The translations under genes and the position numbers were made by a program. Of a DNA stretch of 64,000 bases, positions 1 through 64,000 are shown in pieces (positions within the stretch are counted from its first letter, which is position 1; every line of letters begins with the position of its first letter). This stretch comes from Halothece sp. PCC 7418 (GTDB taxonomy: Bacteria > Cyanobacteriota > Cyanobacteriia > Cyanobacteriales > Rubidibacteraceae), in the NCBI RefSeq assembly GCF_000317635.1, contig NC_019779.1, forward strand, positions 3,720,001 to 3,784,000, given 5' to 3'. The notes beneath the pieces are model-generated. The model was not told where the DNA came from. It did no database searches and saw only the letters and a list, made by a program, of their open reading frames with translations.

Positions 1-93
1 GACTAACGGATCAGTCTCAGCGTAGTCTTCACCAAAGGCGTTAACAAGGGCTTGAGAAAAAGATTGTCGCAGTTGTTCAAGTAAAGAATACAT
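1..93 (-). CDS. argS: Arginyl-tRNA synthetase, N-terminal fragment (runs off left edge)
   Basis: The minus strand from an ATG at 93 reads 31 codons without a stop to the window edge, beginning MYSLLEQLRQ and containing FSQALVNAFGEDYAETDP. This matches the N-terminal additional domain at the start of cyanobacterial arginyl-tRNA synthetases, which charge tRNA-Arg in the cytoplasm. Only about 5% of the expected protein is visible, so the call rests on this opening segment. It lies about 200 bp downstream of the dnaE C-half on the same strand, separated by repeat-like DNA, so co-transcription is doubtful. Confidence 0.7.
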   Translation of the reverse strand, partial: MYSLLEQLRQSFSQALVNAFGEDYAETDPLV

Positions 94-97
94 AATA

Positions 98-194
98 TTT
101 GTTCTTTGTTATTTGTTATTTGTTGGTTGTTAATCAATGAACCATGAACATCCACCGACTCGCTTGGTACCTCAACCAACTAGGAAACGCTATA
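98..194. repeat. Intergenic heptamer repeat followed by a 28-bp dispersed repeat
   Basis: Positions 98-135 are degenerate tandem 7-mers of the TTTGTTA/TTTGTTC kind, seen again near 4205, 6100 and, in complement, at 9490 and 39910. Positions 167-194 are identical over 28 bp to 54319-54346, and a diverged inverted copy lies at 32799-32825. No gene was seen between 94 and 289. Confidence 0.7.
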
Positions 195-289
195 AAGATC
201 AAGGTTAAGAGGGAGGAAATTGAAACTCCTTTCTCTCCTAACCTTATGAGTTGACTGGTCACTGGTCACTGCTTAACGATTCTACTACA

Positions 290-1639
290 TCAGGCAGTTG
301 CAACTAGGGCGTTGGCTTCTGCTTGAAAGCCTTGGGCTTTTAATTCCTGAGAGGCCAAGTTGGCATCTTTCACCCAATATTGTTGTCCAAAGCGAATCAG
401 TTGCTGTTGGTTTCCCACTTTGATTCTGCCGATGACTGGAACTTTCGCTTCATTCTTTTTCGCGACAAATTGTTTTAAAGTTTGTTGTAATTTTTGTTGA
501 TGAGCGCGATCGCGCGCTTGGTCGAAACTAAAATCAACCATTACCATTTTCACTTGTTCAATCGGTTCGGCATCATCAATAATCATCTGTAACCGATCAT
601 CTTTTTCGTCAATTTTTCCCCAAACAATTAACCGTGCATCTTCTTCTAAATACGGACTTATCCGTTCATAGGAACTCGGAAAAATCACCCCTTCCATTTG
701 TCCAGAGATATCTTCCATTTGCACAAATGCCATCGGTTCATTATTGCGCGTCATAATTTTCTTCACCTCTGTGAGTAAAATAATGGCACTAATCGGCTTT
801 TTCTTGGGAATATGTTCTTGATCTCCTAGCATCACCGCCGACAGCATTGCACTCGCGGGTTTCGTTGTTTTTAAGGGATGATCGGACACATAAAAGCCTA
901 ATAAATCTTTTTCATGTTTCAGTTTGTCAGTGGCACTAAAATCTTCCACAGGAGAAGCCGTAGGAACATCTTTATAGTCGGATCTATTATGATCCTCTTC
1001 TTGACTACTATTAAGAGCTTCAAAAAGATTCGTTTGTCCACTGGCTTTGTCTTTTGCTCGACTTTGCGCCCAACTGAGAACGGGTTCTAAATCATGCAAC
1101 AATTGATTCCGATTAGAATTAATTTTATCAAATGCTCCACAATAAATTAACGCTTCTAAAGCCCGACGGTTCACCGTATGTAAATCAATTCTGGCACAAA
1201 GATCGGCTAAAGATGTAAACGTTCCTCCCGCTTCTTCTCGGGCTGCTAAAATATTTTCAATTGCCCCTTGTCCTAAATTTCTCACCGCAGATAAACCAAA
1301 CAGAATCTTTTCATTATCGGGGGTAAAATCAATTTGAGAACGATTAATATCTGGCGGTTCCACATCAATATTCATCCGCCGACAAGTATCAATATATTTT
1401 TCAATCTTGTCTGTATTATTACTGCTGGCTGTGAGGAGTGCAGCCATATATTCAACAGGGTAATTTGCTTTTAAGTAAGCCGTTTGATAGGTCACATAAG
1501 CATAAGCAGTAGAGTGAGATTTATTGAAACAATTGGACGCAACACAACCGTTAGCTAAAACAAAATTATGATCGGTTTCGACACCAATATCATAAACATT
1601 TTGTCTTCCGAGGGATTGACGCTTGATAATTTTTACCAT
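290..1639 (-). CDS. dnaE: DNA polymerase III alpha subunit, C-terminal half, with N-terminal split intein (Int-C)
   Basis: This is the distal half of the replicative polymerase subunit, made as a separate protein and joined to the N-half by protein trans-splicing. Residues 1-36 form a split-intein C-fragment: MVKIIKRQ at the start, the conserved DHNF block near residue 23, and a VASN end. The +1 nucleophile and extein follow as CFN. The mature part of about 413 residues continues with the helix-hairpin-helix region and an OB-fold near residues 280-370. Splicing would excise the 36 residues together with Int-N from the other locus, which is not in this window. The arrangement is known in many cyanobacteria. 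The gene looks intact and starts 18 bp downstream of the preceding membrane-protein gene on the same strand. Confidence 0.96.
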   Translation of the reverse strand: MVKIIKRQSLGRQNVYDIGVETDHNFVLANGCVASNCFNKSHSTAYAYVTYQTAYLKANYPVEYMAALLTASSNNTDKIEKYIDTCRRMNIDVEPPDINRSQIDFTPDNEKILFGLSAVRNLGQGAIENILAAREEAGGTFTSLADLCARIDLHTVNRRALEALIYCGAFDKINSNRNQLLHDLEPVLSWAQSRAKDKASGQTNLFEALNSSQEEDHNRSDYKDVPTASPVEDFSATDKLKHEKDLLGFYVSDHPLKTTKPASAMLSAVMLGDQEHIPKKKPISAIILLTEVKKIMTRNNEPMAFVQMEDISGQMEGVIFPSSYERISPYLEEDARLIVWGKIDEKDDRLQMIIDDAEPIEQVKMVMVDFSFDQARDRAHQQKLQQTLKQFVAKKNEAKVPVIGRIKVGNQQQLIRFGQQYWVKDANLASQELKAQGFQAEANALVATA

Positions 1640-1657
1640 CGTGTAAATCTTTTTTAA

Positions 1658-2209
1658 TTATGTTTTTTTATCGAGTGAGTATTCTTCAATCACTTTCAGG
1701 GAAATCATCTCAGCCACTTTTTGGGCTAACGATCGCGCGTTTCGTTTCTGACAAATTCCAAATAAACTTGTCCCTAAAGGAATTTCTTCTCCGTCTTGCA
1801 TCACCAATAAAATTTTTAGCATAGCAGCCCGTCCATCACCAGTTCTTGGTCGAAAGATTCTCACTTCTTGAAAATCACAAAACGGTTTTTCCCATTGTTT
1901 TTTGCGGAAGAGACTTGAGAGAACATAGCAGACTTTTTCTTGGGATCGATCAATGTGCAAAGAGGATTTCATAGTTAGAGAAAAAATTGTTCCCCACAAA
2001 AAGGCAATTTCTAAAAACCACAAAAACCAGTAAGAGAGCATACTTTTCTCTTGCAACTCTCCCCCCTGGAAGAAAAGGGCTAATCCCGCAGCCAAAGCAA
2101 ATAGACCGATGAGAAGTGCCATCTGAGAGGACGGAAATGCAAAATGGATTTGGTCGCGATGAGAAGCCACAATCACCAAAACTGGATCATTTCGTTTGTG
2201 CAAAAACAC
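1658..2209 (-). CDS. Conserved membrane protein of unknown function
   Basis: A 183-residue protein with two closely spaced hydrophobic segments (about residues 28-47 and 58-80) followed by a soluble region of about 100 residues. The topology resembles small proteins with a photosystem-assembly or PH-like cytoplasmic domain, but I do not recognise the family. It lies 18 bp upstream of the dnaE C-half and is probably transcribed with it. Start taken at MFLHKRND. No broken frame or odd composition is visible. Confidence 0.75.
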   Translation of the reverse strand: MFLHKRNDPVLVIVASHRDQIHFAFPSSQMALLIGLFALAAGLALFFQGGELQEKSMLSYWFLWFLEIAFLWGTIFSLTMKSSLHIDRSQEKVCYVLSSLFRKKQWEKPFCDFQEVRIFRPRTGDGRAAMLKILLVMQDGEEIPLGTSLFGICQKRNARSLAQKVAEMISLKVIEEYSLDKKT

Positions 2210-2307
2210 CTCCCATCCCGTTTCCCTAATCCCATCTCAACCCATCATTTCAAAACGGACAGATGAGTAGAGACATTCAGGGAGAACGCCTCTACAAAAT
2301 GAGTGAT

Positions 2308-2823
2308 TTAGGATGAGATTTTCAATAATTCCACATCAAAAATCAACGTTGCATTGGGAGGAATAACACCACCCGCACCCCGTTGACCATAACCCAATTC
2401 TGGGGGAATAATCAGTTGGCGACGACCCCCCACTTGCATCGTTGAAATTCCTTCTTCCCAACCTTTAATCACTTGTCCTTCCCCTAATTTGAAAGAAAAA
2501 GGACGATCGCGATCGCGCGAACTATCAAATTTTGTTCCATCCGCTAGACTCCCTGTGTAATGAACAACAACGGTTTGTCCTTCTTTAGGGGTTGCGCCAT
2601 CTCCTTCTTCAATATCAACGTAACGCAGTCCAGACTCTGTGCTTTTGACATCTTCTTTTTCCGCTACATCTTCTAAACTGAGGGCGACTAACGTTCCCGA
2701 CTCCGAAGCCGACATCGGGGACGCGATCGCGCTATTTTGTCTCCCTTGATCCACAATTTGTGCGCCAATCAGCACCAAAACACAAACCACTAGAACGCCA
2801 AAACTGACTAAAATTTCTCGCAT
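2308..2823 (-). CDS. FKBP-type peptidyl-prolyl cis-trans isomerase, membrane-anchored or exported
   Basis: This enzyme catalyses cis-trans isomerisation of prolyl bonds during protein folding. Residues 1-25 are a hydrophobic leader ([20 protein letters not shown]) that should direct it to the plasma membrane, periplasm or thylakoid lumen. A single FKBP domain fills residues 65-171 with the family signatures [30 protein letters not shown] and a FDVELL end. Length (171 aa) is typical for cyanobacterial single-domain FKBPs. It is followed 24 bp away by the gene ending at 2848, transcribed in the same direction. Confidence 0.93.
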
Positions 2824-2847
2824 TAAATTGCCTCCTACCTGATATAG

Positions 2848-3171
2848 TTAACGCCAGGATCGATTTTCCAATTCCCTGATTTGACGTTCAATCCGATCAA
2901 TCCGTCCTCGTAACTCATCCAATTCACTTTGACGAGGAACACCCAGATCTTGCAACGCATTACGCATTTGACGTTCCATCTGTTCCTCAAAATTCCCCTG
3001 TTCGGTTTGAATTTGCTTCATTAAGTCATTAACAAACTCCTGTGCTTGCTCAGGGTTAATTTTACCGTCTCTCACCCACTGTTCGCTCACTTCCCGCAAT
3101 TTTTCTGCAACGAGGGATGTCGTTCCGACCCCCACCATTAGTAATTGTTTAATCCAATTGTTGCTATCCAT
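2848..3171 (-). CDS. Phasin-like / helical coiled-coil protein
   Basis: A 107-residue, all-helical, charged protein. Residues 8-22 are mildly hydrophobic (LLMVGVGTTSLVAEKL), the middle holds a DGKINPEQAQEFVNDL segment, and the C-terminus (80-105) is a coiled coil with regular Leu/Ile spacing. This layout matches the phasin family of granule-associated proteins that coat polyhydroxyalkanoate inclusions, though many cyanobacterial members have no proven role. It lies between the FKBP and NmrA-family genes on one strand and is probably co-transcribed with them. Confidence 0.6.
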   Translation of the reverse strand: MDSNNWIKQLLMVGVGTTSLVAEKLREVSEQWVRDGKINPEQAQEFVNDLMKQIQTEQGNFEEQMERQMRNALQDLGVPRQSELDELRGRIDRIERQIRELENRSWR

Positions 3172-3207
3172 TGTTTTTGTTAAAAATTCTCTGTCTGCTT
3201 GTTTATT

Positions 3208-4083
3208 CTAAGTCCCGAGATAGCGTGTCATAAAACTTTCTAGAGACTCCATTTTTATGTTAAACGTGCTTTCGAGTTCATTAATCTCATCTTCGGTACA
3301 GAAAAATTCGTTAGCAGATAAGGTACGCAGCGTTCCCAAAGACTTTTTCGTCTCAGGATCAAACACTCCCACCCCATCGCGCAGAGTGTCAAACACAAAC
3401 AAGGGAACGTTAACGGTTAAAGGGTCACGGTTAAAAACGCGACTCAAGATTTCTGGGATCTCTTCCCGCTTTAAAATTTCGGGTCCACCAACTGGGAAGG
3501 TTTTATTTTTCGCTGCTTCTACGCGCACCGCATCAATGGCGATTTTCGCTAAATCATCGGTGCTGACAATGGAGGTGCGATTTTTGGGATCGCCAATAAT
3601 CAAATAGAAGCCCGTATCTCGAAACCGTTCGGCGAGAGGAAGTAAATTAGAAGCGATGCCAGAAGGCTGTAAAATTGTATAGTTGAGTCCGCTATTTTGC
3701 AGATACTTTTCCACTTCCCGCTTCGCCTTAAATGTGGGTGAGTCTTCATAGCCTCGTTGCGCGCCTAAAACAGAAATGAAAACAAAGTGTTCCACCCCTT
3801 GGGCTTTAGCTTGATCAATCAGGTCAATATTCGCCCGATAATCCAAGGCTTGTGCATTTCCCCCTGATCCATGAGCACTAATAACATATTTAACCCCTTG
3901 ACAGGCTTTAACAAGATCTTTTTCTTCAGTTAATTCACCAATAAAAATTTCTGCACCCCGTTGTTCAAGTTCGCTATAGTTAGACTCTAAGCGGACGAAC
4001 CCCCGCACAGGTTGTTCTTCGTCTCGCAATAAACGGACAATTCGCCGTCCAATTTGTCCAGTTGCGCCAGTAACTAGAAACAT
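3208..4083 (-). CDS. NAD(P)H-binding NmrA/SDR-family reductase (atypical short-chain dehydrogenase)
   Basis: The N-terminus carries the Rossmann dinucleotide-binding motif VTGATGQIGRRIV (residues 4-16). An atypical SDR core follows, with the segment FVFISVLGA, a KREVEKYL helix in place of the usual YxxxK motif, and the YTILQPSG segment characteristic of NmrA/Ycf39-type proteins. Length (291 aa) suits the family. Members act in quinone, pigment or photosystem-assembly chemistry; the substrate cannot be read from sequence. It starts at the ATG at 4083 and lies upstream of the phasin-like gene in the same direction with 36 bp between them. Confidence 0.82.
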   Translation of the reverse strand: MFLVTGATGQIGRRIVRLLRDEEQPVRGFVRLESNYSELEQRGAEIFIGELTEEKDLVKACQGVKYVISAHGSGGNAQALDYRANIDLIDQAKAQGVEHFVFISVLGAQRGYEDSPTFKAKREVEKYLQNSGLNYTILQPSGIASNLLPLAERFRDTGFYLIIGDPKNRTSIVSTDDLAKIAIDAVRVEAAKNKTFPVGGPEILKREEIPEILSRVFNRDPLTVNVPLFVFDTLRDGVGVFDPETKKSLGTLRTLSANEFFCTEDEINELESTFNIKMESLESFMTRYLGT

Positions 4084-4199
4084 GATTATTCCCTATTGTA
4101 ACTGTTTAAGTGTACTTCTATTATGCAGAGGGTACTTTAACTCCTGATTAAACTTCAACAATCAAAAGGTTGATTCTGAGAAATTTAAGTTCAGTAATC

Positions 4200-4290
4200 A
4201 ACCTTATCCTTTTTTGTTCTTTGTTGATGGTTCCTTGTTGATTGTTGTTCACTGTAACTGCTTTACCAAACAACAAATAACGAAGAACGA
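4200..4290. repeat. AT-rich intergenic heptamer-like repeats
   Basis: The 258 bp between 4084 and 4341 hold degenerate 7-mers of the TTGTTCT/TTGTTGA type and their complement (AACAACGAAC-like) around 4270-4295. A 65-codon open frame on the minus strand here runs through the repeats and is not credible as a gene. No promoter or RNA was recognised. Confidence 0.5.
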
Positions 4291-4341
4291 CGAACAAAAA
4301 TTGATCATGTGTCTCGCTAGTCCAAAAATAACGATTTTCAA

Positions 4342-5124
4342 TCAAATTTCTAAAATTACAGGCGTATGATCGCTGGGTTTTTCCAGTCCGCGAGGAACAA
4401 TATCAATCCAACAATGAGTTGCTTTTTCATAGAGTTTTTCTGTTAAAAAGTGATGATCAATGCGCCAGCCTCGATTGCGAGAAAAACCACGGGTGCGATA
4501 ATCCCACCAACTATAATATCCTGTCTCTTCATTAAACTTCCGAAAGGCATCATAGAACCCTAAAGATTTAATGGTTTCTAGGGCTTTTCGTTCAGGGGGA
4601 GAAGACATAATATGATTTTCTTTTCCTTTCGGATCATAAATATCTCGGTCTTCGGGCGCAACATTAAAATCACCACAAACACAGATTTCACTTTTGATCA
4701 TTAATTGCTGAAGATATTGTTTTAAAACCTCAAACCAACCCAATTTATACTCATATTTTTCACTCCCAATACTCCCCCCATTCGGAATATAAAGATTAAC
4801 AATCCGAATCCCATCAATAACCCCACTAATAACCCGTTTTTGTTCATCATAAGTTCCCGCAATATCTTCTCCCACCACGGGACTAAAACCAGCAGAAATA
4901 TTGTCTAAGGGTTGCTGACTAAAAATGGCAACACCGTTATAGGCTTTTTGTCCAGAAACACAAACAGAATATCCCAATTCTTCAAACGGTTTTCTTGGAA
5001 AATCATCATCAATGACTTTGGTTTCTTGTAAACAGAGAACATCAACTTCATGTTCTTTTAACCAGTTTAAAACTTGGTCTTTCCGAGTCCGAATTGAATT
5101 GACATTCCAAGTGGCAATTTTCAT
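4342..5124 (-). CDS. xthA: Exodeoxyribonuclease III (AP endonuclease)
   Basis: ExoIII cleaves DNA 5' to abasic sites and removes 3' blocking groups in base-excision repair. The sequence has all EEP-fold signatures: KIATWNVNSIRTR at the N-terminus, the metal ligand Glu in CLQETK (residues 31-36), NLYIPNGG, CGDFNVAPED, SWWDYRTRGF, and the catalytic Asp-His in RIDHHF and KPSDHTPVI near the end. Length (260 aa) is normal and no key residue is missing. It lies alone between repeat-containing intergenic regions. Confidence 0.96.
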   Translation of the reverse strand: MKIATWNVNSIRTRKDQVLNWLKEHEVDVLCLQETKVIDDDFPRKPFEELGYSVCVSGQKAYNGVAIFSQQPLDNISAGFSPVVGEDIAGTYDEQKRVISGVIDGIRIVNLYIPNGGSIGSEKYEYKLGWFEVLKQYLQQLMIKSEICVCGDFNVAPEDRDIYDPKGKENHIMSSPPERKALETIKSLGFYDAFRKFNEETGYYSWWDYRTRGFSRNRGWRIDHHFLTEKLYEKATHCWIDIVPRGLEKPSDHTPVILEI

Positions 5125-5182
5125 GTTAATAGCTGATGGATGAGTACGATCGCGCTATCTGTTTATTATTAAGGACTCCCCA

Positions 5183-5974
5183 TTAGTTGTCAAAGATTAC
5201 CCCTTCCTCAACGGAAGGTGGCTGCTGCGACCGTTGGTCAATTTTAACCGTTTCTTCCATCACGCGCTTTTTCGATTCCAAACTCTCCCAGAAATTCAAA
5301 ATGGCATTTCCCACAGGTTGCGGATGATAATAATGGAAAAAGTGATGTCCAGAAGCACATTCCCAACTGCGATCTTCTGGCTTAAAATAATTCTTCCACC
5401 CGTGGAGTGCATTCGGATCAACAATCACATCATCTTGACTTCCACAGACGAATAGGGGAGAGGAAACGGTTTGCGCTTGCAGACGGCTGCGAGACATCAG
5501 AGAATGGGGGGAAGGGGTGGTTTGTAAGTCTCCCGCGAGGAGTTTAACAAAGCCTTTGGTGCGGTTTTGATCTTGCGATCCAAATAACGCCCGTACCATT
5601 TGCGCTAAAACAATATTTTGACTACAAGCGGATAAGAGTTGGCGATAGGTATAATAATGGGCGTGCCAGTCAATTAAGGGATTCACACCCACCCCTAAGA
5701 GGGTTAAAGATTTCACTCGTTCAGGATAATGGAGGGCATAAAGAAAGGCAACTACGCCTCCTGTACTGTGTCCAACGAGATGAACTGGTTGAGTTGAACA
5801 TTTGAGATAATCATGCAATAAAGTAACGGGAATGTCTAAGGTACAAGGTTCATCTTCCTCTTGCTGATATGCCCATTCTTGGACGATAAGCTGACGAGAG
5901 AGATAAGTTTGTAAGGGACGATGGAATCGTTTGAGGGTGGGGCTAACGCTAATCCAAAGGGCTTGTTGTGACAT
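5183..5974 (-). CDS. Alpha/beta hydrolase
   Basis: A serine-hydrolase fold protein of 263 residues. The nucleophile elbow is GHSTGG (Ser near residue 90), the acid is probably the Asp in SQDDVIVD (about 186), and the catalytic His is in GHHFFHYYHP (about 209-217). The segment HYPERVKSLTLLG after the elbow is typical of the family. The last 40 residues are a charged tail. The substrate is unknown. Its start lies 215 bp from the divergently oriented gene starting near 6189. Confidence 0.85.
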   Translation of the reverse strand: MSQQALWISVSPTLKRFHRPLQTYLSRQLIVQEWAYQQEEDEPCTLDIPVTLLHDYLKCSTQPVHLVGHSTGGVVAFLYALHYPERVKSLTLLGVGVNPLIDWHAHYYTYRQLLSACSQNIVLAQMVRALFGSQDQNRTKGFVKLLAGDLQTTPSPHSLMSRSRLQAQTVSSPLFVCGSQDDVIVDPNALHGWKNYFKPEDRSWECASGHHFFHYYHPQPVGNAILNFWESLESKKRVMEETVKIDQRSQQPPSVEEGVIFDN

Positions 5975-6188
5975 GATGAACGCTTTGTTTTATTTATTGC
6001 AATTTAATTTCAATAAGGGAATGAGATACAGGATAGCAGATGGGAGGGGAGTTGAGACAACCCCTGATCGAAAATTGTTACGATTCCTTAATGTTTTTGA
6101 TTTGTTCTTGGTTATTTGTTATTCGTTCTTTGTTGTTTAATCATTGGTCACTGTTTCAGAAGAAGTAGAAAGATTAGAGGTGAAGGAG

Positions 6189-6749
6189 ATGTTGAGAACA
6201 GTAGAAATGCGGTGGTTTAAGCGGGGAGAGATTCCAGCCGTCATGAATCAATGGTTCAAGCAAGGGTGTCCTGGAGAAGTTTTAGGAGAAGCAGAAACCC
6301 GCACCGATTGGTATTTACAACCGATCGCGCCCTGTGATGATCTTAATATTAAGTTTCGCCAAGGACGAATTGAAGTGAAGTGGCGAGAAAAACAATTGAC
6401 AACTGTTGATTTAGACTCACAAGGAGAAGGAATCATCGAACAGTGGGTGAAATGGCTGTGTGAAGCAGAGAGTTTGCAAGATTTTTGTCCCCAAGATTCG
6501 GCTTGGGTTGCAGTGGAGAAAGCGCGATCGCAGCGTCAGTGGGAACTCTCTGCAGATGCGTTTTGTAACGTAGAATTAACGCAACTGAAGGTGAAAGATC
6601 AAAACTGGTGGACATTCGGTTTAGAAAGTACAGGAGATGCAGAAAGTTTATCTGAGATTGCACAAGCAGTGAGTCAAACTTGTCCTGAAAGATTCACACC
6701 AGCAGATGCAGCAGCTTATCCTTATTGGTTAACTCACAAGATTTGTTAG
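6189..6749 (+). CDS. Conserved cyanobacterial protein of unknown function
   Basis: A protein of about 186 residues rich in Trp, Glu and charged residues, opening MLRTVEMRWFKRGEIP, with no signal peptide or membrane segment. The N-terminal strand-like segment, WYLQP and the KFRQGRIEVKWR stretch suggest a beta-barrel of the CYTH/triphosphate-tunnel kind, but I cannot confirm this. The start is uncertain: ATG at 6189 lies immediately after an AAGGAG, while GTG at 6180 and TTG at 6144 are in frame. It ends one base before a strong palindrome at 6750. Confidence 0.65.
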   Translation: MLRTVEMRWFKRGEIPAVMNQWFKQGCPGEVLGEAETRTDWYLQPIAPCDDLNIKFRQGRIEVKWREKQLTTVDLDSQGEGIIEQWVKWLCEAESLQDFCPQDSAWVAVEKARSQRQWELSADAFCNVELTQLKVKDQNWWTFGLESTGDAESLSEIAQAVSQTCPERFTPADAAAYPYWLTHKIC

Positions 6750-6774
6750 GTAGGGTGGGCAATGCCCACCCTAC
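6750..6774. terminator. Perfect 11-bp inverted repeat between convergent genes (dispersed palindrome)
   Basis: GTAGGGTGGGC at 6750-6760, loop AAT, then GCCCACCCTAC at 6764-6774. It sits between two convergent genes and can form a strong hairpin on both strands, so it may act as a bidirectional terminator although no long T-run follows. The same core occurs at 43326-43353, again between convergent genes, which suggests a dispersed repeat. Confidence 0.6.
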
Positions 6775-6809
6775 TATCTACTATTAATATCCCAAAAAAA
6801 AGCAAGTCG

Positions 6810-7709
6810 CTAACTCACAACATCCGTTAAAATCCACAAAAATAGGGGAACGGTGGCAAAACTTAGAATGGTAGAAACGACGACAGTTCTTGCAGCGCGA
6901 TCAGGTTCACCGCCAAATTCTCCCACCATTAAAACATTATTGACCGCAGCAGGCATGGCAGTTTGCATTACTAAGACATTTAGATCAAGTCCTGTTAAGT
7001 TTAAGGCAAATCCTACCGCCAGCGCGATCGCGGGTGCAACTAATAACCGTAATCCAGAGGCGAAGAGTTCATATTTCCCTAAAGTGAAGCGGGTACTAGC
7101 TAACTGCATTCCTAAAATAATTAATGCAATGGGAATTGATGATCGTCCCAACTGTTCAATTCCAGCATCGAGGCGATAAGGAAACTCCACTTGCAGTAGG
7201 TGAAAGGTAATCCCGACAATCATCGCCCAAAATAAAGGCAGTTTGAGGGTCATTCTGATTCCGTAGCGTAACCCCTCTCCTTTAATTAAAGCAGGAGCAA
7301 CTCCAAATAAAAGAATCGCAGAGGTAATTAAACAAATAATCGCTCGTTCTAAGCCCTCATCGCCAAAAGCAAAACTATTTAGCGGGAGTCCTAAATTTCC
7401 CACATTACCAAAGATTGTCGTTGCTAACAGAGTTTTCCCGACTGTAGAAGGAAGTTTTCCCCAATAATTAATTCCTAACACTATGGAGTATAACAAAGCC
7501 GACGTAAGGACAAACCCGATGATTAAACCGATCGCGCCTTGAGGAGAAACAGTTGTCCGATACAGCTTATCGCCGACTAGGGCGGGAATAAGAACATAAA
7601 GAGAAAGTTGCGAAAGAGTGGATCGATCAAGGGAAAGATAACGTTGCGCGATCGCGCCAATGAAAATAATTAACGCAACGGGGACAATAGCAGGTAAAAG
7701 AACAGTCAT
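6810..7709 (-). CDS. AEC-family (auxin efflux carrier type) transporter
   Basis: A hydrophobic 299-residue protein with about ten predicted membrane segments in two five-helix halves. It opens MTVLLPAIVPVALIIFIGAI and has the conserved FGNVGNLGLPL in the first half and LGMQLA and AMPAAVNN in the second, which are hallmarks of the AEC/mem_trans family. Family members export organic acids or related anions; the substrate is not identifiable. Two TTGACA hexamers on the minus strand within 60 bp upstream (7745-7785) could belong to its promoter, but no good -10 was seen. Confidence 0.88.
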   Translation of the reverse strand: MTVLLPAIVPVALIIFIGAIAQRYLSLDRSTLSQLSLYVLIPALVGDKLYRTTVSPQGAIGLIIGFVLTSALLYSIVLGINYWGKLPSTVGKTLLATTIFGNVGNLGLPLNSFAFGDEGLERAIICLITSAILLFGVAPALIKGEGLRYGIRMTLKLPLFWAMIVGITFHLLQVEFPYRLDAGIEQLGRSSIPIALIILGMQLASTRFTLGKYELFASGLRLLVAPAIALAVGFALNLTGLDLNVLVMQTAMPAAVNNVLMVGEFGGEPDRAARTVVVSTILSFATVPLFLWILTDVVS

Positions 7710-8036
7710 TCACTTAATTTAACAATACTCTTTAATCATTAATCGCTGAATTGTCAAGGTTTCGGCTTCAATTGTCAATTTTTTGTAATATAAGTCACAA
7801 ATTAAGTTTCAAAACGTAAAAAAATCCCGAAATGTAGCTAATTTAATGGTTTTGACGATGCACAATCGGCGATCACAGTTTAGAATGATGCAGTGAAACA
7901 TAGAACATATAAGTATTCTAGGCTTTTATCCATTGCCTCGTTAAACGTCTATGTTAGTAAATGCGAAGAAAACTTGCTGAGTGCAAGGAATCTGTCGTTA
8001 TCGTAGAGAAACAGTCGTAAATTAGGAGAAAAACCC
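7710..8036. promoter_or_regulatory. Divergent intergenic region between AEC transporter and HU
   Basis: 327 bp with no open frame of note. It must contain the promoters of both flanking genes. On the plus strand an AGGAGA ribosome-binding site lies at 8023-8028, just ahead of the HU start codon. AT-rich stretches such as TATAAG near 7907 could be -10 elements, but no consensus pair can be fixed. Confidence 0.4.
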
Positions 8037-8324
8037 ATGAATAAAGGTGATTTAGTTGATAAAATCGCTGATCGCGCCACTGTAACCAAAAAGCAGGCTG
8101 ATGCGGTTCTCACCGCAGCCCTAGAAACCATTATGGAAGCGGTATCGGAAGGGGAAAAAGTCACTTTAGTCGGTTTTGGTTCTTTTGAACGTCGGGAACG
8201 GAAAGCGCGGGAAGGTCGAAATCCCAAAACAGGGGATAAAATGGAAATTCCTGCAACGTCTGTTCCTGCTTTTTCCGCAGGGAAACTGTTTAAAGAACGA
8301 GTTGCGCCTGAAGATCAAAAGTAG
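8037..8324 (+). CDS. hup: HU-type DNA-binding protein
   Basis: HU wraps and bends DNA in the nucleoid. The 95-residue protein has the family layout: MNKGDLVDKIADRA, two N-terminal helices, VTLVGFGSFE at the start of the beta arm, and the arm signature GRNPKTG. It ends KLFKERVAPEDQK. The start is supported by AGGAGA 8 bp upstream. The next gene (CobD-like) starts 25 bp downstream, so the two may share a transcript. Confidence 0.97.
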   Translation: MNKGDLVDKIADRATVTKKQADAVLTAALETIMEAVSEGEKVTLVGFGSFERRERKAREGRNPKTGDKMEIPATSVPAFSAGKLFKERVAPEDQK

Positions 8325-8348
8325 TAACCACTGACCAACGAAATTACC

Positions 8349-9431
8349 ATGACACGACCAATACACGGAGGGAACTTAAATTGGGCAGCCCAGTTAGCGG
8401 GGTGTTCCCCCTCTGTGATATTGGATTTTTCCGCTAGTATTAACCCCCTTGGTCCTCCTGAAAGTGCTATCAGTGCGATTCAAAGGGGGCTTTCTCGCTT
8501 AAAACACTACCCTGACCCCAATTATTCTCAACTGCGAGCAACAATTGGCGCATGGCATGATTTAGCACCCGATTGGATTTTAGCAGGGAATGGGGCAGCA
8601 GAATTACTCACTTGGGTGGGACGAGAATTAGCAGAGTTAGATACGGTTTATGTCCTCAAACCAGGGTTTCGGGATTATAAACGGGCTTTGGAAGCGTTTG
8701 GGGCAAAAATTACCTCTTGTCCTCTTGATGTAGCAGGAATGCTGGAAAATCCTACGCAGAAGCAATCTTTAGGATTAGACCTCCCAGCCAGTCAAAATTG
8801 TGGGTTGCTTTTAAATAACCCCCATAACCCCACTGGTCAATTGTTCTCTCGCGCCGAAATTTTGCCCTATTTAGACCAGTTTGCCTTAGTCGTGATTGAT
8901 GAGGCGTTTATGGACTTTTTACGCCCACAAGACCAAGAAAGTCTAATTGCAGATGTCGTTAACTATCCGAATCTGGTGGTGCTGCGATCGCTGACTAAAT
9001 TTTATAGTCTTCCTGGACTCCGCATTGGTTACGCGGTAGCACACCCGCAACGGCTACAACAGTGGCAAAACTGGCGTGATCCTTGGTCGGTCAATAGTTT
9101 AGCGGAAGATGCAGCCTTAGCCGTTATTGAAGATACTGCGTTTCAAGAAAAAACTTGGACTTGGTTAGAAACGGCGCGATCGCGCTTTGCTCAAGACTTA
9201 AAAAGGATTCCCCACTTATCTCCACTTCCCACCGCAGCTAACTTCTTTCTTGTCGCCACAAAAATTCCCGCTTCCCAACTCCAAGCGCAACTCCTCAAAC
9301 AATCGCAAATTCTCATCCGTGATTGTCTCAGTTTTCCCGAATTAGGCGAAGACTATTTCCGCATTGCGATCCGTCATCCCGAAGAAAACCGAAAACTTTA
9401 TCAAGCCCTTTTTGCAGTGACCAGTGATTAG
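8349..9431 (+). CDS. cobD: Threonine-phosphate decarboxylase-like / class I-II PLP aminotransferase (CobD/CobC)
   Basis: A PLP enzyme of the histidinol-phosphate aminotransferase clan, 360 aa. The opening HGGNLNWAAQ followed by LDFSASINPLGPP is the typical start of CobD/CobC proteins, which make the aminopropanol phosphate linker of cobalamin. Further signatures are GNGAAELL, NNPHNPTGQ, VIDEAFMDF and the PLP lysine in SLTKFYSLPGLRIGY (about residue 220). The 3' end, including the stop codon, lies inside a CAGTGAC heptamer repeat, so the last residues (FAVTSD) may be repeat-derived. Confidence 0.82.
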   Translation: MTRPIHGGNLNWAAQLAGCSPSVILDFSASINPLGPPESAISAIQRGLSRLKHYPDPNYSQLRATIGAWHDLAPDWILAGNGAAELLTWVGRELAELDTVYVLKPGFRDYKRALEAFGAKITSCPLDVAGMLENPTQKQSLGLDLPASQNCGLLLNNPHNPTGQLFSRAEILPYLDQFALVVIDEAFMDFLRPQDQESLIADVVNYPNLVVLRSLTKFYSLPGLRIGYAVAHPQRLQQWQNWRDPWSVNSLAEDAALAVIEDTAFQEKTWTWLETARSRFAQDLKRIPHLSPLPTAANFFLVATKIPASQLQAQLLKQSQILIRDCLSFPELGEDYFRIAIRHPEENRKLYQALFAVTSD

Positions 9432-9572
9432 TGACCAGTGACCAGTGATCAGTGATCAGTGATCAGTGATCAGTGACCAGTGATCAGTAACCAAAGAACA
9501 ACGAACCAAGAACCAAGAACAACGAACCAAGAACAACGAACAACGAACAACGAACAACGAACCAAGAACAAA
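9415..9572. repeat. Short tandem heptamer repeats (CAGTGAC/CAGTGAT, then AACAACG/AACCAAG)
   Basis: From 9415 a 7-bp unit CAGTGAC or CAGTGAT is repeated about ten times to about 9488. It changes into an AACCAAG/AACAACG unit that runs to about 9572. The array begins inside the 3' end of the CobD-like gene and ends 15 bp before the next start codon. Comparable 7-mers fill 39740-39905, so this is a genome-wide short repeat class. Confidence 0.9.
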
Positions 9573-9586
9573 TGACTAATGACTAA

Positions 9587-10999
9587 ATGAACTATGACGT
9601 AATTATTATTGGTAATACACCAGTGGGGAGGTATGCAGCACTAACAGCAGTTTTGTGGGAAGCGCGAGTCGCCCTTGTAACACAAGAGATTTCCTTCTCC
9701 GCAGAAGCAAACTGGCTTTATAATTTTACTCTCTCTCAACTCACTGATATTACAGAAAAATGCGGAAGTCTTCAGCCTTTAGAGTCTCAACCAACCGCTA
9801 TTTATCAACAGTGGACAGAAGAAGTGATCGAGATTATTAAAGAAGAAACAGGCTTATTAAAATTAGCAGCGCGAGGGGTTGATGTTATTGAGGGAAAAGG
9901 AGAATTTTGTCGCTTACCGCAACAAGGCTTTGTCGCCAAACAAGAAACCTTAAAAGCCCGTGGTTATTTAATTGCAACAGAAACCACATCTATTATTCCC
10001 AATGTTCCTAATTTATCAGAAGTTGGTTATCTTACTCTCAGCGATTTAAGAGAAAAACTAACCTTAGAAACGTTACCGAATAACTTAACCATTATTGGGG
10101 AAAGCCCGACTGCAATTAGCCTTGCTCAAAATCTGGCTAGACTCAATAAAAATATTACCTTAGCGATCACGCAGTCTCGTCTTTTTCCCACTGAAGATCG
10201 AGCAATGAGTGATTTATTACAATCGCAACTGGAAGCGGATGGGATTACGCTGTTAAAGTCCAGTCCTCTTTCTCATGTTCAACAACTTGGTCAAGAAAAA
10301 TGGTTACAACTCGGGAAAAGCGCGATCGCGACAGAAGAATTAATGATCATTCCTAAAACCGCTCCTAATTTAGACAAATTAAACTTAGAAGGAGTCCAAG
10401 TAAGTCAAACCCAAAAAGGTTTAACTCTCAATGGGAAACTACAAACTACTAATCCAAGTATTTATGCTTGTGGAAGCGTTATTGGTGGCTATTCTTTCCT
10501 TAATTTAGGTCAGTATGAAGCAGAAATTGCCCTGAAAAATATTTTATTTTTCCCTCGCCATACGGTGAATTATAAGATGATTCCTTGTTTAATATCCACT
10601 CATCCTGCTTTCGCCCGAGTCGGTCTGACAGAAACCCAAGCCAGACGACGTTATGGAGAAAAAGTTGTGGTCATTCAAGAGTATTTTAAAGACAATCTTT
10701 TGACGATTGTCCAATCAGAAATGACAGGTGTTTTAAAGATTATTATCCATGAAAAGGGTCAGATTTTAGGGGGACATAGTTTCGGGAAAAATGCGGAAAC
10801 CTTAGTCAGTATAATGACCATGGCAATTACTAGAAAAATGAAGATCAAAGAACTTAAAACTGTGTCTTTTCCTTCACCTAGTATTGCTGAATTAATCTCA
10901 AAGGCCGTCCGACAATGGGACAATTGGTATTATCAGAACCATCCCTTCTGGCGAGAATTAAGAAAGCGATATTTTCTCATCCGTCGCAGTTGGACATAG
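9587..10999 (+). CDS. Lipoamide-dehydrogenase-like FAD/NAD(P) oxidoreductase lacking the redox disulfide
   Basis: A 470-residue protein with the fold of the pyridine nucleotide-disulfide oxidoreductases: an N-terminal FAD site (DVIIIGNTPVGRYAA), an NAD site (TIIGESPTAISLAQNLA near 168) and a C-terminal dimerisation domain (HPAFARVGLTETQA). The CxxxxC active-site disulfide expected near residue 40 is absent, and the terminal HPTxSE catalytic pair is replaced by SFPSPSIAELI. It should still bind FAD and NAD(P) but cannot do classical disulfide chemistry. Compare the complete enzyme at 32915. No frameshift is visible. The role is unknown. Confidence 0.8.
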   Translation: MNYDVIIIGNTPVGRYAALTAVLWEARVALVTQEISFSAEANWLYNFTLSQLTDITEKCGSLQPLESQPTAIYQQWTEEVIEIIKEETGLLKLAARGVDVIEGKGEFCRLPQQGFVAKQETLKARGYLIATETTSIIPNVPNLSEVGYLTLSDLREKLTLETLPNNLTIIGESPTAISLAQNLARLNKNITLAITQSRLFPTEDRAMSDLLQSQLEADGITLLKSSPLSHVQQLGQEKWLQLGKSAIATEELMIIPKTAPNLDKLNLEGVQVSQTQKGLTLNGKLQTTNPSIYACGSVIGGYSFLNLGQYEAEIALKNILFFPRHTVNYKMIPCLISTHPAFARVGLTETQARRRYGEKVVVIQEYFKDNLLTIVQSEMTGVLKIIIHEKGQILGGHSFGKNAETLVSIMTMAITRKMKIKELKTVSFPSPSIAELISKAVRQWDNWYYQNHPFWRELRKRYFLIRRSWT

Positions 11000-11041
11000 T
11001 ATCCAATTGATCGAGGAGTCGTTTCAGGTGTACCGCCCATG

Positions 11042-11599
11042 TTAATCATCAATGGGGCTTGCATTACTGAGCCACTCGTCAACGTTGATCACATCATTAG
11101 TCCCTCGGACTAAAGGACCCGAATCGGCATAAGATGCAACTTTCACTAAACCCTTAAAAACAGCCAGAGCATTATCACTGGGTTCTAATGTAATCAATGC
11201 ACCATTTTGATAACATTCTTTTTGACCTTCTTGCTTCCCTTTCATCGCACAAATAACGGGTTGCCGATTCACTGTCCCTAATCCAAGGATGAAGTCTTTA
11301 TTGTAATAAGAAAGAGCATTGTGAAACGCTTGAAAGCGCCGAGTTATAGACTGGCAGCGACGTTCTGGTGTCCAACCGCTACCAGAGAAGAAATCACTCT
11401 TCCAGACAATCATCGCAATCCTTCCTCTTGGTGTATCCGCCATGGTTGTCGGAACCATTTCCCCTTGATAGTTCCAATTGGTACAAGTGTAGCGAACTCC
11501 TTGTTGAGAAGGTTGTGCGGGAGAGGGTTTGATGAGAGCAAATGTAGAAAAAGCAGTGGCTGACAGTAGGAGTAAAGACGTAAAAAATCGGTATTTCAT
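11042..11599 (-). CDS. Exported COP23-domain protein
   Basis: A 185-residue protein starting MKYRFFTSLLLL, with a cleavable signal peptide ending near SPAQP. One COP23 domain (named after a circadian-oscillating cyanobacterial protein) follows: YTCTNWNYQGEMVP, RGRIAMIVWKS, FSGSGWTPERRC, FILGLGTVNRQPVIC, then ALITLEP. Paired Cys residues suggest disulfides. An upstream in-frame start at 11677 would overlap the kinase gene and destroy the signal peptide, so the ATG at 11599 is preferred. It lies directly downstream of a Ser/Thr kinase gene, as does the second COP23 gene at 17623. Confidence 0.82.
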   Translation of the reverse strand: MKYRFFTSLLLLSATAFSTFALIKPSPAQPSQQGVRYTCTNWNYQGEMVPTTMADTPRGRIAMIVWKSDFFSGSGWTPERRCQSITRRFQAFHNALSYYNKDFILGLGTVNRQPVICAMKGKQEGQKECYQNGALITLEPSDNALAVFKGLVKVASYADSGPLVRGTNDVINVDEWLSNASPIDD

Positions 11600-11634
11600 G
11601 GTGATGACTGTCAAATAATTAAAGATTGGTGAGT

Positions 11635-13704
11635 TTATCGGGTGCAAAACATTGATGGTTCGGCACAGGGATCCCATTCCGAATCAGCAGTTGTTTCCTC
11701 TTTCGGTTGAGTTACCGTAGGACTTGGATCAGAACTGACTACAGGTTTAGAAGGAGAAGAGGGCTGAGTTGTTCCTGATGTAGCCGTCTGGGTTGTTCTT
11801 GCGGTTGCAGCAGGAGGAGGAGTGGGAGGAGTGGGAGGAGTGGGAGTGGCTGCAGGTTGAGAACGACTACGAGCAGCAGCTAGACCGTCTTCCACATCTT
11901 TGAGCACTAATCGGGCTTGTTCTTGCCAGTAGTCATAGCCACTTCCCGATTGTTGTAATTGTTGGGCTTTTTCTTTGGCCTGTTGCCATTGTTCATTATC
12001 TAAGGCAATTTGCGCCGTAGAGAGTAAGTTTTGGTTGTTTTCATGGAGTTGTTTCAGTTGTTGTTTTTGCGCGATCGCGCTTTCTCGAACTGGGTTAGAA
12101 GGAGCAAGAGCAGCCACCACGTTGTCAAAGTTCTCTAAATTTCCATTTTTCTGATAGTCACTCACTCCTTGTTCTACCAGTTGATTTGACCAATCTTGAA
12201 TCTGGGTTTGTGCTTGCTCATAAACACCACTTTCGGGTTCAATGTCTTCAGTCAGTTTCAGGGCTTCTGAATATTGTTCAGCACGGGCGAAAGATTCGGC
12301 TAAAGCAAGAGAGCATTTGCCATAAAACTCTACTTTCAACTCTTGAATGCGTTGGATGTCATTGCCAGAATCACTGTCAACTTTGTCGAGACAGTCTTGG
12401 TATTCTTTTGCCTCGAATAAGGAGGTGACTTCATTTTGGAAGGTTGCAACTTGCTCTTGAGTTTGTTGTTTCTGCTGAGCGGTGCGATGACGATCTAGGC
12501 TATACATTCCCGCACTGGCAATAATCAGAATCACCGAAGCAATGCCCAAATTTTTAGCAAGAGGAGATTGTAACCAACTCACCATGGAATTATTGTTGGC
12601 TTTAGTTTTGGCAGATGGAGTGGCTTCGGATGCTGGAGATGCCTTGTTCACAGAGGAGGCTTCATCAGATGACATGGATGAAGACTGATCTTGAGCCACA
12701 GATTGTTGCTGAAGTGTCTCTTGTTCTGCAATTTTTGAGGGTTGTTTAACGGTTGCTGCTTCAGTTTGAGGGATCATTTCCTCATGATTCAACTCTGATG
12801 AAGTTGCATCCTTGAATTCTTCTGGTAAGATGACTGAGGTTTCCTCAGCATGGGAGTTTGTGGTTAATTTCTCTAAGGCTTCTATGACTTCCTGTGCACT
12901 TTGGTAGCGGTCTTTAAAGTCATGATGAATCATTTTTGAGAGAATTCTCGCTAAGCCTGCACTAACCGTCACTCTTGATTGAAGCTCACCTGCTTCGTTT
13001 TCCATCTGTTGCCAAACCAGTTCTCCATTCTCGTCTTCGGGTAAATCAATGGGATTGACTGCGATTAGAGCCTGAATCGCAACCATACCCAGTGCAAAGA
13101 TATCGCTAGATGGGCGCGGTTTCCCTCGGATTTGCTCGGTGGGCATATATCCCCGAGTCCCAATGGCGACCGTCGATTGTACTAGCTTGGTTTGAAACGA
13201 TTCTTTGACCGCACCAAAATCCACCAGCACAATTTTCCCATCTTCACCGCGTCGGATTAAATTGGCGGGTTTGATATCACGATGGATAATGGGAGGGCTT
13301 TGGGAATGAATAAAGTCTAATAAGGGAAGGCAGTCTTGGAGAAGGGCAATCACGGCTTGTTCCGACCACTGTTGACCAGCACTCAATTCTTGATCTAAGG
13401 GGGGGCCGTCAATGAAGTCTTGCACCAGATAAAAGTCTCCTTCTTCTTCAAAGTAATCTTTGAGGTAAGGAATTTGATTATGAGTTCCCACTTTCGCCAG
13501 AGTGGCTGCTTCTTTCTCAAAGAGTTTCTTGGCTTGGGCAAAATGGTTGGGGTCTTTGACTAAGGGTTGTAACTGCTTGACGACACATTTGGGCTGTGTG
13601 GGAATATTTTCATCCTCAGCGAGAAAGGTGACACCAAATGCACCTGACCCAATATTTTTGAGGATGCGATAGCGAGAGGCTAAGAGTTGGTTTTGAATAG
13701 TCAT
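11635..13704 (-). CDS. Membrane Ser/Thr protein kinase (Pkn2/Hanks type), intact copy 1
   Basis: Residues 13-280 are a eukaryotic-like kinase domain: Gly-loop GSGAFG (19-24), ATP lysine VVKQ (K43), catalytic loop HRDIKPAN (141-148), DFG (162-164) and GTRGYMPTEQ in the activation segment. A low-complexity linker (285-375), one membrane helix (about 386-403) and an extracytoplasmic helical repeat region (TPR-like) follow, then a Pro/Thr-rich tail. All catalytic residues are present. A 7-G run at 13399-13405 (coding GPP) is one base longer than in the broken paralogue at 18720. It is followed by a COP23 gene 35 bp away. Confidence 0.95.
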   Translation of the reverse strand: MTIQNQLLASRYRILKNIGSGAFGVTFLAEDENIPTQPKCVVKQLQPLVKDPNHFAQAKKLFEKEAATLAKVGTHNQIPYLKDYFEEEGDFYLVQDFIDGPPLDQELSAGQQWSEQAVIALLQDCLPLLDFIHSQSPPIIHRDIKPANLIRRGEDGKIVLVDFGAVKESFQTKLVQSTVAIGTRGYMPTEQIRGKPRPSSDIFALGMVAIQALIAVNPIDLPEDENGELVWQQMENEAGELQSRVTVSAGLARILSKMIHHDFKDRYQSAQEVIEALEKLTTNSHAEETSVILPEEFKDATSSELNHEEMIPQTEAATVKQPSKIAEQETLQQQSVAQDQSSSMSSDEASSVNKASPASEATPSAKTKANNNSMVSWLQSPLAKNLGIASVILIIASAGMYSLDRHRTAQQKQQTQEQVATFQNEVTSLFEAKEYQDCLDKVDSDSGNDIQRIQELKVEFYGKCSLALAESFARAEQYSEALKLTEDIEPESGVYEQAQTQIQDWSNQLVEQGVSDYQKNGNLENFDNVVAALAPSNPVRESAIAQKQQLKQLHENNQNLLSTAQIALDNEQWQQAKEKAQQLQQSGSGYDYWQEQARLVLKDVEDGLAAARSRSQPAATPTPPTPPTPPPAATARTTQTATSGTTQPSSPSKPVVSSDPSPTVTQPKEETTADSEWDPCAEPSMFCTR

Positions 13705-13994
13705 GGTTCTGAGTAGAGAGTAAGTGAATCTGAAAAACTAAGGTTTAGGTAATAAGGTAATAGACGTAACATTACACTGACCAAGAAAAATTTTTACTAA
13801 AAAACATATTGACGATTTTATGAACTTTTATAAGCGAGCCCATGCTTGCTTAAACTTCGTTAAATCCCCACTATTTTTCCAATTGGATAGATTAAGATCA
13901 CTGAGCATCTATCTAGAAATAGAGATTATTGATATTCATCACTAAATTTATTATAATTGCTTAAATTCGTTAATAAAAAAAAATGGTGTGAGAA
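13705..13994. promoter_or_regulatory. AT-rich divergent intergenic region (kinase / porin)
   Basis: 290 bp, very AT-rich from 13915 to 13985. It must hold promoters for the kinase (minus) and porin (plus). A GTGTGAGAA just ahead of the porin start is a poor ribosome-binding site. No protein-coding stretch or RNA was recognised. Confidence 0.4.
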
Positions 13995-15653
13995 ATGATA
14001 CGTACTAGTATGAATTTTACTAACTTATTTAAGGCTGCTCCGATCCTTTTCAGTGCAGCTTTCATCGCTGGACAAGTAGAACCTGCATTTGCTCAAACGG
14101 CTGAAATTTCTGAACAAGAGCTTTTAGAGCAAATTGATACCTATAACACCCAAGGCAATAGTAATTCTTTAAATCAAGTTAATAGTGTATTTCAGCTTCG
14201 TGATGTTTCCCCTAGTGATTGGGCTTTTGAAGCACTCCGCAACTTAGTGGAACGTTACGGTTGTATTGCTGGTTATCCTGATGGAACTTATCGCGGTAAT
14301 CGTAGTCTCACTCGTTATGAATTTGCAGCAGGATTAAATGCTTGTTTACAACAAATTGAGCGTCTCATTACTGCCAATCGGGGCGGTGAAGTCACCCGTG
14401 AAGACTTAGCGACCCTACAACGTTTAACTCAAGAATTTGAAGCAGAACTGGCTACTCTCGGCACTCGGGTTGATAACTTAGAAGGTCGTGTTGGTTTCTT
14501 AGAAGATAATCAGTTTTCTACAACTACCAAGTTAAGCGGTGCAGTTGTTTTCGTAAATAGTATTGTTTTAGGTGATGAAAAACCTAATGGTGACGATATT
14601 GATAGCAACATTGGTTTCCTTTATGATACTGTTCTTGACTTAGAATCCAGTTTTACTGGTCGAGATGAATTAAAAGTGAGCCTCCAAGCATCTAATTTTG
14701 ACGACGGAGATCCTACGACTCCTCCATGCTTTGAGGTGACTGGCTCAGGAACATTGGATACTGTTCTTGATAACTGTGAGGCTACTGGAGGGAGTTTTGT
14801 TCTAGAAGATTTAATTTATAGTTTTCCTCTTGGTGACAATATTCAAGTGGCAATTGGTGCTAATGACTTTGACCCTGATTCCACTTTTGACTACAACTAC
14901 GGGCGTGGCGGTGAACTCAATGATTTCATCCTTGATGGTGAAGAAGCAATCACTGATGGTACTGGTGCAGAAGATGGTGTTGGAATCAGCACTAATATTG
15001 CCTTAAGCGACCGCCTCTCCTTTGGGATTGGCTACACTACAAACGACTCCAATGCCACTAATCCTGATATTGGTCTCTTCCAAGATTACAGTGCTGCTGC
15101 TGGTCTCAACTATAGCGGTGACAACTTTGATATCGGTCTTGCCTATAACTACACGGAAACCGTAGGTGATAATACAATCGTATCGAGCTTCATTGACAAC
15201 GCTCTTGGTGCTGACACTGCTGCTTCCTTCAACGAAGTCACTCAAAATTCTGTTGGTGCTCGGGGTGCGCTTCGTCTCGGTTCTCGTACAGAAATTGGCG
15301 GGTTCGTTGAATATATTGACTTAGGCTTTGAAGATACAGCAACTGATACTGAGCTTGATACCGATGGCTGGTCATTTGGTGCTAACCTTGCATTTTTTGA
15401 TATTGGCAAGGAAGGTTCTAAGTTAGGGATTGCTTTTGCCAGTCGTGGTCAGTTTGAAGATGCTGAAATTTCAGGTGCTCCCGATGTGACTTTGCAAGAA
15501 GATCGCACTTACATTGCGGAAGTTTCCTACGACTTCCCAGTTAATAATAATGTTTTCCTTACCCCAGGTTTCTTTGCGGTTTTTAATCCTAACCGTGATC
15601 AAGATAACGACACCGTTTATGTGGGCGTTCTCCGCACTAGCTTCTTTTTCTAA
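13995..15653 (+). CDS. SLH-domain outer-membrane porin (cyanobacterial OprB-like, iron-uptake porin type)
   Basis: An outer-membrane beta-barrel channel anchored to the peptidoglycan layer. A signal peptide ends at EPAFA (about residue 34). An S-layer homology domain follows (about 70-125, with DVSPSDWAFEAL and GYPDGTYRGNRSLTRYEFA), then a coiled coil (about 128-172, LATLQRLTQEFEAELATLG) and a 16-strand-type barrel ending in aromatic VLRTSFFF. The terminal Phe is the usual outer-membrane insertion signal. Length (552 aa) fits the family. It is the only plus-strand gene in the 11-33 kb block and is followed by a terminator at 15683. Confidence 0.93.
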   Translation: MIRTSMNFTNLFKAAPILFSAAFIAGQVEPAFAQTAEISEQELLEQIDTYNTQGNSNSLNQVNSVFQLRDVSPSDWAFEALRNLVERYGCIAGYPDGTYRGNRSLTRYEFAAGLNACLQQIERLITANRGGEVTREDLATLQRLTQEFEAELATLGTRVDNLEGRVGFLEDNQFSTTTKLSGAVVFVNSIVLGDEKPNGDDIDSNIGFLYDTVLDLESSFTGRDELKVSLQASNFDDGDPTTPPCFEVTGSGTLDTVLDNCEATGGSFVLEDLIYSFPLGDNIQVAIGANDFDPDSTFDYNYGRGGELNDFILDGEEAITDGTGAEDGVGISTNIALSDRLSFGIGYTTNDSNATNPDIGLFQDYSAAAGLNYSGDNFDIGLAYNYTETVGDNTIVSSFIDNALGADTAASFNEVTQNSVGARGALRLGSRTEIGGFVEYIDLGFEDTATDTELDTDGWSFGANLAFFDIGKEGSKLGIAFASRGQFEDAEISGAPDVTLQEDRTYIAEVSYDFPVNNNVFLTPGFFAVFNPNRDQDNDTVYVGVLRTSFFF

Positions 15654-15682
15654 AAGTTTAGACTGACTGAATTTTTAATCTC

Positions 15683-15714
15683 AAAGCCTCTCTTTCTGTT
15701 TGAGGGAGGTTTTT
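15683..15714 (+). terminator. Rho-independent terminator of the porin gene
   Basis: CCTCTCT (15687-15693) pairs with AGGGAGG (15703-15709) with one wobble, and a T-run 15710-15714 follows. It lies 30 bp after the porin stop codon. Confidence 0.75.
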
Positions 15715-15722
15715 ATTACTTT

Positions 15723-17555
15723 TTAAAAGATATCGATATCTCGGAAATGAAAGCGAACAACACCAAGATTTAATGTAATTGGTTTATCGCCTTCTGGAAT
15801 TGCTGTTAAGCCAAATAAATACACACCGCTTGAATTAGGATTTTTTTTAGGGATTAAGCCCACGGTGAAGGTTGTTCCTGGCATTAAAGGCTCTGTAAAG
15901 GTGATGGTAACTGTCTGTGTTTCTTCATCAAGGGATGTCTCTTGGATAGCAAGTTTTTGTCCTGAGTTGCGGTTTTCTCCTGTAAAGGCGATTGTGTCTT
16001 CAAGTTGATACCTGATACTCTCAGTGGAGCGATGTTGTTTGATTTGTACGGCTTGTAAGCCTTGTCCAGCGTTGGCTGGGAGTGAAAAGGTGAAGTAATG
16101 TTTAGCGCCTCGTGCTCCTATGCCATTTCGGGTTGTACGAGCGCGAAGTACATGGGGTGACTCTTTAAATGTTGCTCTCTGGTTCGGTTGTTGGTTGGTA
16201 TTATCAGAACTAGTTGAGGAATTATTAGAAGCATTATTGGCAGCTAACTCTGGAGGTTCGGAATTATTAGCAGGACTAGTTGAGGAATTATTAGAAGCAT
16301 TATTGGAGACTAACTCTGGAGGTTCGGAATTATTAGCAGGACTAGTTGAGGAGTTATTAGAAGCATTATTGGCAGCTAACTCTGGAGGTTCGGAATTATC
16401 AGCAGGACTAGTTGAGGAATTATTAGAAGCATTATTGGCAGCTAACTCTGGAGGCTCGGAATTATTATCAGAACTAGTTGAGGAATTATTAGAAGCATTA
16501 TTGGCAGCTAACTCTGGAGGCTCGGAATTATCAGCAGGACTAGTTGAGGAGTTATTAGAAGCATTATTGGAGACTAACTCTGGAGGTTCGGAATTATTAG
16601 CAGGACTAGTTGAGGAGTTATTAGAAGCATTATTGGCAGCTAACTCTGGAGGTTCGGAATTATCAGCAGGACTAGTTGAGGAGTTATTAGAAGCATTATT
16701 GGAGACTAACTCTGGAGGTTCGGGAGCACTTGGAACGAAAGCAAAATTATTATCGAGAGACGTGGAAACCCAAGGTATTTGTTTGCCTCCAGTTTCTTGC
16801 TTCACCATGCGTCGGACATCTCTCATCATCAGTACGATATCTTGACCAGGTGTGCTCATCCCTTTGAGTAAAGCACCCGTAAATGTTCCGTTACGACCTT
16901 TACCATCAGAAGCAACATCCCCAGGTGCAGTGGCATAAGCAATTAACATTCCTTCTGCTCTTACCTCAGCTAAGCCTTGAGAACCTGAGGAACGCCAACC
17001 CCGACTAAAGGGATTATTGCGACAAGCATCAAGAATGACAATATTGACTCCATTTCCCGCATCTTCCATGCGTCCGAGGACTTTGCCTAGGGGAAGACTT
17101 TCGTAGCGAATATCTGACTCTGATTGGATCTCAGCATCAATTGGAATTAAATAGTTTTCTCCTTGAGTTTGCATCCCATGCCCAGCATAATAAAAGAGTC
17201 CAACACTGCCCGATTGCAACTCGTTCGTAAAATTATTGACAGCGGATTCCATTTTCCTTAAATCAGCGTCTGTGACTGTAATGACTTTGTCAAATCCTAA
17301 CTCTTGCAACATGGCTGTGATGTCTGTCGCATCATTGACTGGATTTTGCAAAGGGCTTCCAACTGTGTAATCAGCATTGCCAATCACTAAAGCTACACGC
17401 CGACGATTATCCGCGCGATCGCGCGGATGTGACAGAAGTTCACTGCCTTCTCTCAATTCGGTTTGAGCAAACAACGACTGTTCATGCCCAATACTAAAGG
17501 CTGACAATGAACCGATCATTGCTATACCAATGGAAATGAAATGTAGCTTTCCCAT
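15723..17555 (-). CDS. Exported caspase-fold (peptidase C14) protein with repeat linker and DUF2808 domain
   Basis: The 610-residue protein (start MGKLHF; an in-frame start 30 bp upstream would lengthen the signal peptide) has a signal peptide ending near SLFAQ. Residues 53-280 are a p20-like caspase domain with RVALVIGNADY, catalytic His in YYAGHG (H126) and Cys in LDACRNNPF (C178). Eight 22-residue repeats (SEPPEL..NNASNNSSTS) follow, then a C-terminal DUF2808 domain (SPHVLRART to VVRFHFRDI). It should act as a cysteine protease with Arg/Lys preference in the periplasm. It follows the COP23 gene at 17623 by 67 bp on the same strand. Confidence 0.9.
   Translation of the reverse strand: MGKLHFISIGIAMIGSLSAFSIGHEQSLFAQTELREGSELLSHPRDRADNRRRVALVIGNADYTVGSPLQNPVNDATDITAMLQELGFDKVITVTDADLRKMESAVNNFTNELQSGSVGLFYYAGHGMQTQGENYLIPIDAEIQSESDIRYESLPLGKVLGRMEDAGNGVNIVILDACRNNPFSRGWRSSGSQGLAEVRAEGMLIAYATAPGDVASDGKGRNGTFTGALLKGMSTPGQDIVLMMRDVRRMVKQETGGKQIPWVSTSLDNNFAFVPSAPEPPELVSNNASNNSSTSPADNSEPPELAANNASNNSSTSPANNSEPPELVSNNASNNSSTSPADNSEPPELAANNASNNSSTSSDNNSEPPELAANNASNNSSTSPADNSEPPELAANNASNNSSTSPANNSEPPELVSNNASNNSSTSPANNSEPPELAANNASNNSSTSSDNTNQQPNQRATFKESPHVLRARTTRNGIGARGAKHYFTFSLPANAGQGLQAVQIKQHRSTESIRYQLEDTIAFTGENRNSGQKLAIQETSLDEETQTVTITFTEPLMPGTTFTVGLIPKKNPNSSGVYLFGLTAIPEGDKPITLNLGVVRFHFRDIDIF
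16195..16722. repeat. Minisatellite: eight 66-bp in-frame repeats inside the caspase-like gene
   Basis: Each unit encodes 22 residues, with the core SEPPEL, AANN or VSNN, ASNNSSTS and PADN/PANN/SDNN variants. Units differ by only a few bases. The variants alternate in a pattern suggesting block duplication of two or more units. Because 66 is divisible by 3, a long open frame also exists on the opposite strand, but it is a by-product. Confidence 0.95.
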
Positions 17556-17622
17556 AACTTTAAATCGAGCATTTCCACCCCACATAACATCTCACCAGTG
17601 AAACCAATTGTACTACGAAACA

Positions 17623-18630
17623 TTAGGGTTGACCGTGATTGAGTCTTCTTTCTAAAAAGTCATCCCAAATAATCACTTCTTTCAATTCCTCATTCCCAAA
17701 ACTTCGATAAATGCCTCCGCTATCTGCCCGTTCTCGGAGATTAAAAAGTTCTCTTAACACTTGATTCGGATTATCTTGAGGTTGTAATGTGATTAAAAGA
17801 CCATCATTTCTGCAATCACCTGCATCATTTTTTGCAACACAAATTACGGGTTGCCGATTCATAGTTCCCGTTGAGATATAGCGGAGAGTTTTCGCATCAG
17901 AATGTTGCTGAAAGCGTGCCGTTACTTGATCACAACGTCGTTGCGGTGTATAACCCGTTCCCGAGAAAAACTCACTTTTCCAAATAATGAGTTCGATTCT
18001 CCCCCGTTTCGTATCAACGACCGTAACTGGTTTGTCTCCACGTTCATTTAAGCAGAAGTATTGGATTGATGGTTGAGGTTGGGTTGCTGTTGTATTGGAG
18101 GGAGATTCACTGTCGTGATTAGGGGAGGATTGGGATGGATTTGTTCCGCTTGGTTGGTTGAGATTTACAACTTTCTTTTGAGAGTTGCCCTGACTATTTT
18201 CGATTAATGAATTATCAAAAAAATGCTTTAATACGTCTTCGGTATTAATTTTATTTTTTAACATAATGAGAAAACCAAAGTTATTACCTGTACAGTTTCC
18301 CGATTGATTGGCAGTACATAGAAAATATTGATTATTCAGCGTGCCAAGAGCAATAAACCCCAGATTATTATTACTCATTAAACGTTGCAAGCGAGAAGAA
18401 AATTCTAGACACGCTTTAGCAATATCGTCACCATCAATTAAGGATTCGACCTCTTGCCAATTAATCAGTTCGATGGCTTGATTTTTGCCTTGAAAAGTGG
18501 TTACTAACTCACCCTCTTTAGAAACACAGTTATAACGATTGGATTGAGCGACAGAAGAAGTTGAACTGATCAAAAAACTAGATAAAAGTGTGGTTGCAAT
18601 TATAAGGGGGCTAATCAGGCGATTGATCAT
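17623..18630 (-). CDS. Exported protein with two COP23 domains
   Basis: A 335-residue protein with a signal peptide ending about TSSVAQS. Domain 1 (about residues 32-145) has YNCVSKEGELVTTF and FIALGTLNNQYFLC. A Ser/Asn/Pro linker (about 150-190) leads to domain 2 (190-335) with YFCLNERGDKPV, RGRIELIIWKSEFFSGTGYTPQRRC and STGTMNRQPVIC, closely similar to the single-domain protein at 11042. Domain 1 is more diverged and lacks the WKSxFFSG segment. It sits 89 bp downstream of the second kinase, repeating the kinase-COP23 order seen at 11-13.7 kb. Confidence 0.82.
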   Translation of the reverse strand: MINRLISPLIIATTLLSSFLISSTSSVAQSNRYNCVSKEGELVTTFQGKNQAIELINWQEVESLIDGDDIAKACLEFSSRLQRLMSNNNLGFIALGTLNNQYFLCTANQSGNCTGNNFGFLIMLKNKINTEDVLKHFFDNSLIENSQGNSQKKVVNLNQPSGTNPSQSSPNHDSESPSNTTATQPQPSIQYFCLNERGDKPVTVVDTKRGRIELIIWKSEFFSGTGYTPQRRCDQVTARFQQHSDAKTLRYISTGTMNRQPVICVAKNDAGDCRNDGLLITLQPQDNPNQVLRELFNLRERADSGGIYRSFGNEELKEVIIWDDFLERRLNHGQP

Positions 18631-18719
18631 TGATCAGGAATCTCCTTTCTTTAAACAATCTTTAAATATTAGTGTGTTTAGTCTGTTAAGTTGCTATCGA
18701 ATCGAGCAAGTGCTTGGTA

Positions 18720-20761
18720 TTACTGAGGACAAAATCCAGCCTCCACAGCATATTCATCTTGGCACAGATCAACGACCTCTTTTTCTTGAGGTTGAGAGGG
18801 CGTGTTTTTTGGGGTTGAAGAAGGTGACGGTGAAGGAGTGGTTTCCCGTGGAGAAGGTGGCTTTGGTGTTCCTGTTTTAGCAGAAGAAGGAGGAGTAGCT
18901 ACGGGTTGAGAACGACTGCGAGCATTAGCTAGACCGTCTTCCACATCTTTGAGCACTAATCGGGCTTGTTCTTGCCAATAGGGATAACCTTTCCCAACTT
19001 GTTGTAATTGTTGGGCTTTTTCTTTGGCCTGTTGCCATTGTTCATTATCTAAGGCAATTTGCGCCGTAGAGAGTAAGTTTTGGTTGTTTTCATGGAGTTG
19101 TTTCAGTTGTTGTTTTTGCGCGATCGCGCTTTCTCGAACTGGGTTAGAAGGAGCAAGAGCAGCCACCACGTTGTCAAAGTTCTCTAAATTTCCATTTTTC
19201 TGATAGTCACTCACTCCTTGTTCTACCAGTTGATTTGACCAATCTTGAATCTGGGTTTGTGCTTGCTCATAAACACCACTTTCGGGTTCAATGTCTTCAG
19301 TCAGTTTCAGGGCTTCTGAATATTGTTCAGCACGGGCGAAAGATTCGGCTAAAGCAAGAGAGCATTTGCCATAAAACTCTACTTTCAACTCTTGAATGCG
19401 TTGGATGTCATTGCCAGAATCACTGTCAACTTTGTCGAGACAGTCTTGGTATTCTTTTGCCTCGAATAAGGAGGTGACTTCATTTTGGAAGGTTGCAACT
19501 TGCTCTTGAGTTTGTTGTTTCTGCTGAGCAGTCTGATGACGATCTAGGCTATACATTCCCACACTGGCAAGAATCAGAATCACCGAAGCAATGCCCAAAT
19601 TTTTAGCAAGAGGAGATTGTAACCAAGTCACCATGGAATTATTGTTGGCTTTAGTTTTGGGGGATGACTGCTGATCCATAGAGGATGATTCTTGAGAGGG
19701 GGTTGATGAAGACTGATCTTGAGCCACAGGTTGTTGCTGAAGTGTCTCTTGTTCTGCAATTGTTGAGTTTTGTTTAAGGGTTTCTTGTTCTGGTGGAGAG
19801 GTTGTCGCCTGGGGAGAAACCGTTTCTGATTGCGATTTCTCAACAGATCCTGGGGTAGGAGTAATCCCATTCAAGGCTTCCGACATAATCACTGAGGTTT
19901 CCTCAGCATGGGAGTTTGTGGTTAATTTCTCTAAGGCTTCTATGACTTCCCGCGCACTTTGGTAGCGGTCTTTAAAGTCATGATGAATCATTTTTGATAA
20001 AACATTTGCCAAGCCAGAACTAACCGTCACTCTGGGTTGAAGCTCGCCCGCTTCGTTTTCTATCTGTTGCCAAACCACTTTCCCATTTTCGTCTTCGGGT
20101 AAATCAATGGGGTTAACTCCTGTTATCGCCTGAATCGCAACCATACCCAGTGCAAAGATATCGCTAGATGGGCGCGGTTTCCCTCGGATTTGCTCGGTGG
20201 GCATATATCCCCGAGTCCCAATGGCGACCGTTGATTGTACTAGCTTGGTTTGAAACGATTCTTTGACCGCACCAAAATCCACCAGCACAATTTTCCCATC
20301 TTCACCGCGTCGGATTAAATTGGCGGGTTTGATATCACGATGGATAATGGGAGGGCTTTGGGAATGAATAAAGTCTAATAAGGGAAGGCAGTCTTGGAGA
20401 AGGGCAATCACGGCTTGTTCCGACCACTGTTGACCAGCACTCAATTCTTGATCTAAGGGGGGCCGTCAATGAAGTCTTGCACCAGATAAAAGTCTACCTT
20501 CTCTTCAAAGTAATCTTTGAGGTAAGGAATTTGATTATGAGTTCCCACTTTCGCCAGAGTGGCTGCTTCTTTCTCAAAGAGTTTCTTGGCTTGGGCAAAA
20601 TGGTTGGGGTCTTTGACTAAGGGTTGTAACTGCTTGACGACACATTTGGGCTGTGTGGGAATATTTTCATCCTCAGCGAGAAAGGTGACACCAAATGCAC
20701 CTGACCCAATATTTTTGAGGATGCGATAGCGAGAGGCTAAGAGTTGGTTTTGAATAGTCAT
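18720..20761 (-). pseudogene. Membrane Ser/Thr protein kinase copy 2, interrupted by a 1-bp frameshift
   Basis: From ATG 20761 the frame reads the kinase N-lobe nearly identically to the kinase at 11635 (GSGAFG, VVKQ) up to DFIDGPP, then meets TAG. The frame resumes at once as LDQELSAGQQW and continues through HRDIKPAN, DFG, membrane helix and tail to 18720. The cause is a 6-G run at 20457-20462 where copy 1 has 7. Without the shift the product would be about 680 aa. The linker and C-terminal tail (CQDEYAVEAGFCPQ) differ from copy 1 while the kinase core and juxtamembrane regions are almost identical. It may be a real slippage mutation, a phase-variable state or a sequencing error. Confidence 0.85.
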
Positions 20762-20789
20762 GGTTGTGGGTAACCAACTGGAAATTTTT

Positions 20790-23492
20790 TTAGATCTTCC
20801 AAATGGCAATCTTTTCTCCTTCCACAACACTAGCAAGGGTTTGACCATTGGGGTGCAATGCTGTCACGCCTCGGTAAGCGGTTGGGATTGCCATTGATAA
20901 GACTTCTTCGGCGGTGGTAAGTGACCAGAGTTTAATCCATTGTTGGTCATTAATACTGGCTAACAATTGCTGATCGGGGCTAAAGGTGAGAGCAGAAACA
21001 ATTGATTTTTGAGTGCTAATCGTGCTTTGTTCTTCTCCCGTTTGCACGTTCCAGAGTTTGATGGTTTTATCGCCACTGGTACTAGCAATGATTTGACCGT
21101 CTGGAGAAAAGCTCAGGGCGTTGATGGCAAGTTTGTGCGCGGTAATGGCGAGTTGTTCTTCTCCCGTTTCTACGTTCCAGAGTTTAATGGTTTTATCGCC
21201 ACTGGCACTGGCAATGATTTGACCGTCTGGAGAAAAGCTCAGGGCGTTGATGGCAAGTTTGTGCGCGGTAATGGCGAGTTGTTCTTCTCCCGTTTCTACG
21301 TTCCAGAGTTTGATGGTTTTATCGCCACTGGCACTGGCAATGATTTGACCGTCTGGAGAAAAGCTCAGGGCGTTGATGGCAAGTTTGTGCGCGGTAATGG
21401 CGAGTTGTTCTTCTCCCGTTTCCACGTTCCAGAGTTTAATGGTTTTATCGTCACTAGCAACAGCTAGCAGGCTGCCATCTGGGGAAAAAGCAAGGGCATT
21501 AATGGTTTCAGAGCAAGGGAGGTGAGAGATTTCCTGTTGAGAAATCATTCCCCATAAAGCGGAGGAAGCAACTGTTTCTTGAGATGTTGAGGAAACTGGT
21601 GTTGGAGTCTTTGCTTTCTCCTCAGTTTTTGTGGTTGCTTGTTTGGTTTCGGGAGAAGGAGAGGGAACGGATTCTTTTGGTTGTTCTACGGCTTCTGTGC
21701 TGGGTTGCGAAGTGGGGGTTGCGTTTTTTTCTTCTGCTGTTGATGGCTGCTCTGTTGCGGAAACCTCAGCGGATGGTGCTTCTGCTTTTTTCGGTTCAAC
21801 AGCCTTGTTGTCTTTCTCTTGTTGCTGCTGTTCTCCCACAGGATCTGATTTTTCTTCTTTTTTGGCTGTCTCCTGTTTAGCAGGTTGGTGCTCTTTTTGT
21901 TCCACAGCAGGATCGGCTTTTTCCTCTACTGGAGGTTGAGAGTCGGATTTTTCTTCTTCAGGAGTCGAAACGGGGATAAAAACGGTTGTCGGTAAGGCGG
22001 AATGCTCAAAAATTAGTTCGGGTCCTTTATAACCAAGAGTGACGCGATCGCCAGATTTAAGGGAATACCAACCTTCAATCCGCTCGTCATTGACCAGTGT
22101 TCCATTGGTTGTCCCCGTATCTCGAATTTGCCAACCAGCTTCTTGCCCTTTTTTGATGTACTTAATTTCCGCGTGACGGCGGGAAACCGTGACATATTCC
22201 ATGGGATTAAGAGCAATTTGGCATTCTGGCGATCGCCCAATGACGGTTACCTCTTCTGAGGAGAGAAAATATTGTTGAGTTTTTGATTCATTTTGGGATG
22301 AGGAGGAAGGATATAAAGTTAAAGTAGCAACAAGATTAGAACTTGCATTGGACATAATTGTGGTTTCTCCTAGTGATAATTCGTTCCAAGTTGGAGGCAT
22401 TTCAGCAGGGTTTTGAAAAATCAGGGGTAACCAACTTGCCCCTGGAAACTCTCCTTCAATACCTTCTAGTCTTTCTCGGGCTTCTCTGAATGATAGGTAG
22501 AGGGATTGTCCTCGGGAAAAAGCAAATAAAAAATGTTTTAGAAAAATCTGAGCAACGCGATCGGGCACGGGCTCTCGCATTAAAATCATTTGCGGAAAGT
22601 GTAAATCACTTAACTGATTAGCTAACCCCAGTCCTTGACAAGAGTTAAAAATCGCTAACTGTAATCCGCTTTTGAGCGCCCGATTGAGAGCATTTTTAAG
22701 CTGAGTAATGGTGATTTTTTCTGTGGGATTAATATAAATTTCTCCTGTTTCACCATCGGCTTCACTACGACTATGTCCCGCAAAAAAGAGAAGATCCCAT
22801 CCTGCTTGATGCCACAAGTATTCATTTAATTCTTGACGAGAGGGCTCGACTAAAAAAACGACGTTTGCGCCTTGTAAATTTTCTAGTAAAGCGCGATCGG
22901 TTTCAACATCAATCCCTAAACTATTTCCTAAAATTGCTAAAATTCGGACTTGTTTAGCAGGGTTAATGACTCGTCTTACTGATTTAAATTCGAGGGCACT
23001 AAGGGCAACTTCTGCATAAGGATAGTCTTGGAAAAATTGCCAAATTGACCAAGGAATTTTTCTCAATTCTTGATCTGAGGTTTGAATAATAAAACGAATT
23101 TGATCATGAAAATTAAATTCTTGGCGCAAGTTACGCTCTATTTGTTGAAAGCCATCAGAATTCAACCACTGATCAAGACACTGTTTGAATTGTGTCGCAA
23201 CGGTTAATAAATCTTCTTCTGAAGCATGAGTCAGATCAGTATCATGAATGAAAATGCTACTATCTTCTTGCCGATTCAGATTGGGTAATTCGCGACTGCC
23301 TAAAGAACGTGACTGATACAGTAGATGGTAAATGGATTGCCAACGTTGATAATAATCAAGTAGTTCTGGTATGGGGGGTAAATGCCCCGTTACTTGCATC
23401 AAGTAGTTTCCCGATTGCGAGCTAACGCTAACAAAAGGAAATCCCTGATGTAAGTTTCCTGTACCTAAGTTTAAGATGGCTAATTTACTCAT
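20790..23492 (-). CDS. CHAT protease - FHA - WD40 multidomain protein
   Basis: A 900-residue protein. Residues 1-370 form a CHAT (caspase-fold) domain with catalytic His in FFAGHS (H240) and Cys in FNSCQGLGLA (C285). Residues 405-495 are an FHA phosphothreonine-binding domain (GR 419-420, SRRH 437-440, TNGT 462-465). A 140-residue Lys/Glu/Pro/Ser/Thr-rich linker leads to about six WD40 repeats (650-900) with SPDGQIIASASGDKTIKLWN units. No signal peptide is seen, so it should be cytoplasmic. The gene lies 28 bp upstream of kinase copy 2, whose product could supply the phosphothreonine ligand. The substrate is unknown. Confidence 0.93.
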   Translation of the reverse strand: MSKLAILNLGTGNLHQGFPFVSVSSQSGNYLMQVTGHLPPIPELLDYYQRWQSIYHLLYQSRSLGSRELPNLNRQEDSSIFIHDTDLTHASEEDLLTVATQFKQCLDQWLNSDGFQQIERNLRQEFNFHDQIRFIIQTSDQELRKIPWSIWQFFQDYPYAEVALSALEFKSVRRVINPAKQVRILAILGNSLGIDVETDRALLENLQGANVVFLVEPSRQELNEYLWHQAGWDLLFFAGHSRSEADGETGEIYINPTEKITITQLKNALNRALKSGLQLAIFNSCQGLGLANQLSDLHFPQMILMREPVPDRVAQIFLKHFLFAFSRGQSLYLSFREARERLEGIEGEFPGASWLPLIFQNPAEMPPTWNELSLGETTIMSNASSNLVATLTLYPSSSSQNESKTQQYFLSSEEVTVIGRSPECQIALNPMEYVTVSRRHAEIKYIKKGQEAGWQIRDTGTTNGTLVNDERIEGWYSLKSGDRVTLGYKGPELIFEHSALPTTVFIPVSTPEEEKSDSQPPVEEKADPAVEQKEHQPAKQETAKKEEKSDPVGEQQQQEKDNKAVEPKKAEAPSAEVSATEQPSTAEEKNATPTSQPSTEAVEQPKESVPSPSPETKQATTKTEEKAKTPTPVSSTSQETVASSALWGMISQQEISHLPCSETINALAFSPDGSLLAVASDDKTIKLWNVETGEEQLAITAHKLAINALSFSPDGQIIASASGDKTIKLWNVETGEEQLAITAHKLAINALSFSPDGQIIASASGDKTIKLWNVETGEEQLAITAHKLAINALSFSPDGQIIASTSGDKTIKLWNVQTGEEQSTISTQKSIVSALTFSPDQQLLASINDQQWIKLWSLTTAEEVLSMAIPTAYRGVTALHPNGQTLASVVEGEKIAIWKI
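21040..21450. repeat. Near-identical 126-bp repeats encoding WD40 blades
   Basis: Three to four consecutive 126-bp units encode almost identical 42-residue WD40 repeats (for example DKTIKLWNVETGEEQLAITA). Sequence identity is far above what the fold requires, indicating recent duplication or continuing gene conversion. Confidence 0.9.
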
Positions 23493-23525
23493 AAGACATT
23501 CTAGGTGGCTATCCCTTACCGCTAG

Positions 23526-24772
23526 TTAGGGAATTGCCACTTTCAAAGACTCGGTTAAGATTAAGTCTCCTCGGGTCACTTGCACTTGAATAATCCCGCC
23601 TTTTTTACAGGTGAATTGCTTCAGTTGAATCATGGAATCGTTATTTCTGGCTTGTACCTCTTGAAGCATTTGACTAAACCGAGATAATAATCCTAGTTTG
23701 ATATTTGTTGGTAAATATCGTTGCTCATTGATGGACTGCAGTTGAATGCGGATTCCAACTTTGTCTTCACTTTTAGGACGAATGCTGACAATCAGTGCAA
23801 CTTGATTTTTAGAATCTTCTCCTAAGTCTAACAGTTTGATGCCCTGAACCATTTCTGCTTCAAGAGAATCAATTTTTCTAAAACTATAGGCAAGATTGGG
23901 AGTTGATTGAGCTTCTACTAACTCTTCTAGAGACTGCCATCCTGCTTCAAAAACCTGTTGAAACCATTGTGCCAGATGAGTAATTTGGGGTTGCTTCGGT
24001 GCAGTGGCTAATAAATGTTCTAACTCCTGTTTTTTTCTGGATAACTATATAGTAAATAACGCCACGTTTGATTGATGAAAAGGTTTCCCCAATGCTGGAA
24101 TGGCATCGCTAGTCTTAATATATTTGCCCTTTCATACTGAATGTTATGAATAAAATGTGCTACTTCATTAGCAGAAACTTGGGGTAAGGAATCCACTTGC
24201 GGAGGCATCTCTTCAGAGAGTTCCCACATCACCCACATTGCGGATAAATCTTCAGTTAAGGCACTCATTTCAAGGGAGTAGGTTTTATCAAGGGGATCAA
24301 AATGTCCTTGTTTGGATAATTGTTCATGGGAGGCAAACCCTGAGATTCTTAAGAAACAATTTTCGACATCAATATGGGCTGCTAAATAGTAATTTCCCAC
24401 CCATTCGGGAAGATCAACCCATTCTTGATCAACTCGTAATTCCTCTGCTGCGATGTCTTCGCTGGGGATAATAATTAATCGGGTTTGATTGAGAGTAATG
24501 GCAAGACCATTGATTAGTTGCCAGAGATAAGGAAATTCATCGGCATCGGGATACGTTTTTAATTCAGCATTTTGGAAAGTGGAATCATTTTGTAAATAAT
24601 TTATCATTGTCTCAAGACACAACGCATTGAGAAAGGCTCGCCAACGACTGCTTGCATCTTGGTATTTAAAGTTTGCGGTTTCTTTCCAAGCGCGATCGCG
24701 CTGCTGAGGACTAAATTCTAAGACCAGTTGGTCGGGATACAGTAAAGCGACATCATCTAACATTAAAGACAT
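23526..24772 (-). pseudogene. DUF1822-family protein, interrupted by a 1-bp frameshift
   Basis: The N-terminal part (from ATG 24772, behind AAGGAG) has the family features ending in LRISGFASHEQL and a WRYLLYSYPEK segment. It then stops at TAG about 24022. In the -1 frame the reading continues without a stop through KQELEHLLATAPKQPQITHL to the C-terminal DUF1822 part (LLDLGEDSKNQVALIVSIRPKSEDK and VTRGDLILTESL) ending at 23526. The junction is a 7-A run (24030-24036 on the complement) reading A_AAA_AAC; eight As would restore one protein of about 415 aa. DUF1822 has no known activity. It lies between the sigma-like and CHAT genes. Confidence 0.75.
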
Positions 24773-24782
24773 CAATTTCTCC

Positions 24783-26330
24783 TTATAGTTTTGCAGAAAG
24801 GGTGGCTTTATTTCGAGCAAGCCAGTCTTTGAGAAAGTTCTCTATTTTCTGAAAATAGGACTCATAACTGGTTAGTTTAATTCCTAGTCTTTTTTCAATT
24901 TCGACCACAAATAGTTCCCGAATTTTTTCTAATTCATTTGTTTCTGAAACAGGCTGTTCAATTTCTTCTAAAATTTGTTGTCTTTCTTCAGAACTAAGGT
25001 GATAAAAAATTACCTCCTCCAGAATTTGGGTAAAAAAGGATTTACTGTAAAACTCTAAATAGCTTTTTAAGTAAGCGAGTTTCTCTTTAGAACAAAATTC
25101 AGACTTGAAAGATTTAGTCTTTTTAGGATTGGATTGCTTCGCTAGATAAGCCTGAGCAATCAAGGTTAAGATATCTTTTTGGTAGCGTTGAAATTGACGC
25201 GCAACCTGATACTGTTTTTGAACCCCAAAGGAAGCGAGAAAATCTTTTTGGTTAATATCTAATCCCAACCATAATAATAAAGAAAGAGAGCCAATGGGGT
25301 CAATCCCATTGAGTGCTTCTAAAATTAACTCTCGATAAGCATTCAACTGCTCTTTTTCTTCTTGTTGAAATGCAACCTGCCAAGGATTTTCAACTAACGG
25401 AGAAGATTCCTCGTTGACTGAAGGAGCAACTTGCAGTGCATCCAAAGAAATTGCCTTTTTTCTGTCTCCTTCTTGGGTTGCTTTTAAGCAAGTGTCTAAA
25501 ACCTCTTCAATCTCTTGCCGATTTAAAGATTTCGCTTTTAATTTAAATGCTTTTGCATAGTCTTGATAAATACTTTTCAACCTAGTCAGTTGTTCCTGAT
25601 TCAGGGATTGAATAGAAGAACAACCCTTTTGACCATTCTTAACAGAAATTTCGTCTAAGACATCTTTAAAAGATTGCCAAACTAAACGATACCGAATTAA
25701 CTCATCACCAGAAATCCCCCACCGCCGTAATCCCTTTTCCAGTTGAGTTGCTGTCACTGATTTCAGAAAGCCATATCCTGAAAGTTTCAGAGATTTAGAT
25801 TTTAATTCTTTGGCAATCTGATGTTTAACCAAACGACATAAAGCCGTGTAAGCATAAGACTGGGCGGAACCGCCTGCGTTAATATCAAAACTTTTCAGAA
25901 GTTTCTTTGGATACAGAGCTTGTTCTAAAGCTAAAACAAAACACTCTTCTAGGGGATACTGCAAATCAATATTAAACGATTGGCTCAGTTGATAATGAAC
26001 TTTCTTCGCTGCACGCCAACTCGGATTTTGTAAGTAACAAAATAGGAAATGTTGACAATAACTACTCCCTAAAATTGAATAAGTCCAGTAAGGAACTCCC
26101 TTCTCTTGTTTTAAGGGATAAGTGTTTTCTTCAAACGAGCGAAGGGTTTGCAGAAAAGAGTTAGTCCAGTGGGCTTCAGAATCGTTTTCACTACCACTAA
26201 AAACATCTGCTATTAACTCTTGCAAAATGGGATGAGAGTAGTAGATGGGAACAATACGATTGGTAGTTGAGTTAATTCTCAGATAAATGAAACTGGAAAA
26301 CTTTTGAAGAATTGGCTCATGATTAGACAT
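24783..26330 (-). CDS. Large sigma-70-like protein (cyanobacterial type found with DUF1822/CHAT genes)
   Basis: A 515-residue cytoplasmic protein. Residues 148-178 (FDINAGGSAQSYAYTALCRLVKHQI) resemble region 2 of ECF sigma factors. Residues about 335-385 (LLLWLGLDINQKDF, FGVQKQYQVARQFQRY) resemble the region 4 helix-turn-helix of a cyanobacterial sigma-like family. The long N-terminus and the region between do not match anything I know. It is the first gene of a minus-strand run (sigma-like, DUF1822, CHAT-FHA-WD40, kinase, COP23, caspase) and could direct transcription of it. The DUF1822 start is only 10 bp downstream. Function by analogy, not certain. Confidence 0.6.
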   Translation of the reverse strand: MSNHEPILQKFSSFIYLRINSTTNRIVPIYYSHPILQELIADVFSGSENDSEAHWTNSFLQTLRSFEENTYPLKQEKGVPYWTYSILGSSYCQHFLFCYLQNPSWRAAKKVHYQLSQSFNIDLQYPLEECFVLALEQALYPKKLLKSFDINAGGSAQSYAYTALCRLVKHQIAKELKSKSLKLSGYGFLKSVTATQLEKGLRRWGISGDELIRYRLVWQSFKDVLDEISVKNGQKGCSSIQSLNQEQLTRLKSIYQDYAKAFKLKAKSLNRQEIEEVLDTCLKATQEGDRKKAISLDALQVAPSVNEESSPLVENPWQVAFQQEEKEQLNAYRELILEALNGIDPIGSLSLLLWLGLDINQKDFLASFGVQKQYQVARQFQRYQKDILTLIAQAYLAKQSNPKKTKSFKSEFCSKEKLAYLKSYLEFYSKSFFTQILEEVIFYHLSSEERQQILEEIEQPVSETNELEKIRELFVVEIEKRLGIKLTSYESYFQKIENFLKDWLARNKATLSAKL

Positions 26331-26374
26331 TACTTTAATTTAATGTAGAACTGACGATGTTAGTGAGCACAGCT

Positions 26375-26416
26375 AAAAAAAGATGCTGTCCTAACTTTAG
26401 AATAAGATAGAACAGC
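26375..26416 (-). terminator. Rho-independent terminator ending the coiled-coil gene cluster
   Basis: On the minus strand, arm 26416-26408 pairs with 26393-26385 (GCTGTTCTA against TAGGACAGC, one mismatch), and a run of seven Ts follows at 26381-26375. It separates the coiled-coil cluster from the sigma-like operon, so the two are probably separate transcripts. Confidence 0.75.
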
Positions 26417-26444
26417 GAATTGATAACACCAAGGTTAACTAGAC

Positions 26445-27350
26445 TTACATAAATCTTCCCAGCAGTTCTTTCGCTTCCGTGAACACGCCAATTGCCGATT
26501 CAAGACCAACATTTGTGGTGTTCATACCAGTGACTAATGTGTCTTTGGTGGTGTCAACGGTATTACCTAAGTCAACAACGGTTTCTCCAATTGTGCTTAA
26601 AGTATCCCGTAATTCCTGCGCCTTACTAATTAACTCCTCAAATTTTTCTTCTTCTTGTTTTCGAGCATCAGCGACCAATTCTTCGGATTTGTCGCGGGTT
26701 TCATTTGCCTTTTCTTCCACTTTGGCTTGAGAGGTTTCAATCACTTCATCAATTTCGCTATTTAGTTCAGAAATCCGTTCTGTGAGTTCAGAAATCGCTT
26801 CCTCAGAAATACTGCTTTGCACGCGATCGGAATTTTCTTGAATTTCCTCTTCATGGCTTTGTAGCTCTTGGGAAATATCTTCGTTGAGACGATTTTCCGT
26901 TTCGGTCGCCTCCTCCTCTAACTCTTCACTAACCTCGTCAACTTTACTGCGGAGGGTTTCCAAACCTTCTTCAATGTTATCGAACAGTTCTTCTAAATCC
27001 GTTCCCTTCGTATCGGAGTCTTCAGCGAGAGATTCTAACTCAGAGGTGGTATTTTCTAGTTCCTCCTCAGCTTCGGATTGCAATTGCTCGGTTGTATCTT
27101 TAAGGGTTGCAATACCATTTCGTAAGGCTTCTCCTTCTGATTGCACTTGTTCTTTAGCAGAATTGACGCGATCTAAAAGGGCTTGTGCTTTCGTTTCTAA
27201 ATCACCCCAATAAGAATCAAATTGCTCTGCAACTTCCACTAACTGTTCCCGGGCTGAAATTAAATTGGTTTCGGTTTCCGTTGCGCGATTCATTAAGGCT
27301 TCCAGTTGATCAGCAGTTTCGAGCGCGGTACTTTCAAAATCGATTGCCAT
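26445..27350 (-). CDS. Acidic coiled-coil protein A (last of four tandem paralogue-like genes)
   Basis: A 301-residue, Glu/Ser/Thr-rich, almost wholly helical protein with no Cys and no Pro. Long heptad-like stretches run from residue 10 to about 250 (LEALMNRATETE, LEELFDNIEEGL, ISELTERISELN). A less charged C-terminal segment follows (VVDLGNTVDTTKD to AKELLGRFM). No signal peptide or membrane helix is visible. The start follows an AGAGGA site. Three similar genes lie upstream on the same strand; a terminator follows. I do not recognise a named family; composition resembles apolipoprotein-like or filament-forming coiled coils. Confidence 0.8.
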   Translation of the reverse strand: MAIDFESTALETADQLEALMNRATETETNLISAREQLVEVAEQFDSYWGDLETKAQALLDRVNSAKEQVQSEGEALRNGIATLKDTTEQLQSEAEEELENTTSELESLAEDSDTKGTDLEELFDNIEEGLETLRSKVDEVSEELEEEATETENRLNEDISQELQSHEEEIQENSDRVQSSISEEAISELTERISELNSEIDEVIETSQAKVEEKANETRDKSEELVADARKQEEEKFEELISKAQELRDTLSTIGETVVDLGNTVDTTKDTLVTGMNTTNVGLESAIGVFTEAKELLGRFM

Positions 27351-27438
27351 GGTTTTGTCCTCTAATGATTAATATTTACGATGAGTGTGCGTTATGATCA
27401 AGTTTTAGAAACGGATTCTCGCAGAGATCTTGTTAAGA

Positions 27439-28365
27439 CTAAGCGAGTCCTAGTTTGGAGGCTTGCTCTTCAACAGCTTGAATTCCTTCCTGAATCGGAT
27501 CGACATACTCCCATAACTCGTCAATGAGAGGTTCAACAAGCTGGCGAGTCCCTGAGGATTCTTCTTTGGAGTCAGTAATGGTAGCGGTCATTTCATCAAC
27601 GGAATCAGTCACTTGTTTAAGCCCATCATCAATGACTTCTTGCAATTCTTGCTCAATTTTGGCTTGAGCTTCATCCATCATGCCGTTCACACCGCCATAC
27701 ATCGACCCTAAGACTGCATCTAAATTATTGGTGAAGTTTTCGGAAATATTGCGAAACTCAGATGCCATCGTCTCAACTTTACTTGCAACTTCCTGTTGAT
27801 TGTTATTCACTTCATTGCTGAAGTTATCAACTTCTTCGCCCATCGTATTTTTGGCAGAGTCCAGTTTTTCGCGAAGCGCGTCAATTTTTTCTAGCGTTCC
27901 CTCCATGGCGGATGTCAGTTTTTCTTGATTAGAGTCTAGAGACTCACGAGCGTTCTCAAAAGTGTTACGGGTTTCCTCTTCAGCAGAATCTGTCTTGCTC
28001 CGACCATCTTGGATTTTGCCTTGCAACTGACTAAACCGAGATTGAGTATCTTCCACCTGAGAGCCCAATTTATCTTGAGCTTCTTCGAGAAATGTCGTTA
28101 AGTTAGAAGCACTGTCTTCAAATTCAGCAATTCCCGATTCTAAATCGGATTGACGGGTTGAGGTTTCCTCCCGCATTTCGTTGAGTGCGTTTTGCACCTG
28201 TTCTAAGATTTCCGTTACTTGCTCTTGTTTGCCTTTTGCATTATCCATTAAGGTTTGCGCTTGTTGTTCCACCGCTTCGGATTCAGTAATAATTGTTTCT
28301 AGGCGAGTGGGAAACTCAGTTACCATCATCGAGAGTCTATCTAAAGCATCTGCTAAACCAGGCAT
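27439..28365 (-). CDS. Acidic coiled-coil protein B
   Basis: 308 residues, no Cys; prolines only near the ends (MPGLAD, FPTRL, LVEPLIDEL, VDPIQEG). The core of about 230 residues is continuous heptad-rich helix (QVTEILEQVQNALNEM, LDSNQEKLTSAMEG). The C-terminal end is more hydrophobic. It has its own AGGAGA site just upstream of the ATG. It matches its neighbours in length, composition and architecture more than in exact sequence, so homology is likely but would need profile comparison. Unknown function. Confidence 0.8.
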   Translation of the reverse strand: MPGLADALDRLSMMVTEFPTRLETIITESEAVEQQAQTLMDNAKGKQEQVTEILEQVQNALNEMREETSTRQSDLESGIAEFEDSASNLTTFLEEAQDKLGSQVEDTQSRFSQLQGKIQDGRSKTDSAEEETRNTFENARESLDSNQEKLTSAMEGTLEKIDALREKLDSAKNTMGEEVDNFSNEVNNNQQEVASKVETMASEFRNISENFTNNLDAVLGSMYGGVNGMMDEAQAKIEQELQEVIDDGLKQVTDSVDEMTATITDSKEESSGTRQLVEPLIDELWEYVDPIQEGIQAVEEQASKLGLA

Positions 28366-28423
28366 TGTTTTTCTCCTAATATTAATGTGATTATGGGTGT
28401 TCAGTGTGGGTTAGAGGTTAGAT

Positions 28424-29416
28424 TTAGAAACCAACGAACTCTAACAGTTCATTCATGGCAGTAATGAGGGCTTTTGCTGCTGCCAATTGCGGGAGAATCG
28501 GCGAAATTGCGCCAGTGACGCTGGTGCCAGTGGTCATTAAGGTAATATTTTCTGTAACTTCAGTTGCCATACTCTTCACAACATCATCAATGGCTTCTTG
28601 AAAAGTCTCTTTCATTTGTTCAGTGACTTCATCACGGGTATAGTTTTGAGTATTTTCGAGGATTTCAGTTAAGCGATCCTTGAGTTGGTCTCCGAGATCG
28701 GAAGTATCATCGCCAAAGGAGTTCATGCTGTCTTCAAAGTTAGTGACGGTTTCTTCAAAGGTAGAAGTAATCTCACTTAATTTGTTATCCGTCAAATCAG
28801 AACTAAAATCAGAGAGTAAGGATTCTAAAGTCGCTTTGAGGCTATCGCCAATTTCATTGGAAGTCTCATCAAAGTCGTTTTCTGAATCCGACTGAGCACT
28901 TTCCATATTTTGTTGGTGGTTGCCAACTTTTTCCTCATAATTGGAGAAAGAATTCTCAGTTTCTTCGCGGGTATCCGATAAGTTATCTTCTAAGGTGGAA
29001 ATGGCTTCTGTGAGTTCACTAAAGGTCTGAGTTAACTCCTCATAGGTACTGTCTAAATCAGACTGACGGGAATCAGCTTCGGACTCAAAGTTGGTTTCTG
29101 AGTCTTCAATGGATTGATCTGCTTCATCGAGCTTCCCTTGCAGTTCTTCTAGAGCTTCCTGTAGGGCTTGCATAGCCTCAATGGTTTCGGTGCGCGACCC
29201 TTCAAACTCATTTCTTGTCGTTTCTAAGAGTTGAGCGGTTTCTTCTAATTCGGTTTCGACTTCTTGTTGTGCTTGTTCGAGTTGGTCACCGGTGCTACCT
29301 AATTGTTGTTGAAGACCAGCCATTGTTTCAGCAGCAACATTTAAGTTGCCTTGAAGAGTCACTAATTTCTCAGTTGCCTCTTCAACATTCATTCCTAATT
29401 CTGCAACGTCTGCCAT
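28424..29416 (-). CDS. Acidic coiled-coil protein C with hydrophobic C-terminal segment
   Basis: 330 residues, no Cys. Residues 10-270 are a Pro-free, Glu/Ser/Thr-rich coiled coil (LEEAQ-like heptads, ETFQEAIDDVVKSM at the end). The last 45 residues are unlike the others: MTTGTSVTGAISPILPQLAAAKALITAMNEL is apolar enough to be an amphipathic or membrane-associated helix pair. Start supported by AGGAG. It lies between coiled-coil proteins B and D with gaps of 58 and 40 bp. Confidence 0.8.
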   Translation of the reverse strand: MADVAELGMNVEEATEKLVTLQGNLNVAAETMAGLQQQLGSTGDQLEQAQQEVETELEETAQLLETTRNEFEGSRTETIEAMQALQEALEELQGKLDEADQSIEDSETNFESEADSRQSDLDSTYEELTQTFSELTEAISTLEDNLSDTREETENSFSNYEEKVGNHQQNMESAQSDSENDFDETSNEIGDSLKATLESLLSDFSSDLTDNKLSEITSTFEETVTNFEDSMNSFGDDTSDLGDQLKDRLTEILENTQNYTRDEVTEQMKETFQEAIDDVVKSMATEVTENITLMTTGTSVTGAISPILPQLAAAKALITAMNELLEFVGF

Positions 29417-29456
29417 GATTTTTTGCTCCTATTGTGTTATTTGGTGAACTGAAAAA

Positions 29457-30347
29457 TTAGAGAACTTTATCAATTGCCTCAAGGACAGGTTTCACTTCTT
29501 CAATGAGATCTGTGACTTCCCCTACACTGTCAACAATCTCACCAATTTCCCCGTCGAGTAATTCTGAGGATTCGCCTCCTGCGCGATCGACAACATCTAA
29601 GGCTTCGCTAACCCCGTCGGAAGAACTGGTGAGTTGCTCAATGAAATCTTCAGCAAACTTACTGGTCAAAGCAGTAATAATTTCATTGGTTGAGTTGTCA
29701 GCGTTCGTTTCAAGGACTTGTTGCTGATTCTTGCTTTCATCAGAAACGGTTGAGAAGTCGTCCGATAAGCTCTCCATTTTTTCTTTCAACTCTTCTTCGA
29801 GAGCGGTGAACTGCTCTAAGAGGTTGTCTTTTTTCTCGGAAAAGCTCTCAGAAAGAGAATCAACGCCACTTTTGAAGTTATCGAGATTGCTTTTTGCTGT
29901 TTCCCGATGATTGTCCATCTCTTCGCCTGTTTCTTCAAGATGTTGGGAATATTGATCAAAGTCAGAGCGGGTGGACTCTGCTTGCTCATCTAACTCACCT
30001 TGAATTTCCTCTTTACGATCGCGCACATTTTGAAGTTTAGTTTTGAAATTATTCAGTTCTTCTTCAACTTTGCTACTAATGTCTTCGATTCGTTGCTGAA
30101 ACTCCTCTAGACCACTATTCGATTGTTCTAACTCAGCTTCAAATTCTTCCTCAGCCGTTTCCAGTTCTTCTAAAATTGCTTCCCAGTTCTCATGGGCTTC
30201 TTGACCGGCGTTACTGAGGGTTTCCACCAAGTTATTGGTAAACTCGACAATTTGATCAACTTCATCCAGTGCATTGGTCCCGTCTAAGAGCAGGGCTTGG
30301 GATTGTTGGTCACATTGGTCAATTAAAACGTCAATACTTTCAGCCAT
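29457..30347 (-). CDS. Acidic coiled-coil protein D (first of four)
   Basis: 296 residues from ATG 30347 (MAESIDVLID), preceded by GAGAGGAAC; a TTG 18 bp upstream is in frame but less likely. One Cys near residue 12 and a single Pro near the C-terminus; the rest is heptad-rich, Glu/Asp/Ser/Asn-rich helix (NWEAILEELETAEEEFE, FTALEEELKEKMESL). The C-terminus (GEIGEIVDSVGEVTDLIEEV) is less polar. It is the promoter-proximal member of the coiled-coil set, 207 bp downstream of the FHA/dynamin-like gene. Unknown function. Confidence 0.8.
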   Translation of the reverse strand: MAESIDVLIDQCDQQSQALLLDGTNALDEVDQIVEFTNNLVETLSNAGQEAHENWEAILEELETAEEEFEAELEQSNSGLEEFQQRIEDISSKVEEELNNFKTKLQNVRDRKEEIQGELDEQAESTRSDFDQYSQHLEETGEEMDNHRETAKSNLDNFKSGVDSLSESFSEKKDNLLEQFTALEEELKEKMESLSDDFSTVSDESKNQQQVLETNADNSTNEIITALTSKFAEDFIEQLTSSSDGVSEALDVVDRAGGESSELLDGEIGEIVDSVGEVTDLIEEVKPVLEAIDKVL

Positions 30348-30554
30348 GTTATTTGTTCCTCTCAATGCTGTTATCTAATTATTGGTCTCTTTGCAGAGGG
30401 AGTATGCACTTTTCTCAAAAATTTAGTGAAACTTTTTTTGGTGATCAGTTCTTGTCCTGATCTGCTTGGGCTGCACAGACTGTATCACAGCCAATTCACA
30501 CTAAAGCTGCACCTCTTTGGAAAAGGGGAGAGTAACAAAAACAAACAGGCAAAA

Positions 30555-32733
30555 TTAGGAATGAAGGGCTTTGGTTAACTTGAGATATAGTTCCTTTTGT
30601 TTTTTGAGCTCACTCTGCTGAGCTCGCAATTTGTCAACTTGAGCTTTATATTGAGTTTGCTGATTTTCTTGATCTAGAGTTTTTTCCTCGTAGATCTCGT
30701 TGACCGCCTTTAACGCATCTCGGAAAGATCGTTCTTCTTCTTCTAACTCCAAGCTCAACTCTTGGAAAATTTTATCTAAAAGGCTTTTCAGCAACGATTG
30801 ATAATAACCAGCTAACTTTTCCTTAAGTTTATCGGTTGTTTCTTCAATTTTGAGTTTCTGCTCTCGGTTATACTGATTAAAGAAAAATAAATAAACCGCA
30901 GCAATCACAATTCCAAACAAGGGCGGGAAAGCAGCAAAGTAATTGGCAATGAAGGCAAAAATCTGTTTTCGTCCTGCTGTTAGATTCATGAAGGCTAATC
31001 CCATGGTTAGCATCATCATGATTTGCATCAAGTTACTTCTGAGTTGTTTCATGATGTAACTTGCGAACGAAACTTGATTATAGTGGCTGTCACACTCATG
31101 CTGCATAAACGATCCCATCAAAATATTTTCAATATCAATGGCGGGAGGAGATGGAAAGGGAGATTCTGGTAAGAGATTGGGGACAAGGTTGAGTTTGTGA
31201 TGGGAGCGATGATGTAATCCTTTTAATCCGCCATTTCCGTAGTTGTTGAGGATTTTTTTCCCATTCCGCATAAGCCCAATTTCTTAGCTCGCGACAAATA
31301 AATTTCAGTAATTTCTGGTTAATGTCTCGACTGTCTGCTGATTCGGGAGTGCTGAGTTGGATATAGCACATTCCTTCTTTCTTCAAAACAATCGAATCGA
31401 GGGATTGCACCATGGTGTGAAGCTGGTAACTCACACTGTCTTTATGAGGAAGGAAGAGTAACTGTTCTTTGGAGCGTGTAAAATCAACTTTGACTTGCTT
31501 AAAGAAGCGATCTTTATCTTCGTTGACTTCAGCAAAGACTTTTTTCGCAGTTTCTTTTAAGTTAATAGGACCGATTGATTCTAAGTTAGATTGTGCTTGG
31601 TTTAGCTGGTTTTCTAGTTGTTCTTCTTCCTGAGAAAGGGCTTCATCAATGGGGTCTAATAAAGGAAGTGTTAGTCTTGATAAACGCTCAGCAAGGATAT
31701 TTTCGGGTTGGCGTTTAACGAGATTTTCTAAGGACTTAAAAAAATTAGTTTGTATCTTTTTTAAGGATTTAGGTAACTGATCCAGATCGGGGAGGTCTTG
31801 ATCGGTCAAAACTTGCAGACAAACAGTAATCAGGTCAAAGTCTTTCTGTAAGGTCTGTTTGTCCAGCCAATCTTGTAATTTGTTTAAGTAGTCAGAGGAT
31901 AATTTTTCTGTTTCTGGATCATCTGGTGAGGGAATATCAGCAACAATTAGTTGTTTGTGAATGAGGGTACTATCCAGTTTTTGCAGAAAATTCTCTTCCT
32001 CTGAGGTGAGGGGTTGACGAGAATTAACCACCATGACTAAAAAATCACAGTTGATACAGTCCCAGTAAAGGGGAGAGGAACTGTAGTCAGGAACTTCAAA
32101 ATAACTATCAAAGGAAAATTCTGCGATTTGAGGCTTGGATTCTGGGAAGCCTAAGTGAATTTTATCTCCAGAATCAACTTGTTGAGAACCTTTGATTTGT
32201 TGACCATTAATAAATGTACCATTGCGACTATTTAAGTCACATAATTCCCAGATGCCATCCCCATCTTTTTCGCCAACAAAGCGGATGGTTGCGTGTTGCT
32301 GAGAAATGCCTCGGTAATGGCTAGCTGGCAGCGCGATCGCGCAAGTTTCATCTCTGCCAATGTGATAATCTTGATTCGGAAATAATTCATACCGTCGCCA
32401 ACTTTCTGTTCCCCCTTCTGTCAAATATTGACGTAAACTTAAATAACCTTTATGTTCAGATTCAATGCGCTGCGGGACATCTGGCAAATGGCTATAGTTA
32501 ATTTGACAAGCCCCAGTCAAGGTTTGATTACTACTAATGATGTTATATAACAGTTCCGCTAAAATCGAATCTTGGCTCACAATTTGCAGGCTCACTTGTT
32601 TCTGACTCAGATCTTGTTGAATCTGAGTTAACTCTTTAACCAGACTGTCTAGCTGCTCATTTAAGCCCGCTTTTTCTAGAAACGTTTGGAGTTGGCTAAG
32701 GGTTTGTTCGACTTTATCTGCTTTAGATGCCAT
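30555..32733 (-). pseudogene. FHA protein with degenerate dynamin-like GTPase and membrane helices, split by a frameshift
   Basis: From ATG 32733 (MASKADKVEQ) the product has a G1-like strand without a P-loop (VSLQIVSQDSILAELL, 47-62), an inserted FHA domain (113-196: GR, SQQH, SRNGT), then a G-domain-like part (CDFLVMVVNSRQPLTSEEENFL) and helices. At residue about 492 a 7-A run (31253-31259 on the complement) ends the sensible frame. With one A fewer it continues WEKILNNYGNGGLKG into the downstream frame, which holds two membrane helices near 30880-31040 and a C-terminal coiled coil. The joined protein would be about 725 aa with bacterial-dynamin-like layout. The two parts could instead be separate overlapping genes (31135-32733; 30555-31271). 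Confidence 0.65.
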
Positions 32734-32770
32734 CTTAGATTAAATTGAGAAAGGTTTGCTACAGATTAAT

Positions 32771-32779
32771 GGGGGGGGG
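32771..32779. repeat. G9 homopolymer in the divergent promoter region
   Basis: Nine consecutive Gs lie 38 bp upstream of the FHA/dynamin-like start codon, on the transcript side as C9. A TTAACA and a TAATCT flank it on the minus strand, so tract length could alter promoter spacing; this is speculative. Confidence 0.7.
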
Positions 32780-32798
32780 TTTGTTAATTAGCAATTAA

Positions 32799-32825
32799 TA
32801 TAGCGTTTCTGATGCGGTTGAGGTT
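32799..32825 (-). repeat. Diverged copy of the 28-bp dispersed repeat
   Basis: Read on the minus strand it begins ACCTCAACC and ends AAACGCTATA, as do the copies at 167-194 and 54319-54346, with a different central 5-7 bases. Probably the end of a lost mobile element or a small dispersed repeat. Confidence 0.55.
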
Positions 32826-32914
32826 CAAAGTGATTCGGTGGGATCTGTGGTTTGGGATTGTCTAAGAATCCGTTAAGATAAGAATTCGACTAGACAGACA
32901 AGGAGCAAGACGTA

Positions 32915-34345
32915 GTGGCTGAATTTGATTATGATCTAATTATTCTCGGTGCAGGAGTCGGCGGACATGGCGCAGCCCTTCATGCCGTCAAACGTGGACT
33001 CAAAACTGCAATTATTGAAGCCAAAGATATGGGCGGAACTTGTGTCAATCGCGGTTGTGTTCCTTCTAAAGCGTTACTCGCAGCATCAGGACGAGTCCGA
33101 GAATTACAAGATTCCCATCACTTAGAAAGTTTAGGGATTAATGTTGGGAACGTCAACTTCGATCGCGCGACGATTGCTAATCATGCCCAAAACCTTGTGG
33201 AAAAGATCCGGGGCGATATGAGTAACAGCCTTGATCGCCTCAAGGTGGATACAATTAACGGTTGGGGAAAAGTGGTCGCGCCACAAAAAGTGAGCATTCT
33301 GACAGAAGAAGGGGAAAAAACCATCACTGGCGAGAATATCATCCTCTCTCCTGGTTCTACGCCATTTGTTCCCCCTGGCATTCAAATTGATGGCAAAACG
33401 GTTTACACGAGTGATGACGCGCTGAAATTAAACTGGATTCCCGATTGGATCGCGATTATTGGTAGCGGTTACATTGGTTTAGAATTTTCCGATATTTATT
33501 CCGCCCTTGGGTCTGAGATTACCATGATTGAAGCGTTAGATAATCTCATGCCTGGTTTTGATCGCGATATTGCTAAAATTGCAGAACGAGTTTTAATCAA
33601 ACCCCGCGATATTGAAACTCACACGGCTACTCTCGCCAAAAGCGTCAAACCCGGTTCTCCTGTAGTGATTGAACTCGCAGATGCGAAAACAAAAGAAGTG
33701 AAAGAGGTTTTAGAAGTGGATGCAGCGTTAGTTGCGACAGGGCGCATTCCCGCCACAAAAAACATTGGGTTAGATAATATTGGCGTAGAAACCGATCGCC
33801 GTGGTTTTATTCCCACGAATGATCATTTACAAGTCACTGTCAACGGTGACCCCATTCCTAACTTATGGGCGATTGGCGATGCGACGGGTAAAATGATGTT
33901 AGCTCATACCGCTTCCGCACAAGGGATTTCGGCGGTAGAAAATATCTGTGGCGATGACCATGTCGTGAATTACCGCGCGATTCCAGCAGCAGCCTTTACC
34001 CATCCCGAAATTAGTTATGTTGGCTTAACTGAAGATGCAGCCAAAGAACTTGGAAAGGAAGAAGGGTTTAAAGTGAAATCGGTTCGTACCTATTTCAAAG
34101 CGAATTCTAAAGCCCTCGCGGAAGGGGAAGAAGATGGCGTGGCAAAAATTATTTATCGTCAAGATACGGGAGAATTATTAGGAGCGCATATTATCGGAAT
34201 GCACGCTTCTGATCTGATTCAAGAAGCAGCCAACGCGATCGCGCAAGGTCAACCGGTACAAAATTTAGCCTTTAATGTCCATACCCATCCCACCTTATCT
34301 GAAGTGTTAGATGAAGCCTTCAAACGGGCAGAAGTTAAGGCTTAA
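32915..34345 (+). CDS. lpdA: Dihydrolipoyl dehydrogenase (E3)
   Basis: E3 reoxidises dihydrolipoamide in pyruvate dehydrogenase and glycine cleavage complexes. The 476-residue protein has the FAD site ([16 protein letters not shown]), the redox disulfide in [13 protein letters not shown] (about residues 43-55), the NAD site ([16 protein letters not shown]), the second FAD motif (LWAIGDATG) and the catalytic HTHPTLSE near the C-terminus. The start is GTG at 32915 behind AGGAG at 32900-32904. It is divergent from the FHA/dynamin-like gene. Confidence 0.96.
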
Positions 34346-34377
34346 TGATTGGTGGTTCTTTTTTCGCAGAAACTCAT

Positions 34378-34399
34378 GCTAGTCTAGTCTTAGACTAGC
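34378..34399. promoter_or_regulatory. Perfect 9-bp palindrome, probable autoregulatory operator of the toxin-antitoxin pair
   Basis: GCTAGTCTA (34378-34386), spacer GTCT, TAGACTAGC (34391-34399). It ends 23 bp upstream of the antitoxin start, where type II antitoxins usually bind their own promoter. Confidence 0.65.
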
Positions 34400-34422
34400 C
34401 TAATTTTGAGCTAAACACAATT

Positions 34423-34665
34423 ATGAAAACAATTGGTGCTTATGAGGCAAAAACTCATTTGCCAAAGCTATTAGATGAAGTTGCTGCGGGAGAACAAATC
34501 ACAATTACAAAACATGGACATCCTATAGCAATGTTAACGCCTCTTCCTAACAAGAAATCTGCTGATGTTTCTAGTACCATTCAGGCTTTACGGGCTTTGC
34601 GTCAGGAAATGAGTTTGGGAGGATTATCAGTACGAGAAATGATTGAAGAAGGGAGACGGTTTTGA
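34423..34665 (+). CDS. Type II antitoxin, Phd/YefM family
   Basis: An 80-residue protein opening MKTIGAYEAKTHLPKLLDEVAAGE, the standard N-terminal DNA-binding fold of Phd/YefM antitoxins, with ITKHGHPIAMLTPL following. The C-terminal part (VREMIEEGRRF) would wrap around and neutralise the toxin. Its TGA overlaps the TTG start of the PIN-domain gene, so the two are translationally coupled. The palindrome at 34378-34399 is the likely operator. Confidence 0.93.
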   Translation: MKTIGAYEAKTHLPKLLDEVAAGEQITITKHGHPIAMLTPLPNKKSADVSSTIQALRALRQEMSLGGLSVREMIEEGRRF

Positions 34666-35078
34666 CAGGGTTTATTTTAGATTGTTCAGTTGCAATCAGT
34701 TGGTGTTTTGAAGATGAAAGTGATCCCTATGCTGAGCGCGTACTTGACTCTTTACTAGAAACCAGTGCCATTGTCCCTCAGTTATGGACATTAGAAGTGA
34801 CTAATGTTCTTTTAGTAGGAGAACGTCGTTCTCGTCAAACTTTTGCACAAACGGAACGAGCAGTCGCCTTATTAGAATCTCTCCCAATTGTGATTGATGA
34901 TCAAACTGTAATACGTGCAATGGGACATATTCTTTCTCTTGGGAGAATGCAATCTCTTTCTACGTATGATGCTTCTTATTTAGAACTTGCAATTCGTGAA
35001 GGACTGCCTTTGGCAACCCTTGATCGGAAGTTAGCTCAAGCTGCTAATAACTGCGGTGTTTCTCTATATTTAACTTAA
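34662..35078 (+). CDS. PIN-domain toxin (VapC-like ribonuclease)
   Basis: A 138-residue PIN-domain protein, a predicted Mg-dependent RNase that inhibits translation when free. Acidic residues sit in the expected places: LDCSVAISW (Asp near residue 7), TLEVTNVLL (Glu), LSTYDASYLELA (Asp) and LATLDRKL (Asp). The start is TTG at 34662 inside the TTGA overlap with the antitoxin stop. Its target RNA cannot be deduced. Confidence 0.92.
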   Translation: MTGFILDCSVAISWCFEDESDPYAERVLDSLLETSAIVPQLWTLEVTNVLLVGERRSRQTFAQTERAVALLESLPIVIDDQTVIRAMGHILSLGRMQSLSTYDASYLELAIREGLPLATLDRKLAQAANNCGVSLYLT

Positions 35079-35129
35079 TTAATTACTAATTCTAATTAAT
35101 TTTTTAATTCTGAAAAATTTTGATTGACC

Positions 35130-36017
35130 ATGAAAATTAGAAGACGACCTCCTAATCCTGCTGTTAATGTTGATACGGTGCGCTATCAAGTGGCGTTTCC
35201 CAATGATGAACCGCAAAATATTTTAGAAAAAATTGTTTGGCAAAAAGAGAAAGAAGTGGATCGCCAACGGGAAAAGTTGCCATTTCTTCAGTTAGGAAAA
35301 CAAGTGAAAGATAATGCTCCCCCAATACGGGATTTTTTAGGGGCTTTGCACAATGGAAAACTGAATCCAGCATTAATTGCAGAAGTCAAAAAAGCCTCTC
35401 CCAGTAAAGGGGTGATCCGAGAAGATTTTGATCCAGTTGCCCTGGCGAAAACTTATGAAGAAGCAGGGGCAAGCTGCTTATCTGTTTTAACCGATGTGGA
35501 GTTTTTTCAGGGCAGTTTTGAAAATTTAGGGTTAGCTAGAAATGCAGTTAATCTTCCCCTTTTATGTAAGGAATTTATTATTTATCCTTATCAAATTTAT
35601 CAAGCGCGGTTAGTGGGTGCGGATGCGATTCTATTAATTGTTGCGATCTTAAATGATCAGGATTTAAACTATTTTGTCAAGATTGTTAATAGTTTGGGCA
35701 TGACTCCTTTAGTAGAAGTGCATACTTTAGAAGAACTCGATCGCGCTCTCAATATTGATGGCATTCGTCTCATTGGGATTAATAACCGTAACTTAGAGGA
35801 TTTCTCTGTGAATGTCCAAACAACAGCCGATTTAATCGCTCAACGCCAAGAACAATTCGATCAAAAAGAGATTACCATAGTCAGTGAGTCGGGATTGCAT
35901 ACGCCTGCGGATCTGAAAGTGGTACAAGAAGCTGGAGCAAATGCGGTCTTAATTGGAGAATCACTCTTAGTGCAACCAGATCCCAAACGCGCGATCGAAT
36001 CTTTGTATAATAGGTAG
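35130..36017 (+). CDS. trpC: Indole-3-glycerol phosphate synthase
   Basis: This enzyme closes the indole ring in tryptophan synthesis. The 295-residue TIM-barrel has [14 protein letters not shown] (catalytic Lys), [49 protein letters not shown] and a phosphate-binding [17 protein letters not shown] end. The N-terminal 50 residues ([12 protein letters not shown] and [13 protein letters not shown]) are typical of cyanobacterial TrpC. The ATG at 35130 is preferred over an in-frame TTG 6 bp upstream. No other trp gene is adjacent. Confidence 0.96.
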
Positions 36018-36080
36018 CACAATGATTTAAATGCCCTTCATCGGTTAATTCCCTGTTGGCGCACCTCCTCGCAAATATTT

Positions 36081-36338
36081 ATGGAACCGTTACCTCTTCC
36101 CTCCCACGTCCATTACGAGTTACTCTTGCAACTCCTCGAACGACAAACCATCACTGCAACTTACACCAACCCGACTTTACGAGAACAAACGCGACAACTG
36201 ATTATCACCTTACGCAAAGCACTCGCCCAACAAAAACAAATTGAAGCTCTATGTGAGCAAAGCAATTATCCTGTGGATTACCGTTGGTCATTGAATCGAG
36301 ATCCGCAACGAGTGGAATCTTTTAGCTCTGAGCAGTAA
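36081..36338 (+). CDS. Small conserved cyanobacterial protein (DUF5340-like)
   Basis: An 85-residue soluble protein opening MEPLPLPSHVHYELLLQLLERQT with LIITLRKALAQQKQIE in the middle. This resembles the DUF5340 family, found only in cyanobacteria and of unknown role. It is helical and lacks a signal peptide. It lies 63 bp after trpC on the same strand and could be part of the same transcript. Confidence 0.65.
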   Translation: MEPLPLPSHVHYELLLQLLERQTITATYTNPTLREQTRQLIITLRKALAQQKQIEALCEQSNYPVDYRWSLNRDPQRVESFSSEQ

Positions 36339-36378
36339 GGTGAGATAATATAACCCGCTAACTCCGACCGCCTTGCGC

Positions 36379-36392
36379 GTAGCGAAAGCTAC
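36379..36392. other. Small GNRA-loop hairpin in the aminotransferase leader region
   Basis: GTAGC, GAAA, GCTAC form a 5-bp stem with a GNRA tetraloop, 135 bp upstream of the aminotransferase start. The surrounding 188 bp (36339-36526) otherwise hold only the ribosome-binding site AAGGAG at 36516-36521. A 50-codon stretch without ATG is also open here, and may be a gene remnant. Confidence 0.35.
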
Positions 36393-36526
36393 TGTCGCAG
36401 ACATCGTGTTGTCATCAACAGTTAACGAAGCCTCAGAGAAACCGAAAATATCTAAGGTGGAAACAGTTGCTTTGAAAGATAATGGGAGGGGACTTTGCAC
36501 CGATTACTAGATACAAAGGAGATGCT

Positions 36527-37681
36527 ATGGAAAATAAAGATTTACTCATGATTCCTGGGCCCACGCCGGTACCAGAAAACGTCCTACTCGCCCAAGCCAA
36601 ACACCCCATCGGTCATCGTAGTCCAGACTTTAGCGAAATCATTGCTGAAATTAATGAAAACTTAAAATGGCTGCATCAGACGCAACAGGATGTTTTAACC
36701 GTTACCGCCAGTGGAACCGGTGCCATGGAAGCGGGAATTATTAACTTTCTTAGCCCTGGCGATCGCGTGATTGTTGCTTCTAATGGTAAATTTGGGGAAC
36801 GCTGGGCAGAAATTACTGATGCTTTTGGCTTACAAACCGAACGCATTACCGCAGAATGGGGTGACGCAGTTGATCCAGAAGTCATCCGCGAAAAATTAGA
36901 GGCGGATACCAGCAAAGAGATTAAAGCCGTTATTCTCACTCATTCCGAAACTTCTACTGGGGTTTTAAACGACTTAGAAACCATCAACCGTCACGTCAAA
37001 AATCATGGGGAAGCCTTGATTATGGTTGATGCTGTAACCAGCCTTGGTGCTGTGAATATTCCCATTGATGAGTGGGGCTTAGATGTAGTTGGCTCGGGTT
37101 CGCAAAAAGGCTATATGGTTCCACCAGGATTAGGTTTTATTGCGGTCAGTGAGAAAGCATGGAAAGCCTACGAAACTGCTAAAATCCCCAAGTTCTATTT
37201 TGATTTGGGAGCGTATCGTAAATCAACTGCTAAAAATAGTACCCCTTTCACCCCGCCGATCAATCTCATGTATGGGTTACAAACGGCTCTCCAAATGATG
37301 CGAAACGAAGGGTTAGAAAACATTTTTGCCCGTCACGAACGCAACACTTTAGCCACGCGAGCAGCGATGGAAGCCCTTGGTTTGCCCTTATTTGCGCCGA
37401 ATAATGCAGCTAGCCGTGCGGTGACAGCAGTTGCACCAACAACGGTGGAAGCGGAAAAAGTCCGTTCGGTCATGAAAAAACAATTTAATATTGCTCTTGC
37501 TGGCGGACAAAATCAACTAAAAGGAAAAATTTTCCGCATTGGTCACTTAGGCTTTATCAGTGAACGGGATGTTTTAACGGTTGTCGGTTCTCTGGAAGCA
37601 ACTTTGCGAGAACTGGGACATGAAACCATGACTCCTGGGGCTGGCGTTGCAGCAGCTGCTCGTATTTTTGCTGAGTCTTAG
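36527..37681 (+). CDS. PLP-dependent serine/alanine-glyoxylate-type aminotransferase
   Basis: A class V aminotransferase of 384 residues, often annotated as serine-glyoxylate or alanine-glyoxylate transaminase (also as the small subunit of soluble hydrogenase). Signatures are LLMIPGPTPVPE at the start, TASGTGAMEAG, HSETSTGVLND, DAVTSLGA and the PLP lysine in GSGSQKGYMVPPG. It probably works in photorespiratory glycolate metabolism. The ATG at 36527, behind AAAGGAGAT, is chosen over an in-frame ATG at 36482. A terminator follows at 37718. Confidence 0.93.
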   Translation: MENKDLLMIPGPTPVPENVLLAQAKHPIGHRSPDFSEIIAEINENLKWLHQTQQDVLTVTASGTGAMEAGIINFLSPGDRVIVASNGKFGERWAEITDAFGLQTERITAEWGDAVDPEVIREKLEADTSKEIKAVILTHSETSTGVLNDLETINRHVKNHGEALIMVDAVTSLGAVNIPIDEWGLDVVGSGSQKGYMVPPGLGFIAVSEKAWKAYETAKIPKFYFDLGAYRKSTAKNSTPFTPPINLMYGLQTALQMMRNEGLENIFARHERNTLATRAAMEALGLPLFAPNNAASRAVTAVAPTTVEAEKVRSVMKKQFNIALAGGQNQLKGKIFRIGHLGFISERDVLTVVGSLEATLRELGHETMTPGAGVAAAARIFAES

Positions 37682-37717
37682 TCGCTGATACTGCAATCAA
37701 AAATTATTAATCATGGG

Positions 37718-37749
37718 GTTGGGTGGATAAAAAAACACCCAACTTTTTT
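37718..37749 (+). terminator. Rho-independent terminator
   Basis: GTTGGGTG (37718-37725), A-rich loop, CACCCAAC (37736-37743), then six Ts. It follows the aminotransferase gene by 37 bp. Confidence 0.9.
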
Positions 37750-37802
37750 GTTCTTGGTTCTTGGGTAGAGACGTTCCATGGAATGTTTCTACATCATTGG
37801 TA

Positions 37803-37905
37803 ATACCATTTCTAAAAAGTCAAGTTACAGTTGATCCCCCCTTCGCCCCCCTTAATAAGGGGGTTGGGGGGATCGGTATGTAGCACCAGTTTATCGAAAT
37901 GGTAT
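37803..37905. mobile_element. MITE-like element with 10-bp terminal inverted repeats
   Basis: ATACCATTTC (37803-37812) and GAAATGGTAT (37896-37905) are exact inverted repeats bounding 103 bp. Inside is a strong palindrome of G/C blocks (GATCCCCCC ... GGGGGGATC, 37833-37874). It has no coding capacity. It resembles the small non-autonomous elements common in cyanobacterial intergenic DNA. The flanking 37906-38152 shows no clear gene, only a possible decayed fragment on the minus strand near 37990-38110. Confidence 0.65.
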
Positions 37906-38152
37906 AACGGCTTACCCCTCCTCTCTGTTCCAATCTTGGGATCAATCTCTCACCAACCTTTACCCCGACTAGGGATCGCTAATGTCAGGATTCTATGACA
38001 TAATGATCCCCAAATGAGGCATCCAGTCGTCAAACCTTGAAAAAAAGTAGTGTTGCCTCTTGACCTCAACCAGTGATCATCTGCTAAAACAGTAAGTACA
38101 GCGATCCCCACAACCCGCTCAATTATCCTGTCGTCCTCCAACACCAAAGCTA

Positions 38153-39364
38153 ATGGCAAAAGCACGTCCTCCCCTAGAAGAAATGACATTGCGCCAACTG
38201 CGAAAAGTAGCGAGTGAGTACAATATCTCTCGTTACAGTCGAATGCGTAAAGCGCAGTTACTCGAAGCAATTAAGACGATTGAAAAGCAAACGAAACAAT
38301 CTCCTTCACCCGTCCACGCATCAGAAACGCAAGAGGTGATGGAGGCAGCAAAATTTGAATTGGGAACTAGCGATAATATGATGAGCAGTGACGATTTAAC
38401 CTCAGTGGATGAAGGGCTTCCTGAGTTGCCAGGGGGTTACGGCAAAAGTAGGATTGTTATGATGCCTCGGGATCCAGAATGGAGTTATGTCTATTGGGAT
38501 GTTCCGAATGAGCATAAAGAAGAATTACGCCGTCAGGGAGGTCAACAATTAGTATTGCGTCTCTATGATGTGACTAACCTAGATTTGGATGCACAATCTC
38601 CCTACAGTGTCCAAGAGTATCCAATCGATGAACTGGCCAGAGAATGGTATGTTCCCATTCCCACTAGCGATCGCGATTATTTCTGTGAAATTGGCTATCG
38701 CTGTCCAGACGGAGCATGGTTGATGTTAGCGCGATCGGCATCTGTTCACACGCCTCCTGTTTATCCCTCGGATTGGATTGAAGACCACTTTATCGAAGTG
38801 GATTGGGAAGAACATCTTGAAGCGATTCCAGAACAAGAGTTAGCCTTACCCGAGTCCAACGGTTCAAACTCAAGAAGACAACGCTTAGAAGACCGCAACT
38901 GGCAAATTTACGAAGAAATCTTTGAAATGTCTGACCCTTTAGAGGGGGAAAGACTGGCGGGATCATTTTACAGTTCCATGCCACCACGATCCACCACTAG
39001 TTCTTTTGTTTTTCCTTCGGGGGCAGGGTTGTGGGCTGTCCCTCATCGAACCGATCAGGAGACTCTAACCACTGCTGAAGCAGAAATGACTCCACAGGTG
39101 GCTTTGGTTGGAGAGGCGGAATTAATGGTTTCAGGGAAAACAGAACCCAATTCAACGGTTGTCGTTGGCGAAAAACAGGTTCAAGCCAATGCTGAAGGTC
39201 AATTCCAATTTCAGGTTTCTTTTACCAATGGTGTTGCAGAATACCCTGTTGTTGCCTACTCTAGTCAGGGTAAGCCAATCTTTTCCATGGAGATGAAGTT
39301 TACTCAACAGAGCAATACAGCCGATGTTCCTGTCATTGGAAAAACGGTTATGCAATGGTCGTGA
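38153..39364 (+). CDS. DUF4912 protein with N-terminal Rho_N/SAP-like motif
   Basis: A 403-residue cytoplasmic protein. The first 45 residues (LEEMTLRQLRKVASEYNISRYSRMRKAQLLEAI) form a Rho_N/SAP-like helical motif that may bind nucleic acid. Residues about 105-225 are the DUF4912 domain (YVYWDVP, LRLYDVT, WYVPIPTSDRDYFCEIGYR). A Ser/Pro-rich region and a C-terminal Ig-like strand segment (MVSGKTEPNSTVVVG) follow. Role unknown; it is common in cyanobacteria. Confidence 0.85.
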   Translation: MAKARPPLEEMTLRQLRKVASEYNISRYSRMRKAQLLEAIKTIEKQTKQSPSPVHASETQEVMEAAKFELGTSDNMMSSDDLTSVDEGLPELPGGYGKSRIVMMPRDPEWSYVYWDVPNEHKEELRRQGGQQLVLRLYDVTNLDLDAQSPYSVQEYPIDELAREWYVPIPTSDRDYFCEIGYRCPDGAWLMLARSASVHTPPVYPSDWIEDHFIEVDWEEHLEAIPEQELALPESNGSNSRRQRLEDRNWQIYEEIFEMSDPLEGERLAGSFYSSMPPRSTTSSFVFPSGAGLWAVPHRTDQETLTTAEAEMTPQVALVGEAELMVSGKTEPNSTVVVGEKQVQANAEGQFQFQVSFTNGVAEYPVVAYSSQGKPIFSMEMKFTQQSNTADVPVIGKTVMQWS

Positions 39365-39369
39365 GTTGA

Positions 39370-39579
39370 TTAATAGCGTTCTTCCACTGCTGAGTCTGTT
39401 TGGGGTTCAGTAAAAGAGGGCATGGGAGAAAATGTATCGATCGCGTTATTGGCTGAATAGTAGGTGATGATCGCGGGAGGGATGGTCAGGGTCAGAAGCG
39501 CGATCGCGCTCCCGAGTAAACTCGCCCATCTATAATTTTTCGATTGAGCAGACCTGCCAGGCAAACTACTGGAATCCAT
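39370..39579 (-). CDS. Small single-pass membrane protein, unknown
   Basis: A 69-residue protein from ATG 39579 (MDSSSLPGRS) with one membrane helix (WASLLGSAIALLTLTIPPAIIT, minus two end residues) and a polar acidic tail. The open frame extends 41 codons further upstream, but that part does not look coding. It converges on the DUF4912 gene with 5 bp between stops. No family recognised. Confidence 0.45.
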   Translation of the reverse strand: MDSSSLPGRSAQSKNYRWASLLGSAIALLTLTIPPAIITYYSANNAIDTFSPMPSFTEPQTDSAVEERY

Positions 39580-39739
39580 ACGGAAATAAATAATTGGTAA
39601 TGAAACAATATGAGAAAGAGGAATGATGCCGTGCAACTGTTCCTCAGTTTCTATTTTAATCATTCCCCCTGAAACCATTGTGTCGTAAAGAACAAACTGC
39701 AATGAATTAGGTAAACGTTTGTTACGAGAAGGGGAAAGG

Positions 39740-39905
39740 GTGACCAGTTACCAGTTACCAGTTATCAGTTACCAGTTATCAGTTATCAGTGACCAGTTAC
39801 CAGTTACCAGTTACCAGTTACCAGTTACCAGTTACCAGTTACCAGTTACCAGTTATCAGTTACCAGTTACCAGTTACCAGTTATCAGTTATCAGTTATCA
39901 GTTAC
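39740..39905. repeat. Short tandem heptamer array (CAGTTAC/CAGTTAT)
   Basis: A 7-bp unit CAGTTAC, varying to CAGTTAT and CAGTGAC, is repeated about 23 times, ending in AACCAAG-type 7-mers before 39934. The 72-codon open frame through it is an artefact of the repeat. Confidence 0.95.
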
Positions 39906-39933
39906 CAAAGAACCAAGAACCAAGAACAAATAA

Positions 39934-40896
39934 CTAACGAGAAGAATAGGCTTGCATCGGTTCTTTAATCCAACGGATGTAGAGATGCTTAAATAGAGAA
40001 CGTAGGACTCGCGGTGCGCCAAAATCAATGGCATAAAGCTGATCAGAAAGTTTCCAATCTTGAACTTGTAAAGCCGTTGCTGTTTCTAGAGGGAAGTTGA
40101 TTTCATTGATTTCAGGACAAACCCCTTGGCGCATAGATGCAGTAAGGGTCGGCACTTGTTGCGGATTGACCCTCAGAATTTCAACGAGGGCGCGGTCTAA
40201 GGCAAAAACGTCTGTAGAAGCCCCGAGCAAGCCCAAGAAGCGGGGTTCTCCTGCACTGGGGCCATTCCCTTCATGTCCAATAATGCCATCAATCAGGGTT
40301 AAATTGGGCGCGATCGCGCTGGCGGTTTCTACCAACATCTCCCCGAAGCGATGACTATCTTTCCCTGCTTCCATGTGCCACCAAGCCTTCATTTTTCCTG
40401 GCACACAACCAAATAAATTTTTCACCCCTAAAGTCAAAGTTAATTGACTATGAGATTTCACTTTTGGCAAATTAATCACCACATCTGCTGACATGGCTTC
40501 TTTCGATAAGCGTAGATGATTAAAGGTTTCGCTTGCGGTTTCGTAGCGTTTGCCATGAAATTCAACGATTGGAATTTCTAATGCTTCTAAAAGGGGTAAA
40601 TAACCGTTTGCTTTCGCCACCCCATAAGCACTGCCAAACGCTGGACTATCGCCAATAAAAGGCTTTCCTCCCGCAGCTTTTACCAATTTTGCCGCAGCAG
40701 CCGTTACTTCAGGGCGAGTGATACATTCTTTGGTGGGACGAGAGGCAGTGAGAAAATTGGGCTTTAGTAAAACCTTTGCCCCTGGTTGCACAAAGGCTTC
40801 AATTCCGCCGAGAGGGGCTAAAACTTGCCGAATCGACTCTTCTAATGCTGGAGATTCGTAGGAAGATGCAGAAATTAAGCTAACTGTTGCTGACAT
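39934..40896 (-). CDS. DUF362-family protein
   Basis: A 320-residue protein with DUF362 signatures: VLLKPNFL near residue 45, TRPEVTAAAAKLVKAAG, GDSPAFGSAYGVAK, VINLPKVKSHSQLTLTLGVKNLFG and IDGIIGHEGNGP. The family has a repeated alpha/beta fold; some members carry ferredoxin domains, but no CxxC clusters are visible here. Biochemical role not established. The stop lies next to the heptamer array, and the 87-codon gene upstream is 19 bp away on the same strand. Confidence 0.88.
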   Translation of the reverse strand: MSATVSLISASSYESPALEESIRQVLAPLGGIEAFVQPGAKVLLKPNFLTASRPTKECITRPEVTAAAAKLVKAAGGKPFIGDSPAFGSAYGVAKANGYLPLLEALEIPIVEFHGKRYETASETFNHLRLSKEAMSADVVINLPKVKSHSQLTLTLGVKNLFGCVPGKMKAWWHMEAGKDSHRFGEMLVETASAIAPNLTLIDGIIGHEGNGPSAGEPRFLGLLGASTDVFALDRALVEILRVNPQQVPTLTASMRQGVCPEINEINFPLETATALQVQDWKLSDQLYAIDFGAPRVLRSLFKHLYIRWIKEPMQAYSSR

Positions 40897-40915
40897 AGAT
40901 ATCTAAAAATAGAAT

Positions 40916-41161
40916 TTATCGATCATTATGACAGAGACTTTTCCACGCTTGCGCCACAATATCACTAAGCCATCGTCTTTGAGACGCATCTAACCAATGG
41001 TCATCCGCAAGGACTTCTGCGGTTAGTTCGTCTAAGGTTTGCCCTTGTGCCTTCGCAATTTGGACAACTCCCGCGATCGCAGCAGCAATCAGTTCTTCAT
41101 CAACGGGGTTTCCTTTCAGTGCTTCTATTTCTTCTATGGTCGCTGGGATGGGATAATTCAT
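40916..41161 (-). CDS. Small conserved helical protein, unknown
   Basis: 81 residues from ATG 41161 (MNYPIPATIEEIEALKG). It is helical, with AAAIAGVVQIAKAQGQTLDELTAEVL and a C-terminal DDHWLDASQRRWLSDIV, and has no signal peptide. I recognise it only as a cyanobacterial small protein. A similar ADDHWL..SLCH string appears on the minus strand near 37990-38080. It precedes the DUF362 gene by 19 bp. Confidence 0.6.
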   Translation of the reverse strand: MNYPIPATIEEIEALKGNPVDEELIAAAIAGVVQIAKAQGQTLDELTAEVLADDHWLDASQRRWLSDIVAQAWKSLCHNDR

Positions 41162-41314
41162 GGCTGGTTTACAATACACAGTGTTTTCTTAAAGAATAAT
41201 AAGAAAGTTAACTTTTGTTAAGCGTTTTTAATTTTTAGTATCTGAAAGTTTAGCGTACTTTCTCCACTATTGACTGTCAACTTGGCACACATTTACGGTT
41301 AGTAACGAACAATT

Positions 41315-43315
41315 ATGGAAGAAATCCTCTATATCGAAGTCCCTGTCAGCAATCCCGCCCTCGTCTATCATTGGTTGCAAAAAAATTGGCAAGTTGATAC
41401 GAGTTGCAAAAAAACTACAACTCAAGGCTTAAGGCTACAGTTCCCGAACACATCTGGAGAATTGTCTGTTTTTCTCTGGTCAGTGCAAAACACTACTTAT
41501 CTCAAAGCCTTTCGTTGGGGGAACTTTCCGCCAGCGTTTGCTCGCCGTTTAGGGCAGAACTTAAAAAACGCTCTCCAAAAAGCATTTCCCCCCGCCTATC
41601 CCGAACCCCCTAAGATTGACCTCTCTCAAGAGTCAATTTTTTCCGCACTTGCTGAACAATATCCAAAAACTGTCCATTTTTTCCAAAAAATACCCAATGG
41701 TGAATCGGCACTCACTCGCGCTTATTGGTGGGAACAACGGTGGCGGTTAGAAGCTCGTAATCCGCAACAACCGAAAACTGTCGTTAAACGAACAACGAAT
41801 GAGACAGAAAACTCACCTGATTATGATTTAATCTATGTGGGCGGAGCATTAGGGGTGATCAGTGCTACACTCATGGCGCAACGGGGATATCGGGTGTTAC
41901 TACTCGAACGTCTCCCCTTTGGACGCATGAACCGCGAGTGGAACATTTCACGCCAAGAGTTTCAAGCGTTGATTGATTTAGGACTATTCACGGGTGATGA
42001 GTTTGAAAGCCTCATTGCCAGAGAATACAAAGACGGGTTTAATAAGTTTTTTGATGGTAATAATCCCCCGCATCTGAAAGGGGATGTTTTATACACGCCA
42101 ACGGTTTTAAATATTGCCCTCGACTCAGAAAAACTGTTAGCGATGTGTGGCGAAAAGTTTATCGCTGCTGGGGGTGAAATTTGGGATGAAACCGAGTTTG
42201 TGGAAGCAGAAGTGAGTAACACCGCCGTAACGGTTCATTGTCAGCATTTACCCAGTGCAAAGCCTAAAAAAGCGGTAGGACGGTTATTAATTGATGCGAT
42301 GGGATCAGCGTCTCCGATTGCATGGCAACTGAATGGGAAGCGGGCGTTTGATAGTGTTTGTCCGACTGTAGGCGCAACCGTAAAAAGCGGTTTTCCTGAA
42401 GGGGTTTGGGATTCTGATTATGGGGATGTTTTAAACTCTCATGGGGATATTTCTCGCGGACGACAACTGATTTGGGAGTTATTCCCAGCTGCGGAAGAAG
42501 AACTGACCATTTATCTCTTCCATTATCATCAAGTGCATCCTGATAATCCTGGCTCTTTATTAGAAATGTATGAAGATTTCTTTACAATTTTGCCTGAATA
42601 TCGTCGCTGCGACATGGAACAACTGCAATGGAAAAAGGCAACCTTTGGTTATATTCCAGGTCATTTTAGCGTTGGCGATCGCGATCGCGCGGTTGCTTTT
42701 GACCGTCTTCTCGCCCTCGGAGATGCAGCCTCGTTACAATCGCCTCTTGTTTTTACTGGGTTTGGTTCACTGGTGCGAAACTTAGATCGACTGACCACCT
42801 TGCTAGAAACGGCTCTCAAACATGATTTATTAGAAGCCAAACACCTGAACCAAGTTCGGGCTTATCAAAGCAATGTTGCTGTAACTTGGCTCTTTTCTAA
42901 AGGAATGATGGTCCCTACAGGGAAAACCCTTCCTCCCCAGCGCATTAACGCCATGTTGAATACTTTTTTTGGCTTACTCGCCAATGAACCCCCAGCAGTC
43001 GCAGATACCTTTATTAAAGATCGCGCAGGTTGGCTTTTATTCAATCGTCTCGCCTTAAAAGCAGCTTGGATGAATCCCGCTTTAATCCGTTGGATTTGGG
43101 AACAAGCAGGGGCAAAAGACTTTTTCCGTTGGGTGGGAAGCTATCTCAGCTTTACCCTTGACGCGATCGTTGGTTTCTTATTCCGAGGTTGGTTTCCGCA
43201 ATGGCTGGAAAAAAATCAATCTTGGCTGGAAAAGCGATTTCCTGCGCTGTGGCTGAAAGGACTCAGTTTTAGCTACTCCTTAACGAATGGCTTAGGCAGA
43301 TTGCGCCCCAAATAA
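41315..43315 (+). CDS. cruA: FAD-dependent lycopene cyclase, CruA type
   Basis: A 666-residue flavoprotein. A 160-residue N-terminal region precedes the FAD site (YDLIYVGGALGVISATLMAQRGYRVLLLE split here around residue 170), then the CruA/CruP hallmark MNREWNISRQE and a GDAASLQSPLVFTGFGSL motif that closes the FAD fold. CruA converts lycopene to cyclic carotenes in cyanobacteria and green sulfur bacteria. The length favours CruA over the shorter CruP, but the two share motifs, so CruP cannot be excluded. It converges on cupA across a palindrome at 43326. Confidence 0.7.
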   Translation: MEEILYIEVPVSNPALVYHWLQKNWQVDTSCKKTTTQGLRLQFPNTSGELSVFLWSVQNTTYLKAFRWGNFPPAFARRLGQNLKNALQKAFPPAYPEPPKIDLSQESIFSALAEQYPKTVHFFQKIPNGESALTRAYWWEQRWRLEARNPQQPKTVVKRTTNETENSPDYDLIYVGGALGVISATLMAQRGYRVLLLERLPFGRMNREWNISRQEFQALIDLGLFTGDEFESLIAREYKDGFNKFFDGNNPPHLKGDVLYTPTVLNIALDSEKLLAMCGEKFIAAGGEIWDETEFVEAEVSNTAVTVHCQHLPSAKPKKAVGRLLIDAMGSASPIAWQLNGKRAFDSVCPTVGATVKSGFPEGVWDSDYGDVLNSHGDISRGRQLIWELFPAAEEELTIYLFHYHQVHPDNPGSLLEMYEDFFTILPEYRRCDMEQLQWKKATFGYIPGHFSVGDRDRAVAFDRLLALGDAASLQSPLVFTGFGSLVRNLDRLTTLLETALKHDLLEAKHLNQVRAYQSNVAVTWLFSKGMMVPTGKTLPPQRINAMLNTFFGLLANEPPAVADTFIKDRAGWLLFNRLALKAAWMNPALIRWIWEQAGAKDFFRWVGSYLSFTLDAIVGFLFRGWFPQWLEKNQSWLEKRFPALWLKGLSFSYSLTNGLGRLRPK

Positions 43316-43325
43316 GGACTGCATT

Positions 43326-43353
43326 GTCGGGTGGGCAATGCCCACCCTACGAC
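43326..43353. terminator. Dispersed palindrome between convergent genes
   Basis: GGGTGGGC, AAT, GCCCACCC with GTC/GAC outer arms. The core matches 6750-6774. It lies between the cruA and cupA stops and may terminate both. Confidence 0.55.
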
Positions 43354-43396
43354 TAATGTCAATTAATAGTTGTATCAGGAAATAGCTCTCTCCCCT

Positions 43397-44689
43397 TTAG
43401 CGATAATCTTGACGCTGAATATCTCGCAGTCGGGCTTCTGGACGTTTGAAGCGATCAAGCTGCGATTCAAAAAATTGGCGGTTGGCTTGTAGATGTTTCG
43501 GGTTGGGATCATCAAGAGGATATAGCAACGCTTGACGTAACGCTTGAATCACCGCAGAAGTCACACAATACATCGACCGTTGGAAAGTAATCCCCAACTG
43601 AATCAACATATCTTCTTCCCCGCGACAATGTTGACGATAATAGTCTTGCAAATAGTCGGGAAGGAAATGCAACATATCTTGCATCAGCAGTGTTGGCGGA
43701 ATGCCAGCCGTTCCCACAGGGAAGACATCGGCGTAAAGAATCCCATAATGGAAGTCTTTTTGATTTTCGGGGACTTCATGGGCTTGGGCGTTATAAGATT
43801 TTGTCCCTCGGAAAGGCGCAGTGCGATAAAAAACCGCTTCCACATAGGGTAACGCTGCTTCATAGAGCCAAGTAAAGCCTTTACTTTTGGGGATGATTTC
43901 ATACATTTCCCCATCAATATAAACGTGATGATAGATGGGGCGACCTGCAATGGCAAAAATGCCATTCACTAAGAAGTTCATCGCTTCAGGAACCGTGCTG
44001 ATCGTGCCTTCATCATAGCGATCCGACATTTCAAAGAAAACAGGTGCCATGACTTCCCAAAAGAGTCCGAGATTGGCGTAATAAGACTTTTCTCGCACTT
44101 TTTCGAGGAACATTTCAGGGAAGAGTTTATATAAGCCCAACATCAAAGGATTGTTTTTAAAGTAGGCTTTGATCGCGCGATCGGCATTATTCCGATATTC
44201 TTCGCTGTCAAGATACTGATCAAACTTCCCTAAGCCCATATCGCGACCATGCCAAAACATGGCTTTCATGCAGGCTTCCGCAAATTCCATATTGACGCGA
44301 TCGTGCCATAAATGATGAAAGAGACGGGGAATATTTTTCGTTTCTCCCTTCTCCATAAATTCTAAAAGTTCGGGATGGGCGGTTCCTCTTCCGCGCCAAA
44401 CTCTTAAGTCAGCATTATCGCCAGCATAATGATTTTCTAGATCGAGATAGTCTTGAGGAAGGAAGTATTTAAAAGCTGGAATGGGATTAAGAAAAACTCG
44501 TTCTGCAATATAGAGTAAGTCCCGCCAATAGAAGTCCATGGGGACAGCATAAGCCTTATAAATCCCGATAATTTGCATTAAGTTTTCGGGGGTATCAGGA
44601 AGCATTGCGCCACCTGCTTCGAGGCGGTGAATAATATCTGCAAATTCGTGTTGAGAGGGAGGCAGTTTTGTTTGCGTTTCAGTTGTCAT
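43397..44689 (-). CDS. cupA: CO2 hydration protein CupA/ChpY (NDH-1MS subunit)
   Basis: CupA works with NdhD3/NdhF3 in the NDH-1MS complex on thylakoids, converting CO2 to bicarbonate. The 430-residue protein is of normal length, opens with a Gln/Pro-rich tail, and has family segments such as AYAVPMDFYWRDLLYIAERVF (first part), PRLFHHLWHDRVNMEFAE, with His and Asp/Glu that could bind Zn, and YADVFPVGTAGIPPTLLMQD. It is the third gene after ndhF and ndhD, 24 bp from ndhD. CupB is the paralogue; the operon order and the divergent LysR gene favour CupA. Confidence 0.85.
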   Translation of the reverse strand: MTTETQTKLPPSQHEFADIIHRLEAGGAMLPDTPENLMQIIGIYKAYAVPMDFYWRDLLYIAERVFLNPIPAFKYFLPQDYLDLENHYAGDNADLRVWRGRGTAHPELLEFMEKGETKNIPRLFHHLWHDRVNMEFAEACMKAMFWHGRDMGLGKFDQYLDSEEYRNNADRAIKAYFKNNPLMLGLYKLFPEMFLEKVREKSYYANLGLFWEVMAPVFFEMSDRYDEGTISTVPEAMNFLVNGIFAIAGRPIYHHVYIDGEMYEIIPKSKGFTWLYEAALPYVEAVFYRTAPFRGTKSYNAQAHEVPENQKDFHYGILYADVFPVGTAGIPPTLLMQDMLHFLPDYLQDYYRQHCRGEEDMLIQLGITFQRSMYCVTSAVIQALRQALLYPLDDPNPKHLQANRQFFESQLDRFKRPEARLRDIQRQDYR

Positions 44690-44712
44690 GGTGATTTGTC
44701 TTTTGTTATTGG

Positions 44713-46251
44713 TTACTGGTCACTGTAAAAGGTTTGTTGTTGAGAATTTTCAGAAGATGCGATCGCGCTGGAATAAGTATCTGGAATCTGAGGAGACAGT
44801 AAAGAAACCACATCCGTTGTTGTTGGTTCAATCCAATGGACTAACCAGTTTGGTTGAATCCCAAATGCAAAAATAACTGCGGTTAAAATTAGGGCAGGCA
44901 ATCGTTCTGACCATAAGACTCTCGGATAATAAGATATATTATTATCCAATTTTCCGAAGCAAGTCCGATTCAAAAGAATGACAAAATAAACTGCTGTTAA
45001 TCCCGAAGCAATAATGCACAAAATTGTTTCGATTGGGAAGCGGGAAAAACTACCTTGAAATACAATATATTCCGCAACAAATCCCACTAATCCAGGAATT
45101 CCTGCACTTGCCATTCCTGCTGCAATCAGTAAGCCACTGGTGAGGGGTAAACCGCGAATTGGGTTCATTAAACCATTTAAAACTGCGCGATCGCGCGTTC
45201 CCACTTTTTGTTCAACCGTACCAATGAGTTGGAATAAGAGGGCAAGAATTAAACCGTGACTGACCATTTGCGCTACTGCACCTAACACACTCAAAGACGT
45301 GCCCGCAGCAGAGGCGACTAAAATATAGCCCATGTGACCAATAGAACTATAAGCAACCATCCGTTTAATATCTGCTTGCGCGATCGCGGTTAGAGCTCCA
45401 TAAATGACACTAATTACCCCAATAATTGCTAACCCAGGGGCCGTTAAATTCCAAGTTTCTGGGAATAGTTGTAAGCCAAAGCGAATAATGCCATAAGTCC
45501 CTAATTTCGCGAGAATTCCTCCTAATAAAATCGCAATGGGCGGGGAGGCTTCCACATAGGCATCGGGTTGCCAAGTATGGAGGGGAACTAAGGGCGTTTT
45601 CATCGCAAATCCCACTAAAATTAACGTCAGTAAGACAAGTTGCGTTTTAATGGATAAACCCGATGTTGTAATATTTTCGTATTCAAAATTACCCGTTTGA
45701 TTGAGAAATGCTAATCCTAAAAACGCAGCCACAATTAGTAAACCAGACACTGCTGTATAGAGAATAAACTTGGTCGCTGCATAGCCTCGTTTTTCACCGC
45801 CCCAAATACTAATCAAGAGATAAAACGGAATTAACTCCACTTCGTAAAAGAGGAAAAATAGCAGTAAATTCTGTGCCATTAACGCCCCAGCAACGCCAAA
45901 GTTCACTAACAACACAAGACTGTAATAAAGACGAGGACGTTCAATTTGAGAACTCGTACTAAAAATCGCGATCGCGCTTAAGAAACTATTAAGACAAACC
46001 AACGGTAGCGAAATTCCATCTATACTAAGATGATAATTCAAACCGATTGTTTCTAACCAAGGCAAAAACTCAGAAAACTGAAAGCCACCTGTATTGAGAT
46101 CAAACTGCAAAAATAAATAAATTGTCCAAACAAAAGGCACAAGCGCGATCGCTAAGGCAACTTGACGCAAGCGATCACCCGTTATCTTCCTTGGTAATAA
46201 ACTAATGATTAAAACTCCGACAATCGGAATAATCAATAAAGCACTCAGCAT
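44713..46251 (-). CDS. ndhD3: NAD(P)H dehydrogenase subunit NdhD3
   Basis: A proton-pumping antiporter-like subunit, 512 residues with about 14 membrane helices. The core motifs are LLLFFLFYEVELIPFYLLI, TPLVPLHTWQPDAYVEAS, a SSIGHMGYI segment and AQADIKRMVAY. The Lys/Glu/His residues in these helices form the proton path. The 3-type assignment rests on the ndhF-ndhD-cup gene order. The ATG at 46251 lies 49 bp after the ndhF stop. Confidence 0.85.
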   Translation of the reverse strand: MLSALLIIPIVGVLIISLLPRKITGDRLRQVALAIALVPFVWTIYLFLQFDLNTGGFQFSEFLPWLETIGLNYHLSIDGISLPLVCLNSFLSAIAIFSTSSQIERPRLYYSLVLLVNFGVAGALMAQNLLLFFLFYEVELIPFYLLISIWGGEKRGYAATKFILYTAVSGLLIVAAFLGLAFLNQTGNFEYENITTSGLSIKTQLVLLTLILVGFAMKTPLVPLHTWQPDAYVEASPPIAILLGGILAKLGTYGIIRFGLQLFPETWNLTAPGLAIIGVISVIYGALTAIAQADIKRMVAYSSIGHMGYILVASAAGTSLSVLGAVAQMVSHGLILALLFQLIGTVEQKVGTRDRAVLNGLMNPIRGLPLTSGLLIAAGMASAGIPGLVGFVAEYIVFQGSFSRFPIETILCIIASGLTAVYFVILLNRTCFGKLDNNISYYPRVLWSERLPALILTAVIFAFGIQPNWLVHWIEPTTTDVVSLLSPQIPDTYSSAIASSENSQQQTFYSDQ

Positions 46252-46299
46252 TACTTTCTCCTAAAACTCTCTCTGGTTCAAAAAAATCAAACCGTAACC

Positions 46300-48129
46300 C
46301 TAAACCAAAAAGGGAAAACACAAAATAATTCCAAACAATGCCACACCCGCAATAATGGAAAGCATATAAAACTGAGCAACACCAGAATTATTATACTTTA
46401 ATCCCTGACCGCTCAACATGGTGACGATGCCAATTAAATTAACAAACCCATCCACAATATATTTATCAAACCAAGCAATAATTCTGGAAACAATATTTAC
46501 CACAAAAACAATCGTGACTTGATAGGCTTTCACCGTGTAGCAATCATAAGCAAAGAAATCTTTAATGGCTTGGGGAATAAACGCCAGTTTTGGTCGATTA
46601 TTGCCATAGACTAAAACTGCGCTAACAATGCCCACTAAACTAGAAGCCATTAACGCAAAAACAGGAATGGAATTAATATTATCTGTTTGCGGAAGCAGTT
46701 CCCAATTTGCCATAAATAGGGGTAAATGTAAGGCAAAACCCGCTCCAACAGTTGTCGGTAAAACCATTAACCATAACTCTTCAGGAGAGCGCACGGTCAT
46801 CGGTTTGGTTTCTCCTGCAAAAACTAAACAGAAGAGTCGTAATAAACTAAAGGCAGTTAAGCCATTAACGGTTAACACCACACCCGCTAACCAAGGTTGC
46901 GTTGTCCATAAATGATCGGTTAGGGAAAATAGCGTCCAAAAGCTACCGAGAGGAGGGACAGCCGTAAACGCAGCCACACCAACTAAATAAGATAACCCTG
47001 TAATCGGGCGACGAGACCATAACCCCCCAAGAAGGGTTACATCTTGAGTGACGTTACTAAGGACAATATTACCAATTGCCATCACTAATAACGCCATTGC
47101 GATGGAGTAAGTGAGAAGCAAAGTTAATGCGATTTGAGTTTCTCCCACCCCCACTGCAATAAAGACTAAGCCGAGATACGCACTAACGGCATAGGATAAA
47201 ATGCGTTTAATATCGGTTTGCGCGATCGCGATTAAACTGCCACCAATCGCCGTAATCGCACCAATGGTAATGGTTGTGGTGACTCCAATGGGAGAAATAG
47301 CAATAATCGGCTGTACCAGAATTAAAAGCCATGCTCCCGTACAAACAACCACTGCATTCCGTAAAATTGTCGCTGGTAGGGGCCCTTCCATGGCTTCATC
47401 GAGCCATAAATGCAGGGGAAATTGAGCACACTTCCCCACAGGACCGGCAACCAGTGCTAAACTCAGTAAGGTTGCTGCGGTTGGGCTTAAATCCGCAGTT
47501 TCTGCCCAAATCGTCAACTCTTGATAATTCCAGGTTCCTGCAAGGGGATATAACGCAACCACTCCCATCAATAGGAATAAGTCACCCACCCGCTTCGTCA
47601 GGAAGGCATCTCGCGCCCCTGTAACCACCAAAGATTGGTTAAACCAATAACCAATAATCAGATAAGTGCCTAAGGTGAGGATTTCCAGCATTACGTAGCT
47701 GAAAAATAGAGAATTGGTGAGGATCAGCGTACAAATTCCCGCTTCAAACAGAGCAAGCAAGGAATAAAACCGCGCCCATCCCCAATCCATTTCTAAGTAG
47801 GCGACGGCATAAATTTGGGCAAAGAGGTTTAAACCTGTAACCACAATCAGGGCGACGGTTTTGGTCAAGGAAACTGACCATTCAAAGTCAATTTGTAAAC
47901 TTGCAGCATCTAGCCAACTGACACTAAAGTATTCAGGGGACTGATTTTGAATTGCTGCAAACGCCAAGATACTATGTAATAACGCCAAGAAAGTCATAAA
48001 GGCGTTGAGATATCCCGCAGGTCTCGGTCCTGTTCGGCGGGAAAGGCCTGGAGACCAAAAAATGCTTAATCCCATGCCAAGTAAGGGATAGCAAGGAATC
48101 AACCAGATCGTATTGAGAACATTACTCAT
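46300..48129 (-). CDS. ndhF3: NAD(P)H dehydrogenase subunit NdhF3
   Basis: A 609-residue, 15-16-helix membrane subunit of the NDH-1MS complex. Motifs include YLEMDWGWARFYSLLALFEAG, KRVGDLFLLMG, KCAQFPLHLWLDEAMEGPLPA and AQTDIKRILSYAVSAYLG. The last is the antiporter-type proton channel. First gene of the operon ndhF3-ndhD3-cupA; no cupS follows, because cruA lies immediately downstream on the other strand. Its start is 105 bp from the divergent LysR-type gene, which may control it. Confidence 0.86.
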   Translation of the reverse strand: MSNVLNTIWLIPCYPLLGMGLSIFWSPGLSRRTGPRPAGYLNAFMTFLALLHSILAFAAIQNQSPEYFSVSWLDAASLQIDFEWSVSLTKTVALIVVTGLNLFAQIYAVAYLEMDWGWARFYSLLALFEAGICTLILTNSLFFSYVMLEILTLGTYLIIGYWFNQSLVVTGARDAFLTKRVGDLFLLMGVVALYPLAGTWNYQELTIWAETADLSPTAATLLSLALVAGPVGKCAQFPLHLWLDEAMEGPLPATILRNAVVVCTGAWLLILVQPIIAISPIGVTTTITIGAITAIGGSLIAIAQTDIKRILSYAVSAYLGLVFIAVGVGETQIALTLLLTYSIAMALLVMAIGNIVLSNVTQDVTLLGGLWSRRPITGLSYLVGVAAFTAVPPLGSFWTLFSLTDHLWTTQPWLAGVVLTVNGLTAFSLLRLFCLVFAGETKPMTVRSPEELWLMVLPTTVGAGFALHLPLFMANWELLPQTDNINSIPVFALMASSLVGIVSAVLVYGNNRPKLAFIPQAIKDFFAYDCYTVKAYQVTIVFVVNIVSRIIAWFDKYIVDGFVNLIGIVTMLSGQGLKYNNSGVAQFYMLSIIAGVALFGIILCFPFLV

Positions 48130-48140
48130 TTTTTAAAAAC

Positions 48141-48222
48141 TGCTATCATAACCGATTTTACGATTATACTAGGTGAAATAAAATATAATGTAAAATTGAT
48201 AATTAGAATGTAAATGATAGCA
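48141..48222. promoter_or_regulatory. Divergent promoter with a perfect 9-bp inverted repeat (ndhF3 / LysR)
   Basis: TGCTATCAT at 48141-48149 and ATGATAGCA at 48214-48222 are exact inverted copies with 64 bp between them. Each lies just inside one of the divergent start codons. LysR-type tetramers can bind two such sites and loop DNA, but this pair is inferred only from position and symmetry. Confidence 0.45.
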
Positions 48223-48233
48223 ATAATTCTATA

Positions 48234-49139
48234 ATGAAAAACGCGACTCTCCATCAACTCCGCGTCTTTGTGGTTGCAGCCAAACACTTGAGTTTTACAA
48301 AAGCTGCAGAAGAGTTATTTTTGACGCAACCGACCGTGTCGATGCAGATGAAGCAACTGACGAAAGCCGTCGGACTGCCTTTATTTGAACAGATTGGGAA
48401 ACGGTTGTATTTAACCCAAGCGGGAGAAATTTTGTATGAGAGTTGTCAGCGCATTTTTAGCGAGTTAGGGGAATTTGAAAGCGCGATCGCGAACATGAAA
48501 GGGTTGAAACAAGGACAACTCAATCTTAGCGCCGTTTCCACCACCAAATACTTTTTACCGCGCATTATTGGCCCGTTTTGCCAAAAGTATCCAGGCGTTG
48601 AACTCTCGTTACGCTTCACCAACCATGAACGTATTCTACAATATCTCACCGATAATCAAGATGATTTTTATATTCTCAGTCAGCTTCCTTCCACCGTTGA
48701 TGTGACTGCCCATCGTATCTTAGAAAATCCTCTGGTCGCGATCGCGCCTGCCAATCATCCCCTCGCCAAAGAAAGCAAGATTCCCTTTGAACGTCTCGCC
48801 GAAGAGCCCTTTATCATGCGTGAACCGGGTTCTGGAACCCGCCAAGCCCTCGAAGAACTTTTTCACAAACACGATCTGGAGTTGAAAGTGCGCTTAGAAT
48901 TAGGGAGTAACGAAGCGATTAAGCAAGCGATTTTAGGGGGATTAGGGATTTCTGTGTTATCCCAACATACCCTCACCCTCGAAAAAGATACGGGCTTATT
49001 TGCCATTTTAGATGTGGAACATTTACCGATTCAACGCAATTGGTATGCTATCTATCCTGCAGGAAAACAACCTTCTGTTGTCGCTCGAACATTTTTAGAC
49101 TACCTCGAAGCCGATCATCAGCTATCCGTGACCAGCTAG
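48234..49139 (+). CDS. ndhR: LysR-type regulator of carbon acquisition (CcmR/NdhR type, CmpR-like)
   Basis: A 301-residue LysR protein: winged HTH at residues 5-65 (LHQLRVFVVAAKHLSFTKAAEELF, QPTVSMQMKQLT), linker helix, and two-lobed effector domain. The sequence is close to CmpR and NdhR/CcmR, which sense 2-oxoglutarate, NADP or 2-phosphoglycolate. Divergence from ndhF3-ndhD3-cupA, as reported for CcmR in Synechococcus PCC 7002, favours NdhR/CcmR. CmpR cannot be excluded from sequence alone. Confidence 0.78.
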   Translation: MKNATLHQLRVFVVAAKHLSFTKAAEELFLTQPTVSMQMKQLTKAVGLPLFEQIGKRLYLTQAGEILYESCQRIFSELGEFESAIANMKGLKQGQLNLSAVSTTKYFLPRIIGPFCQKYPGVELSLRFTNHERILQYLTDNQDDFYILSQLPSTVDVTAHRILENPLVAIAPANHPLAKESKIPFERLAEEPFIMREPGSGTRQALEELFHKHDLELKVRLELGSNEAIKQAILGGLGISVLSQHTLTLEKDTGLFAILDVEHLPIQRNWYAIYPAGKQPSVVARTFLDYLEADHQLSVTS

Positions 49140-49149
49140 GAATAATCGG

Positions 49150-49282
49150 ATCAACTACGTGCAATTGGCTTATGCTGAGATGAGGGACTGTTGCGCCCTC
49201 GTTAAAAGTTGACGCTCCCCATAGGGAAGGAGTAGTGTTATTTCCAAAAACTAACGTTGTAAACGACGGGGTTTCAGACCCG
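49150..49282. mobile_element. Possible remnant of an IS200/IS605-type end
   Basis: The interval holds GACGCTCCCC, AGGGAAGGAG and a hairpin ACGGG-loop-CCCGT (49265-49284), a set that resembles the imperfect hairpin ends of IS200/IS605 elements in cyanobacteria. There is no transposase. Confidence 0.35.
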
Positions 49283-49289
49283 TGATTTA

Positions 49290-50213
49290 ATGATGAAGAT
49301 TAACCGTTTTTTTCGTAACCTCTTGCCCGCTCAAACTAAAGGTAAATCGAATCAGCCTCGCCGTCGGCTGTTTTGGCATCGTTTCCCTTCCCTCAATTTA
49401 CCACGCATTAGGCTTCCAGAACTTCGTCCTCTAGAACTGCCAAGATTTAGGCTTCCAGAGCTTCCTCCTCTAGAGTTGAAACTTCCTTCTCTGAGTCAAC
49501 CTTTTGCCAATCTTTTTTTTCTGATTGAAGATCGCCAAGGGTTTTTTATTCTCCTGAACTGGTTAGGATATATTTTAGTTTTAGCTTCTGCCCTTGATTA
49601 TTTTCTCATTATTTACCCACCGAAATTGACTAATCCCGAGTGGGAATTGCAAGCCATTAAAAGTTTGGTTAGTAATTCCTGGTTTTTTTTACTGGGATTG
49701 ATTCTTGTGTTTTTACCAACCCGTATCTATATCCGTCGCTTAGAAGTCAATTTTTTAATTTTCTTAAGATCACTTACCCTCTGTTTGGGAATTTTCTATA
49801 TTTTGCTGATTCCTTTAGGAGTGATCAATACCTACCGCATTAATACTGATACATTTGCTGAAATTTCTAGCGAAAAAATAGAGCGACAACAACAACTGGA
49901 TCGTCTAGAAAATGCGGTGAGGACACAACAGATTGATCCCAACCAACTGCAACGAGTAGGGGAAGCTCTTGGTCTTCAAGAAAATCCTAATTCTGAAAAT
50001 ATAAAAAGAGCTTTAATTCAAGAAATAGAAGCACAGAAACAACAAGTTCAAGAACGAGCAACCAAACAAAAAGAGGAACGTTTCCGAAAGTTATTCCGCC
50101 AAAGTGTTCGTACTCATTTCGGGGCATTACTGATCAGCGTTTTTTTAATTCGTCTGTGGTGGGAAACCCATTGGGTCAAGGCCCTAAAAGAGCAACCCAC
50201 TGATACTTGGTAA
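49290..50213 (+). CDS. HpsJ-like membrane protein
   Basis: A 307-residue protein with four membrane segments (about residues 88-110, 130-148, 158-180, 278-292). A Pro/Leu/Arg-rich N-terminus with the repeated PRFRLPELPPLEL-like phrase precedes them, and a Gln/Glu-rich coiled segment (DRLENAVRTQQIDP and ALIQEIEAQKQQVQ) lies between helices 3 and 4. The layout and the NPEWELQAIKSLV and GVINTYRINTD segments match the HpsJ family, linked to polysaccharide secretion and motility in filamentous species. The role in a probable unicellular host is unknown. Confidence 0.72.
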   Translation: MMKINRFFRNLLPAQTKGKSNQPRRRLFWHRFPSLNLPRIRLPELRPLELPRFRLPELPPLELKLPSLSQPFANLFFLIEDRQGFFILLNWLGYILVLASALDYFLIIYPPKLTNPEWELQAIKSLVSNSWFFLLGLILVFLPTRIYIRRLEVNFLIFLRSLTLCLGIFYILLIPLGVINTYRINTDTFAEISSEKIERQQQLDRLENAVRTQQIDPNQLQRVGEALGLQENPNSENIKRALIQEIEAQKQQVQERATKQKEERFRKLFRQSVRTHFGALLISVFLIRLWWETHWVKALKEQPTDTW

Positions 50214-50303
50214 AGAATGTGACGGGGTCATTAGACTGATGACAGCTTGTGATTGATAAAGGTCTGCTAGACAATAATAAATAGCGTATCATTATTAATC
50301 ATC

Positions 50304-50639
50304 ATGACCCGAGATATTAAAACTGCACTTGCAGAAAGTTTAGAACCTGCCAATTGGGATGCACTACAACCCCACGCCAAACGAGATGCTTTGATTATTG
50401 TTTCTCCCAGTTTAGATCTTGTGGAAGTGGGCAGCGCGATCGCGCATGATGAGATTGAATCTGTGCAACAGTGGATTCAACAAGAGCTATTAAAGAAACC
50501 TTCGGCGAATCAACTCTCCTTATGGAATGCCCAGCCGACAAAAGCCTTTAATACTTTGATCGTTCAGCCTTATGTTCTGGTGCAAGAACTTCCGGTAGAT
50601 TCCACTGACGCAGCCACCGATTCGGATCCCGCAGACTAG
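50304..50639 (+). CDS. DUF2288-family protein
   Basis: A 111-residue protein with the family signatures WDALQPHAKRDALIIVSPSLDLVEVG and LIVQPYVLVQE. The family is small, soluble and of unknown role. Its last 92 bp (50548-50639) overlap the 3' end of the YdcF-like gene on the opposite strand, so both stop regions are coding on both strands. Confidence 0.85.
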   Translation: MTRDIKTALAESLEPANWDALQPHAKRDALIIVSPSLDLVEVGSAIAHDEIESVQQWIQQELLKKPSANQLSLWNAQPTKAFNTLIVQPYVLVQELPVDSTDAATDSDPAD

Positions 50640-51168
50640 CCCCAGTGCGCCCAGTGGTGACCCATAGCACTGCCCGACAGCCATCACGGAGAGATTTTTG
50701 CCACGATTCTGAAGGAGAATTCGTTGGCACTGCTACTGGTTTCAGGGTAATTCCTCGACTACCAAAGACAATTTCGCCGATGACTCGGGCTCGTGGCATA
50801 TGATTTTCTGAAGTCACTAAATAAACACTATCAATCCTTTGCGCTTTTAAATCATCCACTAAGGTGGTAAAATTAGTGACAGTATCTTGCGCTCGATAAT
50901 CTAAAAGAACGCGATCGCGTGCAATTCCTTCTTGTTCAAAGAGTTGTTCCACATACCAACGAGGGCTACCAGAAGACACCCAAATCGGTAAACTAGGGTG
51001 TCTTTTGGCAAATTTTGCTGCATACCTTTCCCTTTCTTCGGCCCCACCCAACACCAAGATCGCTTCTGGACGCATCAACCAACTGCGTAACTGCTTATAC
51101 CCAACCCAACTTGCAATTGCCAGCATCAAGACCAGTCCAAACCAAAGTTTTTTCCGCTTTTTGCTCAC
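50548..51168 (-). CDS. YdcF/SanA-family membrane protein
   Basis: A 206-residue protein from GTG 51168 (behind GAGGAAAA), with one N-terminal membrane helix (LWFGLVLMLAIASWVGY) and a DUF218 domain: AILVLGGAEERERYAAKFA, PIWVSSG, LLDYRAQDTVTNF and YLVTSENHMPRA. The family contains a SAM-binding member and envelope-maintenance proteins; the role here is unknown. An ATG at 51282 would add 38 unlikely residues. It overlaps DUF2288 at the 3' end. Confidence 0.82.
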   Translation of the reverse strand: MSKKRKKLWFGLVLMLAIASWVGYKQLRSWLMRPEAILVLGGAEERERYAAKFAKRHPSLPIWVSSGSPRWYVEQLFEQEGIARDRVLLDYRAQDTVTNFTTLVDDLKAQRIDSVYLVTSENHMPRARVIGEIVFGSRGITLKPVAVPTNSPSESWQKSLRDGCRAVLWVTTGRTGASLRDPNRWLRQWNLPEVLAPEHKAERSKY

Positions 51169-51339
51169 TTTTTCCTCATCACCACATCCACAGTTGAGTT
51201 TATTTTTACAGGATCGCAGAGAAAAAGGCAAGGAGCGCGATCGCGCTTTTCTAGCACAACCAATTCTCAACTCCGCCATCAAGATTGAAAATCATAACCA
51301 AATGGGGCAGAACACTCCACCCCATCCAACTCACTCCTT

Positions 51340-54072
51340 TTAAACAAATGCAAAATCACTATCGCTGAGAGCAGTACTGTCAACACCAATGAGAACCGCT
51401 AAATCATCCCCATCAAAGCCAATCAGAGCCTGATCGCCATCTTGATCCAGTTCTAAATCAGCAATTTCAGTCGCACCGACTCCAGCAACACCCAAGACAT
51501 CCTCTCCAGAAGTAAAGTCAGTAATCGTATTTGCAGCACCAGGAAGACCTGCCGTTGCAATCCAGAATTGATCCTCACCTGGTCCGCCAGTTACAGTGTT
51601 ATCACCACCGCCTTCAACTTCGCCTTCTGTAAGGAAGAAGCGATCATTCCCTGCACCAGCAACAATCCGATCTTCGTAACCTGCAGTAATGGTATCGTTA
51701 CCTGCACCTGTATAAATGCGATTTTCACGACCTAATACAGAGTCAACAAGATCATCCCCTGCACCAGTGAAGACACGATTATTGCTTCCTAAAAAGACTT
51801 CATCACTTGCGCTACCTGTATAAATACGATTGCCACTGTCAACTGTAGAAACATCAACAGTATCATCACCGCCACCAGAGAAAACAAGATTATTTTCACC
51901 GAAGAAGTCAACGCCAGCATTGAGTTCATTCCCTTCTAAACTACCAAACGCAGGTTGACCGCCAGTAGGAGTATCTCCTTCTCCTTCTTCTTCTTGGGCT
52001 TCTAGGTCGATATTGAATTGGAAGATCTGACCGCCTTGGTCTGCTAAACGTTCTTCGATAATACCGCTTTGTTCCCCTTTGTGCTGTACCACACCAATCA
52101 AGGTCTGCTCATCTAGAGGCACACTGCTGATGATTTCTTTTGCCCCAGTACCGGCAATCTCTTCTTGGGTGTAGAAGCTGCCGTCTTCCTTCGTTTCTAC
52201 TAGGTGTGTCACATTCCAAGAACCGGAAAACTCGGAACTTGTTGCCGAGGAAAATGTATCGGGAATAGCAGCAACTTCCGCGATCGCGCGGGGATTAAGA
52301 GCCCCACCAGCTGAGGCTAAGAAATAGCCCTTGCCTTCTTCTTTCAACTGCATCGTCTCAGAGTCGATCGGGAGAACATATTTCCGTTCGCCATAATCGT
52401 TACCCGAATCTTCATCCACAATCAGGTAGTCACCGTCGGCTGCTTTAACCCACTGTAATCCATCGGGTTGATTCATCCGCGCCTCACCAATTTCGACATG
52501 GGTGGCATGGGTTTTAGTACCATTGGGGTTCTCTTCACCGATGTGAGCTGCTCCTTTACCACCCGTTTCGAGAGTGAGTTCGCCATCGACACCTGCTAAG
52601 ATCCGTGTGACATCCGCCGACAAGTAATCTGGCAAACCGTTACCATCAGCATCATTATTCTCAAGCTCATTGACAAGATCGGTAAACTCAATTCCCAATT
52701 GAGCACTAGGCACAGTCAGGTTTTGGATATAGCGATAGTTGGTGGGGTCGGGGTCAACCGCGGGGTGTTCAGTCTTGCTGTCACCATTGAAATAGTTATA
52801 GCCACCCGCAGCAACACCGCCTTCGGGTTGTTCGTTCGGTTCGCCGTCATCGCCATCTTCCAGCCACTTGAACACTTCTGTGTCACCAGCATTTTCAGGA
52901 CTATCGAAGCCATCCCACTGATAGCTAGTGGGATAGTAACGGGCGCTGAATGTGTCAGGAGCGTCAGGATTTTGAGCATAGGCATCCATCATCTTGACAT
53001 CGGCATCAACATCCTCAATCCCTAAATTCTCGAACGTTTCTCCATCGAGAGACATTCCGTATAACTGACCATACAGCAGACCATTTTCGCCCAAGAAGGA
53101 ATCCCGTGCGCTTGCGTCTTCAGTGAGAGGATCACCATTGGCATCAACACCTTTCTTACCGATGTAAACCGTTAAGGGGGCGGGTTCAACTTCAAGGTTA
53201 TAGCCTGCAGCTACGATCACAACGTAGTCTTCGCTGCCTGGGTTCATCGGCAGGAGTTTCTCATAGCCCGCCTGACCTAGTGCGGGAGCCGTGTAAGCCG
53301 TCTCATTTTCGAGATCAACCACCATTGAGGCGAGACCCATTGTATTGTCAACGAAGAAATCATTGCCAGTGAGAGGACCATCCTCCCCATCAGGGTCGGG
53401 ATACATACCATTACCGATATTCCATTCTTCCCCCATTAACCAGACATCGTCTTCAAAGCCAATGCCATCACCGTATTTGTTCGCTGGCTCATACCAAGCT
53501 CCGCAGAAAGAGTGGAAGAAGAAGTCGCCTTGGGTTAACTGTTGTTCTTCGCGGAACTCTAAGAGCGTCCCATCTGCTGAAACTTGGTTTCCCCACTTGG
53601 CGCTGAGGTCGTTAGGATCGTCGTTTTTACCATCTACAACTTCACCAAATACGTTGTAAACGGTGTTAAACAAATGTCCCGCACCCTCGACCATTTCACT
53701 AGCAGGGGTGTCGTTATTTAAGAAATCTGCAAAGGCTGCGCGATCGTAGTCGATCGCGTGAATATGAGAACCCGTGAAAGTAACACCACTTTCCATTTCC
53801 CAAGGGTATGTTTCATTGGACATGGTGGCGTAAGACTCGGACTGGTAAGCCACGCGCACGGTGTCGTCATCTAAAAGCCACGCTGCTTGACCATCGGGAT
53901 ACCCAGTTAGGACATGACCATTTTCGGGATCTTCCTCGCCCACTGTCCCTAGAGCTTTGAAATTGCCGTATGGGAAATCTGTGTCGCCACTCCCTCCGTC
54001 TTGTAAATGTTCGGGTTTGGTGGAACTGCCCGCCTGGGGGATCAGTGCTGTGGTCTCGCCAATACTTACCAT
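51340..54072 (-). CDS. PhoX-like secreted alkaline phosphatase with RTX-type C-terminus
   Basis: A 910-residue acidic protein without a signal peptide. The first 690 residues look like the PhoX/DUF839 beta-propeller: FHSFCGAWYEP then DDVWLMGEEWN (similar to the CGG..T..TCEE pattern of PhoX), GLLYGQLYGM, and NQPDGLQWVK near 570. The last 200 residues have glycine-rich Ca-binding repeats (GAGNDTIT, GAGDDLVD, GPGEDQF) and the acidic end typical of type I secretion. PhoX enzymes use Fe and Ca to release phosphate. The C-terminal 611 bp are almost identical to the end of the divergent gene at 54756. Confidence 0.72.
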   Translation of the reverse strand: MVSIGETTALIPQAGSSTKPEHLQDGGSGDTDFPYGNFKALGTVGEEDPENGHVLTGYPDGQAAWLLDDDTVRVAYQSESYATMSNETYPWEMESGVTFTGSHIHAIDYDRAAFADFLNNDTPASEMVEGAGHLFNTVYNVFGEVVDGKNDDPNDLSAKWGNQVSADGTLLEFREEQQLTQGDFFFHSFCGAWYEPANKYGDGIGFEDDVWLMGEEWNIGNGMYPDPDGEDGPLTGNDFFVDNTMGLASMVVDLENETAYTAPALGQAGYEKLLPMNPGSEDYVVIVAAGYNLEVEPAPLTVYIGKKGVDANGDPLTEDASARDSFLGENGLLYGQLYGMSLDGETFENLGIEDVDADVKMMDAYAQNPDAPDTFSARYYPTSYQWDGFDSPENAGDTEVFKWLEDGDDGEPNEQPEGGVAAGGYNYFNGDSKTEHPAVDPDPTNYRYIQNLTVPSAQLGIEFTDLVNELENNDADGNGLPDYLSADVTRILAGVDGELTLETGGKGAAHIGEENPNGTKTHATHVEIGEARMNQPDGLQWVKAADGDYLIVDEDSGNDYGERKYVLPIDSETMQLKEEGKGYFLASAGGALNPRAIAEVAAIPDTFSSATSSEFSGSWNVTHLVETKEDGSFYTQEEIAGTGAKEIISSVPLDEQTLIGVVQHKGEQSGIIEERLADQGGQIFQFNIDLEAQEEEGEGDTPTGGQPAFGSLEGNELNAGVDFFGENNLVFSGGGDDTVDVSTVDSGNRIYTGSASDEVFLGSNNRVFTGAGDDLVDSVLGRENRIYTGAGNDTITAGYEDRIVAGAGNDRFFLTEGEVEGGGDNTVTGGPGEDQFWIATAGLPGAANTITDFTSGEDVLGVAGVGATEIADLELDQDGDQALIGFDGDDLAVLIGVDSTALSDSDFAFV

Positions 54073-54318
54073 AATTTTTAAACCGTCAATAAATTGCCTT
54101 TTAACAACTCAAAAGTTGTTTTTGTTGCAGAATTTTAGAAGTTTAATAGCTAATATTTCTTCCTAAAAAAAACTCTGCCAATTATTTAGTCTGACATTAA
54201 GACGTTAAGAAAGAGTTATTTGCTTATTAAAAATAGGTTTATTAAACCTAAAAGAGATTAAACTTTTACTCATTAGTCTTGGCTTAAAAGGAGAGTAAAA
54301 CAAATGATGCGAAAATAC

Positions 54319-54346
54319 GTACCTCAACCAACTAGGAAACGCTATA
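54319..54346. repeat. 28-bp dispersed repeat, second exact copy
   Basis: Identical to 167-194; related inverted copy at 32799-32825. It lies about 245 bp upstream of the PhoX-like start, outside any gene. Confidence 0.8.
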
Positions 54347-54671
54347 GCAACCATAAATGGATTCCAGATTACGAGCCTCTAAGAACCAAGGAAAACCTGA
54401 CTGGTGCGCCAGCCAGGCCAACAACTTATTGACGGTAAGTTGTAATAACTTCGATCATAACTTTTAAATAACTGAATTGACGACTGATCTTTATTTCAAA
54501 AAACAAGTATTTCTTAATAACGAAAATGACATCTCTCTTAGGAATGAAGAAAAGAGAGTAGCTTTAGCTTAATCCCCCCATTAGAAAGGATTGTGTCATT
54601 GCGCTAGCTTTTCGTATTGATATCATAGAAGAAAATTTATTAAATCAAAATTTATTGATGTATTTTTTTGT

Positions 54672-54712
54672 CTTAACCCGATTACAACTTTATTATAAAA
54701 AACTATTAACCT
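54672..54712 (+). promoter_or_regulatory. Candidate Pho box (four octamers in 11-bp register)
   Basis: CTTAACCC (54672), TACAACTT (54683), TATAAAAA (54694) and ATTAACCT (54705) lie in exact 11-bp register, that is 8 + 3. The cyanobacterial SphR/PhoB box is YTTAAYYW repeated with 3-bp spacers. The first and last units fit; the middle two are degenerate. It ends 43 bp before the start codon, a plausible position. Confidence 0.45.
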
Positions 54713-54755
54713 TTTTAAATAAAAATAAGAATGTTGTGAATTCACATTAATAACA

Positions 54756-57700
54756 ATGGCTGGCAATAGCGTTATCTTTATTCACCCTGATGGAGCAGGC
54801 CCTGCTCATTACGCTTTTGGTCGTCTCGCAACGGTTGGTCCCGATGGTCGTCTCAATTGGGATCGGATGACGGACGCAAGTGTTTATCTTGGTCACATGG
54901 ATGATCAAATTGGTGCAACTTCCAATGCTGGGGCGGTTGCTCACGCTTACGGAATTAAACCAGTTGCGCCGAGTTATGGTTTTGATGAAAACGGCGAGGA
55001 ATATTTACCCCTTTCTGAGTTACAAGGACAACTGCAAAACGGCGCTGAATCGGGTTCGACCATTATGGAAGAAGCGATCGCGGCGGGAAAACCGACTGCA
55101 GTTATCCAGTCTGGCTTTATCGCTGAACCCGGAACGGGTGTTTTCTTAGCCGATGCCGAGAGCCGAGGGGATAGAGAAGGCATCACCGCCCAAATTGTCG
55201 AGTCAGGGGTTGATGTTATTCTCGGCGCGGGAGAAGTGGACTATCTCCCTGAAGGAGAAACTGGATTCTTTGGTGTTGAAGGAACTCGTACCGACGGTCG
55301 AAACCTGATTACAGAAGCCGAAGCATTAGGCTATGAAGTGGTTTACACCCGGGAACAACTGGAAGCCCTTCCTCCCGATACCGAAAGAGTATTAGGGATC
55401 TTTGCTGCTGAAGACACCTACAACGACTTAACCGAGCAAGAATTAAAAGATGCGGGCTTAGTTGACGAAAGTTTACCTCCCAGCGAACAACTGATCACCT
55501 ACGGTCAACCCAATCAAAATAATCCAGACCCAGTGACAGTTGGGGAAATGATGGAGTTCACTCTCGGCTTAGACAAGTTCACTCAAGCTGAAGATGGATT
55601 CTTTATCGTTGCTGAAGAAGAAGCGACCGACAACTTCGGAAACGACAACAATGCTGCTGGGGTTTTAGATGCCATTTTAAGAGCGGATGCCATGATCGGT
55701 TCTGCCCTCGACTTTGTTGATAACGTTAACCCTAACACCTTAGTCATCACTGCTGCAGATAGTGCTGCGGGAGGTTTACAAGTTGATGACAAATCTGGTG
55801 ACACGGTTGGCAGCAACATCCGTCAATCTTCCTTTGACGATCTAGAGGGGAATATTGCAGTTGAAGGGTTTGAGCGCAATGGTCAACAGGTTTTTGCCTA
55901 TCCAGTGCCTTTAGATGGTCAAACTGGTAACGATACCGAACCCTTTGTCACCGGCGCACCAGATCGAGATGGTGACACCTTTGAATTTGGCGCTGCTTGG
56001 GCGACCTTCAGTGATGTTCCTGGCAGCATCGTCACCAAGGCTTACGGCTTAAATGCGGATCAACTCTCATCCACCATCGACAACACCGCGGTTTATCGCA
56101 TTATGTATGAAACCCTGTTTGATGTGGAACTTGATCCACCTGAAGGTGTTCCTGATGACTTTGCGGTAGAAGAACCCCCTGCGCCCACTGAATCCACTGG
56201 TAACGTGATCTTTATTCACCCCGATGGAACCAGCCCCTCTCACTACGCTGCTGCCCGTTTTGCCACTGTGGGAACCGATGGTCGTCTCAACTGGGATAAC
56301 ATGACCGATGCTGGAGTCTATCTGGGTCACATGGACGATCGCGTCGTTGGCACCTCCAATGGTGGGGCTGTGGTTCACGCTTATGGCATCAAGTCCTTCT
56401 CGGGTAGCTATGGCTTAGATGAAAACGGTAACCCTTACACTTCTTTATCTGGAAAAGAAGGAACAACCATCTTAGAAGAAGCCCAAGCTGCTGGGAAAGC
56501 GATCGGGATTGTAAACTCTGGTTTCATCGCTGAACCCGGTTCTGGGGTGTTCTTAGCTGATGTTGAAAATCGTGGTCAAACTGAACTGATTACCGCGGAG
56601 ATTATTGAATCTGGTGCTGATGTCATCCTTGGCGGTGGCGAAACCGACTATCTCCCTGAAGGAGAAACTGGATTCTTTGGACGGGAAGGAACTCGCGAAG
56701 ATGGTCGTAACCTGATTGAAGAAGCAGAAGAAATGGGTTACACCGTTGTTTACACTCGTGAACAACTCCAAGACGCGGTTGATAATCCTGAAACCGAGAA
56801 ACTCTTAGGAATTTTTGCAGCTCGCGATACCTACAACGATACTTTTGAAGACGATCTCCGCGCCCAAGGGTTTGAAGAGGAAGATGGCGATTTAATTTAC
56901 TACGGTCAACCCGGGGAACCGGATAATAATCCCAATCCTCCCACGATTGCAGAAATGACCGAGGCTGCTTTAGCAATTCTGTCTCAAGATGAAGATGGCT
57001 TCATGCTCGTTGCTGAAGAAGAAGCAACGGACAACATGAATAACAATGATAATGCTGGTGGTGGAATTGAAGCCATGATTCGCGCTGATGAAGCGATTGG
57101 GGTTGCTCAAGACTTCATCCGCAATCAAGATCCCAACACCTTACTGGTTACGGCTGCTGACAGTGATGCTGATGGGGTTGAAGTCGATGATATTGACAGT
57201 GATGCTGAAACAGTTGGCTTCTATGATGTTCAAGTCCGAGAAGAAGAGGAGGACGGAATCGTTGTTCCCTATGATGGTCAAACTGGCTCCGATACTGCTC
57301 CTTTTGTTACTGGCGCACCAGATGCCGATGGCGATACTTTCCAATTTGGGGTGGTTTCGGCTGGCTTAGCGGACTTAGAAGGTTCAATCGTTGCCAAAGC
57401 CTTCGGGATGAATTCTGACACTCTCCCTGCTACTGCCGATAACACTGATATTTACCGCATCATGTATCGGACTCTCTTTGGCGTTGAACCGGAAGATGCT
57501 GCTGCTGCTGCTGCTCCTACTCCTGGTACTCCTGTTTTCGGTAGCTTAGAAGCAAATGAACTGAATGCTGGCGTTGACTTCTTCGGTGAAAATAATCTTG
57601 TTTTCTCTGGTGGCGGTGATGATACTGTTGATGTTTCTACAGTGAGCAGTGGTAACCGCCTATACACTGGTGGTGATAACGATGAACTTTTCTTAGGAAG

Positions 57701-58145
57701 CAATAATCGTGTCTTCACTGGTGCAGGGGATGATCTTGTTGACTCTGTGTTAGGTCGTGAAAATCGCATTTATACAGGTGCAGGTAACGATACCATTACT
57801 GCAGGTTACGAAGATCGGATTGTTGCTGGTGCAGGGAATGATCGCTTCTTCCTTACAGAAGGCGAAGTTGAAGGCGGTGGTGATAACACTGTAACTGGCG
57901 GACCAGGTGAGGATCAATTCTGGATTGCAACGGCAGGTCTTCCTGGTGCTGCAAATACGATTACTGACTTTACTTCTGGAGAGGATGTCTTGGGTGTTGC
58001 TGGAGTCGGTGCGACTGAAATTGCTGATTTAGAACTGGATCAAGATGGCGATCAGGCTCTGATTGGCTTTGATGGGGATGATTTAGCGGTTCTCATTGGT
58101 GTTGACAGCACTGCTCTCAGCGATAGTGATTTTGCTTTTGTCTAA
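54756..58145 (+). CDS. Secreted alkaline phosphatase with two tandem PhoA-like domains and RTX-type C-terminus
   Basis: A 1129-residue acidic protein without signal peptide. Domain 1 (about 3-475) and domain 2 (about 483-920) are paralogous PhoA-like folds: VIFIHPDG (metal Asp, D12 and D490), TSN with the aligned nucleophile Ser (S56, S534) and AYGIK after it. The E. coli ligands His331, His370 and His412 align with Asn, Ser/Asp and Gln here (NDNNA, AADS, DGQTG), so the metal site must differ. Residues 927-1129 are Ca-binding RTX-type repeats nearly identical to those of the gene at 51340. Export by a type I system is likely. Confidence 0.85.
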   Translation: MAGNSVIFIHPDGAGPAHYAFGRLATVGPDGRLNWDRMTDASVYLGHMDDQIGATSNAGAVAHAYGIKPVAPSYGFDENGEEYLPLSELQGQLQNGAESGSTIMEEAIAAGKPTAVIQSGFIAEPGTGVFLADAESRGDREGITAQIVESGVDVILGAGEVDYLPEGETGFFGVEGTRTDGRNLITEAEALGYEVVYTREQLEALPPDTERVLGIFAAEDTYNDLTEQELKDAGLVDESLPPSEQLITYGQPNQNNPDPVTVGEMMEFTLGLDKFTQAEDGFFIVAEEEATDNFGNDNNAAGVLDAILRADAMIGSALDFVDNVNPNTLVITAADSAAGGLQVDDKSGDTVGSNIRQSSFDDLEGNIAVEGFERNGQQVFAYPVPLDGQTGNDTEPFVTGAPDRDGDTFEFGAAWATFSDVPGSIVTKAYGLNADQLSSTIDNTAVYRIMYETLFDVELDPPEGVPDDFAVEEPPAPTESTGNVIFIHPDGTSPSHYAAARFATVGTDGRLNWDNMTDAGVYLGHMDDRVVGTSNGGAVVHAYGIKSFSGSYGLDENGNPYTSLSGKEGTTILEEAQAAGKAIGIVNSGFIAEPGSGVFLADVENRGQTELITAEIIESGADVILGGGETDYLPEGETGFFGREGTREDGRNLIEEAEEMGYTVVYTREQLQDAVDNPETEKLLGIFAARDTYNDTFEDDLRAQGFEEEDGDLIYYGQPGEPDNNPNPPTIAEMTEAALAILSQDEDGFMLVAEEEATDNMNNNDNAGGGIEAMIRADEAIGVAQDFIRNQDPNTLLVTAADSDADGVEVDDIDSDAETVGFYDVQVREEEEDGIVVPYDGQTGSDTAPFVTGAPDADGDTFQFGVVSAGLADLEGSIVAKAFGMNSDTLPATADNTDIYRIMYRTLFGVEPEDAAAAAAPTPGTPVFGSLEANELNAGVDFFGENNLVFSGGGDDTVDVSTVSSGNRLYTGGDNDELFLGSNNRVFTGAGDDLVDSVLGRENRIYTGAGNDTITAGYEDRIVAGAGNDRFFLTEGEVEGGGDNTVTGGPGEDQFWIATAGLPGAANTITDFTSGEDVLGVAGVGATEIADLELDQDGDQALIGFDGDDLAVLIGVDSTALSDSDFAFV
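57535..58145. repeat. 611-bp inverted duplicate of the RTX-type tail (partner 51340-51950)
   Basis: The two divergent phosphatase genes end in almost the same sequence over 611 bp on opposite strands. Differences cluster near the 5' side of the segment (for example SSGNRLYTGGDND against DSGNRIYTGSASD). It is consistent with recent duplication or gene conversion. Confidence 0.92.
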
Positions 58146-58321
58146 ATATTTCTCGGTAAAGGTGACACTCTAATTGATAAATTGGGGAAAAGGTAACTCT
58201 AACATTCCTTGTTCCTTTCCCCTTTCCCCTTTAAACTTGTCCCTTTCCCAGGCTAAGTGTTAGATCAATTGTTGACTTTGGTTGAAGGTCTGTGCTTGCT
58301 AAGGTTAGAATATTACAGTCT

Positions 58322-58408
58322 GGAGAGGTGGCAGAGTGGTTGATTGCGGCGGTCTCGAAAACCGCTAGGAGTGCAAGCTCCTCGAGGGTTCGAATCCCTC
58401 CCTCTCCG
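58322..58408 (+). tRNA. trnS: tRNA-Ser (CGA anticodon)
   Basis: An 87-nt cloverleaf: acceptor GGAGAGG pairs with CCTCTCC, D-arm GCAGAGTGGTTGATTGC, anticodon stem GCGGT/ACCGC with loop CTCGAAA (anticodon CGA), long variable arm typical of serine tRNA, and T-loop TTCGAAT. CCA is not encoded. Confidence 0.95.
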
Positions 58409-58489
58409 TTGGAGAGTTATATCAATTGCAATAAAAATTCCCCCAAAACTCTTGTTTGGAGGAAATGAAAAACATGGAGAGAATATCAG

Positions 58490-60367
58490 TTAAAGTTTCG
58501 TGCCACACTCAGGGCAGAATTTATTAGTGGCGGGATTTTTAGCCCGACAGTTGCTGCAATACATGATTTCGACTGCTTGGTCTAACTGTTTAAGTTCAGG
58601 CAATCCTAACATTTCGGCATTGCTTTTGCCAGGGGCTACCATGGGATAGCAGTTTTCGTCTTTTTTCACTTGGGCATCTAGTAAGACGGGACCGTCATGG
58701 TTCAGCATTTCGGTGATGGCTGTGGATAAGTCAGCGCGATCGCGCAACAGCATCCCTTTAATCCCGTAGGCTTCACACAATTTCTCAAAATCAGGCATTC
58801 CCACCTGCATATTTGAAGCCGAATACCGCTCTTGGAAAAAGGTTTGTTGCCATTGCCGTACCATCCCTTGCCAACCGTTATTAATCAAAACAGTCTTGAC
58901 ATTAATACCGTATTGTGCTAGCGTTCCCAGTTCCTGTAAATTCATTTGGAAACTGGCATCACCACTAATGCAAATCACTTGCTCATCACCAACACCCGCT
59001 TTCACGCCCATCGCTGCGGGTAAACCATAGCCCATTGTCCCTAAGCCTGAACTCGAAATCCAACGGCGGGGGCCATATTGAATAAATTGGGCTGCCCACA
59101 TTTGATGTTGTCCCACATCCGTTGTGTAATACGCATAGGGGGCTTGTTGTCCCACTTCGACAATTACTTCTTGGGGAGAGAGCAAGTCTTCATAATGGGG
59201 CACAACGAGGGGATAGATTTCACGCCAGCGTTGAATTTTCTTCAGCCAAGGTTGGGTACGACCAGATTGAGCAGGGATATCTAACTCTCGCACACGGTCG
59301 AGGATCTGTTGTAAACAAGTGCGGACATCGCCCACAATTGGCACATTCGGAGCGCGGTTTTTTCCAACTTCAGCAGGATCGATATCAATGTGAATCACTT
59401 TTGCTTTTGAAGCAAACTCATCCAGTTTTCCTGTCACGCGATCGTCAAATCTTGCGCCCACTGCAATCAGCAAATCACATTCACTCACGGCATAGTTAGC
59501 GTAAGCCGTCCCGTGCATTCCCAACATAGAAACGGATAAGGGATGATTTTCATCAAACGAACCCAGACCCATTAACGTCGTTGTTACAGGAATTTGGAAG
59601 TGTTCAGCAAGCTGCTGTATTTCTTCATGGGCCCCAGAGGTAATCGCACCGCCCCCCACATAAAGTAAAGGACGCTCTGCCGATTCAATATATCGAATCG
59701 CCTCTAGTACCTTACGAGGATTCCCTTTTTGTGTTGGTCGGAAACCTGGAAGATTAACTTGGTTGGGGAGGACAGGAACATAATCACACTCTTCAAACCC
59801 AACATCTTTGGGAATATCAATTAAAACAGGTCCAGGTCGTCCACTGCTAGCGATATGAAAGGCTTCGGCAACAATTCTTGCCATGTCGCTTGCTCGACGG
59901 ACAACATAGGAGTGCTTCACAATCGGGAGTGTAATCCCAAAAATGTCTGTTTCTTGAAAAGCATCCGTACCAATAGCTGGTCTAGCAACCTGTCCTGTAA
60001 TCGCCACCATTGGGATGGAGTCCATGTGAGCCGTTGCTAACCCTGTGACCAGATTCGTTGCACCAGGTCCAGAAGTCGCAAAACAGACTCCCACTTTCCC
60101 AGTTGCTCGCGCATAGCCATCCGCAGCATGAGCAGCAGCTTGTTCGTGTCGAACTAAAATATGTTTAACGTCTCCTCTCGCTTCTGAGCGATGGAGTTCG
60201 TCATAAATCGGTAAAATCGCGCCACCCGGATAACCAAAAATATGGGTTACCCCGTGTCGTTTTAGACTATCCATTAAGGCAAATGCACCTGTGCATTTTT
60301 GGGGAACCTCAGGGGTTTTGGTTTGAGACGGCGTTGCAATTTGTTGTGACTGATTTGGATAACCCAC
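58490..60367 (-). CDS. ilvB: Acetolactate synthase large subunit with C-terminal zinc ribbon
   Basis: First common step of branched-chain amino acid synthesis. The 625-residue ThDP enzyme has [13 protein letters not shown], the catalytic Glu in [31 protein letters not shown], the FAD-binding middle domain and the ThDP motif GDASFQMN..(N)[11 protein letters not shown]. After the normal end come about 25 residues with CSNC...CPEC, a zinc ribbon of the kind seen at protein ends. It may regulate or bind the small subunit; it is not part of the classical enzyme. An intergenic region of 81 bp separates it from the tRNA. Confidence 0.95.
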
Positions 60368-60491
60368 AGCTTAAACGTTTAAACTCACTACTTAACTTTA
60401 AAGTCGAAATATACTGGTTGTTATTTATGCTACAACTTTTTTAATGAAAATTCCCAGTTTATTTATGTTTTTCTCACTTACAGATCATCTT

Positions 60492-61031
60492 CTAGTCTGA
60501 GCTTTGATTAGTTGTTACTAGAACATCTCTCATCATTTTTGCAGCAGAACAGCGCACCCGACAACCCGATTTAATTTCCCACCAGCCCCAAGCCCTATCT
60601 GGAGATTGCCACAACTGCAAATGGGACACTTCTGGAAGACAATAAAAGTTTTCTTGTCCGAATCCGAGTAACCCCGAGGTGAGGTGAGTGAAGGGATCAT
60701 GACTGACCCGATAAATAGGAAATGACCCGATTAAAGGCACGCCCCAACCATCAACAGCAATTAAACTGTTGACAGTTCCCCCTTGCTGTTGCCAAATCCA
60801 TGCTGTCGCGATCGCGCCAACAACACCTGCACTAAAACCAACAAAAGATAAAGCAGGAGGAGAGGGATTCAGTTGTTGAGACAGCCAGTGGTAAATCTCG
60901 ATCCCATTATACGGAGCAATATTTGTGGGAATAACCAAGCATTTTGGATCAGACGGGTGAGACAAACCGATCGCGCTGATGAAGTTTTGAGTCAGTTGGG
61001 GAGGATGAAAGCCTGGACAAATGATAATCAC
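60492..61031 (-). CDS. Alpha/beta-hydrolase-like protein, unknown
   Basis: A 179-residue protein opening MIIICPGFHPPQLTQNF. The segment FVGFSAGVVGAIATAW has a GxSxG nucleophile elbow (Ser near 68), and VSHLQLWQSPD could hold the His. The fold is short and no acid residue is obvious, so it may be inactive or a lipase-like remnant. Not recognised further. It lies 124 bp upstream of the ilvB start on the same strand. Confidence 0.6.
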   Translation of the reverse strand: MIIICPGFHPPQLTQNFISAIGLSHPSDPKCLVIPTNIAPYNGIEIYHWLSQQLNPSPPALSFVGFSAGVVGAIATAWIWQQQGGTVNSLIAVDGWGVPLIGSFPIYRVSHDPFTHLTSGLLGFGQENFYCLPEVSHLQLWQSPDRAWGWWEIKSGCRVRCSAAKMMRDVLVTTNQSSD

Positions 61032-61230
61032 GTTTGTTGAGTTGAAGGTGAAATGAGTCTTACCAATGATCAGAAAAAGTTCTTGATTTCAAATTAACAT
61101 CTTTTAAAGAATGACCTGACTGATGAACTAAAAGAGAGATAATAAAACTAGAAACAATTCAAGTGTCATTGATCCCCTAAAAGAAAAGTTTCTAACGCTT
61201 TAACTGCATTTCAAAGGAGGGGATTCGGTC

Positions 61231-61416
61231 ATGAAGGGATTACAACTGTGTGAAATTCTGCTGATGATCGCCCTACTGGTGATTAGTATCTCTAGCTTAA
61301 CCTATTTTCTAGGTGCGTTCAGTTTTCGTTTAGCTCTAATTGTTGAATTTACTCTAATTACAGCAATGTTAATCGCTGGCTTTGTTCTTTTTGAACGAGC
61401 TTTCAATCATCCCTAA
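61231..61416 (+). CDS. Small two-helix membrane protein
   Basis: 61 residues from ATG 61231, behind an excellent AAAGGAGG site at 61213-61220. Two membrane helices (about 5-27 and 33-53) are joined by a short turn, with almost no soluble part. No family recognised. It lies 100 bp ahead of the PEBP gene, which also has a strong AAAGGAGG site, so the two may be co-expressed. Confidence 0.65.
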   Translation: MKGLQLCEILLMIALLVISISSLTYFLGAFSFRLALIVEFTLITAMLIAGFVLFERAFNHP

Positions 61417-61515
61417 AATCACTCAGAAACAAATAATATTGAGTTATTGCAATATCCAATCATTTGTCAGATTGCTCGATGTCAAAAACTGATTCTGTAA
61501 AGGAAAGGAGGTCTA

Positions 61516-61947
61516 ATGAAACTCACTAGCCCTGTCTTTGAAAATAATGGGATAATTCCTCAAAAATATACTTGTCAGGGGAATAACATTAATCCGCCTT
61601 TGATGATTCGTAATATCCCTAATGGGACTGTTTCTTTAGCGTTGATTATTGATGATCCAGATGCACCAATGAAAACTTGGGATCACTGGGTAATGTGGAA
61701 TATAAAACCTGTTGCAGAAATTCCAGAAAACTCTGCTTTGGGAGAACAAGGGAAAAATAGTTGGGGCAATAATCATTATGGGGGACCGTGTCCTCCTAAT
61801 GGGACTCATCGCTATTTTTTCAAACTTTACGCGCTTGACTGTGATTTAAACTTATCAAGAAAAGCAACGAAATTAGATTTAGAAGCAGCAATGGAAAATC
61901 ATATTTTGGAGAGCGTTAATTTAATTGGCTTATATCAAAAAGTTTAA
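61516..61947 (+). CDS. YbhB/YbcL-family (PEBP) protein
   Basis: A 143-residue protein of the phosphatidylethanolamine-binding / Raf-kinase-inhibitor-like family. Signatures are FENNGIIPQKYTCQG at the N-terminus, LALIIDDPDAP, DHWVMWNI and the ligand-pocket motif GPCPPNGTHRYFFKLYALD. The bacterial role is unclear; binding of a small anionic ligand is likely. The start is supported by AAGGAGG at 61504-61510. Confidence 0.93.
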   Translation: MKLTSPVFENNGIIPQKYTCQGNNINPPLMIRNIPNGTVSLALIIDDPDAPMKTWDHWVMWNIKPVAEIPENSALGEQGKNSWGNNHYGGPCPPNGTHRYFFKLYALDCDLNLSRKATKLDLEAAMENHILESVNLIGLYQKV

Positions 61948-61974
61948 TTGCTAAAATTAAGCAACTCAGCAATC

Positions 61975-63282
61975 TTACCCTTGTGAACTGACATATTTTT
62001 TCAAGGTGGGGATTAAGGTAAAGCGGGTGATTTTTTGATTGGTTTGCTTTTGCAGTAAGCAACGGCGGTTTAAGGAGCTAAGTGCTGTCATGACATAAGA
62101 TAAATCGTTGATATCAGAAAGATTGTGTTGTATTTCTTTTAAGGTTAATCCTGAATTAGATGCTGCTAGATGAGTCATTACCTGTTTTTCTAAGGGTGAT
62201 AAACGTTGGAATTGTTCGGAAAAATAACGAGATAATATTTCACCGATAAAGAGGGGATTTGAGTCTAGTAACTCATCAAAATTACCATCAAATAGGGTTT
62301 GGGCTGTTGTCACCAATTCATTAATCGCGATGGGATGACCGGAATAGTCTTGTGTCAATCGAGAAAGTAAGTTTTTATCAGCAATATTAATGCCTTTTTT
62401 CGCAAGAATTTCTTTTACTGTCTCGACTGTTAAGCCGTTGAGAGTCATGAAACGAGTGGGTAATTGATCGCCGGCTAGCGTTATTAATTCTAAGGGTGTT
62501 TCTCGGCTTAGGAGTAAAATACTACTTTGATGACGGGTTTGAGCCACTTGTTTTAAGAGGTCTCCATAATTTTCATATCCCCCTTGATAATAACTGGCTA
62601 GGTTGTTCGCTTGAAAGACACTTTCAAAGTTATCTAGAATGACTAAACAACGAGATGCTCGAAATTCTTCGATTAAGTCTGCAATGAGAGGGGGATGATT
62701 ATCATTCGTTTCTATTTCTTGCGAATGACGAAAACAAGCCATGAGATCCCTGAGGAGATTGTCTAAATGGGGAACTCCTCGCAAAGATAAATTGCGCCAA
62801 ATCACATAATCATAATTATCAGCAACACTTTCAATAAGACGCACCGCGATCGCGCTTTTGCCAATTCCAGCCATCCCCAATAGCCCCACTAACGGACATC
62901 TCTCTTTGATGAGATCGTTTTCTAAAGTTGTCAACTGCATTGTGCGCCCGCAAAACGTTCCCACCACAGGGGCATCTCCCCAGTCAAGATGATCAGTTGT
63001 CTGCTTTTCTGCCTCTTTTTGCAGGTCATTGATCTGTTTTTGATATTCTTCGAGAATGATTTTTTGCAGTTTGGCAAATTTACCAGGTCCTGCACCTTCA
63101 ATCTGAAACTTCTTATAAACCTCACCCAAGCGTTTCTGGAGGGCGTTACGCTGTACGCCTAATCGTTGCGCGATCGCGCTTAGGTCTTCTCCTTCTAAGG
63201 TATCCAGCAACACTTGTAACTCACCCTCTGATACACCTAACCGCTTGGTCAAAGACTTCAAAAATTCTGGGGGAACAACCAT
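61975..63282 (-). CDS. NB-ARC/STAND ATPase with N-terminal HTH-like domain, without sensor repeats
   Basis: A 435-residue signalling ATPase. Residues 8-75 (SEGELQVLLDTLEGEDLSAIAQRLG and FQIEGAGPGKFAKLQKI) form the helical domain that precedes NB-ARC modules in cyanobacteria. The P-loop is GMAGIGKS (136-143) and Walker B LVILDNFE (D217), with LLLSRETP as sensor 1. A winged-helix part follows and ends at residue 435 (KKYVSSQG). Most relatives continue into WD40, TPR or pentapeptide repeats; none is present here. Confidence 0.88.
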   Translation of the reverse strand: MVVPPEFLKSLTKRLGVSEGELQVLLDTLEGEDLSAIAQRLGVQRNALQKRLGEVYKKFQIEGAGPGKFAKLQKIILEEYQKQINDLQKEAEKQTTDHLDWGDAPVVGTFCGRTMQLTTLENDLIKERCPLVGLLGMAGIGKSAIAVRLIESVADNYDYVIWRNLSLRGVPHLDNLLRDLMACFRHSQEIETNDNHPPLIADLIEEFRASRCLVILDNFESVFQANNLASYYQGGYENYGDLLKQVAQTRHQSSILLLSRETPLELITLAGDQLPTRFMTLNGLTVETVKEILAKKGINIADKNLLSRLTQDYSGHPIAINELVTTAQTLFDGNFDELLDSNPLFIGEILSRYFSEQFQRLSPLEKQVMTHLAASNSGLTLKEIQHNLSDINDLSYVMTALSSLNRRCLLQKQTNQKITRFTLIPTLKKYVSSQG

Positions 63283-63421
63283 AACTTACAGTTCTACAAT
63301 TTGACTCATTTTAGTCTCACTTTATCATGTCACGGAGTAGAAAAGTGAGATTGAGGCGGGAGTCGGTGACGATCCTAGGCTAGAATCAAATCAGTTAGGG
63401 ATGAACTCTTAAACCTAAAAC

Positions 63422-64000
63422 ATGGAAACCGTCTTAAATCTAGAACCCATTGTTAATCTCACCCGAGAGAAATTTTATCAACTGTGTTTGGCTAATCCTG
63501 ATGTTTTGATGGAGCGATCGCCAAAAGGAGAATTAATTACCATGTCCCCAATCGGAGGAGAAGGAGGTCGTCGAGAAGCCTATTTAATCGCTAAGGTTGG
63601 GATGTGGAACGAACAAACTCAGTTAGGAGTGGTGTTCAGTTCTCAGACGATATTTAGCTTGCCAGGTGGAGGCGACCGCGCTCCTGATGTGGCTTGGGTA
63701 GAAAAACAACGCTGGGAAAACTTAACTCAGGAAGCAAGAGAAGGATTTCCGCCCCTTTGTCCAGATTTCATTATCGAGTTGAGATCCCGCAGCGATCGCC
63801 TAAAACCCCTCCGAGAAAAAATGCAAGAATACTTAGCCTCTGGACTGCGGTTAGGGTGGTTAATCAATGCGAACGACGGACAAGTTGAAATTTATCGATC
63901 GCGAACCGAACAAGTGGAGGCGCGATCAATGCCCGCTATTCTTTCAGGAGAGGATATCTTGCCAGGGTTTGAGTTATCTTTAGACCTGAATCAGCTTTAA
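63422..64000 (+). CDS. Uma2-family putative restriction endonuclease-like protein
   Basis: A 192-residue protein of the PD-(D/E)XK-fold Uma2 (DUF820) family, very numerous in cyanobacteria. Signatures are MTREKFYQLCLANPDV-like N-terminus, FSLPGGGDRAPDVAWV (active-site Asp), PDFIIELRSRSD (Glu-x-Lys replaced here by ELR), and YLASGLRLGWLINA. Whether it is an active nuclease is unproven. It ends exactly at the last base of the window with TAA. ATG 63422 lies 139 bp from the divergent NB-ARC gene. Confidence 0.88.
   Translation: METVLNLEPIVNLTREKFYQLCLANPDVLMERSPKGELITMSPIGGEGGRREAYLIAKVGMWNEQTQLGVVFSSQTIFSLPGGGDRAPDVAWVEKQRWENLTQEAREGFPPLCPDFIIELRSRSDRLKPLREKMQEYLASGLRLGWLINANDGQVEIYRSRTEQVEARSMPAILSGEDILPGFELSLDLNQL

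Follow-up and report, generated by a model that had tools for sequence, protein, structure and literature searches.

The 64,000-nt window of the Halothece sp. PCC 7418 genome (the whole stretch of DNA analysed) carries a locus that joins two modules: module A, built of FHA, kinase and coiled-coil genes, and module B, consisting of the sigma, DUF1822 and CHAT genes. The whole is best explained as a sigma switch that works by proteolysis and is coupled to a phosphorylation module, with an estimated probability slightly below one half (about 0.48). The sigma-like protein would be held inactive by bound DUF1822, and the CHAT protease would carry an FHA-WD40 reader taken from the kinase module. Phosphorylation of a target by the Ser/Thr kinase of the module would lead to FHA binding that recruits or activates the CHAT protein, which would then cut the flexible linker of DUF1822 after a conserved Arg (R298 in the ortholog from G118, a genome of the same genus). 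Cleavage would separate the C-terminal beta-sandwich of DUF1822, with sigma release and transcription as the outcome. Gene content, the conservation of module B, the fusion, the predicted CHAT fold with its conserved dyad, the joint inheritance of sigma and DUF1822 and the conserved linker Arg/Lys were computed; from these we infer the individual steps (binding, inhibition, cleavage and phosphorylation) and their order.

Organization of the Locus

The block comprises eleven genes on the minus strand, to which all coordinates below refer. It begins with the FHA membrane protein gene (FHAmem; 30555–32733), followed by four genes for the coiled-coil proteins cc296 (29457–30365), cc330 (28424–29416), cc308 (27439–28365) and cc301 (26445–27350). 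Further on lie the genes for a sigma-70-like protein of 515 aa from the long 'S' family (24783–26330), for DUF1822, the proposed sigma inhibitor and CHAT substrate (23526–24772), for a 900-aa CHAT-FHA-WD40 protein, in which a CHAT protease is fused with an FHA-WD40 protein (20790–23492), and for a membrane Ser/Thr kinase (18720–20761). A two-domain COP23 protein (17623–18630) and a Peptidase_C14 (caspase) protein with DUF2808 (15723–17585) close the block. The preliminary description had recognized six of these genes at about the same coordinates and on the same strand, but DUF1822 and the kinase did not turn out to be whole frames, and the unit does not end at 26330, as had been claimed, but continues to 32733 with the coiled-coil genes and FHAmem. 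In G118 all eleven genes are uninterrupted and arranged in identical order. Comparison of the intergenic DNA of G000 and G118 revealed conserved patches upstream of some genes and no nameable motif.

The earlier naming of a two-domain COP23 protein and an exported caspase-fold protein agreed with the Pfam matches (two COP23 stretches; Peptidase_C14, 6.3e-41), and both proteins have hydrophobic N-terminal segments; the C-terminal DUF2808 had gone unmentioned. The C14 dyad is intact and corresponds to H136/C188 when counted from the ATG at 17585, i.e., the previously given H126/C178 plus ten.

Three of the eleven genes, DUF1822, the kinase and FHAmem, are out of frame in Halothece, each through a single-base change in the length of a homopolymer. 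The DUF1822 frame breaks in an A run near 24026, that of the kinase adjoining CHAT in a C run near 20457, and FHAmem is split near 31255. An intact kinase-COP23 pair, related by duplication to the pair at 17623–20761, lies at 11042–13704, and its kinase (11635–13704) is up to 99% identical in DNA to the interrupted one. As a control, ABC-ATPase genes were inspected: all 51 listed rows of the 66 in the Halothece genome had open frames of at least 234 aa, therefore the frame losses are not obviously genome-wide, as far as a control blind to breaks outside the ABC domain can tell. A second control, the tblastn search for frameshifts, recovered two of the three breaks in the block, the DUF1822 break falling below the control's own thresholds; it spanned 25.2 kb of the window, to a large extent within the block, and 1.6 kb of L015 (the second DUF1822 locus of this genome), with little sequence from outside the block.

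A doubtful reading of these data, compatible with others, is that the Halothece locus is undergoing decay or slippage-based switching, and that the duplicated kinase-COP23 pair may stand in. The occurrence of three frame losses within a single block and the open ABC frames speak for it, but a homopolymer sequencing or assembly error is equally likely and both controls are weak in coverage. With three genes of the block appearing interrupted, the proposed switch could be inactive in the Halothece genome, wired in another way or affected by sequencing errors; in G118 it is intact.

Conservation of the sigma–DUF1822–CHAT Module

For the neighbourhood survey, 99 places and the second own locus were taken from the DUF1822 matches listed, leaving aside weaker matches of the same class and many weak ones from a distant family with long frames; the surveyed rows include many near-copies from related genomes. 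In 93 of 100 loci, DUF1822 was preceded by a sigma-like gene at a distance of at most two genes, and the upstream neighbour lay on the same strand in 97 of 100 with a median gap of 23 nt (window plus 99 loci in both counts; L114 had no usable DUF1822 ORF). A CHAT gene was present within five genes downstream of DUF1822 in 67 of 100 rows (58 with N-terminal CHAT and nine with TPR-CHAT) and absent from this interval in 33, the rows being 99 loci and G118, with the interrupted DUF1822 of the window left out.

In the DUF1822 tree, built from 93 of the 100 rows (the seven without a sigma label were left out), the sigma type changed once (branch support 99) vs 23–37 times, approximately 31, in 200 shuffles. 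The state of the CHAT neighbour changed 18 times on the same tree vs 24–37 in shuffles. Hence, DUF1822 goes with its sigma, and CHAT is exchanged far more readily. The Pfam scan of C-terminal domains, performed on 47 of the 64 CHAT-hit ORFs, gave CHASE2 in 29, Peripla_BP_6 in six, nSTAND1 in five and WD40 in three; the second CHAT copy in the Halothece genome (L015) carries a NACHT domain.

The survey went against the initial view of the six genes as one system: sigma–DUF1822–CHAT is a separate, widespread module. A single ancestral six-gene system was rejected, as the COP23, C14, FHA and coiled-coil probes matched none of the 100 other DUF1822 loci (L015–L114); the window kinase domain probe matched nine of them.

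The Sigma-Like Protein

The window protein itself had no Pfam or NCBIfam match. Its identification as sigma-like was borne out by a family profile, built from 38 of the 47 S rows, which matched solved sigma factors in two stretches and in the sigma order. Profile positions 87–152 were similar to SigA (8h3v, E 2.8e-4), and positions around 300–360 to the sigma factor 1l0o (1.2e-8) and FliA (1.2e-7), so that similarity to region 2 and region 4 of sigma-70, as we assigned these names, appears in order. TIGR02937 was matched by 23 of the 38 family members, the window member not being one of them. The two sigma families were joined by hhalign only over a 25-column HTH stretch (probability 37.7). 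In the NCBIfam scans no HetZ/PatU3 model was found among the best 25 of 127 families for the sigma alignment, nor did the single family listed for the DUF1822 alignment represent such a model.

The CHAT Protease and Its Predicted Fold

A PF12770 search of the genome detected CHAT at 39.2 bits (cut-off 24). The H240/C285 dyad is in place, as reported previously, and within the family alignment (64 rows) both residues are invariant (H in 61/61 and C in 59/59 non-gap rows). The predicted structure (pLDDT 90, pTM 0.89) consists of an N-terminal alpha+beta part, pseudo-caspase-like or 'EACC2'-like (about aa 1–175, boundary approximate; 22968–23492), and the active caspase-fold CHAT half with the dyad (about aa 176–377; 22362–22967). 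Together they model as a double caspase fold of the separase/Csx29 type without a predicted membrane segment. The model of aa 1–377 aligned over 319 residues with separase 5fc2 (Z 24.2, rmsd 4.2), over 289 with Craspase Csx29 8d9g (Z 21.6) and over 273 with gingipain R (Z 18.7); the Csx29 chains among the matches listed gave Z 19.3–21.6 over 274–304 residues of this predicted model.

Separase cleaves with Arg specificity. The window protein resembles it in the predicted fold and in having Arg as the candidate P1 residue of its putative substrate, and differs in its bacterial origin, its other accessory domains and an identity of only 14% in the structural alignment. We know of no cohesin or securin for the window system.

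DUF1822 and Its Linker Arginine

The family named in the preliminary description was correct (two Pfam pieces, 5.6e-43 and 3.4e-21), but the gene is split at the A run. The DUF1822 model (pLDDT 87.7) runs from an alpha/beta part through a helical part to a beta-sandwich, so that a TPR protein was rejected on the model; confidence was lowest at residues 294–302, just before the beta-sandwich. No structural match stood out, the best (Z 7.6) belonging to rows that covered only the C-terminal part. The RsgI4 anti-sigma sensor domain appeared among many tied rows (Z 6.0), and a Csx30 chain was absent from the structural matches listed. The fold search against PDB gave a best E of 1.5e-3 with none at or below 0.001, and the viral library gave 12 matches at E ≤ 0.001, nine labelled uncharacterised and three nameless.

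The poorly modelled linker contains the conserved Arg, the candidate P1 residue (R298 of the G118 ortholog; codon at 23877–23879). In a 75-row alignment position 298 is R in 65 and K in six of 72 non-gap rows, the next most uniform column within 286–306 reaching 41. A second alignment, of the 99 loci and G118, gave R in 78 and K in six of 98 rows; of these 84 basic residues, 60 are followed by Ser, Asn or Gly. Conserved, basic and placed in a poorly modelled linker, this residue is reminiscent of a processing site, as judged from alignment and model. Its confinement to CHAT neighbourhoods was not supported: Arg/Lys was kept in 30 of 32 non-gap rows without a nearby CHAT and in 46 of 57 with an adjacent N-terminal CHAT, thus at least as well away from CHAT. 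Therefore, the residue may have another role, or may serve a CHAT encoded at another place. On the basis of the co-inheritance with sigma we propose that DUF1822 is an anti-sigma factor that binds and inhibits its sigma partner.

Fusion of CHAT with an FHA-WD40 Protein of Module A

The predicted fusion of CHAT to FHA and WD40 was confirmed (FHA Pfam match 1.6e-16, plus WD40). The FHA domain (aa 416–487; 22032–22247) contains the motifs GR, SRRH and NGT, and the WD40 repeats (about aa 645–900; 20790–21560) include three copies spaced by 126 nt and at least 93% alike in DNA. Residues 11–515 of a stand-alone 515-aa FHA-WD40 protein aligned with aa 392–900 of the window CHAT protein (45% identity, E 8e-136), and two further stand-alone proteins showed 35% and 40% identity. 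By sequence comparison, the C-terminal half of the CHAT protein is a whole FHA-WD40 protein, encoded elsewhere as a stand-alone gene, fused in frame.

Stand-alone FHA-WD40 genes were accompanied by a Ser/Thr kinase and four coiled-coil genes at four of seven loci (three of the seven having been fetched on account of FHAmem), and at the other three the stretch retrieved contained neither a kinase nor a coiled-coil gene. Module A accordingly consists of an FHA membrane protein, four coiled-coil proteins, a Ser/Thr kinase, COP23 and the stand-alone FHA-WD40 protein; we found no description of it in the literature. Among the matches listed, the CHAT-FHA-WD40 fusion was present in only two genomes of one genus (the window and G118), and a different CHAT-FHA fusion, in G370, was a CHAT-FHA-FHA-ABC transporter encoded after DUF1822. 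In G128, DUF1822-CHAT lies near module A with CHAT 4.3 kb from the kinase, which may be chance.

Judged from the gene sequences, the fusion links kinase signalling to the protease and suggests a kinase-controlled protease. The earlier idea that kinase output reaches CHAT via FHA gained from the origin of FHA-WD40 beside a kinase and from the arrangement kept in a second species, but the adjoining kinase itself reads as interrupted in Halothece.

Comparison with Known Systems and Alternative Explanations

The combination was initially considered one that could not be named; its core had already been described by Kaur et al. 2021, who predicted EACC2-caspase/ECF sigma/DUF1822 systems (parts of PMC8195603). 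As in those systems, according to the same parts, the window protein has a constant N-terminus of an alpha+beta and a caspase-fold domain, the surveyed CHAT proteins have highly variable C-termini (CHASE2, STAND, etc.), and sigma and DUF1822 genes lie alongside. The likeness to EACC2 concerns architecture and gene neighbourhood, not a sequence match to the authors' examples. The window differs in its FHA-WD40 C-terminus, unmentioned in section 9 of PMC8195603, in an N-terminal domain that, modelled together with the caspase half, gives a double fold like that of separase and Csx29, and in a DUF1822 modelled without a TPR array and proposed as inhibitor and substrate.

The explanation of Kaur et al., which we consider unlikely for this locus, is that the EACC2-caspase senses a stimulus via its variable C-terminus and becomes active by autoproteolysis in a conflict or cell-death system, with sigma as one output and DUF1822 as an accessory instead of a cut inhibitor. 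It draws on the naming of this gene set in the published analysis (parts of PMC8195603), on C-terminal NACHT/STAND types used in conflict systems, with NACHT in the second Halothece copy, and on the retention of the linker Arg away from CHAT. However, DUF1822 tracks sigma much more closely than CHAT on the tree, the basic linker residue resembles a processing site, and the PADLOC scan of ten proteins yielded matches to kinases, caspases, repeats and coiled coils, with none to sigma or DUF1822. Least probable is that CHAT cuts another substrate, e.g., the module A coiled-coil proteins, with FHA-WD40 as a scaffold and sigma–DUF1822 only setting operon expression: the fusion connects CHAT with module A and four coiled-coil genes adjoin the CHAT locus, but sigma–DUF1822–CHAT is widespread without coiled-coil genes (0/100 other loci).

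The proteolytic sigma switch has precedents. Csx29 cleaves the sigma inhibitor Csx30 (parts of PMC10028731), and the window shares with the Craspase system Csx29-Csx30-CASP-sigma a CHAT protease of two-part fold (pseudo-caspase and active CHAT), an ECF-like sigma and a third protein restraining sigma, a function demonstrated for Craspase and proposed for DUF1822. Unlike in Craspase, no TPR precedes CHAT, which is N-terminal (the matched fold starts at residue 1), and the input would be FHA-WD40 and a kinase instead of a guide RNA. In heterocyst-forming cyanobacteria HetF cleaves PatU3, which limits HetZ (parts of PMC12288457); it is likewise a cyanobacterial CHAT protease cutting an inhibitor of a transcription regulator, as proposed for the window protein, which in contrast scored 19.6 bits against the curated cut-off of 1200 of the HetF equivalog model (NF045509) and was rejected as its equivalog. 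Outside the CHAT proteases, the Lon protease CalpL cleaves the anti-sigma CalpT (parts of PMC11417357).

Biological Meaning

The sigma–DUF1822–CHAT core has already been predicted (Kaur et al. 2021), and its fusion to an FHA-WD40 protein of module A appears to be new. Tentatively, the core may constitute a widespread CRISPR-free counterpart of Craspase, in which separase-like CHATs with swappable sensors would cut the DUF1822 anti-sigma after the conserved Arg and free the paired sigma, the in-frame fusion adding an eight-part FHA-kinase-coiled-coil control and giving a bacterial kinase-to-separase-to-sigma pathway in this genus. The analysis turns a predicted cyanobacterial gene set into a direct experiment with one protease, a proposed substrate, a proposed cleavage residue, a sigma and a candidate kinase. 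If the proposal is true, a broad proteolytic sigma switch with interchangeable inputs would include the CRISPR-guided and the developmental (HetF) CHAT proteases as special cases, and the FHA fusion would naturally connect Ser/Thr phosphorylation with transcription under protease control.

The eleven-gene block and its intact counterpart

Eleven genes of the window, which is part of a 4.18 Mb single-contig genome, run on the minus strand from 32733 down to 15723 in the order FHA membrane gene (FHAmem), four coiled-coil proteins, sigma-like protein, DUF1822, CHAT-FHA-WD40, membrane Ser/Thr kinase, two-domain COP23 protein and Peptidase_C14/DUF2808 protein. With COP23 and DUF1822 among its genes and a Nostocaceae MAG as the closest hit bearing a name, the window reads as cyanobacterial. 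The six genes that the preliminary description had placed in one locus at 15723-26330 are all there, but they form the second half of this block and not a whole unit. Single-base changes in homopolymer length break the frame of three of the eleven minus-strand genes: FHAmem (30555-32733, near 31255), DUF1822 (23526-24772, near 24026) and the kinase (18720-20761, near 20457). These losses may represent error, decay or slippage. The same three genes are unbroken in G118, a genome of the same genus with all eleven genes intact, in the same order and on one strand.

The two blocks are 51% to 87% identical by piece, mostly 69-81%. Their flanks differ, since none of seven proteins flanking the G118 block (four upstream, three downstream) found a match in the 64-kb window. 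No match to a CHAT-FHA probe (E ≤ 1e-10) was obtained in four other genomes of the genus (G048, G115, G116 and the 85% complete G117); hence the block's distribution within the genus is patchy and consistent with an accessory island. In G118 it is flanked by a TPR-CHAT protein, a TPS-domain protein and a ShlB-type transporter (L137, the locus in that genome, 7379-14688). The G118 kinase (L137 2713-4749) gave many PADLOC PD-T4-6 model matches (best 7.4e-98), which prove no defence role because these models look broadly Ser/Thr kinase.

The kinase-COP23 pair occurs twice in the window (11042-13704 and 17623-20761), the kinase DNA being up to 99% identical in places; judged from the sequence, this is a recent duplication or gene conversion. 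The WD40 repeats at 20880-21459 are 93% alike at the DNA level, and the G118 ortholog likewise carries repeats nearly identical to one another, in a sequence of their own; this suggests separate homogenisation in the two genomes. In the C14 gene, a direct repeat of 66-nt period (16067-16855), absent from the G118 ortholog, encodes a 22-aa Ser/Asn/Pro-rich spacer. The four coiled-coil proteins (26445-30365) are helical and weakly match apolipoprotein, WXG100-like and other coiled-coil proteins, and the order of their genes is the same across several families.

DUF1822 as the probable partner of a sigma-like protein

Among the matches listed, 84 of the 116 genomes sampled from the phylum carry DUF1822, though in many the match is weak and belongs to a distant family; the 14 control genomes carry none. 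The gene-neighbourhood survey proposed in the preliminary description was run on the window gene and 99 others from 40 genomes, some of them near-copies from related genomes. DUF1822 had a same-strand upstream neighbour in 97/100 cases (median gap 23 nt), and a sigma-like gene lay at most two genes upstream in 93/100, 47 of the long family (S) and 46 of the short one. Within five genes downstream (99 loci plus G118), CHAT proteins were found in 67/100: an N-terminal-CHAT protease in 58 and a TPR-CHAT protein in nine, with none in 33. The second DUF1822 locus of the window's own genome (L015, G000:C1:15129-20180 onward) reads sigma-like gene, DUF1822, two small genes and a 1541-aa CHAT-NACHT protein; a small extra gene there resembles the C-terminal half of DUF1822. 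At some loci (L049, L105) two-partner-secretion exoproteins are encoded after DUF1822.

Both sigma-like families look like sigma-70 relatives. Against solved sigma factors, the long-family profile matched SigA at positions 87-152 (E 2.8e-4) and, at about 300-360, 1l0o (1.2e-8) and FliA (1.2e-7), the two stretches following each other as regions 2 and 4 do. The NCBIfam sigma-70 model was matched by 23 of 38 long-family members; the window protein, searched singly, gave no match in Pfam/NCBIfam. The short family matched ECF SigE weakly (2.6e-4).

On a 93-row DUF1822 tree, sigma type required one change (support 99; 23-37 in 200 shuffles), whereas presence of a CHAT neighbour required 18 (shuffles 24-37). 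Thus DUF1822 appears as the fixed partner of sigma and CHAT as the more exchangeable part; DUF1822 behaves as would be expected of an inhibitor.

In the G118 DUF1822 model (pLDDT 87.7, pTM 0.71), an alpha/beta domain is followed by a helical stretch and then, past a linker, by a C-terminal beta-sandwich. Kaur et al. (PMC8195603) labelled DUF1822 a TPR protein; the predicted model has no TPR array. Confidence is lowest at linker 294-302. Of the 72 non-gap rows of a 75-row alignment, 65 have R and six have K at position 298, the runner-up uniform column of 286-306 reaching 41; a second alignment (n=98) gave R 78, K 6 and other 14, the basic residue being followed by Ser 43, Asn 9 or Gly 8 times (n=84). 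Since orthocaspases are reported to cleave after positively charged residues (PMC6426788), this conserved basic linker residue makes R298 a candidate cleavage site. Its conservation where no CHAT adjoins (30/32 rows, vs 46/57 beside an N-terminal CHAT) counts against that reading.

The CHAT protease and its fusion to an FHA-WD40 reader

The CHAT dyad, described as intact, is indeed kept by the family (His 61/61, Cys 59/59 non-gap rows of 64). The predicted model of aa 1-395 (pLDDT 90, pTM 0.89) matched separase 5fc2 (aa 1-377, Z 24.2, rmsd 4.2, 319 residues), Craspase Csx29 8d9g (aa 1-365, Z 21.6, 289 residues), gingipain R 1cvr (Z 18.7) and the anti-sigma factor DdvA (8rot, named by PDB title; Z 15.5); the SAVED-CHAT match was confined to aa 177-370. 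Csx29 is described as separase-like, with a pseudo-caspase and an active-caspase domain (PMC10028731). In the window model an N-terminal alpha+beta part takes the pseudo-caspase place. We infer from the model that this part is the EACC2 domain of Kaur et al.

FHAmem belongs to module A (FHAmem, four coiled-coil proteins, kinase, COP23 and a stand-alone FHA-WD40 protein), and the sigma-like gene, DUF1822 and CHAT protease constitute module B. The C-terminal part of FHAmem was matched in 19 of 148 genomes of the order (E ≤ 1e-8), including both block-bearing ones. Among 16 fetched loci, 11 have a kinase within the stretch, five keep the four coiled-coil genes in unchanged order and three contain COP23. 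Locus L193 holds kinase, COP23, coiled-coil genes and FHA-WD40, FHAmem not being in the stretch. Stand-alone FHA-linker-WD40 proteins (457-518 aa) occur in L151, L153 and L157 of the 16 and in L190-L193, four of the seven with kinase and coiled-coil genes and three with neither.

With its C-terminal part, the window CHAT protein covers the three tested stand-alone proteins nearly end to end: aa 392-900 match L153 residues 11-515 of 515 (45%, E 8e-136), aa 386-900 match L151 residues 4-475 of 475 (35%) and aa 408-900 match L157 residues 44-476 of 476 (40%). The sole matches to an FHA-holding probe (E ≤ 1e-10) were the fusion and a second CHAT in the window's genome, and the fusion plus FHAmem in G118; no stand-alone FHA-WD40 copy was seen in either. 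These alignments are most simply explained by an in-frame fusion that joined the module B protease to the module A reader. Gene fusion is a recognised sign of functional linkage.

Across 388 genomes of the class, matches running from CHAT past the FHA start were, among those listed, the window, G370, G239 and G496 (G118 does not appear in this output); G239 and G496 had no FHA on inspection. The G370 fusion is different: the 1280-aa protein encoded after DUF1822 joins CHAT to two FHA domains, an ABC ATPase and an ABC-2 membrane part. G128 has a DUF1822-CHAT-WD40 pair at a distance of 4.3 kb from kinase, FHAmem and coiled-coil genes, a proximity that could be chance because this genome has several CHAT loci. 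Nine of 17 other stretches with FHA proteins of 378-519 aa and no WD40 (L167, L169-L171, L173-L175, L178, L182) have a CHAT protein of 475-637 aa nearby, by gene content another unfused FHA-CHAT neighbourhood.

A proposed route from kinase to sigma

Kaur et al. 2021 predicted EACC2-caspase proteins with variable C-termini, with ECF sigma and DUF1822 alongside in most neighbourhoods that lack TRADD-N (PMC8195603); the core set is therefore already predicted. No description of the CHAT-FHA-WD40 fusion or of module A was found in literature searches of open-licence PubMed Central articles. The C14 protein, with a hydrophobic N-terminal segment and probably acting outside the cytoplasm, has a single tie to the switch, namely that both block-bearing genomes encode it within the block.

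Measured parallels to the cut and sigma release are Csx29, which cleaves the sigma inhibitor Csx30 (PMC10028731), the Lon protease CalpL, which cleaves the anti-sigma CalpT (PMC11417357), and HetF, which cleaves PatU3, a protein limiting HetZ (PMC12288457). At the window locus, we infer five steps as the favoured route: a kinase signal would lead to FHA binding and then to CHAT activation, CHAT would cut DUF1822, and sigma would be freed.
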